Below, in pieces: positions 1 through 64,000 of a stretch of DNA of 64,000 bases (its first letter is position 1; each line of letters begins with the position of its first letter). The notes under the pieces were generated by a model. That model worked only from the letters and a program-made list of their open reading frames with translations. It did no database searches and was not told the DNA's origin. The DNA comes from Lunularia cruciata. Its lineage: Eukaryota > Streptophyta > Marchantiopsida > Lunulariales > Lunulariaceae. The position numbers were made by a program, and so were the translations under genes. The stretch is from the NCBI GenBank assembly GCA_948567375.1, contig OX419760.1, forward strand, positions 13,516,001 through 13,580,000. The letters are read 5' to 3'.

Positions 1-711
1 AGTGCTATACACCAAAATGTCATCAATATAGCACCGAGCAAAATCCAGTCCAGCTAGGATCCTATCCATGACCCTCTGGAACTCAGCAGGAGCATTCTTC
101 AACCCAAATGGTAAGAATCTCCACTGATATAACACATCCTTGCCGTGAGGATCAATAGCCCAAAATGCTGTCTTGGACTTATCTTCCTCCCTGATCGGCA
201 ACTGATGATATCCCGCTCGAAGATCCAAAGTACTGAAGACCTTTGCATGCCCAATCGCATCAAAAATCTCCTCCGGTGTAGGCATGGCATACCGATCAGC
301 CCTGGTCTGTCGGTTGATAGGACGGTAATCTCCACACATCCGCCTATCTATATAGTTGCCATGCATATCCTTCTTGGCTGGCATCACTGTCGCTGATGCA
401 TACTCTCCATGTGAAATCTCCACCAAACCAGCCTCAAAAAGGTCACTACTCCGGCTCTGAATCAATGTCCTCTCCATCTCACTATATCGATAAGGACGTC
501 GGAAAACAGGTGTGTCGCTAGTCAGCTCAATCCGTATACCAGGTCCCTTCAGAGCACCCAAATCCTTCATACTGAAGGTAAAACAACTCATGTGACTCCT
601 CAAGAACCTCCAAACCCTCCGTCTTTCCTCTCCAGTAAGCTTGGGTCCAAGATCTGGCTCCCAAGTATCCTCTGTAACTGTAGTAGGAGTGGAAGATGTA
701 CTGACTGGCTG
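1..711 (-). CDS. pol: Reverse transcriptase, N-terminal part (copy 1, truncated by window edge)
   Basis: The frame continues without a stop from the codon after the UAG at 712-714 to the left edge. It encodes a linker of about 40 residues, then the fingers and palm of a Ty3/gypsy reverse transcriptase, which copies element RNA into cDNA. Visible motifs, matching copy 2, are the substrate-strand region DYRPINRQT, STLDLRAGYHQ and the catalytic box YIDD at about 19-30. The reading frame is the same one used by the methyltransferase end upstream, so this segment is probably made as a fusion. Whether the missing 3' half (RNase H, integrase) is intact cannot be seen. Confidence 0.93.
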
Positions 712-714
712 CTA
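706..714 (-). promoter_or_regulatory. Putative leaky stop codon (UAG-CAG-CCA) between methyltransferase and pol
   Basis: On the element strand the codons are TAG (714-712), CAG (711-709) and CCA (708-706). This exactly fits UAG-CAR-YYA, the tobamovirus-type read-through context known from plant translation. Upstream and downstream reading frames are the same, so read-through would fuse Gag-protease-methyltransferase to pol at a reduced rate, as some retroelements do. Copy 2 has the same TAG CAG but then CAA, which breaks the consensus. The alternative is an inherited CAG-to-TAG mutation in a common parent copy. Confidence 0.5.
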
Positions 715-1317
715 TACTGGGCCCTTGGGAGCAATGGTGTCATGCTCCCGACCACTAGAGGTCCCAACCTCTGTGTGAAAAACTCCCTCCACTCTGGCTG
801 CAAGCTCCATACGTCCTCTGGCTGCATCCCATGTGGACCAAGGGTGTAATCCAAGTAGCCCACGCTCACCTGGATGGACTCCAAGTAGACCACTCTCCCT
901 AGTAGCTACTGGATGTGTCCCAAGAATACCATGTCCACTCGGTCCATCGCCCCCAGCATGTGCCTGAATCGTCTCGATAGGCACAGGGCTCACAAGTGTC
1001 CGAGTGGTGATGCCTATCAAGCGCATCCTACGCTGCTCTGCCAAACCAAGGCTCACAATCCAGGTCAAACAGTTCAGGTCCATAGCCTGACCTAACACCT
1101 GACGCCTGGATGCCTCTGACACTGCTGGAACAGCGGTAATACCGGTGCAAAAACCCATCGCCCGCTCTCTCTCATCAGCATTGGGCTCCACCAACTGCTG
1201 TAACTGTGAGTCCCAAACAAGTCGAGGTCCTCCCTCTCGAAAAGCATGAGAGCCTGGGAAACTCATGAGTGTGGGAAATGCAGCTCTAGGCTGTCCAACT
1301 AGGTTCACCACTGCCAT
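712..1317 (-). CDS. C5-cytosine methyltransferase, C-terminal motifs IX-X (copy 1, after frameshift)
   Basis: This segment continues the methyltransferase of 1305-4997 in another frame. Comparison with copy 2 shows one base missing here near 1317, inside the sequence for VADRSP..AVVNL. It holds ERERAMGF, which corresponds to the conserved ERxxGF of motif IX, and RRQVLGQAMDLNCLTWIV, which corresponds to motif X (in Dnmt3 and DRM enzymes an R-x3-LG-(N/R)-S/W run that completes the cofactor pocket). The frame then runs about 120 residues of unrecognised, Gly/Pro-rich sequence to the TAG at 712-714. The deletion could be real decay or a sequence error; nothing here separates the two. Confidence 0.88.
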   Translation of the reverse strand: MAVVNLVGQPRAAFPTLMSFPGSHAFREGGPRLVWDSQLQQLVEPNADERERAMGFCTGITAVPAVSEASRRQVLGQAMDLNCLTWIVSLGLAEQRRMRLIGITTRTLVSPVPIETIQAHAGGDGPSGHGILGTHPVATRESGLLGVHPGERGLLGLHPWSTWDAARGRMELAARVEGVFHTEVGTSSGREHDTIAPKGPV

Positions 1318-4300
1318 GGTGACCTATCAGCCACTACCACTGTCTGAGACTGACGCCCAACATCCAAGATATCATCAACAAGAATGTGGTCCAGTCGCTG
1401 AATCCCATCATAAGCACGTTGTAGAACCTCTCTGGGTAAGAGGTTTGTCCACCAAAGACGAAGACGATGAGCCCGTGATCCCACTCTGGCTGCATCTAAC
1501 AATACAGCAGGTCCCATCCATGAATGGACCTGATGTGTACTCGCCACCACTCTAGTGCGAGAATCACCCATCAATGGAACGTTCTCCAAAAGGTAAGCTG
1601 GAGAAACAGACTGATGAACCTGGAGATGTCGTAGTATCCGTAACATCTCCCAAAACACACCAGAACGAGGATCCTGAAGACCCAAACCGCGGCCCGCACG
1701 TGTATGTCCCTGACATGGCCATCCAGAAATCACCAAGTGAACAGGCCCATGTCTCTCTAGGTCATGCGCCCCCAGTAAGGAAATGTCTCCTGGTAAGGCC
1801 TTTTGGTAACCTCTGACTGCTGACATCGGTAATAACTCCGGATACCGATAGGCCAAGTGTGCCACATGATGTAGAGAGACTCGCCTAGCAGTCTCATCTC
1901 TCTCTACATACAAGTACCTCTGTACTCGGATACCCGCCTGTAATACCGCAGCTAGTCCGGTGCTGATCCCACCAAACAACTCCAATAGGCATATCCCCTC
2001 TACTGGATACTGCCAAGCAATGAGTGTGGTATCCAGAGGTGTCAAAGCAATCGCCTTTGGAGGCTCATCCTCACACTCATCCCCTGATGGTACGAAGGCT
2101 CCACTCCAAGCCTGCTGCACCAACTGATCTGCATGCTGCTGCAATGCCTCCTCTGAACTCCACAATGGAACATCCAAGGTGGATGGAACAATCCCACTCG
2201 TACTCCATAGCCGAGTGATCTCCTCTGGTATTGGAGTATCCTCTGCATGGGCGTTCCCCTCCAACAAGTCACCAGGCCAAGTAACTGCACCGCTGAAAGC
2301 CAAAACTGATGCTGCCATGGTCCCGGACTGTAGTGAGCCAAGACTGCCACTACTGAAGCATACTGGTAGGCGACATACCCGTCCCTCACCAGACTGCCAA
2401 CCAGGTCTATAAGAGGCTGTCTCCTCCCAATAGTCAATACTGAAACCCATAGGGTATAACACTGCTCCCCCAACTAGCACATCATATGACTCAGCTATCG
2501 TCGCAATAGCCTGAGCTCTCACCACCGAGCTATCAGTCGGATGACCAGGCTGAACCTGGACAACAAGCTCCCCACGTGTGATGTACTGTGTCGAACCACC
2601 ACCAAGAGATGTCTGGATCTGAAATGGACACCTCTCCACATCGGTCTTCCGTAACTCCAGACCAACAACTGCAGCCTTCCCCAACATAAGGGGCTGCGCA
2701 CCAGAGTCTAACAAGACTCTCTGTGGTGTATAGACCTTCCCTGAAGGTCCTACCAAACGAAAGATCCCCCTCTGGTTATCCAATAGGACAACACCAGGTG
2801 TAAACCGCACTCTCTCAAAGGCCGGTCTAGCTGGCAACTCCTCCAGTCTAGCCACTGCTGCCTGCCATAAACCACTGGTCGCTGAACGGATCCCATGCTC
2901 CTCAACCAAGTCAGCTCCACTACCAACCACCTTTGCTCTAGTAGTAGGAACTGCACCATCCCTACTCTCACACAACGTGGCAGCCAACCGGAACACTGGG
3001 GCTGGGTCCACTCCCAATGTAAACAGGTCATTGGCTGAAAATAAAGGATGCCGCATAATCAGCTGAGCCGCCCCCAACATCATGCTAGACTCAGTCTGTG
3101 TAGTAGCAAGTGGCTGACTAGCAGGTACTCCATCAAGTACTCCATCACCACCTACCACACCTGCACTAGGACGTCTAGGAACCATGGATGTCGTCTGCAA
3201 TGCCTCAGATAGCATGAAAGATTGGGGAAGTCTGACCTGTCTCCCAACCTCTCCTCTCTGTGGGTCCAACTCCACTAATGCTCCTCTAGGCTCTGGAGCA
3301 CGTACTGCACTCCTAGTCACTGCTGCAGATGCATCCACCTGTGCTGCTCCGCACATGAAGTCCAAAGCATCTCTATCACCAGCATATGAGGTGGAAGCCT
3401 CAACACCCGAATCTGATCTCCTTTGAGCAATAGCCATACTAGCCAATCTCTGCTCCAACTGCTCAATCCGAGTAGCCATAGCTGTGTCAGAAGTAAGGGC
3501 AGGTACTGCACCCCTACTAGGTGTAGATCCTCTACCACCACCTCTACCACCTCGTCCTCCATGAACTGGAGCTCCTCTACTACCTGCCATAGCAGCCCTA
3601 CCACTCCGTAACTCCGGGTGTAGGTCAAAACACCGGTCACTAGTATGACCAAATCTATGGCAGTGCTCACACTGCCTCTGTGCTGGCTGTGATGCACCAG
3701 AGGTATCAGGTCCGCTGCCTTGAGTACACTCTCTCCTATGGTGAGGTCCACCACAAGTCCAACAAGCAACACCACCACTCACTGGCTGCTGCTGACCCGA
3801 AAATGAGGGTAAGGGTCTAACTCCACTAGGCCCTCCACTCGCTCCATAGGATCTGGGCTGTCCACCCTGTCCTCGAAACCCAACTGGGCGTGGTGCACTC
3901 TGCTGCACTCTAGAAGAAGTCACAACCATGGATGAGGTCTCTCTACCAAATCCAGATGTCACCACTCTCTCCTCCACCATGTTGAGCTCAATACGCTCAG
4001 CCAAACCAAAGACTACTGCCAAAGTGGGCGAAGTAGCCTGCAACAACGTAGCATCACGAACTCTACGTCGCAACTCCCTGTCCAGTATCCCATACCAAAA
4101 CTGGACTGCCTGGGCCTCAGTAACTCCCTGAGTGAAACTGATCAGCCGCCTCATGCGAGTGTATGCCTCGCGTAGGCTCTCTCCAGCCTTCCGCTGGAAC
4201 TCCTGCAAGCTCCTCAGCTTGTCAGTCCGCACTCCCTGGTAGTTCTGCCTCAAACATAGGAAGAACTCAACCATGGGGTTAAACCCCGATACCACACCAC

Positions 4301-4997
4301 CTCCTGCAACGGTACCTCCACTTGTAGTAGCACTATCTCCAGCTAGTGCACCTCCACTAGCTCCACCAACACTACTCGAGCTAGAACTCGTAGGTACAGC
4401 CGACCTACTCCTGGCCACCGAACCTGAAGTGATGGAGACATAGTGTGGAGACCAATACTGTCTCCATAACTCAATCTCCTCCAAATGAGCTCTCCTGAAC
4501 TCATGGTAGTCGTCCATCGGTGGACCCTCCAAGTGCTGAAACAACCCCTTCCATGCCATGAAGGGTGTGAACAAAGTCGGGTTCCGCATCTGCTGCAGAT
4601 CACACCAACTATCGAACTCCTGGATGAAGTCATCCAACTCAATGGTACCCACTGTACCAGAGTAACGCCTAGGGCCTTTGGAGGCCCCATAAATCTCGTC
4701 CATGTCCCACAACAACGGTGCGGACACACCAAGTGCACTCTCAACTGAATCAGCTCCTGTGTCGAACTCCAACTCAGAGTCAATCTCCTCCCTCACTGGG
4801 ACCTGAGATACAGGTTGATACCGAGCACCACTCCGAGTAAACCCACTGCGTACTGCAGGGCTAACTCCTCTGGAATCTCCAAAGAACTCCGTCGTGACAA
4901 AGTAACCACACCAACAAACCCGAACCACCAACTGCAACAGCAAGTCGCAACCGCAAGTGCCCCACCAAGTGCCAACACCACCGCGTGCCAACACCAA
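1305..4997 (-). CDS. gag-pro-MTase: Gag - aspartic protease - C5-cytosine DNA methyltransferase polyprotein (copy 1)
   Basis: One open frame of 1230 codons. Residues about 95-345 are a retrotransposon Gag capsid (LREAYTRMRRLISFTQGVTE region). Two zinc knuckles follow: C412-x2-C-x3-H-x4-C and C443-x2-C-x4-H-x4-C. The retropepsin motif DSGA is at 764-767. From about 1000 there is a cytosine-5 methyltransferase: motif I LELFGGISTG (F1008), an acidic VERDE after strand 2, the catalytic loop GWPCQG with Cys1095, motif VI ENV with Glu1138, and motif VIII SRAHRLRLWW. Spacing and flanking residues resemble Dnmt3/DRM more than Dnmt1. It would transfer a methyl group from S-adenosylmethionine to cytosine. 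No ATG occurs in this frame before residue 99, so the N-terminus is unresolved. Confidence 0.95.
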   Translation of the reverse strand: MVLARGGVGTWWGTCGCDLLLQLVVRVCWCGYFVTTEFFGDSRGVSPAVRSGFTRSGARYQPVSQVPVREEIDSELEFDTGADSVESALGVSAPLLWDMDEIYGASKGPRRYSGTVGTIELDDFIQEFDSWCDLQQMRNPTLFTPFMAWKGLFQHLEGPPMDDYHEFRRAHLEEIELWRQYWSPHYVSITSGSVARSRSAVPTSSSSSSVGGASGGALAGDSATTSGGTVAGGGVVSGFNPMVEFFLCLRQNYQGVRTDKLRSLQEFQRKAGESLREAYTRMRRLISFTQGVTEAQAVQFWYGILDRELRRRVRDATLLQATSPTLAVVFGLAERIELNMVEERVVTSGFGRETSSMVVTSSRVQQSAPRPVGFRGQGGQPRSYGASGGPSGVRPLPSFSGQQQPVSGGVACWTCGGPHHRRECTQGSGPDTSGASQPAQRQCEHCHRFGHTSDRCFDLHPELRSGRAAMAGSRGAPVHGGRGGRGGGRGSTPSRGAVPALTSDTAMATRIEQLEQRLASMAIAQRRSDSGVEASTSYAGDRDALDFMCGAAQVDASAAVTRSAVRAPEPRGALVELDPQRGEVGRQVRLPQSFMLSEALQTTSMVPRRPSAGVVGGDGVLDGVPASQPLATTQTESSMMLGAAQLIMRHPLFSANDLFTLGVDPAPVFRLAATLCESRDGAVPTTRAKVVGSGADLVEEHGIRSATSGLWQAAVARLEELPARPAFERVRFTPGVVLLDNQRGIFRLVGPSGKVYTPQRVLLDSGAQPLMLGKAAVVGLELRKTDVERCPFQIQTSLGGGSTQYITRGELVVQVQPGHPTDSSVVRAQAIATIAESYDVLVGGAVLYPMGFSIDYWEETASYRPGWQSGEGRVCRLPVCFSSGSLGSLQSGTMAASVLAFSGAVTWPGDLLEGNAHAEDTPIPEEITRLWSTSGIVPSTLDVPLWSSEEALQQHADQLVQQAWSGAFVPSGDECEDEPPKAIALTPLDTTLIAWQYPVEGICLLELFGGISTGLAAVLQAGIRVQRYLYVERDETARRVSLHHVAHLAYRYPELLPMSAVRGYQKALPGDISLLGAHDLERHGPVHLVISGWPCQGHTRAGRGLGLQDPRSGVFWEMLRILRHLQVHQSVSPAYLLENVPLMGDSRTRVVASTHQVHSWMGPAVLLDAARVGSRAHRLRLWWTNLLPREVLQRAYDGIQRLDHILVDDILDVGRQSQTVVVADRSPWQW

Positions 4998-5000
4998 CTA

Positions 5001-6248
5001 AAACACCACCCACTAATGTAACTCTAACCGAGATAACTACACTAGGGGAAGGGCAACCTGTAACCTGCCATCATAACACGCACTCTCACGGTCTGCAGGT
5101 CATCACTTCCTGCCTCACCGGAGAGAAACAAAGGTAGTCTGACTGGTCATCACTCCAGCCTCACCACCGAGAGCACACCAGAGCACCAACGCTCAAAAGT
5201 CAAGGCACCTCACACAAACGTGGTGCACAAACAGGAAGCAGAGAATAGAGGGGATCCAATCACAAGAAATCTAAACGAAAACCCTCCATCTCATAACACA
5301 ACACGGGACTGACTCTGCCACCATTTGGCATTTGACATAAGAGTAGTTCGTATCTAAGTCCTAAGCTACCAGGATCACCAAGAATGGGATCAAACTGCCT
5401 CTCCTAGCCAAAGCTACATGTGTATAGATAACAGTGGCACAGTCACTATGACAACAAGTGAGGGTGGACCAGTTGGCTAGGGCACCAGTCTAGGAACAAG
5501 AGATCTAGGGGTCAAACCCTGTTGCGCACAATCTAGCAAGAAAGGCAGATTTTGCCAACCAATGACCAAGATCTACACTAAACTAGCTAGCCTCACGCCA
5601 GCAAGCTGGCTTGCTGGCCCTTCTGGCCCTTCTAGGCCTTCGTAGCCTCTCATAGCCCACAGCCCTATGCCTCTAAACGCCGAAATTCAGCCAAATGAGG
5701 CCTTTCTTGTTGCCACTTCAAACCTCCTCCAAAATTGGCAAAACTTCTCCAAATCTGCGAAACTCCTCCAAACTAGCGAAACTTCTCCAAATCTGGCCAA
5801 ACAGCGAAACTCCTCCAATTCTGGCCCAAAATCTGACGTAAATCTGACGTAAACCCTAAAGATGGATGTCTGCCAAATCCCCCGCTAACTTTCCACTCGA
5901 GCCAAATTGATAAAACGGGTTTTTCCAAATCACAATTTCATGAGAAGAGCTTTCCAACTCCACCTTCAATTTCACTTTCTGAGCCCAACTCGCAGCAAAT
6001 TGGTCCTGCCTTCACCTCCTGAGCTCAAAATCACAACACTGCTCGAAAATTGCTCCTTCTTTGCTCGAAATTTGGCCAACGCTTCCGCACACCGTCCGCC
6101 GAACTGCCAAATTTGCATCAACTACACGAGTTCTGCACACTAGGGAAACACAGAACCTGAATCGAGCTACCACGATCCACCGAGCTTGGAGATACCACCA
6201 ACACTCAACGTTCCTGCACCCGATTTCCCCCTGACTTCACTTCTCTGA
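5001..6248 (-). other. Untranslated 5' leader of retrotransposon copy 1
   Basis: About 1.25 kb without a convincing coding frame between the LTR and gag. It contains a 22-base near-perfect palindrome (5597-5618, arms of 10 bases, 2-base loop), also present in copy 2 (40696-40717). It also holds a short tandem repeat (about 5720-5830) built on CTCCTCCAAA / CTTCTCCAAA followed by GCGAAAC, one unit longer than in copy 2. The bases next to the LTR on the element strand read TCAGAGAAGTGAAG; they do not match the 3' end of initiator tRNA-Met well, so the primer binding site is unassigned. Confidence 0.7.
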
Positions 6249-6699
6249 TGTAATCAGATTGCTTAACATTCTCAACTCAACTCAACTCAGATCAGTACTT
6301 GATCTGTCACTCTATAAACTGCCAACAACTGGGCACTGATTACAGTCAAGCCACACCCACTCAAGCATAGAGAATCCAGGTGACGCTCGCCGGCCTCTGT
6401 CCACCATAGCCAGGAACTCGAAGGCTCAACATCAGAGAAGTGAGCTCTCTGGAGCTCACTTCGAAACTATACCCCCTGGACTCGAGCTAGCCCTGAAACC
6501 CTAACGGTCCCGCTGACGGCACACTCGACGGTGCAAACGGTGCAAAGTGACGGTGGGCCCCACCGTGAAGTCAGTACCCCGAACACGAAATCTAACCGTC
6601 GGAAAGTAGTCCCTGAGAAACAGCTAGAATAACTCTAACTACCATCACTGGAACTCCAGTGTCCGAGCATCTAGATGCGGAACTACAAATGGCGTGACA
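6249..6699 (-). repeat. 5' LTR of retrotransposon copy 1
   Basis: A 451-base LTR, bounded on the + strand by TGTAATCAG and GGCGTGACA and so TG...CA on the element strand as well. It matches 41318-41787 and 31992-32443. On the element strand a TATA box (GTTTATAGA, about 6312-6320) lies about 65 bases before the LTR end, so R-U5 is short. A perfect 11-base inverted repeat with a 4-base loop sits at 6437-6462. Confidence 0.92.
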
Positions 6700-7738
6700 T
6701 CTGCTACAATGGCGGATGTTGTGATTATTTCTGCTATGCATTATGCGGCTTTGGAGAAAGCAATTATTCATCCACTTGGATGGGTGGTGAGCAAGAGTGA
6801 TAGTTTTTAAGATCTCCAAGTATAGAGGTATGTAATGAGGTCACCTCTTTGTTCCACTAGCTTTATAGTTACTTATATGGAGTGATGGATACAATGTTTG
6901 CAACATTTGTTCAAAGACTGCATGATAGTTTATCATATTGAAAGTCAAGGGGTATCATTTTCACCCTTCTACTTTATAATATATTAGACAATGTGTGTTC
7001 ATTACTCTATAAAGAGCATTGGCATGTACAATCCACAGAAAGCAATTATACCAGATGATGCTTCTTTGGAAACTCAATAGCTTGTAAATTTATAAACCTT
7101 AGTTGACTTGTATAACTTGGATATCTTATTGTGGAAGGGTAGATTTCTTATTTCAATACTATTGGAACTTGGAAGGGATCCATTTTACTTCTTATTTCTC
7201 CTTTTACGGCTTGATGGACTCTTTTCATCCTTCATGTATTCTAGGTGGTTTCCTTTTCATACCTATGGATATTTTACCTTAGCAAGAGAGTACATTAACC
7301 ATATTTATTTTATTTTATTTTTCTGTGCATTAGTTGTATTTATTTATTTTTCATATATTTTCATGTTTCCTATTCGTAAATAGCTCAGAAATTATTGAGA
7401 ATTGTGTCCATTTTATCAGATGAGAAAGATGTCTTTAATCACGGCTATCATAACTGTAAATTCTCATGGTAAATACGAAAACCTCTTATCTCGTATTGTC
7501 GAAGCAACAATTTTAGAAGATGTAAACGCTCCGCGCGAAAGTGGTGAAATGGTGCGGACACTGCTGGATGGAATTCGCTGAACGCACTTTTCGTGCCGTA
7601 GGAGACGCAGCACGTCTGTCCGTCCGTCCGGATGCTTCCATCAAAGGTCGAAGGGCAACCGGACGAGGACACTGGCGCCTGTCGACGTGAACCCGCAAAG
7701 AGCCCCCTTCGTAAGTCTTTCTGCTCAATTTGTTGATC
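6700..7738. other. Region upstream of the glyoxalase-like gene
   Basis: About 1 kb between the LTR of copy 1 and the glyoxalase start codon. It should contain that gene's promoter, but no core motif stands out. It also carries a degenerate LINE tail (7166-7252) and short T/A-rich runs around 7300-7350. No coding region is supported. Confidence 0.5.
7166..7252 (+). mobile_element. Degenerate LINE 3' tail, sense orientation
   Basis: The stretch CATTTTAC, a T-rich run, GGCTTGATGGACTCTTT, CATCCTTC and the final GGTTTCC aligns, with many changes, to the reverse complement of the LINE ends at 62467, 30353 and 13488. It is an old 5'-truncated insertion in the opposite orientation to those three. 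Confidence 0.55.
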
Positions 7739-9770
7739 ATGGCGCTGCTTGCGGTCACCAGCACCGTGCTGCATCCACAAAATCATCTCGTATGTATTCA
7801 CTGTATGGTTGTAAAGGTCACCAGTTGATATTCCGTCTGCTAGCGAGTCAATTCTGGTGTGAAATGCGGGTATTGATTGGTTCAAATGATTGTTGTTTGA
7901 TGGATTGCTTCTGGTTGTGAATGGAGAACCCGGAAGTGACATAAAATATGCGGCTGTAGAAGAGGATTGTATTCTGTTTTGGTTGTGCGGAAGGGCAACT
8001 CATGCAGAGAGTGAATTGGGGGTTCAGAAAAGTTTTGTCACATGATTAGACATAGACATGGCTGGTCCTAGCTCGTACTTTGTTGTCTGCTGAACGTGCC
8101 TACAGTGAAGTTTTGATGGGGTAAAACATTCGAAAATATTTTCTGTGCGCCGATATACAAAAGTAGAATGGTGTGGAAGTAATCGTTGTGTAAATTGAAG
8201 GGGACAGTCTTTTGATTAGTCGGATTACTCTTGTCCTGCAGAATTTTTCAAAAACAAATGTTTTCAGTCCGAGCAAATTCTGTTCAAGCCGACCATCGAT
8301 CCAGTTCAGCTCAATTAAGCAGCAGCTAACGTTCGTGCAATTCCGAGCCTCGTCATGTACACAGCAGCAGAATGAAGCTGCTACTTCCCCGACAGGGGAA
8401 GCACATGGCGAAAGTATGTGTGCATTTTTCTGCCGTTTCTGCTGAAATCTGATAATCCATCTCTTTGGGGAGCTAACCTCTTATTGAATTCTGTTAAAAC
8501 TCACCCCACCCATTGCTTTGTATGAATTTGTATCAAGGTGAGAATAAGCATTTAAGAACAGGGCGGAATGACGTTTCTGAAGTGGAAGTGTTGGTTCCAC
8601 ATTCCTTGAAAATTAATTGCTCTTCCTTCCGTGCATTGAAGTCTTGCATTCTTCCTCAGAGCTCGAGTTTGCCGGCATGCATCATGTTGGTTTTCTATGT
8701 GAAAACCTGGAGCGGTCCCTCGAGTTTTACGAAGGGATTTTAGGTATGTTATCGAAGATGGACTACAAGATTAAGACTTACTTTATTCCGAGCTCCTGAA
8801 ATTTTGGATATACCCTTAGAAGTGCACACGACCATCTTTTGTTTTTATTTCAGCTTGGAAGTCAGCTGACTGTCATCAGTTGTTGGTTCACTCACTTTCA
8901 GGTCTTGAGATCAACCCAGACCGACCAGCTGACAAACTGCCTTACAGAGGAGCTTGGTTTTGGGTCGGAGCAGAGATGATCCATCTTATGGAACTTCCAA
9001 ATCCAGACCCTATTACAGGTCGTCCACAACACGGTGGCCGGGATAGGCATGCTTGTGTGGCCATCAAGAGCGTGGAGCCACTGAAACGAACTTTCGAGAA
9101 AGCAGGTGAGCAGAATATTCCTATCGTCTTGCATAGCAGATAGAACAGAGTTGCCGTAATCTCTACTCTCCCTGTTTAGCCAGAAGCTTATATGCGGTGG
9201 TTCCATGCTACAGATTTGGCCGTAAGACTTTCTGTTTGCCTTTTCCCTTCCGTTTCTTCGACTGCTTCTCATACAGGAACAATATTGTACTTTAGTTGCC
9301 ACACCTAGGATTTTAGCGCAATGCATGCAAGTTAGAAAAGTGGATCTTGTACTTAGCGCTTGTCTTGGCCTGAGACTTCTACATTACGCTGAGGATGACA
9401 GAGTATGAGTATCTGAGGTTGTGAAGAAGGTAACATTTGGCACACCTTGGCACTGACAAGGTGTCTGTAAAATCTGTCAATCTTAACTGCTAGAATGACT
9501 AATCAGTTACTGATATATATCTGTAAGTGGGTAGTGACGGACGGGTTTCATATTCATACACTCAAATTATCTGTAAAGAACCCATCGAACAATTCAGCAG
9601 TCAAGATTAGTCTGGTAATAAGGGAGTTCATAATTGAGTTCTGTCTTGGATAATTGACGGATTGGGCTTTTGGTGTAGGTATACCTTTCACGATGAGCCA
9701 GTCTGGGAGGCCTGCTATATTCGCCCGTGATCCTGATGGTAATGCGCTTGAATTCACTCAAGTAGGTTAA
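7739..9770 (+). CDS. Plastid glyoxalase-I-family (VOC superfamily) protein
   Basis: Five exons, all GT-AG and in consistent phase: 7739-7789, 8242-8413, 8660-8743, 8902-9105 and 9679-9770, giving about 200 residues. The first two exons encode a Ser/Thr/Lys-rich N-terminus without acidic residues, fitting a chloroplast transit peptide. The rest is a single vicinal-oxygen-chelate domain: HHVGFLCENLERSLEFY opens it, GAEMIHLMELPNPDP and GGRDRHACVAI are in the middle, and DPDGNALEFTQVG ends it. It closely resembles the plant glyoxalase-I-like proteins of the Arabidopsis At5g57040 type. The conserved His and final Glu suit metal binding, but these plant relatives are not proven lactoylglutathione lyases. 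The next features upstream are the LTR of copy 1, transcribed the other way, and a LINE relic. Confidence 0.92.
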
Positions 9771-12600
9771 AGAGGAGTTTGCGTTCGAGAGTAAAATGTC
9801 TGTTCTCATGAGTTTTCAGATCCGGACGAAATCCACGTGCATATGTGACTGTCTCATATGAATGTATACTAGAATGATCTGACTGTAAGATAATTGTACT
9901 CCTTAGTGAGCTGGACAAAGAATTTCGGTATATAAAGGTACCCGGTTCCAACGGGATTCTTGGTTTATCTCACTAGTTTTTCTGAGTGTCACGAAAGTGC
10001 TCTAGTCTTCAAGCTCGGAGCCACTATATCCAAGCTGGATTACCATATATGTCAATCCTTCTGAACCGAAATTAGTTGTGAAAGCGAGCCAAAGTTGAGA
10101 GACTGGTTACCATATCTGATTTTACTTGATTCAAAGATTTATTCCTACGATTGTTACCATGGTCTTAAACGAGACATGAAAGTTCTTGGCGGAGCTGAAG
10201 GTTCTCACAAAAGCCTCCATCTCTTCCAAGAAGACCTCGACGCTTTAAATGCCTTTCTTATGGAAGACTCTGCGAGGGGAGTTTGTGCCTCCTAAACACA
10301 GACTAGTATATTTCCTTCCGCTCGATCACTTAAGTTTCTTTTCAAAGGTGTTTCCAGGTCTTCCACGAGATTGTGAAAACCATGGAAGTTGATCTTGCCC
10401 GGTCAAGTGGTCAGTCAGTAAGTAGACTGCAATCTCCGAAACAGTACAGAGCCGTGTGAAGAAACACCTTAAATACAAATGTCCTGTAGCGGAAGTTTTG
10501 TATCTTATTTGATGAGAGACTACAGTGGCAACAATTTCTCGCACATAGCAAAGCTGAAGGCTACATATTTTGGAACCAGCAACGGGGCAAGAACAGCAGT
10601 TGCCATCCTTGAGAGAAGCACATATGAACAACCGATTGACTTGACTTGGTAATCTTGAATTCTTTTCACGTGTTTTCCCAAAGTCGTCTTCCTTCCGTTA
10701 TAGTTCCCGCCGACCCAAGACAACGAGACAGAATATGTGGGCTTTGTTCGTCTATGATCAGACCTGGATTCCGTTAGGCAACGAATACTCTGCTGCACCC
10801 GGATCATGGAGAAAAACTCCTGCGAAAGCTTGAGTAAAGACCGAGACCGAGAAACCAAAGGTCAAATCCCCGTACTACATGGTTGTGGGGGGAGAGCCCA
10901 AGTCTTTAGCACCACGAGCCACCTCTGCGCCAGCACAAAAGTCCGAGCCTCCATCTTCGGCGACTGAACACCTGACACGCTATGAACCCCCATGAACCTT
11001 CTTGGATGGATTCGCGGATGGAGTAACAAGCGAGGCCCCATCCTTACTGGGATCTAGGGCACATTGCACGAAAGAAACCTTACCGTAGCCAAGTTGTGCA
11101 AAATGTCAACTGGACAGGTGCTTCCATCACATTACCCGAGGTTAAGTGGTACTCACGCTGACAGCTGGTTGGTCATATCGTTGAGGTTCCCGAGAGGAAC
11201 CATCCACAGTGAGATGGCAATAGATTCTGGAATAGAATCTTAAGGCTTTATGTATGACAGCACAGCTGATGAGTAACCACTCACAATATCCAAGAGAGTT
11301 GAGCACGCTATAATAACAAGTACTGGATAAAGTATTTTAAAATCGTGACTATATTACATCCGCAAAAGTTCGAAGCACAATCCAAAATCAAGAGGCCATC
11401 CACAACACCTTGTAGCATTCCTGAGGAAAGTTAAGTTAGTATTCCATAATGCTGACAGAATTTGGACTGTGAAAGAAAGAGAACGCCGTGACCATATTCC
11501 ATCTCACCCGGCAAAACGTGACCACACCGTCCAAAAGGGAGGAAAGGGCGACACCGTCCTAAAGGGTAGGTACATTACTTTCTCCCTTTCTGAGGTGTGC
11601 AGTTTGCTGCTGCAGAAATGTTGCATAAACGCAGCGAGCGGACGTCAAAAAGTCTCCCATCAGGTAATTTCAGCATTGCGCTTTCTCCTCCTCGAGGGTG
11701 GTTTAACAAAAGTCATATCTTCGTCCATACTCCATCCGGTTTAAATCCAGGAGTTCTCGTCATTTGACTGCACAGTAAGTACCGCGGCACGATATTATCA
11801 TGGCCGATCGAGCAGAACTAGTCAACATCGCCTTCAACCATTACCGAGGGCAACAAATACTTCTCCAATATCCTCAGCATTAGATACTCCAATCTCCCAA
11901 CAGCAAGATCAAGGAGTCGCCGATCTTAATACCGGCATCTAATTTCCCCGAGAACAAATCAACTGTTCCTACTATCAACACTACCGGAACACTATTCCTC
12001 CTCTACACATCAATGAGCTGGAAAACGTGGGTGACAAGCAGATCACGTTAAGAGTGAATCTCATTAGGTTCAGAGGAGAGGGTCAGTTTCTCTACATACA
12101 AGTACAAGACTGAAACTTCAACCCGAAGTACAAATTTCGGTACGGGGCCACGCGCAGTACCATTATGAATGCGGCACCACATCCGCTAACCAGCACATTC
12201 ACCCACGGCACCAGAAGTAGCCGGCTTACTGTCCTGGCCAGGCCGGCGGCGAACAGAGTAGTCTGTTCCGGGAGATCATGAGAGCTACCGCCAGTAGACA
12301 GTAACCCCGAGCCACGAGGATGCCACGAGGACGCCACTCGATAGCCGGTGAGATAACGAAGAATAGAAACGAGACATGCACTTTGCATCTGCGGATGTGT
12401 TGTTTGATCTCCCCAGCAATTCTTGCTCCATTTTGTCCTTTCTGCCAATCTGGAGGAGAAATTCGAGTTGTCCAGTTGCGATGTAGTAGACCATCAGCCG
12501 CAGATCATAACTAGGTTGACTGACTCAGCGCTTATCAGTTGGACACGTGGCAAACCATAAGGTGCGAAGAAGTCGAAATGTTACAGCCTCGTCGACTACG
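9771..12600. other. Gene-poor region, no supported gene
   Basis: Several short open frames occur on both strands, but none has a recognisable domain or a consistent chain of splice sites. A stretch at 10095-10295 reads protein-like (KSLHLFQEDLDALNAFLMED) but has no neighbours in phase; it may be untranslated sequence of the upstream gene or a lost exon. No RNA gene was seen. Confidence 0.4.
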
Positions 12601-12970
12601 TCCAGGAATGGAATTGGAAGAAAATTATTTCTTCTATTTTGTTGTAATCTCATTATTAGATTCTTCGATATTATATCGGTAAAGTGGAAATAGGTGAGGG
12701 GGACAAATGAGGGATCAGAAAGGCTCTTTTCGCTGTCGTTCTAATGAGGTATAAAGGGGAGGACTCCTTCCGAAGAGTACTAGGAATACTTTCCATCATT
12801 TGGAGATCATTTCTTCTCAATTTGTTCACTTACTTAAGAGACTGAAATGAAAATTGAAATAAATAAGTAGAATATTTTGAAAGGCTCCACTTTGGAGAAG
12901 AACTTTAAGTTGAAAAGTTTCATAATAATCACGTCATTTACGCTACGCGGAGAGTTCTTGCATTTGAATT

Positions 12971-13203
12971 ATCATCATAGCCTGAAAAAATTCGACTGGT
13001 GGTTCATAAATTTTTATATAACCGATGTGAAGACTTTCCTATAGATTGATCAGTTACGAACTATGTAATTTTTTAAACCAATCTTTATCATTATAGCCTG
13101 AAAGAATTTGACTGGTGGTTCGTAAAGTTTTATATAACGGATCCGAAGACTTTCCTATAGGTTGATCAGTTACGAATAATCCAATCTTTTAAACCAATCT
13201 TTT
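12971..13203. repeat. Tandem duplication, two units of about 116 bases
   Basis: Unit 1 (12971-13086) and unit 2 (13087-13203) share ATAGCCTGAAA, GACTGGTGGTTC, GAAGACTTTCCTATAG and TTGATCAGTTACGAA in the same order, with scattered substitutions. It is non-coding and AT-rich. The origin is unknown. Confidence 0.85.
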
Positions 13204-13487
13204 ATGGTGCATCTCTTATTTGAGGGTGACTTGGTGACTTCAGGGTCACAAACAATGTTTTTATGAAAGACATAAATGCATTTTGGAACATTGGAGCGGG
13301 ATAAGCGAGGCTGCTAGATTCGAGGATTTTTTACTGGGTTGCGTGGTGGACTTCAGACCTAGCTGCGGCGAGTTCTTTGGGATCAGACCACCTGAAGTTG
13401 GCTAGAGTCTGAAGGTTTAGGTTGGGGTTACGGGAGTAGTGTCCAGGATTTGAGACCGACGTACTCGGATTTTGGAATAGAGATGCA

Positions 13488-13590
13488 AGGGCGACCGCGT
13501 AGAAAAAACGAAGGATGGGAAGACCCCATCAACCCGTACAAGGCAGAGACGAAAAAAAAGGGGTAAAATGGGGCTAAGCCCCAATGGTGT
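13488..13590 (-). mobile_element. LINE 3' end, strongly 5'-truncated
   Basis: The sequence GCGACCGCGTAGAAAAAACG, the GATGGGAAGACC block and GGGGCTAAGCCCC match the 3' ends at 30353 and 62467. Only about 100 bases of the element remain. GGGGCTAAGCCCC can fold into a short stem-loop and is the best-kept part of the tail. Confidence 0.78.
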
Positions 13591-15860
13591 TATCTATCAT
13601 TATTGATTATTCAGTATTCAATAGAACTATAAAAAAATTCTGTTTGAGTTCTTGATTAACACAAAACTCTTTATCTACAAATAACAATACCGTTTGAGTA
13701 TTCAGCTTGCTTGACAGATACAAGAATGTTTACCAAATCAAATGAATCGTGATTTTCTCAAGGGAAAACTCGTTATGAATCGTGATTATTTCCTTGAGAG
13801 GGAACCTTACGCATGGTTTGAAATATTTAGAAAGAATTTGCATATGGATATAATCTCTTTTATTCTATTCCTTTTTATTCATTTGTAAGTATATTGCGTT
13901 TTCTAGAGGTCATTTTGATTAAAACTCAGTAACCTAAATTATAGTGAAGATCAATACTATCAAGGCTATAATACATACTATTTCCCTGGATTCAGCTCTG
14001 TTCCCATGTATGGCTTAGACCGAAATCCCATAGGAAATAGACAATAAGAATGAGGAAATCAACTGTCATATAAATACAAATCAATTGTACATATATCCTT
14101 ATATATAATAAAATCTCTAGATTGATAAAAGTGTATAGTGTTGAAAAAAAATACTATAATTTTAAAGATTATTATTTCATATCGTCCTACAAAGTATAAT
14201 AAACTTTTTAATTTCCACCACAGCAAGATAATCCAGAATCAAATTTTACTGTTATCAATAGGTCTAAATAATTAATTGGATTTATAACTAGATCCTGTGT
14301 GTACGGATTTTTTAGTTCATGCTAATTTTTTAAGAAAATTTATTTTCTATAAAAAATATTTTTTGAAGGAAAATAGCTATATAAAAGTAGTCAAATTAGA
14401 TAGAATGGCCATCCAGGTCATCCAAAATCACAAAGAAAGAAATCAAAGAAGGGAGATAGCTTTGTGAAAAATATTGTTCCAATTAGAGAATGAAAGTGAA
14501 GGTGGAGGATAAAATTTGTAATAAAATCATCATATTTAAAACAAAAAATATATTAAAAAGGTATTAAAAATATTTATCATTGTAGTAAGATTCCATCTAA
14601 AACGAGTAACCTGAATCTTTGAAGAAGTGGTAAAATTTCTTCCCAAGTTTGAAGGATATAGTAGAATTGCTGTTGCGCATGAGATTTGTACAGGTTATGT
14701 GCTATTTTAATTGTATATGCTATTTTAAAATAAAAGAAACTAAATAAGAGAGTAGTGATTTATTCACCTTTTTATTTCAGGTTATCTATCAAAAAAACTT
14801 CTTTACCTCATCTCATTCTCAATTTGCAACATACTATTTGATAAATATGTAAGCATTTCATACTACTTGTGCCTTATCTTTTTGAAAATCTTATTCCATT
14901 TTCTTTAACTAAAATAATATTCAAAAATATCTTCTATTTTAACTAAAAAAATTACTGAAAATTTAAAGCCTCACTACAATTTTATTTTAAAATATTTATA
15001 TTAGAAAATTTTAGAGAAGAACTAAAAAAAGTAGCAAGTTTTATGGTTAGACTCCATTACTAAGATGTATAGAATTTTACATTTTATTTATCCTCTAATT
15101 ATTTAATAATATTTTAAATGAAAATTCAGATAGACTAAGATGGCTATAAAGATTTAAAGTAAATAAAATTAATTATAATTTTTTTTATTTAAGGCTTACG
15201 GTTTCAAATTATTTTTAGTGTGAAATAAAAAAAAGTAAAAGATGTCTTGCATGGTGACTAAGTTTTCATAGATAAAAATTAATTCATTCTAAAACATAAA
15301 AAATATTAAAATAAATTGGAGATAAACTCTATAAAATCTTTAGATTTAGAAGCTGGACTCACAAACTAATGTCTTGATTGAGATTACCTTTACATTATAA
15401 ATATGTCCTAAAGATTTAGTATCAGTCACCAATCACTTCTATAGTAAAATATAGGTCGCGAAGTAAAGGATATTATAAACCTCAAACTTAAATATTGAAT
15501 AAGGTTAAGGAAGACATTTTCCTCCTGTCAGAGGAGGTGCATACCACAGCTCATGTATCTTATTGAAAGAACTTCATACTTTAGTAAAAGATTGACTCGT
15601 TCCAATGATATATTTTTTTCCAATAACAACGACCGTGATTGTTTTCTTGAGTACAAGTGAAAGAAGAATACACTAGAACTCATTGTGACACAGGAGAGTT
15701 TCAATTGGAATCATTATGGTTGATAACCTACAAATATTAACTAAATATTATGTAAAGATAACTTGAGATAATTTTATGGGAATTGATATTTTCACATCAA
15801 TTTAAAAGTAATCATAAAAAACATTTTATTTTATTTATAAAAGTTCTTACGGAGATGACA
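13591..15860. other. AT-rich non-coding block
   Basis: About 2.3 kb of strongly AT-rich sequence with many A and T runs and no open frame of note. It begins right after the truncated LINE. No gene, RNA or organised repeat could be made out. Confidence 0.6.
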
Positions 15861-16964
15861 AAAATGCAGTGATAGCTTTCTTTTGTGGCTGGCGGGCGGG
15901 CGGGAGGGGGGTTGGGGTCTTACATCGACAGGAGGTGGGTGCATACATAACATTGAGATTTGTGAGGCGTTTGCAGGTATGTGACACTTTTTCAGGAGAG
16001 CAGCACCCAATAAATATCGTAAGGAAGCTTCACTGTAGAATGGGTCCAAAATAGACAACGAAATTATTTCAAAATAAGGGAAGACCATGTCCCGTCACAA
16101 AAGAATGGGATTCTATAACCTTGTAGTTAATCCCATCTAATTCTTGACATTATCGGCTGAGTGAGTCTTGACTGTAGTATTGCAGCAAAAGACCTTCATA
16201 CATTAGATAGTAAACAATGGTGTCTTAAAATGAAAATACATTGGTTACTACTACTGAAATGTCGATGAAATTTCTTCTACCCAAGGAGAAAAAGGTGTTC
16301 ACTGATGAACCCAAGTTAAAGTAAGATATGGTGGGAGTAGGAACATGCAGGAAGTTTCATCATGCTCAAGGAGAAACAACCCAGATCTTCTTTATGCTCG
16401 CAATGTTTGGGGTTTGCAGTGGACACTATAATCAACCTGTACTGGAGTACCTGCAGAACGAAAAGTTGTGATTTGGCCGTGTGAACTTTTGGGTACTGCC
16501 TTTTCTCATGGTCTGCTTACAAACATGGAGGACAAGGAAAGTCCAGTGTCCTCCTTTCCAGTCTACTGTAAGGCAGGACTGGCTTCAGACAGGACTCTGC
16601 AGAGTGTAGTCTTTGCAGTGATCACAACAGACTCAATTTAAGCTAATCAAACCCTCGTTGGGTAGCTTAAATTACAGTAAAAGTTTAGTTGACGCGAGGT
16701 TAATCGAACCAGAAAGCAAGTGATTTTGGAAATATAAAAAGTGGAGGGCATGCGTAAAAAGTCTCTCTCCTGATCAGAGATTCGAATTTCGGCTTTAGAA
16801 GAAACCCTGGCTGCGCTGGAAACTGTAAACCATTTTTTAAGCAGTGACTAATCCCAGAGTAGGAACTCGAAGGATCTTGACCAAGGTCCTCGATATTGAC
16901 GAGGCACGGTAACATGCCACAACACAAGGGTAGCTACGAGGAATTTCGGGTCTTGTCACCAATT

Positions 16965-17054
16965 GAGCCCGGGGGGCCCACGAAAAGAACGGTGACCCTA
17001 TCTCTTTTCGGTTTGCTGTTTTTGGGTCCGGGAAGTCGGGCAAGACAACTGTGA
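16965..17054 (+). pseudogene. P-loop-like coding fragment
   Basis: The + strand reads ISFRFAVFGSGKSGKTTVKG in one frame and is followed by GTAAGC, a good splice donor. GSGKSGKT fits a Walker A nucleotide-binding loop. A TGA lies about 20 codons upstream in the same frame, and no matching neighbouring exon was found. It may be one exon of an unrecognised P-loop gene, a gene relic or chance. Confidence 0.25.
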
Positions 17055-19127
17055 AAGGTAAGCTGGCCACTTACCCTTCAACACGTTGGTGTTGAAGCGC
17101 TGCGGCCCTGTCCAGGTGTGGCCGCGCCACATTCTTTGTGCTTCTTATTTCCCGTGAGGATCTTCGAGGAAACAAACGAGGCATAATTATTTGGCAGTTC
17201 AGAGAAAGAATTGTTTCACTTCACCCGTATCGTTTTAGTTTTGGCTTCTGCTCTGGATAAAGCATTGCATGAGATTCGTGCTCTCCATACGCTTCACCAG
17301 AAAGTCTGAGTCCAATCCATAAGGTAACTCTCGAAATTTCTTACTGCATCTCTTTCAAACCCCGAAGGTAGCTATTTGAGAACGGTATGGAGAAGTTGAA
17401 TCTAAACTCCACAGGCAGAATCGACTTTGCAGCTACACTGCTTAGCTACCACGCTCTAGTTTAGTCTAAGTTGAGTGTCGGGTTTGCGTTTGTTCATGCT
17501 CAGACCACAGCTCTGGCAGCAAAAAGTTGCTAGATGACATTTACAGCAGGTGGAAAAGATGGTCATACTCTGGAAAGAAAAATCAGAATATCGGATGCGA
17601 TTGAATTCGTTTGAAAGGTATCTAGGCCTTACGGTTGGATAGACAGTTCACACTGTAGACTCAAAAGTGTGTTTTATGGCATTCCTTTCGGAGTAATCAT
17701 TTCTATAATACAGCGTAGGGTATGTTGTGTATCCCATGCAAGTGTATAGAGTTTGGTCTTCCACATGTCCAAAGCTGGAGAAGAAACAACCACTCATGAT
17801 GAGTTCCTCGCTTTGCTTTTCCATCGAGCTTGATGATTCCAGGGACATGAAGGGTTATGTCTGTACCGGAATCTAGAAAAGTAATTTTTTGATGTTTGGA
17901 GAGGTAGCCACCAACTCCAGAGCGAGAAGATATATTGCAAACAACCTAAGGTTGCTACTCTGAGGTGTGGTAACTGTTTCATAAAAAATGTCGCTGGTTT
18001 TCATGCACTTACCTTATATGCAGACTGATGCATGAATCTACTAGTTTCTTATGTGGGGGCTCACGAGATTCGTGCTGTGGATACAAGAAACGATAGTACT
18101 ACAGTAGTGAAACGCGACGGCATTGGAGAGAGATCTTTACATGGGGACTGTACAGTTACCGCCGAATGCCCAAACCGCTAGTGGGTTCGACGGAATAAAC
18201 GAGCGTCAGGAGATGCGACAAGTATGGACGGGAGCGCTAAAACCGTTGAAAAATGGAAGGGTCAAGGAACGGAGAACTAGTTGGATGCGGCTATGGTGGA
18301 ATGCCACGCCGGCACATCTTGGGACATTCTGGCAACCCGGGAAACACCAGGTACTTGCACGCTAAGGAGAGCGGGGACTATACTATCCCGGGAACTCCAG
18401 GAAGCGGGGACTGATAGTGTCCATCAGGTTTTGACAGGTTCTGGAATGCTGTAAACTCCCGCGGACAGTGGATGGAAGGAAGCGCACTGGACAGGACAGG
18501 ACTGGAGTTGTTTATATTAGTGACCGCGAATGCAACAGCCCTTTCCCCTTTGAAGTGACAGTTGCTAAATGGCACCGTTACCACCGGCTGCCGGCCGGAC
18601 CCGGTCACCAGCTGCGGGAGGTGGAGTTGGGGAAACGCTGGCCGGGTCGTGGGTTACCGGCGCGGGTATAGGCCATGCGCGCAGTACCGGTGCTAGTTTG
18701 TTGTTCATCGGAGTGAGACCTATGGGCGAGAGGAGAAGAAAAGGAGGAAGCTTCTTCTTCTTGTGCTTGAAGAGCTAAAGAGGAAGAGGGGAGGAAGGAG
18801 GAGGAGGAAGCGAAGAAGAAGAAACGGAGGAACGGAGGAAGGAAGGAAGGAGGGGGAGTTCGCAGACAGGGCTGGCGACACGAAACCCCAGGGGGATTGA
18901 GATTTGCGCATTTTACATGGCCAAGCAGGGCACGAGGACGGGGATTGAGATCACAGGCTTGTAGAACAGGTGGTGAGTTTTCTGGCGATGGAATTCCTAT
19001 GTATGTTCGCTGCACCACGAGCGACAGTAGGATAGAAGTAGGGAAATCCGAGCAGGGAAAGAGTAGAAGAGGAGAGAAAAGGTCTGTTCACGTGAAGGAT
19101 AATAATTATTGAACTATTGATCGGGAA

Positions 19128-19172
19128 GAGCGAGCGAGCGGGGCGAGGCGAGGCGAGGCAAGGCAAGGCAAG
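19128..19172. repeat. Short GC-rich simple repeat
   Basis: Overlapping GCGA, GGCGA and GGCAA units in tandem. It is non-coding simple sequence. Confidence 0.7.
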
Positions 19173-20574
19173 GTCACGAGAGGGAAGGAAAGGTAATACA
19201 CACTACGTACGTACATACACAGTCTGGAGGAGTCGGGAGGTCAAAGCAGACGGAGCTTCAAGTTGTTATGTGAACATAACGTGTTCTGGGAGAGGAGAGA
19301 GTGCGAACAGGGGATAGAGGAGTAGGTTGAGACTGCTGACTGTTGGCCGATGGCCACATTCAGCCTTGGCTTGGCGAGTATTTCAGATCCAGGAGCGGTT
19401 ATGGCTCTGTAGATTTCTTTCCGATTTTGTGACGTAGGCTTGTAACCAGCTCTTGGTAAGGAGCAGACTTTTGTTGTAGAATTTAGTGAACTGCTCCCTC
19501 CTCTGTCCCTAGAGCACAATTTGATTGTAAGCTGGTCCCGCGTGTCCTGGACAGGCACTCCGTGCCAGTCACGTCGGAGGAGAATACCTCATTCAGCCTG
19601 TTCCAAGAGAATTGGAGCAAGTTGGTAGCAGATCTTTCGTCCTTTGAACATCATCGGCTTAGCGCTTCGCATTTTCCGATTTCCTGGGGGATTCGGGATC
19701 TGTGTTGGACTATGTAGGTTGATACTCTAGGGTCTTTCCAGTATCTCGAAGAAGACTTACTGCCGGGGACTGCGTCTTTGAGGAATGTTTTTCATAGGGG
19801 AAAAGCTTGGACGATTTTCAAGTTCAAATGATAAACACCTGGTAGGACGTGGGGTCCTGCTGACGAACAGCAGATTCTTACACATAGGTCGCGACCGCCT
19901 GGTAAGGGGATGTACCTTGCACAACCGTTTGGGAGTCGTCTGTGAATGTGAGGAAACTGACGTCCCCATGAGAGGGGCTTTCCTCTCTTCTCTGGCATGT
20001 TGGCTTGAGATTGCTTCCCAGTTTCTCATGGGGATGGAGTCTCGGGCCTGAAAGGCAGGACAGATATAGCATACGGAATTACAGACGGGAAGTTGCATGG
20101 GGTCGTAGGATATCACCTGCTTGTGAAAATTGCTTAATAGTGTCTTGAAGAGTACAAACTGACGTCAGAATTTTGAATCAAGGTTGCTAACACTGTAGGT
20201 TGATTGTTTGTTGTCCTTGCAGGAGTAGCACTTCGACAAGGGCCATTGGGGTTCAACACTTACCGTCTGTGAATGCAAGTCTGGAGCTTGAAGCTGTAAT
20301 AGATTGCTGGAACCTAGTCGGGACCAGAGATGCGCAACAGAAACAGAGGATGTCGTCATAGTGGATACTTAGAGAATGGCATTTAGAAGGGTAGACCTGA
20401 GGTGAACAAGTGTGGTGCACTTTGTTCCCTCCTCCTTTTTGGCTGGAGATACGCATCAGGAGCTAAATACACCTTGTATAAAGCAAACAGGATAAAATCT
20501 TGTGTACAGTACATTGGCCTGAATCTCAGTCATTTGGTGGATTCCTATCATAGCAATAAGTGAAATTGAGGAAT

Positions 20575-23500
20575 ATGGCGGGGGAGGATTTAGTGGAGCT
20601 TAAGTTTCGTCTATACGATGGCACAGACATAGGTCCTAACAAATATGCCCCCGCCACCACCGTCTCCACTCTGAAAGAGAGCATTCTCGCTCAATGGCCT
20701 TCAGGTAAGATCACTGTTTCTCTTCTCATTTAATATTATGTGCTTCTAAGATTTCTACCTTCTCTTATCAACTTGTAGCCTGGCTTACATGAGACGACCT
20801 TTGTAACTCAACCTTCGTCGAGGAATGAGTTTCTGTGCTGTGCTGTAGTTTTTATTCTCTATACCAGCTTGAGCTGAACTTCAATCCTTAATCTGGCGAA
20901 ATTTCTCAGGATGACGTTTTTAGTTGGTCTTAGTTCATATTTCACTCAATTGCGAATCTGCATAGTAGTTCGCAATGACTATATTCAGGAGCCGGGATCG
21001 CGGCAGATAGCCATTGTAGCTGGCTTTTGTTCTTGAAACCTTTGCTACACCATTCTGAGATGTCGATCAGATGGAAGGTAATAGCAATCAGTGTAGTTAC
21101 TCTCGTATATCCTGCCACTACATGTCGATGATCATCACAAACTTACCGATTATGTGCAAGTACTGTAAGGGAGGGATTTCTCGGTCGTCTCGTCTGGATT
21201 TTCGGTGGTGGCTATTGTACGCTAGCATATTCGAGTGTGTGGTATAGTGCTGATAGAACTTAAAGAAAAACCTACTTCTGAGATGTATCTGGATCCTCTG
21301 TATTTTCTCAGAAGTAGAACCCAGTTTGTAGCCACAGCCTACAAATGTGAAAATTTCCGCAGTCCGATCTTTCCAGTGTTCATTGTCAGCCAAATGTCTT
21401 CGAAGTTGTTAGTTTTGTCAACACTTTACGGTTTCTTTTATTACAATCAGCCGTCACGATCATGACAGCAAACCAGTATCTCGGTGAATTTGATTTCAGG
21501 CCATTATTATCCTGATGTTATAGCCTTCATCTTAATTGAGTTTGTGAGCTCTGAAGGTTTTACTGTACCGGACAAGGGAGACTTTTTTGAGTCCTGCCAA
21601 ATAAGAGTAAATTGAGATGGTTAAGATCCTTTTTATGCCCAGGATCTTGCACGTATGTTATCATCGGCTGATAAGGAAATTCAATTCTTATGCTCCCCTG
21701 TGTTTGGACGAGACTCAAAAGCCCAAGCAGATGGTTTCGTATAGTTTTAGCCTGTTCGAAATGTGACCGAGCAACTTGCAATGTACTGAAACTATCAGCT
21801 CTCAGGGTACAGCACCGGATATCTGGGAGATGATCCCTATTTCCAGTTAATTCAGTGAAGGAATGCGTTATTGCGTCGTACCTACATTATCGTTCTCCAA
21901 CCTTGCCTCGGGAGTTGACTTTGAATTCATTTTTGATCGGAGGGTATATACTTGATGATTTAATGTGTAGACCCCAAACTGGGCTCTATCAGTTCCAGGC
22001 ATTGTCTGTCCGTTCTGCCGTAGTCTACGGTCTGCTTATCTTCAGGACGCGATCCCGTTATTTCTACCATAGTTGTTACAGCAATCAGGTTTTGCAGCTT
22101 TGTGCTTTCATTCCGTTACTTCCGGGGGTTGTTGTTATCTGGATCTTGCTCTTCGTTCTATGCTATATGTCTCCTTGTATCATTCACTTGTAATGGTTCC
22201 TCTGCTACCTGGATCACTACTCCCTACCTGCAGTTTTTATGTTTTTAGTTCTATCTGTCGCATTTACTTAGCATACTTCCTTCTTCTGCATTTCAGTTAT
22301 GTTCTTCACCCTAGAGGTATATACAAAAGGTATGTTCTCCGAATCTGACCCTACAGGTGACAGACAGGTCAGTTACTCACTCTTACCCTTCCACCTTGCC
22401 GCCCGACTGCTGGTTCTTCCTTTGCTGCTGTCCTGGTGTTCTACACACCAGATATTAAATTTTTTCTGCTTTTCTTCTCAAGGGGAGGCTACACTAATAC
22501 TGGCCCCCCTTCTCTCCTCATCTTTTCGATTGTTTGTCTGAGCACCGCTTTCAGGAAGAACCGAGTTTACCTTGGCACTCATGAGTAAACTGATATTTGG
22601 ACGGGAGATACGGGCATTGCATCCAGCTATATTGACACCCCGCAGGGAACTGAAGAAGTCGTCGTGTTTTTGTGGTCAGACTTACTATGAAAAACTGTTT
22701 CTTATTGTGGTTTGTAGTGTTGACAGACTCATGCTGACAGAGCATTCAGGGGTTAATCCAGTTCTCATAAACTCGCCCCCCCGGGACTTCTCATATTTTT
22801 TTGAGATCCCGACAGTTCATGTCCTCTGCACTAACATTTTCATGAAGTTACTAAGTCATGTTTCGCTCCCAAGGTTACACTTGCTCACCCTCACAATGTA
22901 CTGAAGGTACGGATGTATCACAAACATCATGCTAACCCTCTATGCAGACTTACGCATGCTTACCTCTCTATGTAGATGATAGTTATGACGATCTTTACTG
23001 GGTTACCATCATATGTCAGACTTTAGTCAGTCCTGTCAGACGTGGGTATGGAGCTCGGTTGTTTACAACGGGTTCTGTATTTGACTACGTAATTTGTGTG
23101 TCCTTGAGCTGCACGAATTATTTTCTTCAGAGTCACTTCTGCCGGCCAGCTATCTCGGATTAGCTCATCCGCAAAAGTCATCCTCTACCTGATCACTATT
23201 TCTAGTAGTACATGTAGTCGATTTCAATTGGTGATGCGTGATGGAGAGCTTCGCTCGTCTGTCCACAAATGTTGTTCTTTCGATTGTTAGTCATTTCGAG
23301 TGTGACGGACCGACTTGGCTATACTGCTCTTATACTTCATCCTTGCAGTTCCTTGGCTTATTATTCCTTTGCTTGTCTGTAATACTTGGAGTTACTTTTC
23401 CTTTCTATTCCCGGATGTTCCCAAGTCTGCGATGGTCCTTTAGAAGACGGCTTGTTCGCCAAGAAGTTGTTCTCGTGCGTATATCACACATCGTAGCTAC

Positions 23501-25030
23501 GAAAAATGATGTTGGCAATGTACTAGCATATACTACCCATCTCCAAGCCTTGGATTTACGAGCTAGGATAGTTAGGCAAGCTTCTGATGGGTTTAAAGGA
23601 CTGTCCTAGATTCGATGGTGATTCCGTGCTTCAAGTTGTATTTTTGTGTGCACCACATCACAGCTACCACAGATGATGTTAGTGCATCAATACATGAATA
23701 TGGTACCTTTATTACCATCTCCAAGCCTTAGTTTTAGTAGCTTGGATTTTTAGGCCTAAAGCAGGTCGGTGTTGGAGCAGAGTTGTTGGTGATATCGCTT
23801 GATTGTCCATCACGAGATAGCGACGGAACAACGGAGTATACTACGGATTCTAATACTAATCCTTGGGTATTTGCCTGGTCGTCTATTTTGCACCATGAGG
23901 CAGGGAACCTTTACTCAGTTCAACCACTGAATGTATGCAACAAGTGACAATGATCAGCCTGAAAATCTTCTGTTTTATGTCAAAACCGAGAACAGTGAAC
24001 GCAATTGTCTCATACACTTCCCAAAAGCACGACTAGTTTCGTTGTCATTGTACATGGCAACAAATATGTTGGTGATTTTGCTGGAGTTTCCGTTAAGACA
24101 TACCTCCATAATATTGGAGTATACTAGGGATTCTCTTTCCAATTTGTCACCTCGATTCGCACAATGAGTCGGGTTCAATGTTTGTTACTGAATATGATTG
24201 TCTTTACTTCTGCTTATCTTCGTACTGTTAAATTCACTTTATTTCCATTCCCTTAGATGCAATTCATTTCGATTTGCACATGTTCATGCTTGCATTTCAT
24301 ATGCACTTCAATATGCACGTTCTCGGTTCATGCTTTGTGGGTTCTGGATCCCCCGTTCTTCCAACGCTTCTGCTCCCTTTTCTCAAATATGATCGTCTTC
24401 GACAAGTGGTAGTGATCAGCTTGATCCTCTTCTTTCTCAATCAAAGCCAAAAGGATTGAGCGCTTACCTCTCACCTAATTCCAAAAATATTATTAGTTAT
24501 TTGAGATAGCAAATCTACGTTTTTTATCCTTCTGACTTTTTGAGATGACGATTCCTACAGTCGATCTCTTGAGCAGTACTCCTGAGGATGGCTCAAGCCT
24601 AGTGAAGCATCTTCTTCAAAGCCCCTTAGATCATATTTATGACCAATTCATTCCAAGTCTTTCAAGTTGGATGATTAGATGTTTTTTCTGTTTGCTGAAG
24701 TGCTATTTTGTACGATAGATTAAGATGAAATTTCTTTCCGGCTCGAATATAGGGCGCAATTCGAGCCGGAAGATTATGGCTAGATGTGGCTAGATAAGAC
24801 TCGTTGCTGTCGCTCTGTACTCCTGGAGTTTGTAACATGGTTTTATGATGTGACCGCAGAGAAAGAAAACGGTCCAAAAACAATAAACGATATGAAGTTA
24901 ATTAATGCTGGGAAAGTGCTGGAGAATAACAAGACCCTTGCTGAATCAAGAGTACCGGTTGGTGAGTTACCTGGTGGGGTTATAACAATGCATGTGGTTG
25001 TGCGACCCCCTTCTTCAGATAAAGCTAGTG
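20575..25030 (+). CDS. MUB: Membrane-anchored ubiquitin-fold protein (last exon not found)
   Basis: Exon 1 (20575-20704) begins MAGEDLVELKFRLYDGTDIG and exon 2 (24860-25030) begins EKENGPKTINDMKLINAGK; they join in phase 1. Together they form the beta-grasp ubiquitin fold of plant MUBs, including the typical KFRLxDGTDIGP, STLKESI and LENNKTLAESRVPVGELPGGVITMHVVV blocks. MUBs are prenylated at a C-terminal CaaX box and recruit group VI E2 enzymes to the plasma membrane. Exon 2 ends at a donor (GTAAGC) after DKASG. The short final exon with the CaaX box was not identified, so the C-terminus is open. Intron 1 is unusually long (about 4.2 kb) and T-rich. Confidence 0.9.
24347..24377 (+). repeat. 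Dispersed intronic motif, copy in MUB intron 1
   Basis: A GATCCCCCGTTCTT core followed by CAACGCTTCTGCTCCC. Similar stretches occur in an intron of HISN3 (43386) and an intron of the 50225-54458 gene (51988), always on the coding strand. Function unknown. Confidence 0.55.
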
Positions 25031-27955
25031 GTAAGCCCTTCTTGATCTTTTCACCTCTTGTAAACATGTTATGGTGTTTGATGAACTGACGGATCGATAT
25101 TTTACTTGGTGGTTATGTGAATTCTGCTGGCGAATGTAATTCTCGTGGGGCTATATCCTTCCGGGTTGGGGAGATTGGCATTTGGCACGTGGGTTACGTC
25201 GGCTAGCTAGTACATCTTTGTATGCCAGAGTCATACTGAGGAAAATGAAGTCGCTGGGCATTGATGTTGATAGCTTCGGAATCGGACAACAAGATAATTT
25301 TCTAGTTCTAAGCAAATCATGTCGCTCCCATGTCCACTTGAGTCGGGCCTAATCAAGTGTGCCCATCGTTGCCGTTCGATTCTGTGATGTGAAGCAGAAA
25401 AGCAGCCATCGGACTCTCCGAAGAGTAACAAATGTGCATGCGCAATTCTCTAGCTCTGTATTCCTGCAACCGTCACCATCACAAAATGGATGGAAGTGGC
25501 AAAAGGCTTGTCTATCAGCAACAGCAACTATCATTGAAGCCATCCTTGTTGTGCAAAGCTTCAAGTGAAAGATGTACCCAGTATTCCTTTAGGGGCTGGG
25601 TGGGTCTGCTAGTTTATTTGTTTTAAATCTTCTAGAGAGCAATTCATTCTTGGATAAAGAGGAACTAGAACTGCAATGGATTTAACAGGAAGATCTTGGA
25701 GTGCAAGCAATCGGCTCAGAGCAAAATGCACGTGTCAAAAGTTGCTGAGAGGATGATGGTCTGGACCTTTTAAGGGTCGTTAATGTGGACACTTGTGAGG
25801 AGGCCCCCGTTCTAAAGAGCCCCTCCCGGGTTTTTCGGCACTAATGTGCCTGCAGTGGGATGGTGTCCACATCTCCAGAGGTTTGACCAACAATCTAACC
25901 TTACCTTGCCATTTACTGTCCTCCATTGATCTACCTATACTTCTGTCATCGAGGATCAGGTGGAATGATTCACTATATGGTTCTTTGTCTGGAATATGGC
26001 AAGGCAATGTGTACTCAAATCTCTTCCATCTTTAGTTTCGGTGTAGGAGTATGTATGTGTGTATTGTAAGGGCCGAGTCCCGCGGTTGCTTGAAAGGTTG
26101 CCAAGCTAGGCTTCATAGCTGGTGTTAAAGGTCTTGGTATAATCTACGGCCTGCAGGAATTATGAGTAGAACAGGAAAGGGTTTTCGAAGGTGGTAGAAA
26201 TTACAGACGCATCATTGGTTTATACCTGCAAATTTTACGCAGTATCTCTAATTGTTGTCTTTAGTGGAGTACATGATTATAATTGTCCATTACGCCGAGT
26301 AAAGCTCCCGTTGTGCCAGCGCAGCGTATTATAGCAGACTGTTTCTGGGGTGCGAAATGAATGAACAGTTAAGAAACTGGATTCGCCTGGGGTGTTACAT
26401 TTCGTGGGCCCTTCGGAACCCTTTTCCCAGCGTGGTTATCTCTACATTTGTGACCTACGACTGTGCATTCGTGGCTGGTTCGTTGGTGCTTATAGTCTGA
26501 ATTGCTTGTGAAGGTGCCAAAAACATGTTTGTGACATGTGCATTGACAGTATTTGCTTATTATGAATATCCACTTTACTATGTAACCTTCAAAGTTTATT
26601 TCCTGCATCCTTCATACTGAACGAGTGCACAATATTGGAAAACATGCAGATGGCTTGATGGACTCGGGTACAGTATACTTCCATCTAAGTTCTTTGCACA
26701 GTTACGCAGTTTAAGACGTGTAAAGCAATAGGATGCAGCGGCAATATACATGTGGTTGAATTATTCACCTGAACTTCCGTATTTCTTGCCACAATTCCTT
26801 ACATCTGTCTGGTTTTCGGAGGTTAGTTCGTCCTCAAGGTGAAACTTGAAGGAAATTGGACGATCTTGGGTCCCATAGCTACGGACTCCCTGACTTCCAA
26901 GCCCGGTATGACCATGCCACAAGGAAAACACACCTTGGCAAAACCCATCGTACGGAATGAAACCTTTGTAAAATGTCAGCGTGTGTACATTACTCGTAGT
27001 AGGTCATGAATTAATGAAGTTAATTGTTTCCAGATAGAGAGACAGTTCAGAGTAAGAGTAAATGTGTTTTTTGAAGGTAATCGAAATATCAGGGTGTATT
27101 ACACATGGAATCGGGAGCCTAAATTACACTTCGCTGGACTTTTCGATATGATGGGAAGCCAGTCAAGTGCAATGTACAATAGACTGCTGATTTAACGATG
27201 AAAAAACGAAAATCATCTCCTCTAAACTGAAAGTGACTGATATTTCTTCCTGTCCTTTCCAAATTGAATCCCTGCTAGATATCATGAGTAGTTAAAACTG
27301 ACTTTGATCGTTACATCTCACCAGACCAACAGTACCAGAAACTACCATCTACACCTGTAAGACCCGTCCTACAACTGGATAGAAAGTAGGAGTACGATAG
27401 TCAAAAAACGTTTGAGGTTCCTCTTAATTCTCATGATTGAGAGAAGTAAAACACACACTAGAATCAGAAAATGTCGCCTTAGTGTAAGTCATGGAGCTTC
27501 ATACAGCTTGGGGCTATCTACTACGTCCAAATGTCGATGTTGGTTCTGACTTCCAGACAATACTGGAAACGGCAGACCGCCGGAGCACTACACTGAGGAG
27601 CATCGTACATGATCACGCTTTAGGGTCGCTATAATCGCGTCATCGTCCACTTGACTTGCCAACTTTGTAATGAGGCATACTGCGATTGAGAAGAAACTGC
27701 AGTGCCAAAGGTGGAAAAAAGAAGCTACAGCGTATTAACACAACGTTGCACATCCTAGTCGTAGTGTACGATGTACTCTCACTAGGAGTAACGTATGTCC
27801 ATATCAGTCATCTCCATATCATCGAGTGCTTGGTGCATAGAAGCATATGCATCACTTGAGTGGATTCGATTGGTCCAAAGGAGATCATCACATCAAATGG
27901 TTTGGCCAACGCTTCCAGCAGCAGGTTCATCCGTGGTCCGCACCCTAGTGATTCA
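25031..27955. other. Region between MUB exon 2 and the GST gene
   Basis: It should contain the missing last MUB exon and its 3' untranslated sequence. One phase-compatible candidate at 25720-25748 ends ...KSC without a CaaX box and is not accepted. Nothing else was recognised in about 2.9 kb. Confidence 0.4.
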
Positions 27956-29097
27956 ATGACGATTAAGATATATGGAGTCCTGGATCCCCAGGCACTGGTC
28001 GAGTGTTGATGACTTTGTTCGAGAAGGGCATAAACAGATCCGAGATTGAAATTCTCCACATAAACTTTGAGGCGGGAGAGCAAAAGTCGCCCGATCATCT
28101 CAAGAGACAGGTATGTCGAGCTTGCTTTCGATTTGAAGGCTTTCTTTGAGAGTTGAGCTTTGTCTTCAGATGTCGAAGGGCCTCACTCTGAAGGATACGT
28201 CTGCTGGCTACTTGCAGTCCCAGTCTCATCTCCTTAGAGTGACCAAATTCTTTGACAATCAGGACTTCAGTGTTCCTAGTGTCCTCCTTTCTTTGAAGAT
28301 CAGCATAGGCCATTTATTAGGGCCTAAGATAGGTCAGTGGTCTGAAGACGTACAAGACTGTGGTGGCTTGACAGAAAGAAGTAGTCCTCCATAAGTTTAT
28401 TTGATTTCTGTGGTTCTCGTGGCAGCCATTCGGCCAGGTCCCAGTGCTTGAAAATGGTAACATGATGCTCTACGGTAAGTTTCATCCCTACATGGAAACC
28501 TCAAGGTGAAGTCGTAAGGATAATACAGCAAATTAGTGGTCTAAAACCCCAGATCTTAGACAATGAAAGCTGTTTTTTTCTCCCCTTCCTTCGGCAGAAT
28601 CACGAGCAATCGCCAGAACCATCGCGCACCAGTACGCCAACCAAGGCAATCCTCTATACGGATCATCACCGAAGGATGCGGCCTTGACGGAGCAATGGCT
28701 GGAAGTCGAGAGTCAAAACTACAACGGACCTATCACGAAAATCATCCGCGAAGGGATCGTCCGCCAACTGTACAACAAGCCCATCGACCATGCTGTGATT
28801 GATGCCGAACTCCTCAAGCTTGAATCAGTGCTGGACGTGTACGAGAAGCGCCTCTCCGAGAGCAAATACTTGGCCGGTGATTTCTTCAGTCTGGCTGATT
28901 TGTCCCACATCCCGTACACGTTCCTGATGATCAAAATCGGCGAAATGAGAGATGTCTTCGATGCTCACCCTCACGTCAAGGCTTGGACGGACGACATTTT
29001 TCTCCGTCCGTCTACTCAGAACTGGGTGGAACTGGCGACTCCTCGTTTCCGTCTGTTCAAGAAGCTAGATCGACCAGGGGATGTTAACCATGATTAG
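27956..29097 (+). CDS. GSTF: Phi-class glutathione S-transferase, with an apparent 1-base deletion in exon 1
   Basis: Exons 27956-28110, 28426-28474 and 28598-29097 join in correct phase (0, then 1), for about 234 residues. The N-terminal thioredoxin-like domain starts MTIKIYGVL and continues, one base out of frame, with SPGTGRVLMTL (the region of the catalytic Ser of phi GSTs), then PFGQVPVLENG and ESRAIARTIA. The C-terminal helical domain contains LAGDFFSLADLSHIPY and HPHVKAWTDDI. Exon 1 is 155 bases where 156 are needed, so one base is missing near 27983. This could be a sequence error or recent inactivation; everything downstream is intact. GSTs conjugate glutathione to electrophiles or reduce peroxides in the cytosol. 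Confidence 0.88.
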
Positions 29098-29482
29098 ATG
29101 GACTTGTCCCACAAGTCTAGAAGTAAATTAACTAAGGTAGAGAAAATATAGCGAAAGTTTCTACAAATTTCGCTAGTTGTTGTCCTTCAGGTGTGGTAAA
29201 TATTACTTTGAGAAATATACAAATAGATTAAATATTACCAAACACCATGTGTACTCTTCAAGAGAACACACCAAGGGTATCGTATTTAGTACATTAAGTA
29301 TAATTAGTACACCGTAAACTGTGATATATCACCCATATATGCTTTATTAGCATGGTTGATTATAATGGAAAATATGAAAAATAGTTCTAGTCACTTTATT
29401 GTAATACATAGTCGTATCGATAATAATCATGTAAATGTAATATATGTCATATTGTCATGTAAGTGTAATATGTAATCATATC

Positions 29483-29562
29483 CATACTCTTAGGGCTTAG
29501 TCCATTTTACCTTTTTGTCTTTCCTTGTAAGGCTTTTCATCCTTCATGCATTCTATGTGATC
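29483..29562 (+). mobile_element. Degenerate LINE 3' tail, sense orientation
   Basis: GGGCTTAGTCCATTTTACC, then TGTCTTTCCTTGTAAGGC, CATCCTTCATG and GTGATCGCC, match the reverse complement of the LINE tails at 62467 and 13488 with scattered changes. Confidence 0.65.
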
Positions 29563-30352
29563 GCCTTTTTCTCTTTATTGTAATATTACATTACCTTCAA
29601 TAGCCAATCCTCTCACAATGGGTATATATATCCTAGACTCACATACGTAGTAAATTGATTAAATGAAAGAAGATCATTTTCAAGAATTTCAAGAGTAATG
29701 AGTAGATTATATGAAATATTCAAACTGAAAAATCAATTTAAAATGTTTTTTTTATTTATACAAATAGATGCTTGAGAAGATGAATTCAATATACCATCAA
29801 GATTAATATCGTACAGCATTCGAATGTTAATATTAACTTAATGCCCAGACTGAAAGAATACTCAATGCCCAATTGATATTCTATTGTTTCTTTGGTTAAA
29901 ACTTTAGATGTGATACTTAGTATAATCTACAATCAATTTCTAAAATATGATCCAAATACAATTTTACTTTTCCAATAAAATGTTTAATTATATAGATCGA
30001 CAATTAATATAAAAATAAAATTTAAAAGGAAATATTTGAATATGAGTCGTTTTAGAGGTATTTGTTAAAAGAACAATTCCAAGAAACTATAAGAGATGTT
30101 GGAATTTTGATAAGAGATCTGTGAAAATTCTAGGGAGAAAAGTAGACTTAACTTAGATCCATATTCTAAGCAAATAGGTTTTCTAGTTTCTAGTCAATAT
30201 TATAAACTTTATGTTACATTTGATATTTATTTAATAATTTTTGGGTTGATTATAGGTAGTTGTTGACTATTTCTAAATTTACATAATTTTGAGAAACCTA
30301 CTCGCTATGCATGTATAAATTCATAGCGAGTAACACATTGTGAACTTAGTGA

Positions 30353-31013
30353 AAGGGCAACCGCGTAGAAAACACAAAGGATGGGAAGACCACATCGGGC
30401 CGTACAAGGGTGAGACAAAATAGGTAAAATGGTGCTAAACCCCAATAGAGTCGATATGAAAAATCTAACCTATTGCACCTAAGATAACTGGGCCATGCAA
30501 ATCGTACAGTCTACAAACATCCGAAGAAGCATTACCTAGTGTGATTGATTTTCTATGGATTGCACCAGCCATTGCACTTTGTAGAGCAATGGACACACAT
30601 TGTCTAAAAGATGCTACAAAGTAAGAAAGTGGTCATGGTTAGGCACCATCAACATGATAAGTTCTCGCACACTCCTTGACCAATGGATCAAATGCCATGT
30701 CCATCGCTCCATATAACTCCAAGGCTAGAGGAACAAAGAGGTGACCTTGCTGCATAACCCTATACTTGGAGACCTTGTGAGTTGTTGCTGCACTCGCTGC
30801 CCATCTAGGGGGATGGGTAATCACTCCTTCTGAAATTATATTACACGTAGGGTTTGTAACCACGATATCCGTTACTGGAAACTGATGGTCTTGGACCAAG
30901 TATAAGTTTACCTTGACACATGTCGTCTGTAAAGCATTCGAACGGTCCATCCAAGCAAAGTATCAACTCTCCTCGTACCATAGAAAACATTATGTCCTTC
31001 ATAACATCATTTT
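30353..31013 (-). mobile_element. 5'-truncated LINE fragment with endonuclease-domain remnant
   Basis: About 660 bases aligning with 62467-63130. The coding remnant (30639-30950) reads NLYLVQDHQFPVTDIVVT, then GVITHPPRW, KVSKYRVMQ and FVPLALELYGAMD. This pattern, D...D, then K-x2-KY, then FxPLALE-x2-G, is typical of the C-terminal restriction-like endonuclease region of some non-LTR retrotransposons. Homology stops near 31013, where AT-rich DNA begins, as expected from incomplete reverse transcription. Confidence 0.75.
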
Positions 31014-31108
31014 TGAAATTATACATTATTGTTATTCATTATCCATTGTTATATTATTTTTATTATCATTATTCATTTGTGAAGTTATTCATTGTTCATT
31101 ATTCATGG

Positions 31109-31141
31109 TTCTTCTTCTTCTTCTTCTTCTTCTTCTTCTTC
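31109..31141. repeat. TTC trinucleotide microsatellite
   Basis: About eleven uninterrupted TTC units in non-coding AT-rich DNA. Confidence 0.95.
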
Positions 31142-31886
31142 AATTCATAATGAGTAACATATTGTGAAATTATTTGAGATAATTATATCCATACATTGAT
31201 TAATGACTCTGTTTCGTATATTGATCAAATAACATGAATAATTAAAATTTTAAAATTATTAAATATTTAAGATGGTAAATGAAATCTTCATCCACAAATA
31301 AAATTGGAATAAAAATGGAAATTTTTTAAGAGTTAATTCTAAAAGTTCAAAATTTCCTTGTTGAACTTTTTATAAAAAGTATGAAAACATATTTATTGTA
31401 TTTTTCTAAAATATATCCTTTGTGAAAAAAATTTATTCACACCAAATAACATGTTTACTTTCAGGACCCTACCTTGAATATGTAAATCGTATTGTGACCA
31501 AAATCATAAGAAAGAAATCATAAATTTATAAGAAAGGCATTTTAAATAATTTGATACAACCATGTGAGAAAATCACATTCTATCCATTTTCAGTTATAGT
31601 AATAGACTTATATTAAATAAAAAAAATGAGGAATCATCAATCAGTAAAATATAATTATACATAACTTTGTTGCTTCGAATAAATCAAGCAATTTAAAAAA
31701 ATTAAATATATTATAGTATATTTATTTGATCAAACAAGAGAAAATTATTCCTATATTTTTCTAAAACAATCATACAATACGTCTCAAAGTCTTTGCTTCT
31801 TATAAGTAAATGTAGTTGATGAGTTTTAGAATAAGTTTTAGGACTCCATTAAATTACATTTAATTAAAAAATTTTAATATAAAAAA

Positions 31887-31991
31887 TGTCGTGCGTATAT
31901 ACATCGCTACACAACATACATTGCTGTCAACATCATACACTATAAAAGCACAACTCACACATAAGTCATACATAGACTCTAAAGTGCCACA
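31887..31991 (-). repeat. 105-base repeat A, outer copy at 3' end of retrotransposon copy 2
   Basis: Starts TGTCGTGCG and ends GTGCCACA on the + strand, so it has TG...CA ends like a small LTR. It is nearly identical to 32444-32548, and both flank the LTR-like block. On the element strand it contains a TATA-like TTTTATAGTG. Confidence 0.85.
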
Positions 31992-32443
31992 ATAATCAGA
32001 TTGCTTAACACTTTCAACTCAACTCAACTCAGATCAATACTTGATCTGTCACTCTATAAACTACCAACAACTGGGCACTGATTACAGTCAAGCCACACCC
32101 ACTCAAGCATAGAGAATCCAGGTGACGCTCGCCGGCCTCTGTCCACCATAGCCAGGAACTCGAAGGCTCAACATCAGAGAAGTGAGCTCTCTGGAGCTCA
32201 CTTCCAAACTATACCCCCTGGACTCGAGCTAGCCCTGAAACCCTAACGGTCCCGCTGACGGCACACTCGATGGTGCAAACGGTGCAAAGTGATGGTGGGC
32301 CCCACCGTGAAGTCAGTACCCCGAACACGAAATCTAACCATCAGAAAGTAGTCCCTGAGAAACAGCTAGAATAACTCTAACTACCATCACTGGAACTCCA
32401 GTGTCAGAGCATCTAGATGCGGAACTACAAATGGCGTGATAGC
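31992..32443 (-). repeat. LTR-like block at 3' end of retrotransposon copy 2
   Basis: Matches the 5' LTR 41318-41787 and copy 1 LTR 6249-6699 along its length. The terminal dinucleotides are changed (TAATCAG instead of TGTAATCAG; GGCGTGATAGC instead of GGCGTGACA). It sits between two copies of repeat A and does not lie next to the polypurine tract. Confidence 0.88.
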
Positions 32444-32548
32444 TGTCGTGCGTATATACATCGCTACACAACATACATCGCTGTCAACATCATACACTAT
32501 AAAAGCACAACTCACACATAAGTCATACATAGACTCTAAAGTGCCACA
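32444..32548 (-). repeat. 105-base repeat A, inner copy next to the polypurine tract
   Basis: Near-identical to 31887-31991. Its inner end lies two bases from the polypurine tract at 32551-32560, the position where a 3' LTR should begin. Confidence 0.85.
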
Positions 32549-32550
32549 AT

Positions 32551-32560
32551 CGCCCCCCTA
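32551..32560 (-). promoter_or_regulatory. Polypurine tract (plus-strand priming site) of copy 2
   Basis: On the element strand the sequence is TAGGGGGGCG, followed after two bases by TGTGGCAC, the start of repeat A. Such purine tracts next to the 3' LTR prime second-strand DNA synthesis in LTR retroelements. Confidence 0.75.
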
Positions 32561-32717
32561 GCTGGCGGTTAGGTCCCTCTTACTCCAGATAGCCATCTAC
32601 TCTAAGTATATGGTATACCCTCTAATGGGCAAAGATCAGGAGGCCGGGTGCTATGGAGCCCCATCGTTAGTCGCCTGTCTGCAATCTATACCATATAAAG
32701 AATGAACTAGCTATAGG

Positions 32718-34335
32718 TCAAGTACATCTAGGACATAACCACTGTCCTTGAGGAACCACCGTGAGGGGAGGAGTCATACATGCCATATGCCATCCTCTCG
32801 AACAGCTATCACACACTAACATAGTAGCAGCTCCACCAGAAGAGCCACATAACATACACCTCAAGCCTGCACGTACAAGTGCCAAGCTTGGGTCCATAGT
32901 ACCATCAATGTTTGGGAGGTGGCATGGCGCACAATTGCGCACATGATCCTTCCAAACAACACCATCACGTCCTTCTAACACAAGGACTCCAGATGGCAAA
33001 ACCTCGCGCACTCTCAAGATAGTGCGGCCTGTAGAAACATCAAGTGTCGTCGGTGCTGTCTGCTGTAGATATACATAGTCGCCTGGATGAAATCGACGGA
33101 TCGAGGGTATATAACCTCCTCCTCGAATGGTAGCATAGCGTAAAGTATCTCTATGCTGAGCAATCGCCAAGTTCTCGAAGGCCATCGGCATCACTCTCTG
33201 AAAGATCTCTGCACGCTGAGAACATGCGCTCATCCATACATCAGGGTCATCCAAGTCCAAAACTACAGTAGCATCTCGACAAATGGCTGCAGGTAAATCT
33301 GGATCTCGTCCATAGAGTAGAAAGTATGGAGAGAAGGATGCTAAGGAGGCTTGCCGGCTGAACCGATAGCCCATGGCCAACCAAGGTAACTGGAGATCCC
33401 AATCTCCCAAGTGGCCTCTCTGCAAACCATACTTTTGCAATCCTCTCTTCACCGTCTGAACCACTCTCTCTGCTAAGCCATCTGCCTCAGGGTGATCTCG
33501 AGATGTAGTACTGATCAATCAAAGCCTTGTCACACAAGACCTGAAACTCTCCCAAGAACTCTGTACCCTGATCAGTCAAAACCTCAGCTAGTGCACCAAA
33601 ATGACTAAGAACTCGATCCTGGAATGAGTAAGCTGTCCCTTCACTAGACTTGTCAAGAAGTGCCACCAACTCAATCCACTTGGAGAAGTGCTCCACCATC
33701 ACCAAAACATACCGATGATGTCTCACAGTCAGCGGTAAAGGTCCGGCGAAGTCCAAACTCCAACGGTAACCCAATCCCATGATAGGTAATGGGTGTAACT
33801 GTGGCGTAGGAGCATTGAATGATGCTCTAACTCGGTCACAAACCACACATCTGGCAACAAACTGCTGTACCTCGGTCTGCATACCGCGCCACCAATAATG
33901 ACTCTAGAGTAAGCTATATGTACGCTTTACTCCAAAATGTCCTAGTTCCTCATGAGCATGACGGACCAACTGTGGTCTCTGTGATGGAAGTGGTACTACT
34001 CGCACTCTACCATCCTCCCATACACGCAAAAGGTGTCTACCCTCCAATCTGAACCGTCTGGCTCGCTGAAGAACACGGTCTCTCTCCTTGGCCCCAACTG
34101 TGCCACCCACAACACCAGTGCGAAGATAGTCCATCACTAAGACATCATCATGAATGTCTCACTGAATTGTACCAATATCTTCACTCTCTGGATCTGTGAC
34201 CTCAATAACTCCTCCTGTATGCGCTGAGAGAGATACCACCAAAGTCTCTGCAAATATACACAGAAAGGCCGATGCATGCCAACCTGGCACCATCTCCTCA
34301 TCTGTCTCACCATGCCAACGTGCTCTGGTCTGATC
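32718..34335 (-). pseudogene. Integrase with C-terminal PHD finger (copy 2, broken)
   Basis: Three pieces: 33904-34137, 33487-33882 and 32718-33518. The first pieces carry the zinc-binding HHCC domain (HEELGHFGVKRTYSLL ... CVVCDRV). The DDE core follows: WSLDFAGPLP, VLTDQGTEF and HPEADGLAERVVQTVKRGL, which insert cDNA into the genome. After a GDYVYL region the protein ends with a canonical C4HC3 PHD finger (C-x2-C-x11-C-x2-C-x4-H-x2-C-x14-C-x2-C, at 32721-32858) with the usual Trp before the last pair. PHD fingers commonly bind histone H3 tails. Breaks: stops at about 34161 (TGA) and 33904 (TAG), and a frameshift near 33500. The PHD piece itself is intact. Confidence 0.9.
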
Positions 34336-35829
34336 CTACTGGCTGGGACATGGGTTTCTACTCAACCCATCTGCATCACGGTTCACCACTCCAGGTCTAT
34401 GAACAACCGTGAAATCATACTCCTGTAAAATCAGAGCCCATCGTGCAAGCTTCCCTGAAAGCTTGTCGGACTCCATCAACCACTTCAGCGGCTGATGATC
34501 AGTGATGAGAGTGAAGGGGTTACCAAATAGGTAACATCGGAAATGTGCTACTGCCCAAACTGCTGCCAAGCACTCTCCCTCATATGAACTATACTTTGCC
34601 TCTGCTGAATTGTTGGAGCGACTAGCATAGGCCACCACAAACTCCTTCTCCTCATCATCATGTTGGGTGAGCACCGCTCCAAGCCCCAACATACTCCAAT
34701 CAGTGTGAACCTGAAATGGTCGTCCCCTGATCGGTCTCCTCAAAATAGGAGCAGATGTCAACCTCTCCTTGAGCTCTACAAAAGCTCTCTCCTGCTCATC
34801 TCCCCAACACCACTCCTGTGTAAGCTTGGTCAGCTTCGTCAAGGCCTTGGCAATGGCACTAAATCCTCTAACAGAGCGGCGATAGAAGTTCGCCAACCCA
34901 AGGAATGCTCGCACTCTGCTCACATCCGTAGGCCGAGGAATACGTGCAATAGCCTCCACCTTGGTCTGCTGAACACCAAGTCCTTCGGGGTAGATAGTGT
35001 GACCCAAATACTCAACCTGGTCGTGGAAGAACCTACACTTCCCAGGATGTAGTTTGAGTCCATGAGATCTCAACCTCTCAAACACCTCCAACAATTGTCG
35101 CTCATGCTTCTCCACAGTAGTGCTATACACCAAAATGTCATCAATATAGCACCGAGCAAAATCCAGTCCAGCTAGGATCCTATCCATGACCCTCTGGAAC
35201 TCAGCGGGAGCGTTCTTTAACCCAAATGGTAAGAACCTCCACTGATATAACACATCCTTGCCGTGAGGATCAATAGCCCAAAATGCTGTCTTGGACTTAT
35301 CCTCCTCCCTGATCGGCAACTGATGATATCCCGCTCGAAGATCCAAAGTACTGAAGACCTTTGCATGCCCAATCGCATCAAAAATCTCCTCCGGTGTAGG
35401 CATGGCATACCGATCAGCCCTGGTCTGTCGGTTGATAGGACGGTAATCTCCACACATCCGCCTATCTGTATAGTTGCCATGCATATCCTTCTTGGCTGGC
35501 ATCACTGTCGCTGATGCATACTCTCCATGTGAAATCTCCACCAAACCAGCCTCAAAAAGGTCACTACTCCGGCTCTGAATCAATGTCCTCTCTATCTCAC
35601 TATATCGATAAGGACGTCGGAAAACAGGTGTGTCGCTAGTCAGCTCAATCCGTATACCAGGTCCCTTCAGAGCACCCAAATCCTTCATACTGAAGGCAAA
35701 ACAACTCGTGTGACTCCTCAAGAACCTCCAAACCCTCCGTCTTTCCTCTCCAGTAAGCTTGGGTCCAAGATCTGGCTCCCAAGTATCCTCTGTAACTGTA
35801 GTAGGAGTGGAAGACGTACTGACTTGCTG
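34336..35829 (-). pseudogene. pol: Reverse transcriptase - RNase H (copy 2)
   Basis: Open from the codon after the shared TAG (35830-35832) to a TAG at 34336-34338. Counting from an ATG-less start at 35721, the reverse transcriptase palm has STLDLRAGYHQLP, WRFLPFGLKNAPAEFQRVMD and the catalytic YIDD at residues 192-195. RNase H follows with FQVHTDWS, EGECLAAVWAVAHFRCYLFG and LITDHQPLKWL, ending DADGLSRN. Typical length and order for Ty3/gypsy. The closing TAG follows Ser-Gln and the frame stays the same in the integrase downstream, so it is more likely a mutation than a natural end. This is the least damaged part of copy 2. Confidence 0.93.
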
Positions 35830-37339
35830 CTACACTGGGCCCTTGGGAGCAATGGTGTCATGCTCCCGACCACTAGAGGTCCCAACCTCTGTGTGAAAAA
35901 CTCCCTCCACTCTGGCTGCAAGCTCCATACGTCCTCTGGCTGCATCCCATGTGGACCAAGGGTGTAATCCAAGTAGCCCACGCTCACCTGGATGGACTCC
36001 AAGTAGACCACTCTCCCTAGTAGCTACTGGATGTGTCCCAAGAATACCATGTCCACTCGGTCCATCGCCCCCAGCATGTGCCTGAATCGTCTCGATAGGC
36101 ACAGGGCTCACAAGTGTCCGAGTGGTGATGCCTATCAAGCGCATCCTACGCTGCTCTGCCAAACCAAGGCTCACAATCCAGGTCAAACAGTTCAGGTCCA
36201 TAGCCTGACCTAACACCTGACGCCTGGATGCCTCTGACACTGCTGGAACAGCGGTAATACCGGTGCGAAAACCCATCGCCCGCTCTCTCTCATCAGCATT
36301 GGGCTCCACCAACTGCTGTAACTATGAGTCCCAAACAAGTCCAGGTCCTCCCTCTCAAAAAGCATGAGAGCCTGGGAAACTCATGAGTGTGGGAAATGCA
36401 GCTCTAGGCTGTCCAACTAGGTTCACCACTGCCATAGGTGACCTATCAGCCACTACCACTGTCTGAGACTGACGCCCAACATCCAAGATATCATCAACAA
36501 GGATGTGGTCAAGTCGCTGAATCCCATCATAACTACGCTGTAGAACCTCTCTGGGTAAAAGGTTCGTCCACCAAAGATGAAGACGATGAGCCCGTGATCC
36601 CACTCTGGCTGCATCTAACAATACAGCAGGTCCCATCCATGAATGGACCTGATGTGTACTCGCCACCACTCTAGTGCGAGAATCACCCATCAATGGAACG
36701 TTCTCCAAAAGGTAAGCTGGAGAAACAGACTGATGAACCTGGAGATGTCGTAGTATCCGTAACATCTCCCAAAACACACCAGAACGAGGATCCTGAAGAC
36801 CCAAACCGCGGCCCACCTGTGTATGTCCCTGACATGGCCATCCAGAAATCACCAAGTGAATAGGCCTATGTCTCTCTAGGTCATGCGCCCCCAATAAGGA
36901 AATGTCTCCTGGTAAGGCCTTCTGGTAACCTCTGACTGCTGACATCGGTAATAACTCTGGATACCGATAGGCCAAGTGTGCCACATGATGTAGAGAGACT
37001 TGCCTAGCAGTCTCATCTCTCTACATACAAGTACTTCTGTACTCGGATACCCGCCTGTAACACCGCAGCTAGTCCGGTGCTAATCCCACCAAACAACTCC
37101 AATAGGCATATCCCCTCTACTGGGTACTGCCAAGCAATGAGTGTGGTATCCAGAGGTGTCAAAGCAATCGCCTCTGGAGGCTCATCCTCACACTCATCCC
37201 CTGATGGTATGAAGGCTCCACTCCAAGCCTGCTGCACCAACTGATCTGCATGCTGCTGCAATGCCTCCTCTGAACTCCACAATGGAACATCCAAGGTGGA
37301 TGGAACAATCCCACTCGTACTCCATAGCCGAGTGATCTC
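35830..37339 (-). pseudogene. C5-cytosine DNA methyltransferase domain (copy 2, broken)
   Basis: Same domain as in copy 1. Motif I LELFGGISTG lies in the piece 37013-37294; the catalytic GWPCQG, ENV and RAHRLHLWW are in 36355-36984; and ERERAMGF with motif X is in 35830-36312. All catalytic motifs are still readable. Breaks relative to copy 1: one base lost near 37339, two bases lost near 37020, CGA-to-TGA at 36355-36357 and CAG-to-TAG at 36322-36324. Where copy 1 has a single-base deletion (near 1317), copy 2 keeps the frame, so the parent element had this region continuous. The TAG at 35830-35832 is shared with copy 1. Confidence 0.92.
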
Positions 37340-40059
37340 TCTGGTACTGGAGTATCCTCTGCATGGGCGTTCCCCTCCAACAAGTCACCAGGCCAAGTAA
37401 CTGCACCGCTGAAAGCTAAAACTGATGCTGCCATGGTCCCGGACTGTAGTGAGCCAAGACTGCCACTACTGAAACGTACTGGTAGGCGACATACTCGTCC
37501 CTCACCAGACTGCCAACCAGGTCTATAAGAGGCTGTCTCCTCCCAATAGTCAATACTGAAACCCATAGGGTATAACACTGCTCCCCCAACTAGCACATCA
37601 TAGGACTCAGCTATCGTCGCAATAGCTTGAGCTCTCACCACCGAGCTATCAGTCGGATGACCAGGCTGAACCTGGACAACAAGCTCCCCACGTGTGATGT
37701 ACTGTGTCGAACCACCACCTAGAGATGTCTGGATCTGAAATGGACACCTCTCCACATCGGTCTTCCGTAACTCCAGACCAACAACTGCAGCCTTCCCCAA
37801 CATAAGGGGCTACGCACCAGAGTCTAACAAGACTCTCTGTGGTGTATAGACCTTCCCTGAAGGTCCCACCAAACGAAAGATCCCCCTCTGGTTATCCAAT
37901 AGGACAACACCAGGTGTAAACCGCGCTCTCTCAAAGGCCGGTCTAGCTGGCAACTCCTCCAGTCTAGCCACTGCTGCCTGCCATAAACCACTGGTCGCTG
38001 AACGGATCCCATGCTCCTCAACCAAGTCAGCTCCACTACCAACCACCTCTGCTCTAGTAGTAGGAACTGCACCATCCCTACTCTCACACAACGTGGCAAC
38101 CAACCGGAACACTGGGGCTGGGTCAACTCCCAATGTAAACATGTCACTGGCTGAAAATAAAGGATGCCGCATAATCAGCTGAGCCGCCCCCAACATCATG
38201 CTAGACTCAGTCTGTGTAGTAGCAGGTGGCTGACTAGCAGGTACTCCATCAGGTACTCCATCACCACCTACCACACCTGCACTGGGACGTCTAGGAACCA
38301 TGGATGTCGTCTGCAATGCCTCAGATAGCGTGAAAGACTGGGGAAGTCTGACCTGTCTCCCAACCTCTCCTCTCTGTGGGTCCAACTCCACTGATGCTCC
38401 TCTAGGCTCTGGAGCACGTACTGCACTCCTAGTCACTGCTGCAGATGCATCCACCTGTGCTGCTCCGCACATGAAGTCCAAAGCATCTCTATCACCAGCA
38501 TATGAGGTGGAAGCCTCAGCACCCGAATCTGATCTCCTTTGAGCAATAGCCATACTAGCCAATCTCTGCTCTAACTGCTCAATCCGAGTAGCCATAGCTG
38601 TGTCAGAAGTAAGGGCAGGTACCGCACCCCTACTAGGTGTAGATCCTCTACCACCACCTCTACCACCTCGTCCTCCATGAACTGGAGCTCCTCTACTACC
38701 TGTCATAGCAGCCCTACCACTCCGTAACTCCGGGTGTAGGTCAAAACACCGGTCACTAGTATGACCAAATCTATGGCAGTGCTCACATTGCCTCTGTGCT
38801 GGCTGTGATGCACCAGAGGTATCAGGTCCGCTGCCCTGAGTACACTCTCTCCTATGGTGAGGTCCACCACAAGTCCAACAAGCAACACCACCACTCACTG
38901 GCTACTGTTGACCCAAAAATGAGGGTAAGGGTCTAACTCCACTAGGCCCTCCACTCGCTCCATAGGATCTGGGCTGTCCACCCTATCCTCGAAAACCAAC
39001 TGGGCGTGGTGCACTCTGCTGCACTCTAGAAGAAGTCACAACCGTGGATGAGGTCTCTCTACCAAATCCAGCTGTCACCACTCTCTCCTCCACCATGTTG
39101 AGCTCAATACGCTCAGCCAAACCAAAGACTACTGCCAAAGTGGGCGAAGTAGCCTGCAACAACGTAGCATCACGAACTCTACGTCGCAACTCCCTGTCCA
39201 GTATCCCATACCAAAACTGGACTGCCTGGGCCTCAGTAACTCCCTGAGTGAAACTGATCAGCCGCCTCATGCGAGTGTATGCCTCGCGTAGGCTCTCTCC
39301 AGCCTTCCGCTGGAACTCCTACAAGCTCCTCAGCTTGTCAGTCCGCACTCCCTGGTAGTTCTGCCTCAAACATAGGAAGAACTCCACCATGGGGTTAAAC
39401 CCCGGTACCACACCACCTCCTGCAGCGGTACCTCCACTCGTAGTAGCACTATCTCCAGCTAGTGCACCTCCACTAGCTCCACCAACACTACTCGAGCTAG
39501 AACTCGTAGGTACAGCAGACCTACTCCTGGCCACCGAACCTGAAGTGATGGAGACATAGTGTGGAGACCAATATTGTCTCCATAACTCAATCTCCTCCAA
39601 ATGAGCTCTCCTGAACTCATGGTAGTCGTCCATCGGTGGACCCTCCAAGTGCTGAAACAACCCCTTCCATGCCATGAAAGGTGTGAACAAAGTCGGGTTC
39701 CGCATCTGCTGCAGATCACACCAACTATCAAACTCCTGGATGAAGTCATCCAACTCAATGGTACCCACTGTACCAGAGTAACACCTAGGGCCTTTGGAGG
39801 CCCCATAAATCTCATCCATGTCCCACAACAACGGTGCGGACACACCAAGTGCACTCTCAACTGAATCAGCTCCTGTGTCGAACTCCAACTCAGAGTCAAT
39901 CTCCTCCCTCACTGGGACCTGAGATACAGGCTGATATCGAGTACCACTCCGAGTAAACCCACTGCGTACTGCAGGGCTAACTCCTCTGGAATCTCCAAAG
40001 AACTCCGTCGTGACCACGTAACTGCAACAGCAAACCCGAACCACCAACTGCAACCGCAA
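37340..40059 (-). pseudogene. gag-pro: Gag - zinc knuckles - aspartic protease (copy 2, broken)
   Basis: Pieces 39319-40059, 38983-39270, 37810-38898 and part of 37159-37803 lie in one frame. Gag capsid, two CCHC knuckles (CWTCGGPHHRREC and CEHCHRFGHTSDRC) and the protease LLDSGA are present. Four in-frame TAG codons interrupt it, at 39319-39321, 38983-38985, 38902-38904 and 37810-37812; at each, copy 1 has CAG. As in copy 1, no ATG opens the frame near its beginning, and the first codons lie in a GTTG-rich low-complexity stretch that differs between the copies. Confidence 0.92.
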
Positions 40060-41317
40060 GTCGCAATTGCAAGTGCCCCACCAAGTGCCAACACCAACTA
40101 GACACCACCCACTAATGTAACTCTAACCGAGATAACTACACTAGGGGAAGGGCAACCTGTAACCTGCCATCATAACACGCACTCTCACGGTCTGCAGGTC
40201 ATCACTTCCTGCCTCACCGGAGAGAAACAAAGGTAGTCTGACTGGTCATCACTCTAGCCTCACCACCGAGAGCACACCAGAGCACCAACGCTCAAAAGTC
40301 AAGGCACCTCACACAAACGTGGTGCACAAACAGGAAGCAGAGAATGGAGGGGATCCAATCACAAGAAATCTAAACGAAAACCCTCCATCTCATAACACAA
40401 CACGGGATTGACTCTGCCACCATTTGGCATTTGACATAAAAGTAGTTCGTATCTAAGTCCTAAGCTACCAGGATCACCAAGAATGGGATCAAACTGCCTC
40501 TCCTAGCCAAAGCTACATGTGTATAGATAACAGTGGTACAGTCACTATGACAACAAGTGAGGGTGGACCAGTTGGCTAGGGCACCAGTCTAGGAACAAGA
40601 GATCTAGGGGTCAAACCCTGTTGCGCACAATCTAGCAAGAAAGGCAGATTTTGCCAACCAATGACCAAGATCTACACTAAACTAGCTAGCCTCACGCCAG
40701 CAAGCTGGCTTGCTGGCCCTTCTAGGCCTTCGTAGCCTCTCATAGCCCACAACCCTATGCCTCGAAGCCTCGAAACGCCGAAATTCAGCCAAATGAGGCC
40801 TTTCTTGTTGCCACTTCGAACCTCCTCCAAAATTGGCGAAACTCCTCCAAACTAGCGAAACTTCTCCAAATCTGGCCAAACAACGAAACTCCTCCAATTC
40901 TGGCCCAAAATCTGACGTAAACACTAAAGATGGATGTCCGCCAAATCCCCCGCTAACTTTCCACTCGAGCCAAATTGACAAAACTGGTTTTTCCAAATCA
41001 CAATTTCATGAGAAGAGCTTTCCAACTCCACCTTCAATTTCACTTTCTGAGCCCAACTCGCAACAAATTGGTCCTGCCTTCACCTCCGGAGCTCAAAATC
41101 ACAACATTGCTCGAAAATTGCTCCTTCTTTGCTCAAAATTTGGCCAGCGCTTCCGCACACCGTCCGCCTAACTGCCAAATTTGCATCAACTACACGAGCT
41201 TCTGCACACTAGGGAAACATAGAACCTGAATCGAGCTACCATGATCCACCGAGCTTGGAGATACCACCAACACTCAACGTTCCTGCACCCGATTTCCACC
41301 TGACTTCACTTCTCTGA
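40060..41317 (-). other. Untranslated 5' leader of retrotransposon copy 2
   Basis: Homologous to 5001-6248. It keeps the 22-base palindrome (40696-40717) and the CTCCTCCAAA-type tandem repeat (about 40810-40890), with one unit fewer than copy 1, and lacks an 11-base tandem copy of TCTGACGTAAA found in copy 1. Confidence 0.75.
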
Positions 41318-41787
41318 TGTAATCAGATTGCTTAACACTTTCAACTCAACTCAACTCAGATCAATACTTGATCTGTCACTCTATAAACTGCCAACAACTG
41401 GGCACTGATTACAGTCAAGCCACACCCACTCAAGCATAGAGAATCCAGGTGACGCTCGCCGGCCTCTGTCCACCATAGCCAGGAACTCGAAGGTTCAACA
41501 TCAGAGAAGTGAGCTCTCTGGAGCTCACTTCGAAACTATACCCCTGGACTCGAGCTAGCCCTGAAACCCTAACGGTCCCGCTGACGGCACACTCGACGGT
41601 GCAAACGGTGCAAAGTGACGGTGTGCCACACCGTGAAGTCAGTACCCTGAACACGAAATCTAACCATCAAAAAATAGTCCCTGAGAAACAGCTAGAATAA
41701 CTCTAACTACCATCACTGGAACTCCAGTGTCCGAGCATCTAGATGGAACTCCAACTAGATGCGGAACTACAAATAAATGGCGTGACA
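41318..41787 (-). repeat. 5' LTR of retrotransposon copy 2
   Basis: A 470-base LTR with TGTAATCAG and GGCGTGACA ends on the + strand. It is longer than in copy 1 mainly because of a small duplication of GAACTCCAACTAGATG near 41744-41760 and of AAAT near the end. TATA box and inverted repeat are as in copy 1. Confidence 0.92.
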
Positions 41788-42271
41788 AAAATGAGGACTC
41801 TTTTAAATATACATCGGAACAATCCAATATGAATATTATTACACATTGACCGCTTGAGTGACTCTCAATTTTGCTTGTGCCCTTTGCAAACGACTGGAAG
41901 ACTGTTTCCCCATATATCGACCAAAAGACCCCCGAGCATTTCAGGTGAACATTAAAAGTGTTACCGATTCCGGCTGTCTTTTCTGTCACTCCTCCAGCAG
42001 ATTCTTATTATGATTCTACAGAACAATAGGAAAGCTCGTTATAGCAGACATGTCGAAGATAGAACAGAGTAAACCCGAGCCAGGGGTCTGAGACTCTGAG
42101 GAAGACCTTTTGTAAACTTTTGGGGACAGGGGAAGTACAGTGCTTTACCAGTCCACTCTCGATACGGAATCTCCTCTTCATTCTCTAAGCTGCCTTGTTG
42201 AATTCCACATGCTCTAATTTCGAGAAGTGCTTTTGAAATTTTTATAACCAGTAGGAGGAACTGAGTGTATC
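41788..42271. other. Region between copy 2 LTR and HISN3
   Basis: The 484 bases must contain the HISN3 promoter and 5' untranslated region, unless these lie within the LTR. No motif stands out. The LTR promoter points away from HISN3. Confidence 0.45.
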
Positions 42272-44962
42272 ATGGCGGCTTCAGCTACGACGGGGAATTT
42301 CCGGGCTCTAAGCCGCTGTTCTGTCCCCGGAACAAGTTCTTACAGACTTCTGGGCGGGGGAGAAATGGCTTCTGCGAAATTGAGCAAGACGTGCATTGCT
42401 GATGGATTTTATGATTCGGAAAGAGCAGGTCTTTGTATTACTCGTGCATCATCTACGAGTGTGTCGCAGAAAGGCGCTGTCAAGTTCCGTCCATGCATCG
42501 ACATCCACAAGGTTTGGATCTCCTTGTTGCCGCTCATGCCCTAGTTCTACGATCGTTCACCAAGATTGGATCCTCTTCTTCTCATTTTGCGTGTCTCAGT
42601 TCATTCGTGCGACTTGCACCATACCGTCAGGTTTGTTGTGGAATGGTTACGACATGCACTGAAATTTAAGTTCATCACTATAAAAAAATCTGATTACATT
42701 TGTAGAGGGAGTTTTAAGACGCAAATTATTTGCTTTACAGGGAAAGGTAAAACAAATTGTTGGATCCACCTTACGTGATCTTCCCAACGAAGGGGAAACT
42801 TCAGATACAGGGGCGCCTCTGGTCACCAACTTTGTTTCAGAGATATCTTCAGGTGAATTTGCACGGATGTACAGGAATGATGGTTTAGAAGGTGGCCATG
42901 TAATAATGCTTGGTGCCGACCAAGCTAGTCAGGATGCAGCGCTGGAAGCATTGCACGCTTACCCTGGTACGTAAAATTTTAAGCGATAATTTCAGCATAG
43001 AGATTCGTCAATGACTTGTATCACGTCGTGTTTGTGCTCATATTTCCTTTCTCGGTGATCGCTTTGACAGGTGGTCTGCAGCTGGGTGGTGGTGTCAACC
43101 CCGACAATGCTATGAGATATTTGGATGCTGGCGCTAGCCACGTTATCGTTACTTCTGTAAGTTTTTTGCTTCCAACATTAACTTTTGCTTCTTGAGCTTT
43201 ACGAAACGGTTTTAGAATTCTAATGAACCAACTTCTTGGATAACAAACCTTATCTTTCGATGATGTCAAAAGGAAGATAATGTCAGGATAATGTTGTGAA
43301 CCTCAAACATATACCCCGACATTTCGTTGTCCTCCGGGTAAAGCGTGGTTGCGATAAGCATTACTTCACTAAATGTGGATAGAAAGATCCCCCGTTCTTC
43401 GAACTGCTTCTGCATCCCATTGCTCAAGTAAAGTGGTTCGATGGATCTCACTTAGTGATTCATTAGTCTTCACCTTTTATGTCGGGAACTGTTTCAGGAT
43501 TTCATCCTTAGAGCGTTGACTGGTCTGAACTGTGAAGAGAAGAGACTCGTGAAATTGATCTACCAGCTCTGGAGTATATCACATTTTTTGCAGTAATGAT
43601 ATCTGACTGAAGTGACTTTGTTATCCAGTATGTGTTCAGTGAGGGCAAGATGGACTCAGAAAGATTAAATCTCCTCGTCGATACGGTTGGTAAGAGCCGA
43701 TTAGTTCTGGATCTGAGCTGCAGAAAGAAGGTAGATGTTTATGCTGCTATTCATTGTTTTATTCTCAACTGTAAAAGTACAGCTAGCAGCCTGATTCGCC
43801 GATCCTATTAGTCCTGGTAATTGTCGTAAAGGTTAATGCTCTTCTTGTTGCCACCAGTAGCAGTAGACTTCTGTATATAGACATGAACCTCATAAAGAAT
43901 TGCCTCTGATTCTACTACATATTCTATCTATCCTGTATTATTCAGTACCTTCAGTCTGCATCTAAGTTCCAGAATTTTTGTTCGGCAGGACGGACAATAT
44001 ATGGTTGTAACAGACCGCTGGCAGCGGTTTAGTGATCTGGTGGTGAACGAGGAAACTCTTCAGAAGCTGGCAGCATCAGCAGATGAGTTTTTGGTTCATG
44101 GAGTTGACGTAGAGGGTAAAAGGTACGGCTGCAAACCTTAGCTGTTTTACCCGTACTGTAAGGTGATGATGACCCTCAATCTCGAAGCGTGGGAGTTCTA
44201 CTGAATTTAATTGGAAGGCTACCTGTAGATATCGTTCACCCCTTGGTTTCCTCCAAAACTTCTTGATCCTCTGAGGTTTCTCCTCCAGCACATTATTATC
44301 CTCACCTGCTGTCTTCTTCATGTTATGAGGTTTGATAAAGTTCTTTCTTGGGAACTCTTTTTGTTAGCTGTTCTGATCCTTATACCCCACCAGACCCCGA
44401 CTAGGGCATGTAAGTGTACCTGCGTGAAGGCTGAAAACCTGATTTCGAGTTTTGCGTCTGAATGTGCGCAGATTAGGAGTCGACGAGGAGCTAGTCAGAC
44501 TTCTTGGCATGTGGTCACCGGTAAGCTTACTACAACAATCATATGTGAACCCATTTTACTGGTGAAATCTGACCTAAAGTTGTTAAGGGATCAGTTGTAT
44601 GTGCTGCTTTGATTGTTCCTTTGAACTTTCATTATAGGTTGGGACCTGGTTGTTAAACTAGTCTCAAGGAATGTTATGATCTTAGATCGTGATGGAGATT
44701 GTCTTTCTTATAGATAGATGTTCGTGGGTGAGCAGAAGAACAGGATCATTTACTTATGCTTGTCACCGTAACTTTCGTTTCGTTACAGATACCGGTCACA
44801 TATGCCGGTGGTGCAAGTACACTGGCTGACCTTGAGCACATTAGAGAAGCAGGATATGGGGCTGTAGATGTTACTGTTGGGAGTGCCCTTGATATATTTG
44901 GTGGCGATCTTCCTTATCAAGAAGTTGTTGCTTGGCACAAAAGGCAGACTGTTGCAGCATAG
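42272..44962 (+). CDS. HISN3: Phosphoribosylformimino-AICAR-phosphate (ProFAR) isomerase, plastid, histidine biosynthesis
   Basis: Seven exons in consistent phase: 42272-42511, 42741-42966, 43071-43156, 43629-43730, 43989-44122, 44472-44520 and 44789-44962, giving 336 residues. The first 75 or so are Ser/Ala/Arg-rich and fit a chloroplast transit peptide. Then comes the HisA-type (beta/alpha)8 barrel: [17 protein letters not shown] (with the catalytic Asp), [54 protein letters not shown] and [14 protein letters not shown]. It carries out the fourth step of histidine synthesis, an Amadori rearrangement of ProFAR to PRFAR. Length and motifs suit the eukaryotic branch of the family. All splice sites are GT-AG and no damage is visible. 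Confidence 0.97.
43386..43418 (+). repeat. Dispersed intronic motif, copy in HISN3 intron 3
   Basis: GATCCCCCGTTCTTC followed by GAACTGCTTCTGCATCCC; compare 24347-24377 and 51988-52019. Confidence 0.55.
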
Positions 44963-46557
44963 AACTAGGATCAGTTTCGGTGCACTCATGTTCACTTTAA
45001 TGCGAAGTATATCTTACTTTCACATGTTCTGCGTCCAGACTTGTTGACTCTGTCAGTCATCTTGTCCAGATGCGAGTGAAGAGAGCATCGCCACTTAGTG
45101 GGTGAGCCTCAAGATTTTGTAGCGATAGATATGAACAAGATTTGTAGGGTTGCAAATCTCCGTGCGATGGCGTTTGGTTGGACATTCGGCGATCAAATAC
45201 TAAGAGAGCATGATTCGCTCGCACCACTTTTAGATTTGCATCACGTTCTAGAAGGTTACTGAGACAAAGATAAACTGGGTAGTTTCGACGTACCTGCCGA
45301 CTGATACAACGAGAGTATAGTGTTCGCAATAAAACAAGAAACTCATTAGTCTACAGCTTTGCCTATGTGAGCTAATTTCTAGATAGCATTCTTTCATAAA
45401 CAGAAGAGCAAATGCTTCTTCAAGTGAATCTTATCATTTATTTAAATTTATGTTCAATTAATGTCGTTACGCATCCACATACAAACTTAACGGCAGTTAC
45501 GGACATTTGCTACTCGGATACTTGTCGACCTTCAATGTACAGAACAACGATTTGTAGCTGCAAGTGTTCTCAGAAATTTACAAATCCTTGCACGCTTGGT
45601 AGAACATAATTCAGGGAGTCAAAAACCTATGCAACCTCAAGTGATGACCCGAAACGGAACAAAATTTACCTTCTGGTCGAATGTGATTGGAGTCTTGGCA
45701 ACCCTGATCGACGATTCTTCTATCTTATTGCAATATGTAAACAGTTTGAACACAACTACCTCCAACAGCGGAAGATCGTAGAAAACAGGAACAACTTCGG
45801 AAAGATCATTCAAGATCTAAAACATCGTTCCAACTTCTTGACTCTAATTGGCAACTGTATATTCACGGTTGCACCCAATCAAACCTTTCCATGAATTAAC
45901 CGATCAAGTTTACCAAGTTAACGAAAATGCAAGGCCCGCGTCTGCAGCTCCTTCAAAGATTTTGTCCATCTCGTGAATTTTAAAACGCTTGATTCACTAC
46001 TATGGAATCTGTGGAAATGATCAAATAAGAACGATGTATCCATAGAGCTCTAGGGTTCACACTAACCATAGAGACGAGTAAACCTCAGAGGATCTCATCG
46101 ACAACGAACGAACCCATCGGATGACAAATAGGCTCTTCTATCGGGTTGCTGTTGCCTGGAAAGCCCTGCGTACAAGACTAAGTGCTCCAGGAACGAGAGA
46201 AGAACTTTGTATAGTAGGATCGGGTTCACAGAACGGAGAGCGAGCTGTGAACCTCCTTATCCACTTCTGTATCTTCTTCGGGTTGATTGTATCCAGCCAC
46301 GTGGCGATGGCTATATTTCATACACTGCAAATCATTCTTAGAAACTTAATACGGCTGCCTAAGTCGGAATACTACAGGTTTCGGGTGCATAAGTGTGCGG
46401 ATTAGGGACTAACCAGGATTAGCGCCGCTAGGGGACTAGCTCTGTAGTTTGTGTCGCCATTTCTCTTCTATTTTTCGAGAGCGCGACGAAATTTCTCTCG
46501 AGGGTCGTAAATTTTGAGATCCTGATCGACAAATTTGTTGCTCACTGTGAGGAAATC
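44963..46557. other. Intergenic region HISN3 - RPL29
   Basis: 3' flank of HISN3 and 5' flank of RPL29. No other gene, RNA or repeat was recognised. Confidence 0.5.
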
Positions 46558-47267
46558 ATGGCAGCCACATCTCTAGTGAGGGACTTTAGCTCTCTGTCGC
46601 TTGCTCAAGGAACTTTCTCTCCGCAGGTATTCTCCGTTGCCATTTTGGGACCATGGCATATTTTGCGTTCAAATCGGTAATCTTGCACCGAACTTCGATT
46701 CCCTCATGACCTAAGGTGGTGTTGTGAGTTGCAGGTTAGCAGCAGAAGTAACGGTGTCAATGGAAGGACTCGGATTCAGATGCCCTCCGTAATGACCGGA
46801 ACCAAAAGTAGGTCTTTGGAGATTTCAGCTATGGCGAAGAGAGACGAGGAGCTAGTTGCCCTTAGAAAAATGAGCGACGAGGAAATTGGAACTACAGTGG
46901 TAGAGCTGAAGGGAGAGCTGTTTGTTCTGCGTTGCAAGCAGGCTACAAGGCAGGAGTACAAGAGCAGTGAATTCCGTCGCATCCGCAAGCAGGTATAGAG
47001 ATGTTCTCACCCCCTTGGTCGTTGTGTTTTACATCTACAATGGAAGAGGAACGTCTTCGCCTTACTGCTAGACCAGACTACCTTCTTACTGACAATGTGG
47101 TCAATTTGCTTCAGATTGCCAGAATGCTGACCATCAGGAGGGAGAGGGAATTGGAGAAGGGTATCAGAATGAGGGATTCGCGAAAGCTCGACAGGGACTG
47201 GAAGAAGAATGTTGTCATCAAGCCACCAGCTTCTTTGGCAACTCTTGTGAAGGCTGAATCAACCTAG
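46558..47267 (+). CDS. RPL29: Plastid ribosomal protein bL29c
   Basis: Three exons: 46558-46626, 46735-46992 and 47115-47267 (159 residues, phase 0 junctions). The first 60 or so residues (MAATSLVRDFSSLSLAQG ...) are a chloroplast transit peptide. The mature part begins near AMAKRDEELVALRKMSDEEI, followed by the L29 helical hairpin ELKGELFVLRCKQATRQEYKSSEFRRIRKQIARM. A basic C-terminal tail (KLDRDWKKNVVIKPP) makes it longer than bacterial L29, as in plants. L29 sits on the large subunit near the polypeptide exit tunnel. Gene intact. Confidence 0.95.
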
Positions 47268-50224
47268 ACACTCTCTACTATAACTTCTTCCAATGCTGGA
47301 TTCTGGTCAGTTAGCTAGACTTGCCGTACTTTCTTGCACTAAAAAATGTAACATGGTCATTAGCTCTGTCCTAAATTAGAGAGCTCTGAGTTGACCTCGC
47401 GAGCACGGAATACATGTAATCTACACTAAATTAGAAATTGAATCGAGTCTTGTACCTGCAATTGCAGGCTTTCTAATTACGCGACTGCATTGCATATTCC
47501 AATCTCGTGGTTGTGCCCCATTTTAGTTTAAAACATAGGTTTGACATTGAGAGCGTCTCGAAGGCAAGGGTCAGTTTCCTGGGACCTTTTTGTGAAATGC
47601 TGAGTTTGGTCTGCCCTTCTTTTCTTTATGATGATCGTTATACCCGGGTTGAAGCAAGAAAGCTACAGTAGTTTGAGTATTATTTTGGTGCTATGCATGA
47701 TGATGGTGGGCCTAATTGTTGAAAGCTAACTTTGAAGTCTCCACTCAATCTCTTTTCGGCTTACTTAGACCAATACTGGTGAAGTCGATCGCGGGAGAAA
47801 ATTCATTCTTGTCAAGAGTAGGCTCAGCTTCTTCTGTTAGAATCGTTTGAAGCTTTCTGGTTTCTTCCACGCGTTACGACTTAGCTTTTGTAATGGAGTT
47901 TGGACAGATCCCCAATTGTTTCATTCAACACAGACCCTCAGGAGACAATACAGATACGCAAGTTAGATTAATCCGCAAAGGTGTGAAAACGAATGAGTAG
48001 TAATGGATGGCATAGGAGTAGTCGTTATCATCGTCAAGTAGGACCGTAAAGCATGAGGAGCAGCCGCGCTCGATTGGACAAAGGTGTAGGAAATCTATGC
48101 TGCTGAGGAATAGGTATCTTCAAATTGGACATTCTGTGGACATTGGACATTGGACTTTTCCCACGGGTGTCAATTAAGGTTCCTAGTCAGGCTATACCAC
48201 TTCTTTACACACAGATTAATGAGACATATAACAGACTTTTGAGACTTTGAAATGGACAATTACGGTAATGACTAGGACCTCATGACAAGGTACTAAGAGC
48301 ATCAAGAGTATGCATGCTTGAAAGGAATTTCGGGTTTAGTTAGAATCTTCCTCACCTATTGACTCCAACTGTTCAGTCTTGTCCCCAGTATCTTCTACTT
48401 ATGAAAATAGCGGTTTGAGCAATGCACGAACGTGAATAGTGGTTCTCGCCTTACAATAGTGTAAAGTGAAGTTAGTTGTCACAAACAAAAGAGGTTGCGC
48501 CTACCGGAAGATCGGCATAAAAGATAGATGCGGTAAGAATCTTCTCCTTTGAGTTAAGAAGGTACCAAATATACGATGAATGTGAGCGTGTGAACAATCC
48601 CATCTTCATTCACCACCCCGACATGTCAGAAGTGAGGAAAAGGATCACCATGAGAAATTAAAAACATGTTGTTCGGGATACGATCTTCATATATTCCATC
48701 TCTAGTGAGAACTAGATAATTCGCTATGGATATACGAACTTATTGCCTATGGATATCTTGAGATTTTGAGGTCCCACTTTGAACCAATATGTACAAGACA
48801 GTCTTGGAGGAGTCAATTTCTTTGATTTGCTCCTATCCATATTGCATAGTGAAGACTCAATCCATCATGAACACAACCAAAGCTTCTTTCTCTTATGGAC
48901 CCACGGACCTCATTGAACCAGCAAGCACAATCTAGTCAGAGAAAAGATATGCAAAAAGTTCAAGTATAGTTAAATTCTTCTGTTTTATCTAAAGACAACG
49001 TTTAAATTCGTGGTGGTTAACAGTCGTGCATTGATTATGCACACGAGACGAAAGTCCCAATCAAGAGTGGAATGAAATAATGGAACGAACACAAAACTTG
49101 GAATAATCTGTGCTACAAGCTAACTTTGACGTATCCAGAAAGCCATGCTAAGATACTAAAAATCGACATATTTTTCTCTCGACTATCTATCACATTAGCA
49201 GTTTCAACCGTTGGACTTGACAGGTGAAAAGTGTCACACTGATCACTGGCGGTTCCACTTCAACCTCATGATTAGGTCAAGCCAGGCTTATGATCGTCCA
49301 TGGTATACAGACAAGTGCATTATAAATATGGTGAGTGAATGAATGAATGAATGAATGATTGAGTGACATTGATGAGTAGAAGAATCTCACGGGTGTAAGC
49401 AAGTAGTCCTTCTGATCCATATACATAGTTGAGAATAAGGGTAAGATTCCTAAGCCCTGTTTCTTACAACCCAGTTTGGTCCCAGCTTTTGGTATCGTGG
49501 GACTGTTTCGCTGTCCTACAGATGGGGCCATGTGTACAAGATTAGAATCATAAAGTCTGCGGGATGTATTGACCACCTTCACATGCGAGAGGGCTAAGGA
49601 GGTGGAAACCGAAGAGACGGGGATGCAGGATTAGTGCTCACTCTTTCTTACGGTACTGTAGAAGGAAGGACACTACATATGTAACGAGTTGTGTGCTGAC
49701 AAAGTTTGGTGTTAGAACGCCGGTTTATTTTACCATCACGAAAGGTTGAGGGAGGAAGGGAAGGTAGGAAGGAAGGAGGGAGGGAGGGAGATTATGAGTT
49801 TTCAGACTTCCGATCGATGATTGTGAATGAGATCCAGCTTGGGGTTTATGTGGAGGTTTATTTCAGTAATTGCGCTTCCGGACACGCCAAATCGAGGAGT
49901 GTGCAGGTTGAGAGAGACTCTGGGTGGCATGATTTGAGCTGGATCGAGTGAACGAAGCATCGTTGATGTGGAAGCGGTGAGATCAATGAACGCATGTGAC
50001 TAACTTGGCACACCGGGACATTATTTTACTGTGAGAGAGTGCTTTGGTAGGGAGTTTTAATTTGTGATGTTTGTTGGAGGGATGAAGGTCTCGAGGAGGG
50101 AGGGGCTGATCGCTTCGCATGTGAGTCTGTCGTCCTAATCTCCATTGTGATCCACTGTTGCCGTATAAGTAGTCACGGTATCGGCAGTGAACGAATTCGG
50201 GTAGAATTGATGTTTTAGGGGTCC
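47268..50224. other. Intergenic region, no gene recognised
   Basis: About 3 kb with only short unconvincing frames on either strand. It contains a GAAT tetranucleotide microsatellite (49331-49360) and a GGAA/GGGA purine run (49748-49792). Confidence 0.5.
49331..49360. repeat. GAAT tetranucleotide microsatellite
   Basis: About six tandem GAAT/GAATG-type units in non-coding DNA. Confidence 0.85.
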
Positions 50225-53200
50225 ATGGTTTTTAGTGGGGAAACAGGCCCGCCGGTGAAACTCCCAGAGGAGCAACAAAGTCTTCTCGGTGACATGCAGA
50301 GATGGTATTCAGAAGGACATCAAGATCCTCGACGTGCTGGTAGCGATGTCCATAGTCAACCTGATCAGTAAGTAGCTGCGCAATGAAAGACGCTGTTCAT
50401 CGATTAAGATTTCAACGAGATTTTTCCACTTCTATTGATAGTAGTAGCAAAGTCTCAGAGACGAGGTCAGAGACGGATAACTGAGTTTATGAACAGATAT
50501 AACTTGGCTGGTTATTTTATTCTTTCGGACATCTGAAGTAAACAGGTTGACGCTGATTTTACATGCTTTGGGAACTTATGTGACGAAACCGATTGGATTT
50601 ATTTTCGGGAGCAGATTCACAGACATAGTTCCAGCGCTTCCTGTGTACAAAAAGAAACAAAAGGCCAGCACGTTGGGTGCTCTGTTGTACTGCATTCTAC
50701 TGGTATGACTCACATATAAGCATCGATCCTTAGTACCCATTTCTTTACCACTTCTTGTCCACTTATGCATGTTTTAGACCTGGAAGTCGTGAACGGGAGT
50801 TGATGTCTCACTTGACTTGGTAATGCAGGGATTCTATGCGGCGCTGATTCTAGTCTCATCGCTGTTCGTGATTCTCCCCCATGACTATCTAATTCTGCCC
50901 ATTACATGCAGCTGCAATGTTGTCTTTCTTGTAATTACAGGTGCATTTCTCCTTTGGGTATCACAACAAAATCGTTGCAAAAGTTTCTGTAGAAAAGATA
51001 TTTCTAGGTTCTGGGAGCCCATTGACTGTTTCATACACTATCTGAACTACATTTCGACACTTTAGTTGTATATAGAGATTCCAGGTTGTAACGAAGAGAA
51101 TAGAGGCACTTTAAGGATTCTGAGTATGAGGTTGTGAATTTGGAGCAGGTATACTGCAAAGACATCTGATTGCTGAACAACAGAAGGAACAACGAGAGGT
51201 CCATACTCTACATTTTGATCTTACTATGTTGGACCATTTTCTCATCTTGTGTCGTTCGTTCTTCAGAGGTGATGTGATTTCACGCAATTGAATTGCATGC
51301 CGTCCTTGAAGAGATTCTCACGTCTCCTCGTGGCATAAGCCTGGAGTGTAGAAAAGCTAGTCTCTGTCAATGAATTCAGAATTTTGCTGCTACCTTCGCT
51401 ATAGAGAGGTTAGTAGAAGAAAACCAAGGTGTTCTTCATTCTGCTCTTGGCACAAGTTTGAGTTATTCAAACACATTGCATGTCTATGAATGTATCTTAC
51501 AACCTATTTTTGTTCTCTGATCACAGGGATACCTCCGCTTCAGCAAGCGTCTGGAATGGATAATACAACTGCCTTTTGCAGTTTTCTCATTCGGTAACAA
51601 GGATATATTTTCTGCACTACCTGGCTTTGCGCTTCAACCCCAAGCTTGATAGCGCAGGAGATGGACGACATGCTGATGCTCGAGAAATCATGGATATTCT
51701 TATGATTGACAGGAACGGGAGCGCTGCTCTTGGTGGTAGTATGGCAGCCTGCCGAACGACAACTTTGGATTACTCCCTTATTTGTTGTAAGGTACGAGTC
51801 TGAAACTGCACGGAAGTCTTGAATACAACAAGCATAAACTGGAATATTTGCGTACTTCAAATGGCGTAATTGACCATGTGTTGATATGGAATTCCTCGTT
51901 ACCTGCACTGTTAGGTTATTCGGGTATAGTTATTTTGCGGCTATATTGTTCCAGACTAAAGTCTTCGTCTGTCATCCGTGGGTGTGGGATCCCCCGTTAC
52001 CTGAACGCTTCTGCATACCATCCTTAGTATATGCTGCCTTCAGCTTGTCTTCTAATGAACTCTGTTTCAGTTTAGTTTGTGGACATTCCGCTGATACTGA
52101 CCTTACTCTGGTCTATGTAGGGTGTTTGTGTTGGTGGAGATAGTTCTGGTAATAATTTTGATTGCAACTTTCACTCGTACGTTCTTCCGACCATCATCTT
52201 TCTGTTGCAAACGTGGAAGTCACCTCAGATAACCATCGTCTCATTTCGTTATTCTCCTTCACATGAACAGCAGGCTACGTTACTGTCAGGATTCGAGCGT
52301 CGTTCATGCGCTTTACAAATGAATATAATGTGACGTGGTGGAAACCAGTTGAGCTGTATCCACTGTAGACTACGCCTGCCAATTTATCCCAAGGTGTTGA
52401 CTTTTGTCTCTTAGGCAAGGTAAGCAAGCATCATGCGGTTGAGAGACACCCCGACGTGATGAACTCGTTATACTCGGCTTTGAATCCTCCACCGTCGCTA
52501 CATAACACAAGGTGAGTGTCATTCAAGGAGCCTTTGGTTAGTTAGACATACATTCTGTCAGCAAGTAAAATGCATCATTTCAAAAATCACAAGTGAACAG
52601 CTTTGATTGAGTCGGTGATACGAGGTTTTGAAGCACAAGCTGCATAAATTGAATAAGCCGCCTGTAATTTCATAACGTAAATAGAACCAGTCAAGCTAAC
52701 TCTAGATTTCTCGACGTGGTATCGGTGGGTAGTCCGTCATCGCGTTAGCTCTTACTACAAACCTCGCTGCTGCAGAAACAACGATGGAGGATTGGCTGAG
52801 CAGCAAGCAATGCTACTCCATTATCAGCAGGACAATTTACGTTATCTCAGTGAAGAGGTGCAGCAAAGCCCAGTGTGAAGGAATGGCTTGATTGCTTTGT
52901 TTAATGGCAGCATATGGTTCAGAAGCACGTAGCGAGATATGTCCTTTGTGCTCGCTACGGTAGTTTTTCGTATAATCTTCTTGTGCATGGAAGACAACTA
53001 GAAGTGTAGAAATCTGGTATCTTGTTTAGTGCTGCAATGCTAACAGCAATTAAGCTTCTGAGACGAGGATTGATATTATTTATGAATTAGCGCATTTATT
53101 GGATTAGGAAATAATCCGACATGAGTGAAGACACTTCTCCTAACCAGCAGTTGTGGAAACTGCAGATCTTAAGACTGCAAGAGACCCTGAGTAAGCTCGA

Positions 53201-54458
53201 TCGGTCTCAAGACGGCAGCACCCCTCAGGTTTTAAAGCCGCTCGCTTTTAAGTGTTTGGTGACTAATAAGAAAAGCAATCCAGTGTGTGAATCATTTCTG
53301 GCTTCGTTTTGGTGGAGTCGTTTTCGTAATACAAAGCAAGTTCCAGTTTTAGACAACTTTCCTGACATGTTCGCCTTGTTCCTCCTTTGCAGGTTGATGT
53401 CGTGCATCTCTTGTCAGCTCGTGAGCAGGAGCTCCGAGCTATTACTGCTGAGGTACAAGTGGACCGACGATTGGAGGCAGTAAAACATCACAGTTTGCTA
53501 ATTCTTTGATTAGAAGGCCAGGCAAATCTTCAATATCGGGAGCAATACAGAAACAAGAATTATTGATTGATGCAGATATTTTGATAACATTTCTTTGTTA
53601 TGAGCAATGATCGATAGTGTACTTTTGCTGAAGAGAACTGCTAACATTGGGGTATCTCCCTGATCATAAATGTGTGGCTTCAGCGTGATCAATTGCTCTC
53701 TGAAATACGATTGGCCAGAACTGTCATTTCTGAGCGAGATGAAGACATCTTGCGGGTTCGAGCTATCAATGATCAGGTCCGGAACGTCTCAACGATTTCG
53801 TTATGTGTTTGGCAATGTTTTTCAATGTTCATTACCTTTAGAGAAGGAACAGAGTAGTACTAGCTACATATTTCCATGAATAACTCCGTTGGTTATTGCG
53901 ACGTAGCCCATAGCGTTTCCTTGTATCGTAAGTTGATGGATACTTTCAACTGCATAGTCGGTGTATGGCGCAAAGATGCTCTAGAGATATGAGATCAAAC
54001 GTATGAAATGATTCTCTGTTCTTAATTTATCAAAAAACAGTATGTCGAAGAAAATCAGCGGGTAAGGGCAATGCTGGATGAGTGGAGTTCACGAACAGCC
54101 AAGGTACATATCGTAGGGCTTCCGCAGTATCTTTACAAAGAGTTGCTTCAAGCATCTGTTGCAGGAGTTCTGAGTTCGCTCGCCATTTTGTGTATGATGA
54201 GAAGCGCAGTCCTTTCTAAAGCAGGCGTATCTATCCTTATGCGTGGAGCAAATTTCTATTTTTCAGAAGAAGTGGCTCTTCAGTCGTCTGGTTAGTAGTT
54301 CTCCTCTTTTAATGGAATATATTGAAGTGAAACTGATGTTTATGGAATTCTTCTTATCTAATCTACAGCTGGAGATTGCTCTTGAAGCAGAGCGGCTCTC
54401 GAATGCAGATCTTCACAAGAGGTTTGCAGTGCTACGACAACTCTCTGAATCTAAATAG
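50225..54458 (+). CDS. Unrecognised membrane and coiled-coil protein, 14 exons
   Basis: Exons chained by GT-AG sites in consistent phase: 50225-50367, 50546-50702, 50829-50940, 51149-51198, 51527-51593, 51658-51791, 52429-52511, 52776-52857, 53148-53228, 53393-53452, 53684-53776, 54041-54103, 54267-54290 and 54369-54458, about 412 residues. Residues about 90-140 hold two hydrophobic segments (LLYCILLGFYAALILVSSLF and LILPITCSCNVVFLVIT), likely membrane spans. A middle region has FSFGDGRHADAREIMDILMI. From about 255 to the end the protein is charged and heptad-like (LSAREQELRAITAE, EIRLARTVISERDEDILRVR, LEIALEAERLSNADL), likely a coiled coil. I do not recognise the family. Exon 7, exon 9 (a CAGCAG acceptor pair) and the 24-base exon 13 are the least certain. 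It could be two genes, with a break between 51791 and 53121. Confidence 0.6.
51988..52019 (+). repeat. Dispersed intronic motif, copy in intron 6 of the 50225-54458 gene
   Basis: GATCCCCCGTTACCTGAACG then CTTCTGCATACC; compare 24347-24377 and 43386-43418. Confidence 0.5.
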
Positions 54459-57400
54459 AACCAAACACTCGGAAGGAATTGAATATGCATACAAGTCAGA
54501 CGCTCCAGAAAGAATAAACTCACATTTAACCTAAAGCTTCACTTCAGTCGTGTCACTAGAGGCCGATGCATATGCCTTCCTTGTTTGATTCCTATATGAA
54601 CAGCAGAAGAAATGTCTGCACAAAGAGTAAGAATAGATATGTGTAGACATGAGTAACTCTCACCTACCATACTTTGTAACATAAACCAGCCTGAAACTAG
54701 TAGTCCGAGGATTCGGTAAGCCAAAAGTTTCCTGATGATTTGACGTGTTTCGAGAGAAGGTCTTGCTTGAGTAAGGTCCCTGCATGGATTCTATGCTTGG
54801 AAGGAAGTCAAATGGCTAAAGATCAACTTATCTTGGTCATCATGGATCTGATTTAGTTTTGCGTTTTCTTAGTATATATGAACAGTTGAATATGGAGCTG
54901 GAAGCCAGCGTGGAGTTTGTAACTATGTTAGATGGTGGCCATGGATTGTAAAATAATTCGTTTAGTGGCTCTAACTCTCGAATGGAGGATGGGATGAGCT
55001 CCTTGTATGACTAGATGGTTAAAACGTAATCTTAGTAAGATAGGAAGTGCGTGTAAAGATTCCAAGCACTCATAGATTCTTTGGAACTCAATCTTACAAA
55101 CAGGTCCACCCTGGTGTTACGTATACAAGAATCCCTGCCTGTGGCTGTGTAGCTAGTTATGCCATTTGTTACTATGCTAGAACCTTTTGTGATGATGTAG
55201 CAATAAATTCTACTCTACACGTTCTGAAGTCATTGTAAAAGACGCTTTCGTTATTCTTCACCACAGTTTCTATTTTGCAGAATGCTATAAATCTCAACAA
55301 CCAACAGAAAGCTGTCAAAGCCCAACCGCAGAAGGGAGAGTCGCACCCAACGAGTTTGGGGATGAAAACCATCACGTCTATGAGAGTTTAAGACGGGGTA
55401 TAACCATGACAAATTTCGTGTTCTCTGATTCTTGACTGGTCCTACGGCATGTTCAATCCACTCTTCCTGAGTATTGAAAATCAATATATTGACGTGAGAA
55501 ACTCTCACTCTCATCTCGGGCACTATCGTCTCTTCTTTCTCTGTCGGCATTCGGAAATGATGGATCGCTTTGAACGCAATTTGCACTTCTGTGAGTGAAG
55601 TAAATGAGGCAAGCGGTTGTCCTTTCTAATTTATTCCATAGTCGATGAGACAAATCTCCACCACAATAAAAATGCTTAATCTCAACAATTCGTCACCCTT
55701 TAACCATGCAGTGAAATTGACTTTCGAAACAGTAACACAACTTCATGATGGACAAGCGTCTATCCCTCCCAAGATAAAAGGTGCTAATTGTTCAACTACA
55801 CAATTTCTATATCATTCTATATTTACAACATTCCTAAAGACACCGTCCACACAATCAACACTAACCATACTATTTCCAGTACTGCGCACGTGTCGCACAC
55901 AATGACCTATGCCACAAAATTCAGGCAACCAAAAACAAACTCAAGGACACCAGTATCTCCAATCCCATCTAGATCGCCGATACTAGTCCCATGGCCAGTT
56001 GATGGGTGACTACATTGCAACGGATGTAATTATCTTCGCTAGTCATAGTGAAATCAGTCCAAGTCGTTGCTTGACAGTCCCAATTTTCAGAAAGATTGTC
56101 GTGCTTCACTCAGTCCTCACTCAACTCGAAAAGTACGGAGTTGAGAAGCATCATGTTACTAACAACAAGGGGATGGAAGTTCAAGCGAAGTAAGGGGAGT
56201 AAAAGGAAGACAAAGCACTAAAGCTGTTCGGTAGAGCAAATACTTTTGATTAAACACATATATACACACACACACGCACATATGATTGAGGGAATTTCCG
56301 TACTGTCTGTGAGAGAGAATCACCGAAGCAATGCACTTGAGTGCTTCGAACAGAACAGCCCTTCAATTCTGTCCACCTGCCCTGTTCTGTCCTCGAAAGA
56401 ACACCCGAATCAAACATCTCGCGGTACAGTTGTTTCTGGCCAAGAAGTTCGTGACTTATGCTCTGCAGTGTGCAGGCACGCCGGCTTTTGAAGGACCAAT
56501 ATACACTATCTTTATGGATCCATCAAGCAACATGATTTGTCTATTAACAGTACATGCGCAGAGGTAGATCAATCTCCCAGTATTTACGACATTACAGTCA
56601 TCTGGTTGGACAATATGAGTCTCTGAGAAGGAACAGTTTCAATTCCTTGTTCAATCTCATGGAGACCACGCAACCCCAGTTTCCACGTTGCCTAGACTTG
56701 TTCTGTAGCTTGAAGAATGAATCCACATGATCTGCCCCACCGCTCGTGCAGGCCCCCGTCAAATCCTTTGGTAGTGTCCGTACCCGTCTCCCATGTGGAA
56801 GAGTCAAGAGTTCATTCTATACGGCCCCAGGGTTGACCCGTTCACGGATCTGGGCTACTCGAGTTCAACCAGGGTACCCAGATATTATTGTGTCACGTTC
56901 GTTTCATGAATGTGACAAATCAAGCGTCTGGTTTGTCATCACTTGAAGGGATCGGTTAGCATGCACAGGAGGAGGAGGAGGAGGAGGAGGTCCACATTTT
57001 TCTGGGAGATAACGCAGGTTTACATAGTTTCTAACTATTCAGTGGATTTTGACGAATGTGATAGAAACAGCGCCATGACCATGAAATCACTCGAGGTTAA
57101 AGTAAACAAGGCAAATAACGTTCGAAGATTGTCCTCGAGGTTGAAGGATCCAAGGACATATAACTTATGAAGGTTTTCCTGCGCCAATTGCAAGTACGAC
57201 ATTCCCAAGGCACTGTAGGTAAGTTGGTGCCAAGAATTAGAAGTGTTTGCTAGCAGTTAAGAAATTTCGCATTGCTAGCAGAATTTAGACCACTGTAGGC
57301 GGTAATACACCCCAGATTCAACCAACCAAGCAGAAAAGTGAATCTATGTGAACATTGGTCCCCTTACTGCTTACTCCATTTCCTTAGCAGGAGATCTAGC

Positions 57401-58701
57401 TAGTGCTATCTCGTCTCCACAATTCTGAGACAACAATTCCAATTAACAGTGCTTGATTCAGATCTGCTCATATCCTGGACTTGCTAATGAACAATCGGTT
57501 GCAACTGGGGTTGATTGCCAAGAACCTTCACTTAGTCTTATTGCAAATGGAGGTTCGAAAGTTTCGCTTGTTCATTTGGGTGTTGATGTGTTCTATGTCT
57601 ATCATCGCAATATATACTTCCTTCTCAACGCAATCTCATAATCATGAGTGGTCTAGCCTTGAACTCTTAAGCTCTTTGCTAATCTTTTTCTCTCCGCTCC
57701 TATCTCCCATGTTGCATGAGAGGATTGGAACAGAATTGGAGAGATTCTTACAAAGGGTATACCTAAACAAAGGGTGGGATGTTCAACAGGTTGATGAGAA
57801 GGCGACAGAAGTCAGAGGCTTCCACTAGCCCTGCGGCACAGTCTACAGTCAGTGCGAGGCAATTTTTCTTTCTACGATCGGAAGTACTCCTCTCTTGTTC
57901 CACGCATTTCAAACGGCAGCATTTGAAGACAGATATTCGTTGTAAAAGCAAACTCGACCCTCGCATTTCAGATTCCAGAGTTGTAAACCAGAGTTGTATT
58001 ACCAATCATACAGTAGTTACTACAAATCAATAATTGGATCGACATTTGGCATATGTCTACCTGTTCTCCCGGATTGACGCTGTCTGCGTCCAGGCCATCA
58101 TCGGCGGAAGCCCTTGGAAGATGAGACGACCAAAAATTGCCTCACTCTGTGTTGATCACCTGCCGATAGGGCCCAACCTGTCAAGTTCCACGCAGTTTTC
58201 ACCTAGCCACACTGAGTGTTCACTACTAGCTCGATTCCATCTAAAAGTATGCCCTTAGGTATGATATATTACCGGCCGATCTAAGATTCGTAGTCCGCCT
58301 GAGATTTATTGCATGAATCTATAAAGTGCCTGAAGCATACTCCGTGGTTCAGTTTCTTTGGGCCTTAATGATAACTGTGGGTACTCGATACCGCTGAAAT
58401 TCCTGGCGTAGATTCACCTTGAACAATTTCAACATAGAAAGGATATCATTTCTGTGTTGAAATTCACCTTGTCATAAAATGGGGTGATGTGGGGATTAAG
58501 CTTCTTTCTGTTTCTTGCAAACCGACCATGTTCAAACGGCGTGCGTTGCATATATCTCCTCTGTCTTGATGAGAGGGATAGGCACAGGAAGCAGTCTCTT
58601 ACTTGCTTAGAAGTTGATAATGCTACTACAATCTCGAAAAATTTGGAGCCAATAGATGGACTGCGCAGAATAACCACTTCGCGGGGGAGGGAGACGTGGT
58701 T
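54459..58701. other. Intergenic region, no gene recognised
   Basis: About 4.2 kb. Short frames near 55250-55900 and 57450-58030 show no domain or in-phase partner. A GGA trinucleotide run is at 56961-56990 and a short CA-type repeat near 56262-56280. Confidence 0.45.
56961..56990. repeat. GGA trinucleotide microsatellite
   Basis: About eight tandem GGA units in non-coding DNA. Confidence 0.92.
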
Positions 58702-60756
58702 ATGGGAAAGAGTCAAACAGAAGCTTGCAGTGATATGGAGGCAGAATCTTCGTGTTCATATTTAAATCCCTGTCTTGTCTTGTCTATAAGTTTAGCAAGT
58801 ACCACTGCCCGCGATGTGGGAATATTAGCCGCTGTAAACCGTGATTTTGCCGAGGATGCCAAGTCGGACTTGGTGTGGAAGAAAATGTTGCCACCTGATC
58901 ACAGATGGATCGCAGAAAATGCGTAACAGGCGTCGAATCCACTATCGCTGGTTAAAACAACTTTATGAACAACTTTATAACTTAACGAATCACGTTCTTC
59001 TTGGACGTGGCTTTGATGTTAGCTCAACATCTGGATCTGTCTAAAATGTCTCTATTATCGATTCCGTTAAGTTTGCAGTGAAACTGTTACTGTGGCTCTG
59101 CTTACAGTAAAGAGTAGATGGTTGGTCTCTCCTGACTCAAGCAAGCAAATCCAGACTTGCATGATTGTGTCGAGTTTTGTCTCGGATATATGAGTCAAAG
59201 AATTTGGTAACTTCTAGATCTAGCGTTGGGTGGAGAGGGGTAGGAAGCTGACGACTTTCTCCTCATTTGCTGTTTCTCATGATCATTTATCTGGGATCTC
59301 ACTACTTCAGTTAAAGCGTAGAGCAGCCCATTAGTTTGTGATCGATCTTATGAATACTCAAGAGTGTGTAGACCCTTAGACCTGTAGCAACGGATCTTAG
59401 TGCTCGATGTTTTGAGTCTCATTAATATCTGACGTTGTCGATTCCTTCTGATGTGACAGGGATATGGGATGGATAAGCATACTGGTGGTATATATCGAAA
59501 CATATTCTGCGAGGTCACTGTACGACACTTGGGGCAGTGAACCAGCTTATTGGAAATGGATCAACGACAAGGACGGTGCCAGGTACATTTTATACTGATT
59601 ATGATGCCACGCTCATTGTGCAGACACTTTTATCCATCTTAGATGTTATGCGCATCCTCATCTCCTAGTTGAGGAGAAAGGTAAGCAACAGCGCCGGCTA
59701 TTTTGATATTCTGGGATGAATCGTGTCCAAGTAGCTATTGAGGAAGCGCTTACTTGTGAAAATTGTGAGCTTCAAAACCAGATCCATAGTTTACACCTCT
59801 TATCTTACTCCAGTTCTGTCTTCTTCTGGGTAAGAAACAACTCCCTTGGTTTACGTGATGGGAGACAACGCCGGTCTTCTTTAACACTCCATGATCCATC
59901 GCTTTGTTCATCTGTTGCAACATTCAAAGCACAGGAATCAATCCGTAAGCATGGGCATTCCTTAATTTCTGGCATAGAAAGAATTGACTTCCGCTCAGGT
60001 CACTCCCTACATGGATGCCTTGGCCAAATTACGGGCTCAATTAGTCAAGGGCTGGAGCGAGTCAGCATTGTACAGCCGCTAAGCTTGCCATCCGTATACA
60101 TTCAGCACTGTGGGGAAACGTGGCCAATCGTGTAAGTCTTTGACGATGCTTGCACCTAACCAACTCTTGGTCGTATTATAGTAATCGATGTACAGCCTCT
60201 AAGCTCACCATCGGTATGCATATGGCTCTGTGGGGAAATGTTGCCAATCTTCTAAGTCTTTGACGATGCTTACACCTTACTAATGGTTGGTGGTGTTAAA
60301 TTAATCGGTCCGCCACAGATTTGAGGAAGTTGCTTTCTTGAACAGTGTCTGCTGGTTGGAACTGAAAGGTGAAATCAAAACGAAGCTTCTCCCAGGGAAG
60401 TATACGCTTTCTTGGGTTCTCAAATTTAAACCGAGTCTATCCAGTCACATGGGGAGCTGGAGAAATGTGCCAGTCAGATTCACCCCGATAGCTGGTGACC
60501 AAGCTCAAGAATCTGAGATCCTTTTCCCTCCCAACCCCAGAATGGAACATGCACGTGCGCACTGGATCGATGATAATAACCTCCTGGTTCGATGTATTAT
60601 GCTGGAGAATTCTATGTAAGAGATGGCCTACTCATTCAGAACATCGGGGAACTGCACCTGAGATTCGAATTGAAAGAGATTAAAAGTCCGTGGTGGAACG
60701 TGGTGGAACGTGGTATGTTCGTCGACGGCAATATAATCAGGCAACAGATGACGTAG
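58702..60756 (+). pseudogene. F-box / phloem-protein-2 (PP2) lectin-like gene, probable pseudogene
   Basis: The first part (58702-58926) encodes an F-box-like segment: ISLASTTARDVGILAAVNRDF then AEDAKSDLVWKKMLPPDH, the pattern that precedes the lectin domain in plant PP2-B proteins. A shifted frame continues with LYNLTNHVLLGRGFD. An exon at 59460-59582 gives YGMDKHTGGIYR, then SARSLYDTWGSEPAYWKW. The last exon, 60319-60756, gives FEEVAFLNSVCWLELKGEI, then SMYYAGEFYVRDGLL and SPWWNVVERGMFVDG. Junction phase 59582/60319 is correct. Reading it through needs three single-base shifts, near 58920 (an A run), near 59500 and near 60585. Three breaks favour a pseudogene over sequence error. Intact relatives act in SCF ubiquitin ligases and may bind glycans. 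Confidence 0.75.
60069..60308. repeat. Tandem duplication in the last intron of the PP2 relic, period 120
   Basis: Unit 1 (60069-60188) and unit 2 (60189-60308) share TGTACAGCC, GGGGAAA, GTTGCCAAT/GTGGCCAAT and TAAGTCTTTGACGATGCTT in order, with many substitutions. Confidence 0.82.
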
Positions 60757-62466
60757 CTTCGGTAATAGGAAGTGTTGTAAATCAATGAGTAAAAGCTAAA
60801 TTGGCGCGTTTCATGTAGATCCCTGCTAATAGAGATTTTTAGTCAAATGTCTTCTAATGTTACACTTCTACCTAATTTGAGGTCTCTGAGCAGTTAACGA
60901 TGCAGTTCAGTTTTGCTACAAACTGGGTTGTACGGATAGATAACTGGGCCATCGCCAATGGCTTTTCTCTGTAGTCTAACAACATAACAATTTCGATCGT
61001 CAACCACCAAGAACCCAAAAAATTAAAAGGCACCTTGGAATGGGGGGTACCAATCCATGGTGTCATCTCTCAATGGCCTTCATGGAGAATATATGTCGAT
61101 ACTAGGATATGTTTCGTGCGGACCTTCCTAAGACATGTGGGTACATGTCCTGATCGCTAGAAGCCATCAGCACATGTGCCCACACGTCTGAGGAACTGAT
61201 TACTACAACAGAGCAAGAAATCGGGATCAAATAACACAAGTCGACTTCTTCGAAACATCCATCTTTTTTCAGTACTATCAATAACCTGTAGCGCAAAGTA
61301 AAATTGGATTCCCCCCTGGAAAAAGCAGGCGTTACAGTATACATCTTCATACCCTGAAGAGATTTCCTCTCTTGAGCCTTGCTCTCTAGCTTCTCCTCCT
61401 CTGAAGCTCCCTGGAGGGCTACTGACCATTCGTCTCTTTGGATAGGTGCAAATGTTCGACATGCTTTTAGGCTAGCTAGAGCTCTGAAACTCGCCCTTGT
61501 CGACGTCCATAACGTAACGTCGTCGTCGAGCACTTGAAAGCATTTTCATCAGTTGTAGATGAAAACCATGCAGACAGACAGGACGTCTCCCATTTCTCCG
61601 CATCACCAATGCATACTTTCTTGTTCCGGAGTAGCTGATTCTCCAGACTTTGCATCTCATAATCCCATTTTACAACGATTACACCGCAGCTGCAAAAATG
61701 TACTCACCGCGTCAACTGCAGCGAGAAAAGCATTCAATTTGATAGCGGCACATACACACCATGTAGAAGAGCAAAGTACGAGGAATAGAAAGGGGTGTGA
61801 TATAAATTAGAGATAAATCCTCGCGATGTAGAAGAAAGCACCATTTGAATCCGATTGTTGGGGAAGAGGTTTCTACGTGTCGTTATGTAGAAATGTGATG
61901 AAAGATCTTTGTGAAGCTATGGCCCCCGCGGTGGTGCAGTGGAAATACGATGCGTTTGAACAAAAGACATTTGAGCACAAAGCGTGAACCCCTTCTTCCC
62001 CCACCTTGGGTGTAAGTTATGGCGAGTGACAAGAAAAGTATGATTCCTTGCTTGTGCCGGTTTTAAAACAATGATTGAAAATGAACATTATGACTTAACG
62101 ACCATTGCATTTGAAGAAATTTTTATGTAATTCCGTTAGTATTTGTGTTCAAGCGGGAGACTATTCGTTTCCCGGTGGGAAAATATTGAGATTAGTTATT
62201 TATAATTAACAGCGGATCGTACGAAAACTCGAGTTGTATTTAAAATGGGAGAGTAATGAGATAAATTTCTTCATGAAATACTATATTGACAGCATCAATT
62301 GGGCAGAAGAATTCCATTGCCAAAAAAGCTGATCCGGGAGATAGTTGGTAGACTTTGCTTAACATGAGAATGTGAACAAATTCATGGAATTCTAGAAGGT
62401 CGATAATGACAAGACTGCCCGAGAAGTTATGAAGAAGAAGGCATTCACTTGCGAGCTAAGTAAAAT
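60757..62466. other. Intergenic region between the PP2 relic and the LINE
   Basis: No gene is supported. A minus-strand open stretch at 61102-61533 with a possible donor after ERKSLQ was looked at but has no recognised domain. 61921-62000 has a tRNA-promoter-like pair of boxes. Confidence 0.4.
61921..62000 (+). mobile_element. Possible tRNA-derived SINE head
   Basis: GGTGGTGCAGTGG resembles the polymerase III A box of tRNA-derived SINEs, and GCGTGAACCCC, about 55 bases on, is a poor B box. No tail, target duplication or second copy was seen in the window, so this is weak. Confidence 0.22.
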
Positions 62467-62870
62467 GGTGACAGCGTAGGAAAAACGAAGGACGGGAAGA
62501 CCCCATCAAGCATTACAAGGGAGAGACAAAAAAAAAGGTAACATGGGGCTAAGCCCCAATAGAGTCTATACGAGAAATCTGCCATACCTCACCTAAAATA
62601 TCCGAGCTATGCAAATCGTACGGTCTACACACCACGGGAACATCCTAAGAAACATCATCTAATGTGATTGCTCTCCTATGGATTGCACCAGCCACTGCAC
62701 TCTATAGAACAATGGACACATGCTATCTAAAATATGCTATAAAGTATGAGAGTGAGAGTGGTACCCCTGACGCCTAACATGATAAGCTCTCGTGCACTCC
62801 CTAACAAATATGTCAAATGCCGTGTCCATCGCTCCATATAATTCCAAGGCTAGAGGAACAAAGAAGTGAC

Positions 62871-63263
62871 TCACTGCATGCTCCTATACTTGGAGACCTT
62901 GCAACCTGTTGCTGCACTCGCCGCCCATCTAGGGGGATGGGTAATCACTCCCTCCGAATCTATATCATGCATAGTGTACGTAACCACGACATCCGCTACT
63001 GTCACCTGATCATCTTGGACCAAGTATAAGTCTGCACTGACATGTGTCATATGCAAAGCATACAAACTCTCCCTCCAAGCCAAGTATCCACTCTCTCGTG
63101 CCATAGCAAACACTATGTCTCTAATGGCATCATGGGTAGCTATCCTTTGTCCTCCAAAAGGACACCGTGTCATGTGAACCCCTGCTACATCTAGTGTAGA
63201 ACCACACTCACAAGTGAGTAATGAAGATGCAGATGGGTGGACCAAACCTAGGTGAAACCTCAT
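62871..63263 (-). pseudogene. LINE ORF remnant: zinc-knuckle and endonuclease region
   Basis: A 130-codon frame with C-x-C-x8-H-x4-C-type spacing in CECGSTLDVAGVHMTRC, then HDAIRDIVFAMARESG, ADLYLVQDD, VADVVVT, GVITHPPRWAASAAT and KVSKYRSMQ. It aligns with 30639-30950. The frame ends before the FVPLALE block found in the other copy, so it is truncated by mutation. Confidence 0.72.
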
Positions 63264-63560
63264 CGCTGTAGAAAAAGTAGCTGGTGCGAGTCAAAAAGCC
63301 CTAATGCATGGTCGAGTTAGGATCCAAGAGCCTGCACCCTTGTCGAAGCAAGAGCAAAGAGGTGCTCTAGTAGCCTGAGGAATGGACGAGTCGACTAAGA
63401 GAGAATGTAGTGTATGCTCACACTATTGCTCCATCAAGGAAGATTGTAAACCTCTAGTCCAATTTGACGATAGTGAAGCAAAAGGTGGAAAATCCTCTTG
63501 TGCTTGTGTGGATAGTTTATCTCTCGTCTGCTGCAATAACACATGGAGAGAAAAGGATCC

Positions 63561-63911
63561 TCACTCCACCTCTATCACATAAGTCTCCAAAACCGGCCTA
63601 TCAGCAACCACAAAACAAGAGGAAAGTAGGGGCGCCGAGAGAGTCCAACTACCCAAAAACACTGTAGGTGCCATCTCCTCCATAGAAAGCAAGCCAACCC
63701 CACCACATGAGATTGGTAGAGCCGTATGTATATGTGCCAAATCCCCTGTCACACACTCAAAAGTCACTAGTCCAATAATATCACCAAAGACTCCCATAAT
63801 CATCCTATCAAATGCTATCAGACCTGATAGGAAGGACGGTGAAGAGGGAACTGTACGGATGAAGTAGGATGGTCGACGAGCAATACTGGAAGAGAGTATA
63901 CCAAATGCCAC
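63561..63911 (-). pseudogene. LINE ORF remnant: reverse transcriptase C-terminal region
   Basis: A 116-codon frame with ALPISCGGVGLLSMEEMAPTVFLGSW, the thumb-to-linker motif LPxxxGGxGL...A..A.LGSW of non-LTR reverse transcriptases. It belongs with 62871-63263; the intervening bases are probably coding but frame-broken. Confidence 0.62.
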
Positions 63912-64000
63912 CTACGGATCTCCTAGTAATGGAAGGTCATCCGCATGGAGAACATCCTCTGCAAGAGCAACATCTAAGAAGCGTGTGCCAAAATCCTCCG

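Follow-up and report, generated by a model that had tools for sequence, protein, structure and literature searches.

Chromoviruses are gypsy elements whose integrase ends in a chromodomain, a module that reads histones, and DIRS/PAT-like elements have split direct repeats in the order A-ORF-B-A-B. The principle of a gypsy element that carries its own DNA methyltransferase is already known from KnitGypsy-Dnmt3 of Klebsormidium nitens, published in 2018 (de Mendoza et al., PMC5890265), and the precedent of methyltransferase-carrying retrotransposons invoked in a first-pass annotation of the present locus is correct. According to a figure legend, the KnitGypsy-Dnmt3 repeats are arranged as in DIRS elements, and the paper also describes recurrent methyltransferase acquisition, CG activity demonstrated for SymbioDIRS-Dnmt3 of Symbiodinium, speculation on a genome-wide effect in that host, and a yeast assay of the Klebsormidium enzyme that gave no activity and that the authors call inconclusive (PMC5890265). 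DAM- and DCM-encoding elements in green algae are mentioned in passing in another paper (PMC6338049). We provisionally equate a Klebsormidium protein with fitting domains, KFL_009030040 (P0183), with KnitGypsy-Dnmt3, an identification made here.

The locus described here belongs to a multicopy Ty3/gypsy-type retrotransposon of a land plant, the liverwort Lunularia cruciata, whose first frame encodes Gag, CCHC knuckles, protease and methyltransferase and whose second encodes reverse transcriptase (RT), RNase H, integrase and a PHD finger.

Organisation of the two copies in the window

The window, the 64-kb stretch that was analysed, holds two copies on the minus strand, one at 1-6699 that is cut by the window edge and a complete one at 31887-41787. 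Both are ordered Gag, CCHC, protease, methyltransferase, in-frame TAG, RT, RNase H, integrase, PHD, with copy 1 running off the window within RT.

6251-6699, minus: copy 1 L1, the 5' terminal repeat (TG...CTGATTA)
4008-4703, minus: copy 1 Gag region, profile match at residues 99-330 (PF03732 0.044, below cut-off)
3531-3689, minus: copy 1 two CCHC knuckles, CWTCGGPHHRREC and CEHCHRFGHTSDRC, profile match
2148-2735, minus: copy 1 aspartic protease region, approximate limits, DSGA at 2697-2708
1045-1994, minus: copy 1 predicted DNMT3-type C5-cytosine methyltransferase, by PF00145, DNMT3A match and motifs
1713-1715, minus: copy 1 catalytic Cys codon (PCQ), Cys1095 of the 1230-aa frame
712-714, minus: copy 1 TAG stop (TAG CAG CCA) that separates methyltransferase from RT
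1-711, minus: copy 1 start of the RT reading frame, running off the window
41320-41787, minus: copy 2 L1, the 5' terminal repeat
36355-40122, minus: copy 2 Gag-protease-methyltransferase region, several breaks in the reading frames
35830-35832, minus: copy 2 conserved TAG (TAG CAG CAA)
34336-35829, minus: copy 2 RT and RNase H (PF00078 3.6e-32; PF17917 8.7e-37; Ty3 RT 1.3e-70)
32898-33903, minus: copy 2 integrase, by our own profile, in two overlapping frames (33487-33903 and 32718-33518)
32724-32897, minus: copy 2 PHD finger at the integrase C terminus (PF00628 1.8e-11; PDB PHD fingers)
32444-32548, minus: copy 2 internal repeat A1 (TG...CA), preceded by the purine tract AGGGGGGCGA
31993-32441, minus: copy 2 repeat L2, joined to A1 by GC
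31887-31991, minus: copy 2 terminal repeat A2 (ends ...GACA)

Gag, two CCHC knuckles and a DSGA protease, which the first-pass annotation had read between 712 and 4997, are present there on the minus strand, although PF03732 matches Gag with a score under the cut-off; the protease match of the relative P0001 to PF13650 likewise stays below threshold. The C5-cytosine methyltransferase that it had placed between protease and RT is matched by PF00145 (4.4e-7, 30.1 bits, cut-off 22), its Cys1095 is indeed the PCQ cysteine, copy 2 repeats the domain order of copy 1, and the integrase tail does include the PHD finger. The annotation's picture of one frame holding all the methyltransferase motifs does not stand: both window copies are frame-broken, and in copy 1 motifs I, IV, VI and VIII lie in frame 1305-4997, which ends soon after, and motifs IX-X in another frame, 712-1323. 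The TAG at 712-714, the split terminal repeats and the element ends are features beyond that earlier reading. Copy 2 is flanked on both sides by the 4-bp target duplication TTTT, which is weak alone, within a T run. Rfam and tRNA scans of the 64-kb window were empty.

Identity, conservation and relatives of the methyltransferase

Human DNMT3A matches the window methyltransferase at 3e-10 in a sequence search, and the motifs follow the unrearranged order I-IV-VI-VIII-IX-X, as in DNMT3 methyltransferases; origin from a DRM was rejected because the order is not rearranged, and a bacterial-type DCM origin because P0187 falls far outside in trees. The fold model, made for the relative P0001 and not for a window copy (mean pLDDT 68.7), is predicted to be DNMT3A-like, with all 50 matches listed being DNMT3A, 3B or 3C chains or 3L complexes and the best match listed being 8tdr_A (E 1.7e-16, TM 0.79 by target length). 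Sequence and model together class the enzyme as a putative DNMT3-type methyltransferase. Among the 153 of 187 relatives having more than 80% of the domain, the catalytic Cys is kept in 150, the ENV Glu in 153, and the motif VIII Arg and motif X Asp in 150 each. Identity to Marchantia P0006 is 71% in the methyltransferase, 70% in Gag, 62% in the CCHC region, 58% in the protease and 49-54% in the linkers, and RT identity to P0004 is 79%. The dN/dS check that had been proposed for the domain was run within the family, where it is too shallow: with CG/CHG decay set aside, shared variants number N1 S1 and single-copy variants N20 S7, which looks neutral.

As the first-pass annotation had claimed, the methyltransferase is a standard component of the element. 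The domain is in place, at the expected distance, in 38 of the 40 copies found via the integrase-PHD region in the host genome (36 of 38 further copies and both window copies), and the remaining two each have, 5-8 kb further upstream and in the same orientation, a first-frame copy. All 38 scored first-frame copies, the window's own included, extend to residue 1228. These counts rule out a chance insertion into one copy and, among the 40 copies listed, the alternative that most lack the domain. The genome search scored 123 PF00145 matches, most of them the element's as judged by profile range; host DRM-, DNMT3- and CMT-like exons are also present. The methyltransferase part is unbroken in 15 of 21 aligned copies, and the first frame of 1428 aa in 6 of 20 fetched copies (L009, L010, L018, L022, L026 and L027); the second frame, RT-RNase H-integrase-PHD, has 1037 aa. 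A host-genome search with P0010 for diverged families returned 58 matches, all at 55% identity and thus apparently the same family again.

In the methyltransferase tree, built on 132 columns with few host sequences, the elements form a clade of their own (93/99, slightly below the program's mark for trusted branches). This clade unites elements from bryophytes, Closterium and Klebsormidium with those of chlorophyte type, and human DNMT3A, two host DRM pieces and one host DNMT3 exon fall elsewhere. DNMT3A pairs with host DRM, and the host DNMT3 exon branches outside the assemblage made up of DNMT3A, DRM and the elements (85/86). The element rows printed have in common a stretch of about 18 residues, located between motifs I and IV, that is missing from the host pieces and from DNMT3A. 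The RT and methyltransferase trees are concordant in their main groups and put the window element on the same side as P0183, with Closterium nearer (RT 91/84; methyltransferase 82). The RT trees take in only three bryophyte rows, and Ty3, the only methyltransferase-free gypsy element included, joins on the streptophyte side, so that streptophyte elements are not shown as a clade there.

The suggestion that an architecture with a PHD finger may be distinct was not borne out, since methyltransferase and PHD occur together in more than 100 polyproteins, some from chlorophytes, and the order protease-methyltransferase-RT-RNase H-integrase recurs in Klebsormidium and Closterium. Among proteins that have both domains, the methyltransferase precedes RT in 29 of 29 named ones from streptophytes and follows it in 106 of 108 others. 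The PHD tail and its linker are similar on the integrases of the window element and of algal elements; when the linker preceding the PHD was searched with a strict pattern, only 2 of 114 fitted it. An IMG/VR scan with P0022 gave no match, and the two pattern matches that a GTDB scan with P0135 yielded were not relatives. The green-algal relatives suggest that the enzyme was picked up once by such elements, very long ago.

Split repeats, the conserved TAG and C-to-T scars

The order protease-RT-RNase H-integrase, with a DDE integrase after RNase H (recognised by our own profile here and by PF00665/PF17921 in relatives), is that of Ty3/gypsy elements. The first-pass label of LTR retrotransposon calls for a qualification, since the element has split terminal repeats (L-ORFs-A-GC-L-A): the 5' end is L and the 3' end A-GC-L-A, in place of a complete identical LTR at both ends. 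Both ends could be located in 12 of the 22 copies examined, and all 12 have TG..CA ends, a 4-bp target duplication and the arrangement L-ORFs-A-L-A. Split direct repeats are a DIRS-type character, whereas the 4-bp duplications depart from the DIRS type, which has none, and the Pfam matches of the window include no tyrosine recombinase but a gypsy integrase region instead. No primer binding site was identified in the element. The joint between L2 and A2 is the same in 14 of 16 copies; L020 has a leader of about 90 nt at a short microhomology, and L024 a 65-nt inverted filler. These two variant joints, together with the split repeats, suggest integration from joined cDNA. Median L1-L2 distance is 1.15% within copies versus 1.62% between copies, a weak contrast (repeat A gave none), and we therefore used the private variants that L1 and L2 within one copy have in common.

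Of 22 copies examined, 21 retain the stretch around the TAG, and every one of these has the stop, 20 of them as TAGCAGCCA; the frames on both sides are in register in the intact copies listed. The TAG could be a defect of the copied lineage, because CAG-to-TAG decay is common in element copies and the RNA downstream of the TAG has no special structure (z 0.23) that would favour readthrough. Gene models of Klebsormidium P0183 and Closterium have methyltransferase and RT in one protein.

Copies bear C-to-T scars at CG and CHG, with CHG nearly as strong as CG, and CpG observed/expected is 0.73-0.75 in the window flanks versus 0.48-0.50 in six elements. Read from sequence, the scars indicate that element copies are methylated at CG and CHG. 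Host enzymes alone would suffice for the scars, because a CG-preferring DNMT3 would not explain strong CHG scars.

Proposed explanation, alternatives and known systems

We infer that the function of the element's enzyme is to mark its own cDNA. The TAG would be read through part of the time, so that methyltransferase is produced along with Gag at structural levels and RT-integrase less abundantly; made at that level, the enzyme would be carried in the virus-like particle, where it could methylate new cDNA, mostly at CG, and the insert would then bear its marks on arrival. The integrase, through its PHD tail, may read histone H3 and so steer insertion, and the benefit could be concealment from foreign-DNA sensors, or a rapid silencing of new inserts that limits the burden on the host. 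A cDNA with A-GC-L at each end would be joined end to end, and integrase would cut the A/GC/L site inside one repeat to leave L-ORFs-A-GC-L-A. The methyltransferase would have been acquired once, by an ancestor of streptophyte and chlorophyte elements, and later moved within the polyprotein. Our confidence is highest for TAG readthrough, followed by cDNA marking and PHD steering, then joined cDNA, and last single acquisition. Architecture and steps taken as a whole, we consider this explanation probable. Its most specific form, that one lineage has had a DNMT3-class methyltransferase and a histone-reading integrase since before the chlorophyte-streptophyte split and up to present-day bryophytes, for the greater part of green-plant history, combining gypsy reverse transcription, joined cDNA, DDE cleavage at A/GC/L and Gag-level marking of cDNA, is put forward tentatively.

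Streptophyte and chlorophyte elements might have captured DNMT3-type domains independently, and recurrent acquisition is described in PMC5890265. Separate captures would account for the two insertion points, before RT in the streptophyte proteins and after RNase H in the others, but both groups fall in a single clade, the residues between motifs I and IV are common to element rows and absent from host pieces and DNMT3A, and window and algal integrases have similar tails and linkers, which together make this somewhat unlikely. We also doubt that the domain is kept for a non-catalytic role in nucleic-acid binding or particle building while host CMT, MET1 and DRM methylate the copies. Its place in the Gag frame would fit such a role, as would CG and CHG scars alike, which host enzymes encoded by exons of the kind present would leave; yet the methyl-transfer residues are nearly invariant (Cys 150/153, ENV Glu 153/153), and domain and RT share one protein in Klebsormidium, Closterium and algal relatives.

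An action on the host genome, bending host silencing or marking target sites in place of the element's cDNA, has in its favour the high copy number and the effect speculated on for Symbiodinium in the same source (PMC5890265). Because the flanks keep their CpG, the window has no sign of indiscriminate methylation, and the domain lies in the Gag frame; we regard such a target as improbable. It is very improbable that the split repeats are left over from nested insertion or from copies recombining with one another and do not represent a replication form. Some copies are truncated or rearranged (L011, L013, L015, L017 and L025), and copies were chosen via the first frame, so other repeat arrangements may have been missed, but the arrangement was the same in 12 of 12, with the 4-bp duplication directly at TG and CA, and L1 and L2 have private variants in common.

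Land plants silence transposons by DNA methylation. A transposon with its own long-kept methyltransferase would mean that methylation can also serve the parasite, and since liverworts such as Marchantia are transformable, the function becomes testable. The repeat structure provides an example in which a gypsy integrase may act on ends that have been joined; this would connect LTR replication with the DIRS type.

The literature covered, with most subscription papers and bioRxiv outside it, contained no account of C5 methyltransferases in gypsy elements of bryophytes, of the PHD tail or of the target duplications of such elements. As far as our searches show, what is new here is the land-plant membership of methyltransferase-carrying gypsy elements, which had been printed as absent; a single clade (93/99, few host genes) spanning bryophyte to chlorophyte-type elements; a PHD finger on the integrase common to the elements; an enzyme encoded in frame with Gag and followed by a TAG that 21 of 21 copies preserve; and split repeats with TG..CA ends, 4-bp duplications in 12 of 12 copies and two variant joints between L and A.

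Compared with known systems, the window element resembles KnitGypsy-Dnmt3, which, via P0183 and its published description, has a gypsy polymerase, a DNMT3-type domain in the polyprotein, the protease-methyltransferase-RT-RNase H-integrase order also found in the Closterium polyprotein, a DIRS-like repeat arrangement and a place on the same side of the RT tree. Identity to P0183 in the methyltransferase domain is 41%, and the window element differs in its land-plant host, in the TAG between methyltransferase and RT, and in the target duplications and joint variants described; P0183 ends before the point where the window element has its PHD tail, so absence there is not implied. SymbioDIRS-Dnmt3 and SymbioLINE-Dnmt of Symbiodinium (PMC5890265) are alike in encoding a C5 methyltransferase in a retrotransposon, with DIRS-like repeats in SymbioDIRS-Dnmt3, but belong to other element classes with tyrosine recombinase or LINE machinery. 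Chlorophyte gypsy polyproteins of Haematococcus, Monoraphidium and Chlamydomonas eustigma have a DNMT3-type domain of the same clade and a PHD on the integrase tail, but place the methyltransferase between RNase H and integrase. Relative to chromoviruses, a PHD replaces the chromodomain and a methyltransferase is added, whereas relative to DIRS/PAT-like elements the window element has a gypsy-type integrase, TG..CA ends and 4-bp target duplications.

Element layout and the methyltransferase domain

The methyltransferase is present in the retrotransposon, conserved, and placed in its Gag frame. The element reads L1, leader, Gag, two CCHC knuckles, protease, methyltransferase, TAG, RT, RNase H, integrase, PHD finger, A1, L2 and A2 (L and A being terminal repeat pieces), and plant-type genes adjoin its copies in the window.

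Features of the window
6699 to the window's left edge, minus strand: copy 1
1305-4997: copy 1 frame, 1230 aa, with motifs I, IV, VI and VIII, ending shortly past them
712-1323: copy 1 second piece, a frame with motifs IX and X
41787 to 31887, minus strand: copy 2
24784-25089: host exon, Rad60-SLD ubiquitin-like
28567-29097: host exon, GST C-terminal domain
46681-46998: host exon, ribosomal protein L29
60305-60619: host exon, phloem protein 2

GC content is low at 14001-16000 (27%) and at 30001-32000 (30%), just past the 3' end of copy 2, versus about 40-45% in most host bins. An 81% direct repeat links 30750-30971 with 62874-63095; the frames bearing it (30639-30962 and 62871-63290) are alike (HPPRWAASAAT...KVSKYR), gave no Pfam match, and are possibly pieces of non-LTR elements.

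The first-pass annotation described a single frame with a complete motif set, which did not hold: because the motifs of copy 1 are split over two frames and copy 2 is broken elsewhere, neither window copy is intact. A stop-free first frame of 1428 aa was found in six of 20 fetched copies (L009, L010, L018, L022, L026 and L027) and a second frame of 1037 aa in L016. Counting copies that cover 90% or more of a domain's length, window copy 2 being excluded from that alignment, frames were intact for Gag in 16/21, protease in 19/21, methyltransferase in 15/21, RT-RNaseH in 11/18, integrase in 3/19 and PHD in 15/20, so that most copies have a broken integrase.

Compared with PF00145, as the annotation had proposed, the domain matched at residues 1070-1149 (4.4e-7), and DNMT3A and DNMT3B were the nearest solved structures by sequence comparison. 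A structure prediction for P0001, one of the collected proteins, made with 27 aligned relatives as input, had a mean pLDDT of 68.7, with 75-94 in most ten-residue blocks of the methyltransferase and lower values in some loops. Its best fold match was DNMT3A (8tdr_A, E 1.7e-16, TM 0.79 by target length), and all 50 fold matches listed were DNMT3A, 3B or 3C chains, or complexes with 3L. Unlike DRM, in which the motifs are rearranged, the element's methyltransferase has them in unrearranged order. Key residues were scored over the 153 of 187 relatives that have more than 80% of the domain: all 153 have the ENV glutamate, and 150 each have the catalytic cysteine, the motif VIII arginine and the motif X aspartate. 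The nearest named proteins are from liverworts (Calypogeia fissa and Marchantia polymorpha), with a Sphagnum fallax gene model equally near where comparable (74% over 206 columns). Together with the plant-type genes beside the copies, this points to a land-plant host, probably a bryophyte (a liverwort or moss). Identity to the Marchantia protein P0006 is 71% for the methyltransferase, 70% for Gag, 58% for the protease and 49-54% for the linkers, and RT identity to the relative P0004 is 79%. Judged by sequence identity, the methyltransferase is conserved between families like Gag, and more than the protease and linkers.

TAG follows the methyltransferase part in all 21 copies having the stretch (22 examined; L013 has lost it), in the context TAG CAG CCA in 20 and TAG CAG CAA in one, window copy 2. 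RT goes on in the same frame past it in copies with both frames open, which places the methyltransferase with Gag, ahead of the stop. In plant viruses, UAG-CAR-YYA is a context in which stops are leaky. Three liverwort proteins (P0002, P0005 and P0006) and the unnamed P0008 end soon after the methyltransferase, all being predicted proteins only. Against a leaky stop count the decay of CAG, which yields other TAG codons in these copies, and a search for RNA structure downstream of the TAG, which found none, and also the Klebsormidium and Closterium models, which have methyltransferase and RT within a single protein.

Genome copies and their methylation

Across the genome searched (565.8 Mb, 74 contigs), all 38 copies scored in a first-frame search extend to residue 1228 or beyond. 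Because that search favours copies carrying the methyltransferase, an integrase-PHD search (800-base query, 40 of 3857 first-look candidates scored), free of that preference, was used as well and returned at least 40 copies, both window copies among them. When 501 bases were fetched at the expected methyltransferase place of the other 38, the domain was found at the expected distance in 36, with 95.4-99.6% identity. Most of the 40 copies listed therefore do not lack it, and the earlier claim that it belongs to the element and is not a chance insertion is borne out. For the remaining two, L051 and L066, the fetched stretch is unrelated to the element and first-frame copies lie further upstream on the same strand (C7:59303008 and C1:46473570), a pattern that insertion of other DNA between integrase-PHD and methyltransferase would produce.

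A genome scan with PF00145 scored 123 matches; the majority have the short profile range (about 48-120) of the element's domain, which marks them as candidate copies of it. Six chosen for other profile ranges were read, and are listed under putative gene-class names that rest partly on their motifs.

Host methyltransferase loci
L069, L072: exons, DNMT3-like
L070, L073: genes, DRM-like, with rearranged motifs
L071, L074: exons, CMT- or MET1-like

The host DNMT3-like exon runs to a stop codon, the pattern of a gene split by introns, and is no close match to the element's domain.

Changes found in one copy only, among 15 aligned copies, included C-to-T at 0.183 per CG, 0.157 per CHG and 0.026 per CHH site, with other changes at 0.002-0.018, and CpG observed/expected was 0.48-0.50 in six elements versus 0.73-0.75 in the window flanks. 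Given this C-to-T excess and CpG depletion, the copies have probably been methylated heritably at CG and CHG, for which host enzymes suffice as an explanation. For the element itself we infer readthrough, packaging, cDNA methylation and target choice: a DNMT3-type enzyme made at Gag level would mark the element's own cDNA, and the PHD-tailed integrase would act in choosing the target.

Split terminal repeats and their joints

Motif search located both ends in 12 of 22 rows. All 12 copies start with TG and end with CA, the left end being L and the right end A-GC-L-A, and have a 4-bp target duplication, each a different 4-mer; that of window copy 2, TTTT, falls in a run of T. GC joins A1 to L2 in 15 of 17 copies with that end of A found, while A1 of L011 and L017 runs into other DNA. 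The purine tract AGGGGGGCGA stands just before A1 in all 18 rows with the A1 start found, one base differing in L025. Private variants are common to L1 and L2 of one copy (e.g. window copy 2, L014, L018, L022, L024 and L027), which argues that both come from one template each cycle; many other L variants occur in only one of the two, mostly at CG sites, as later decay would leave. Fourteen of 16 copies share one joint between L2 and A2, a single base being changed in one of them; L020 has about 90 extra leader bases there at a microhomology, and L024 a 65-base inverted filler out of the post-methyltransferase region. Reverse transcription would yield cDNA with A-GC-L at each end, these ends would be joined, occasionally imprecisely, and integrase would cut one repeat into A, GC and L, lose the GC and insert the product.

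Rearranged 5' ends occur in L022 (a second partial L inside the leader), L026 (a short L joined to late leader) and L028 (an inverted L-A fragment upstream, at 1-360), suggesting template switching or nested insertions.

Relatives, domain order and origin of the methyltransferase

Three protein searches, one represented by 120 of 133 matches, gave 187 relatives. The methyltransferase precedes RT in all 29 named streptophyte proteins with both (5 from bryophytes, 23 from Closterium and 1 from Klebsormidium). Of the 108 others, 106 have it after RT, and the remaining two, P0169 and P0179, fall with Closterium and Klebsormidium. Named after-RT members are chlorophytes (Haematococcus, Monoraphidium and Chlamydomonas eustigma), and since most have no species name, "chlorophyte-type" is our label. 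Of the chlorophyte-type proteins with room for one, 107 of 108 have a PHD finger behind the integrase, as does the window element. In some, such as P0019 (CHLPNIDPTLDPSLA), the linker before it resembles that of the window element (CHLPNIDGTMDPSLA), and a strict pattern for this linker matched only 2 of 114. Closterium integrases (P0143, P0144, P0166 and P0168) stop before the PHD point (0/1 when scored as the other proteins were), and P0183, the Klebsormidium model, is truncated at that position.

Further accessory modules occur on the same elements: a G-patch domain (PF01585, precomputed) on P0019, P0044, P0057, P0076 and P0104, and SH3 and a weak chromo domain beside the PHD finger on P0138 (Chlamydomonas eustigma). 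The element polyprotein P0079 is assigned to a bacterial metagenome-assembled genome (Minisyncoccia), most likely through algal contamination.

The methyltransferase tree (SH-aLRT only) held 73 rows, three of them outgroup and 70 chosen: the window, named groups with sufficient domain coverage, selected unnamed proteins of interest and every fifth remaining well-filled unnamed one. Bryophyte-type rows, some of unnamed source, formed one group (100), sister to Closterium plus P0169 (82), chlorophyte-type rows formed another (95), and two Klebsormidium proteins stood separate from each other. The RT-RNaseH tree (51 rows, three bryophyte; 52 with Ty3) resembled it, with bryophytes plus Closterium at 84 (91/84 with Ty3) and the chlorophyte type at 99, and 100/99. 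Klebsormidium P0183 joined bryophytes plus Closterium (99) without Ty3; once included, Ty3 falls with the streptophyte elements, and this tree therefore does not show them to be a clade.

A tree of the kind proposed in the first-pass annotation was run over 43 rows and 132 columns, with human DNMT3A and, from the host, one DNMT3 exon and two DRM pieces. In it the element domains all formed one clade of their own (93/99) on a long branch, apart from the host pieces and not grouped with DNMT3A, which pairs with DRM; the exon of host DNMT3 was placed outside both (85/86). Three element rows (the window, P0179 and P0026) have in common about 18 residues, lying between motifs I and IV, that are absent from host pieces and DNMT3A. 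Streptophyte and chlorophyte-type elements might each have acquired a methyltransferase independently, and this is the less favoured reading given that one clade and these common residues. With few host sequences compared, they favour one acquisition, after which the domain changed its place in the polyprotein.

The precedent named in the annotation holds: PMC5890265 describes DNMT-carrying retrotransposons, gypsy type among them, in Symbiodinium and Klebsormidium. That 2018 paper treats charophyte and dinoflagellate cases as independent, on which the present trees do not bear. A legend there gives the repeats of KnitGypsy-Dnmt3, a Klebsormidium gypsy element with a DNMT3-type domain, in DIRS-like order, and the parts consulted describe neither target duplications nor joints for this element. 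As far as the literature searched shows, several features are apparently new: the land-plant members, the clade that they share with chlorophyte-type elements, the PHD finger at the integrase tail, the position of the TAG, and the target duplications together with the variant joints.
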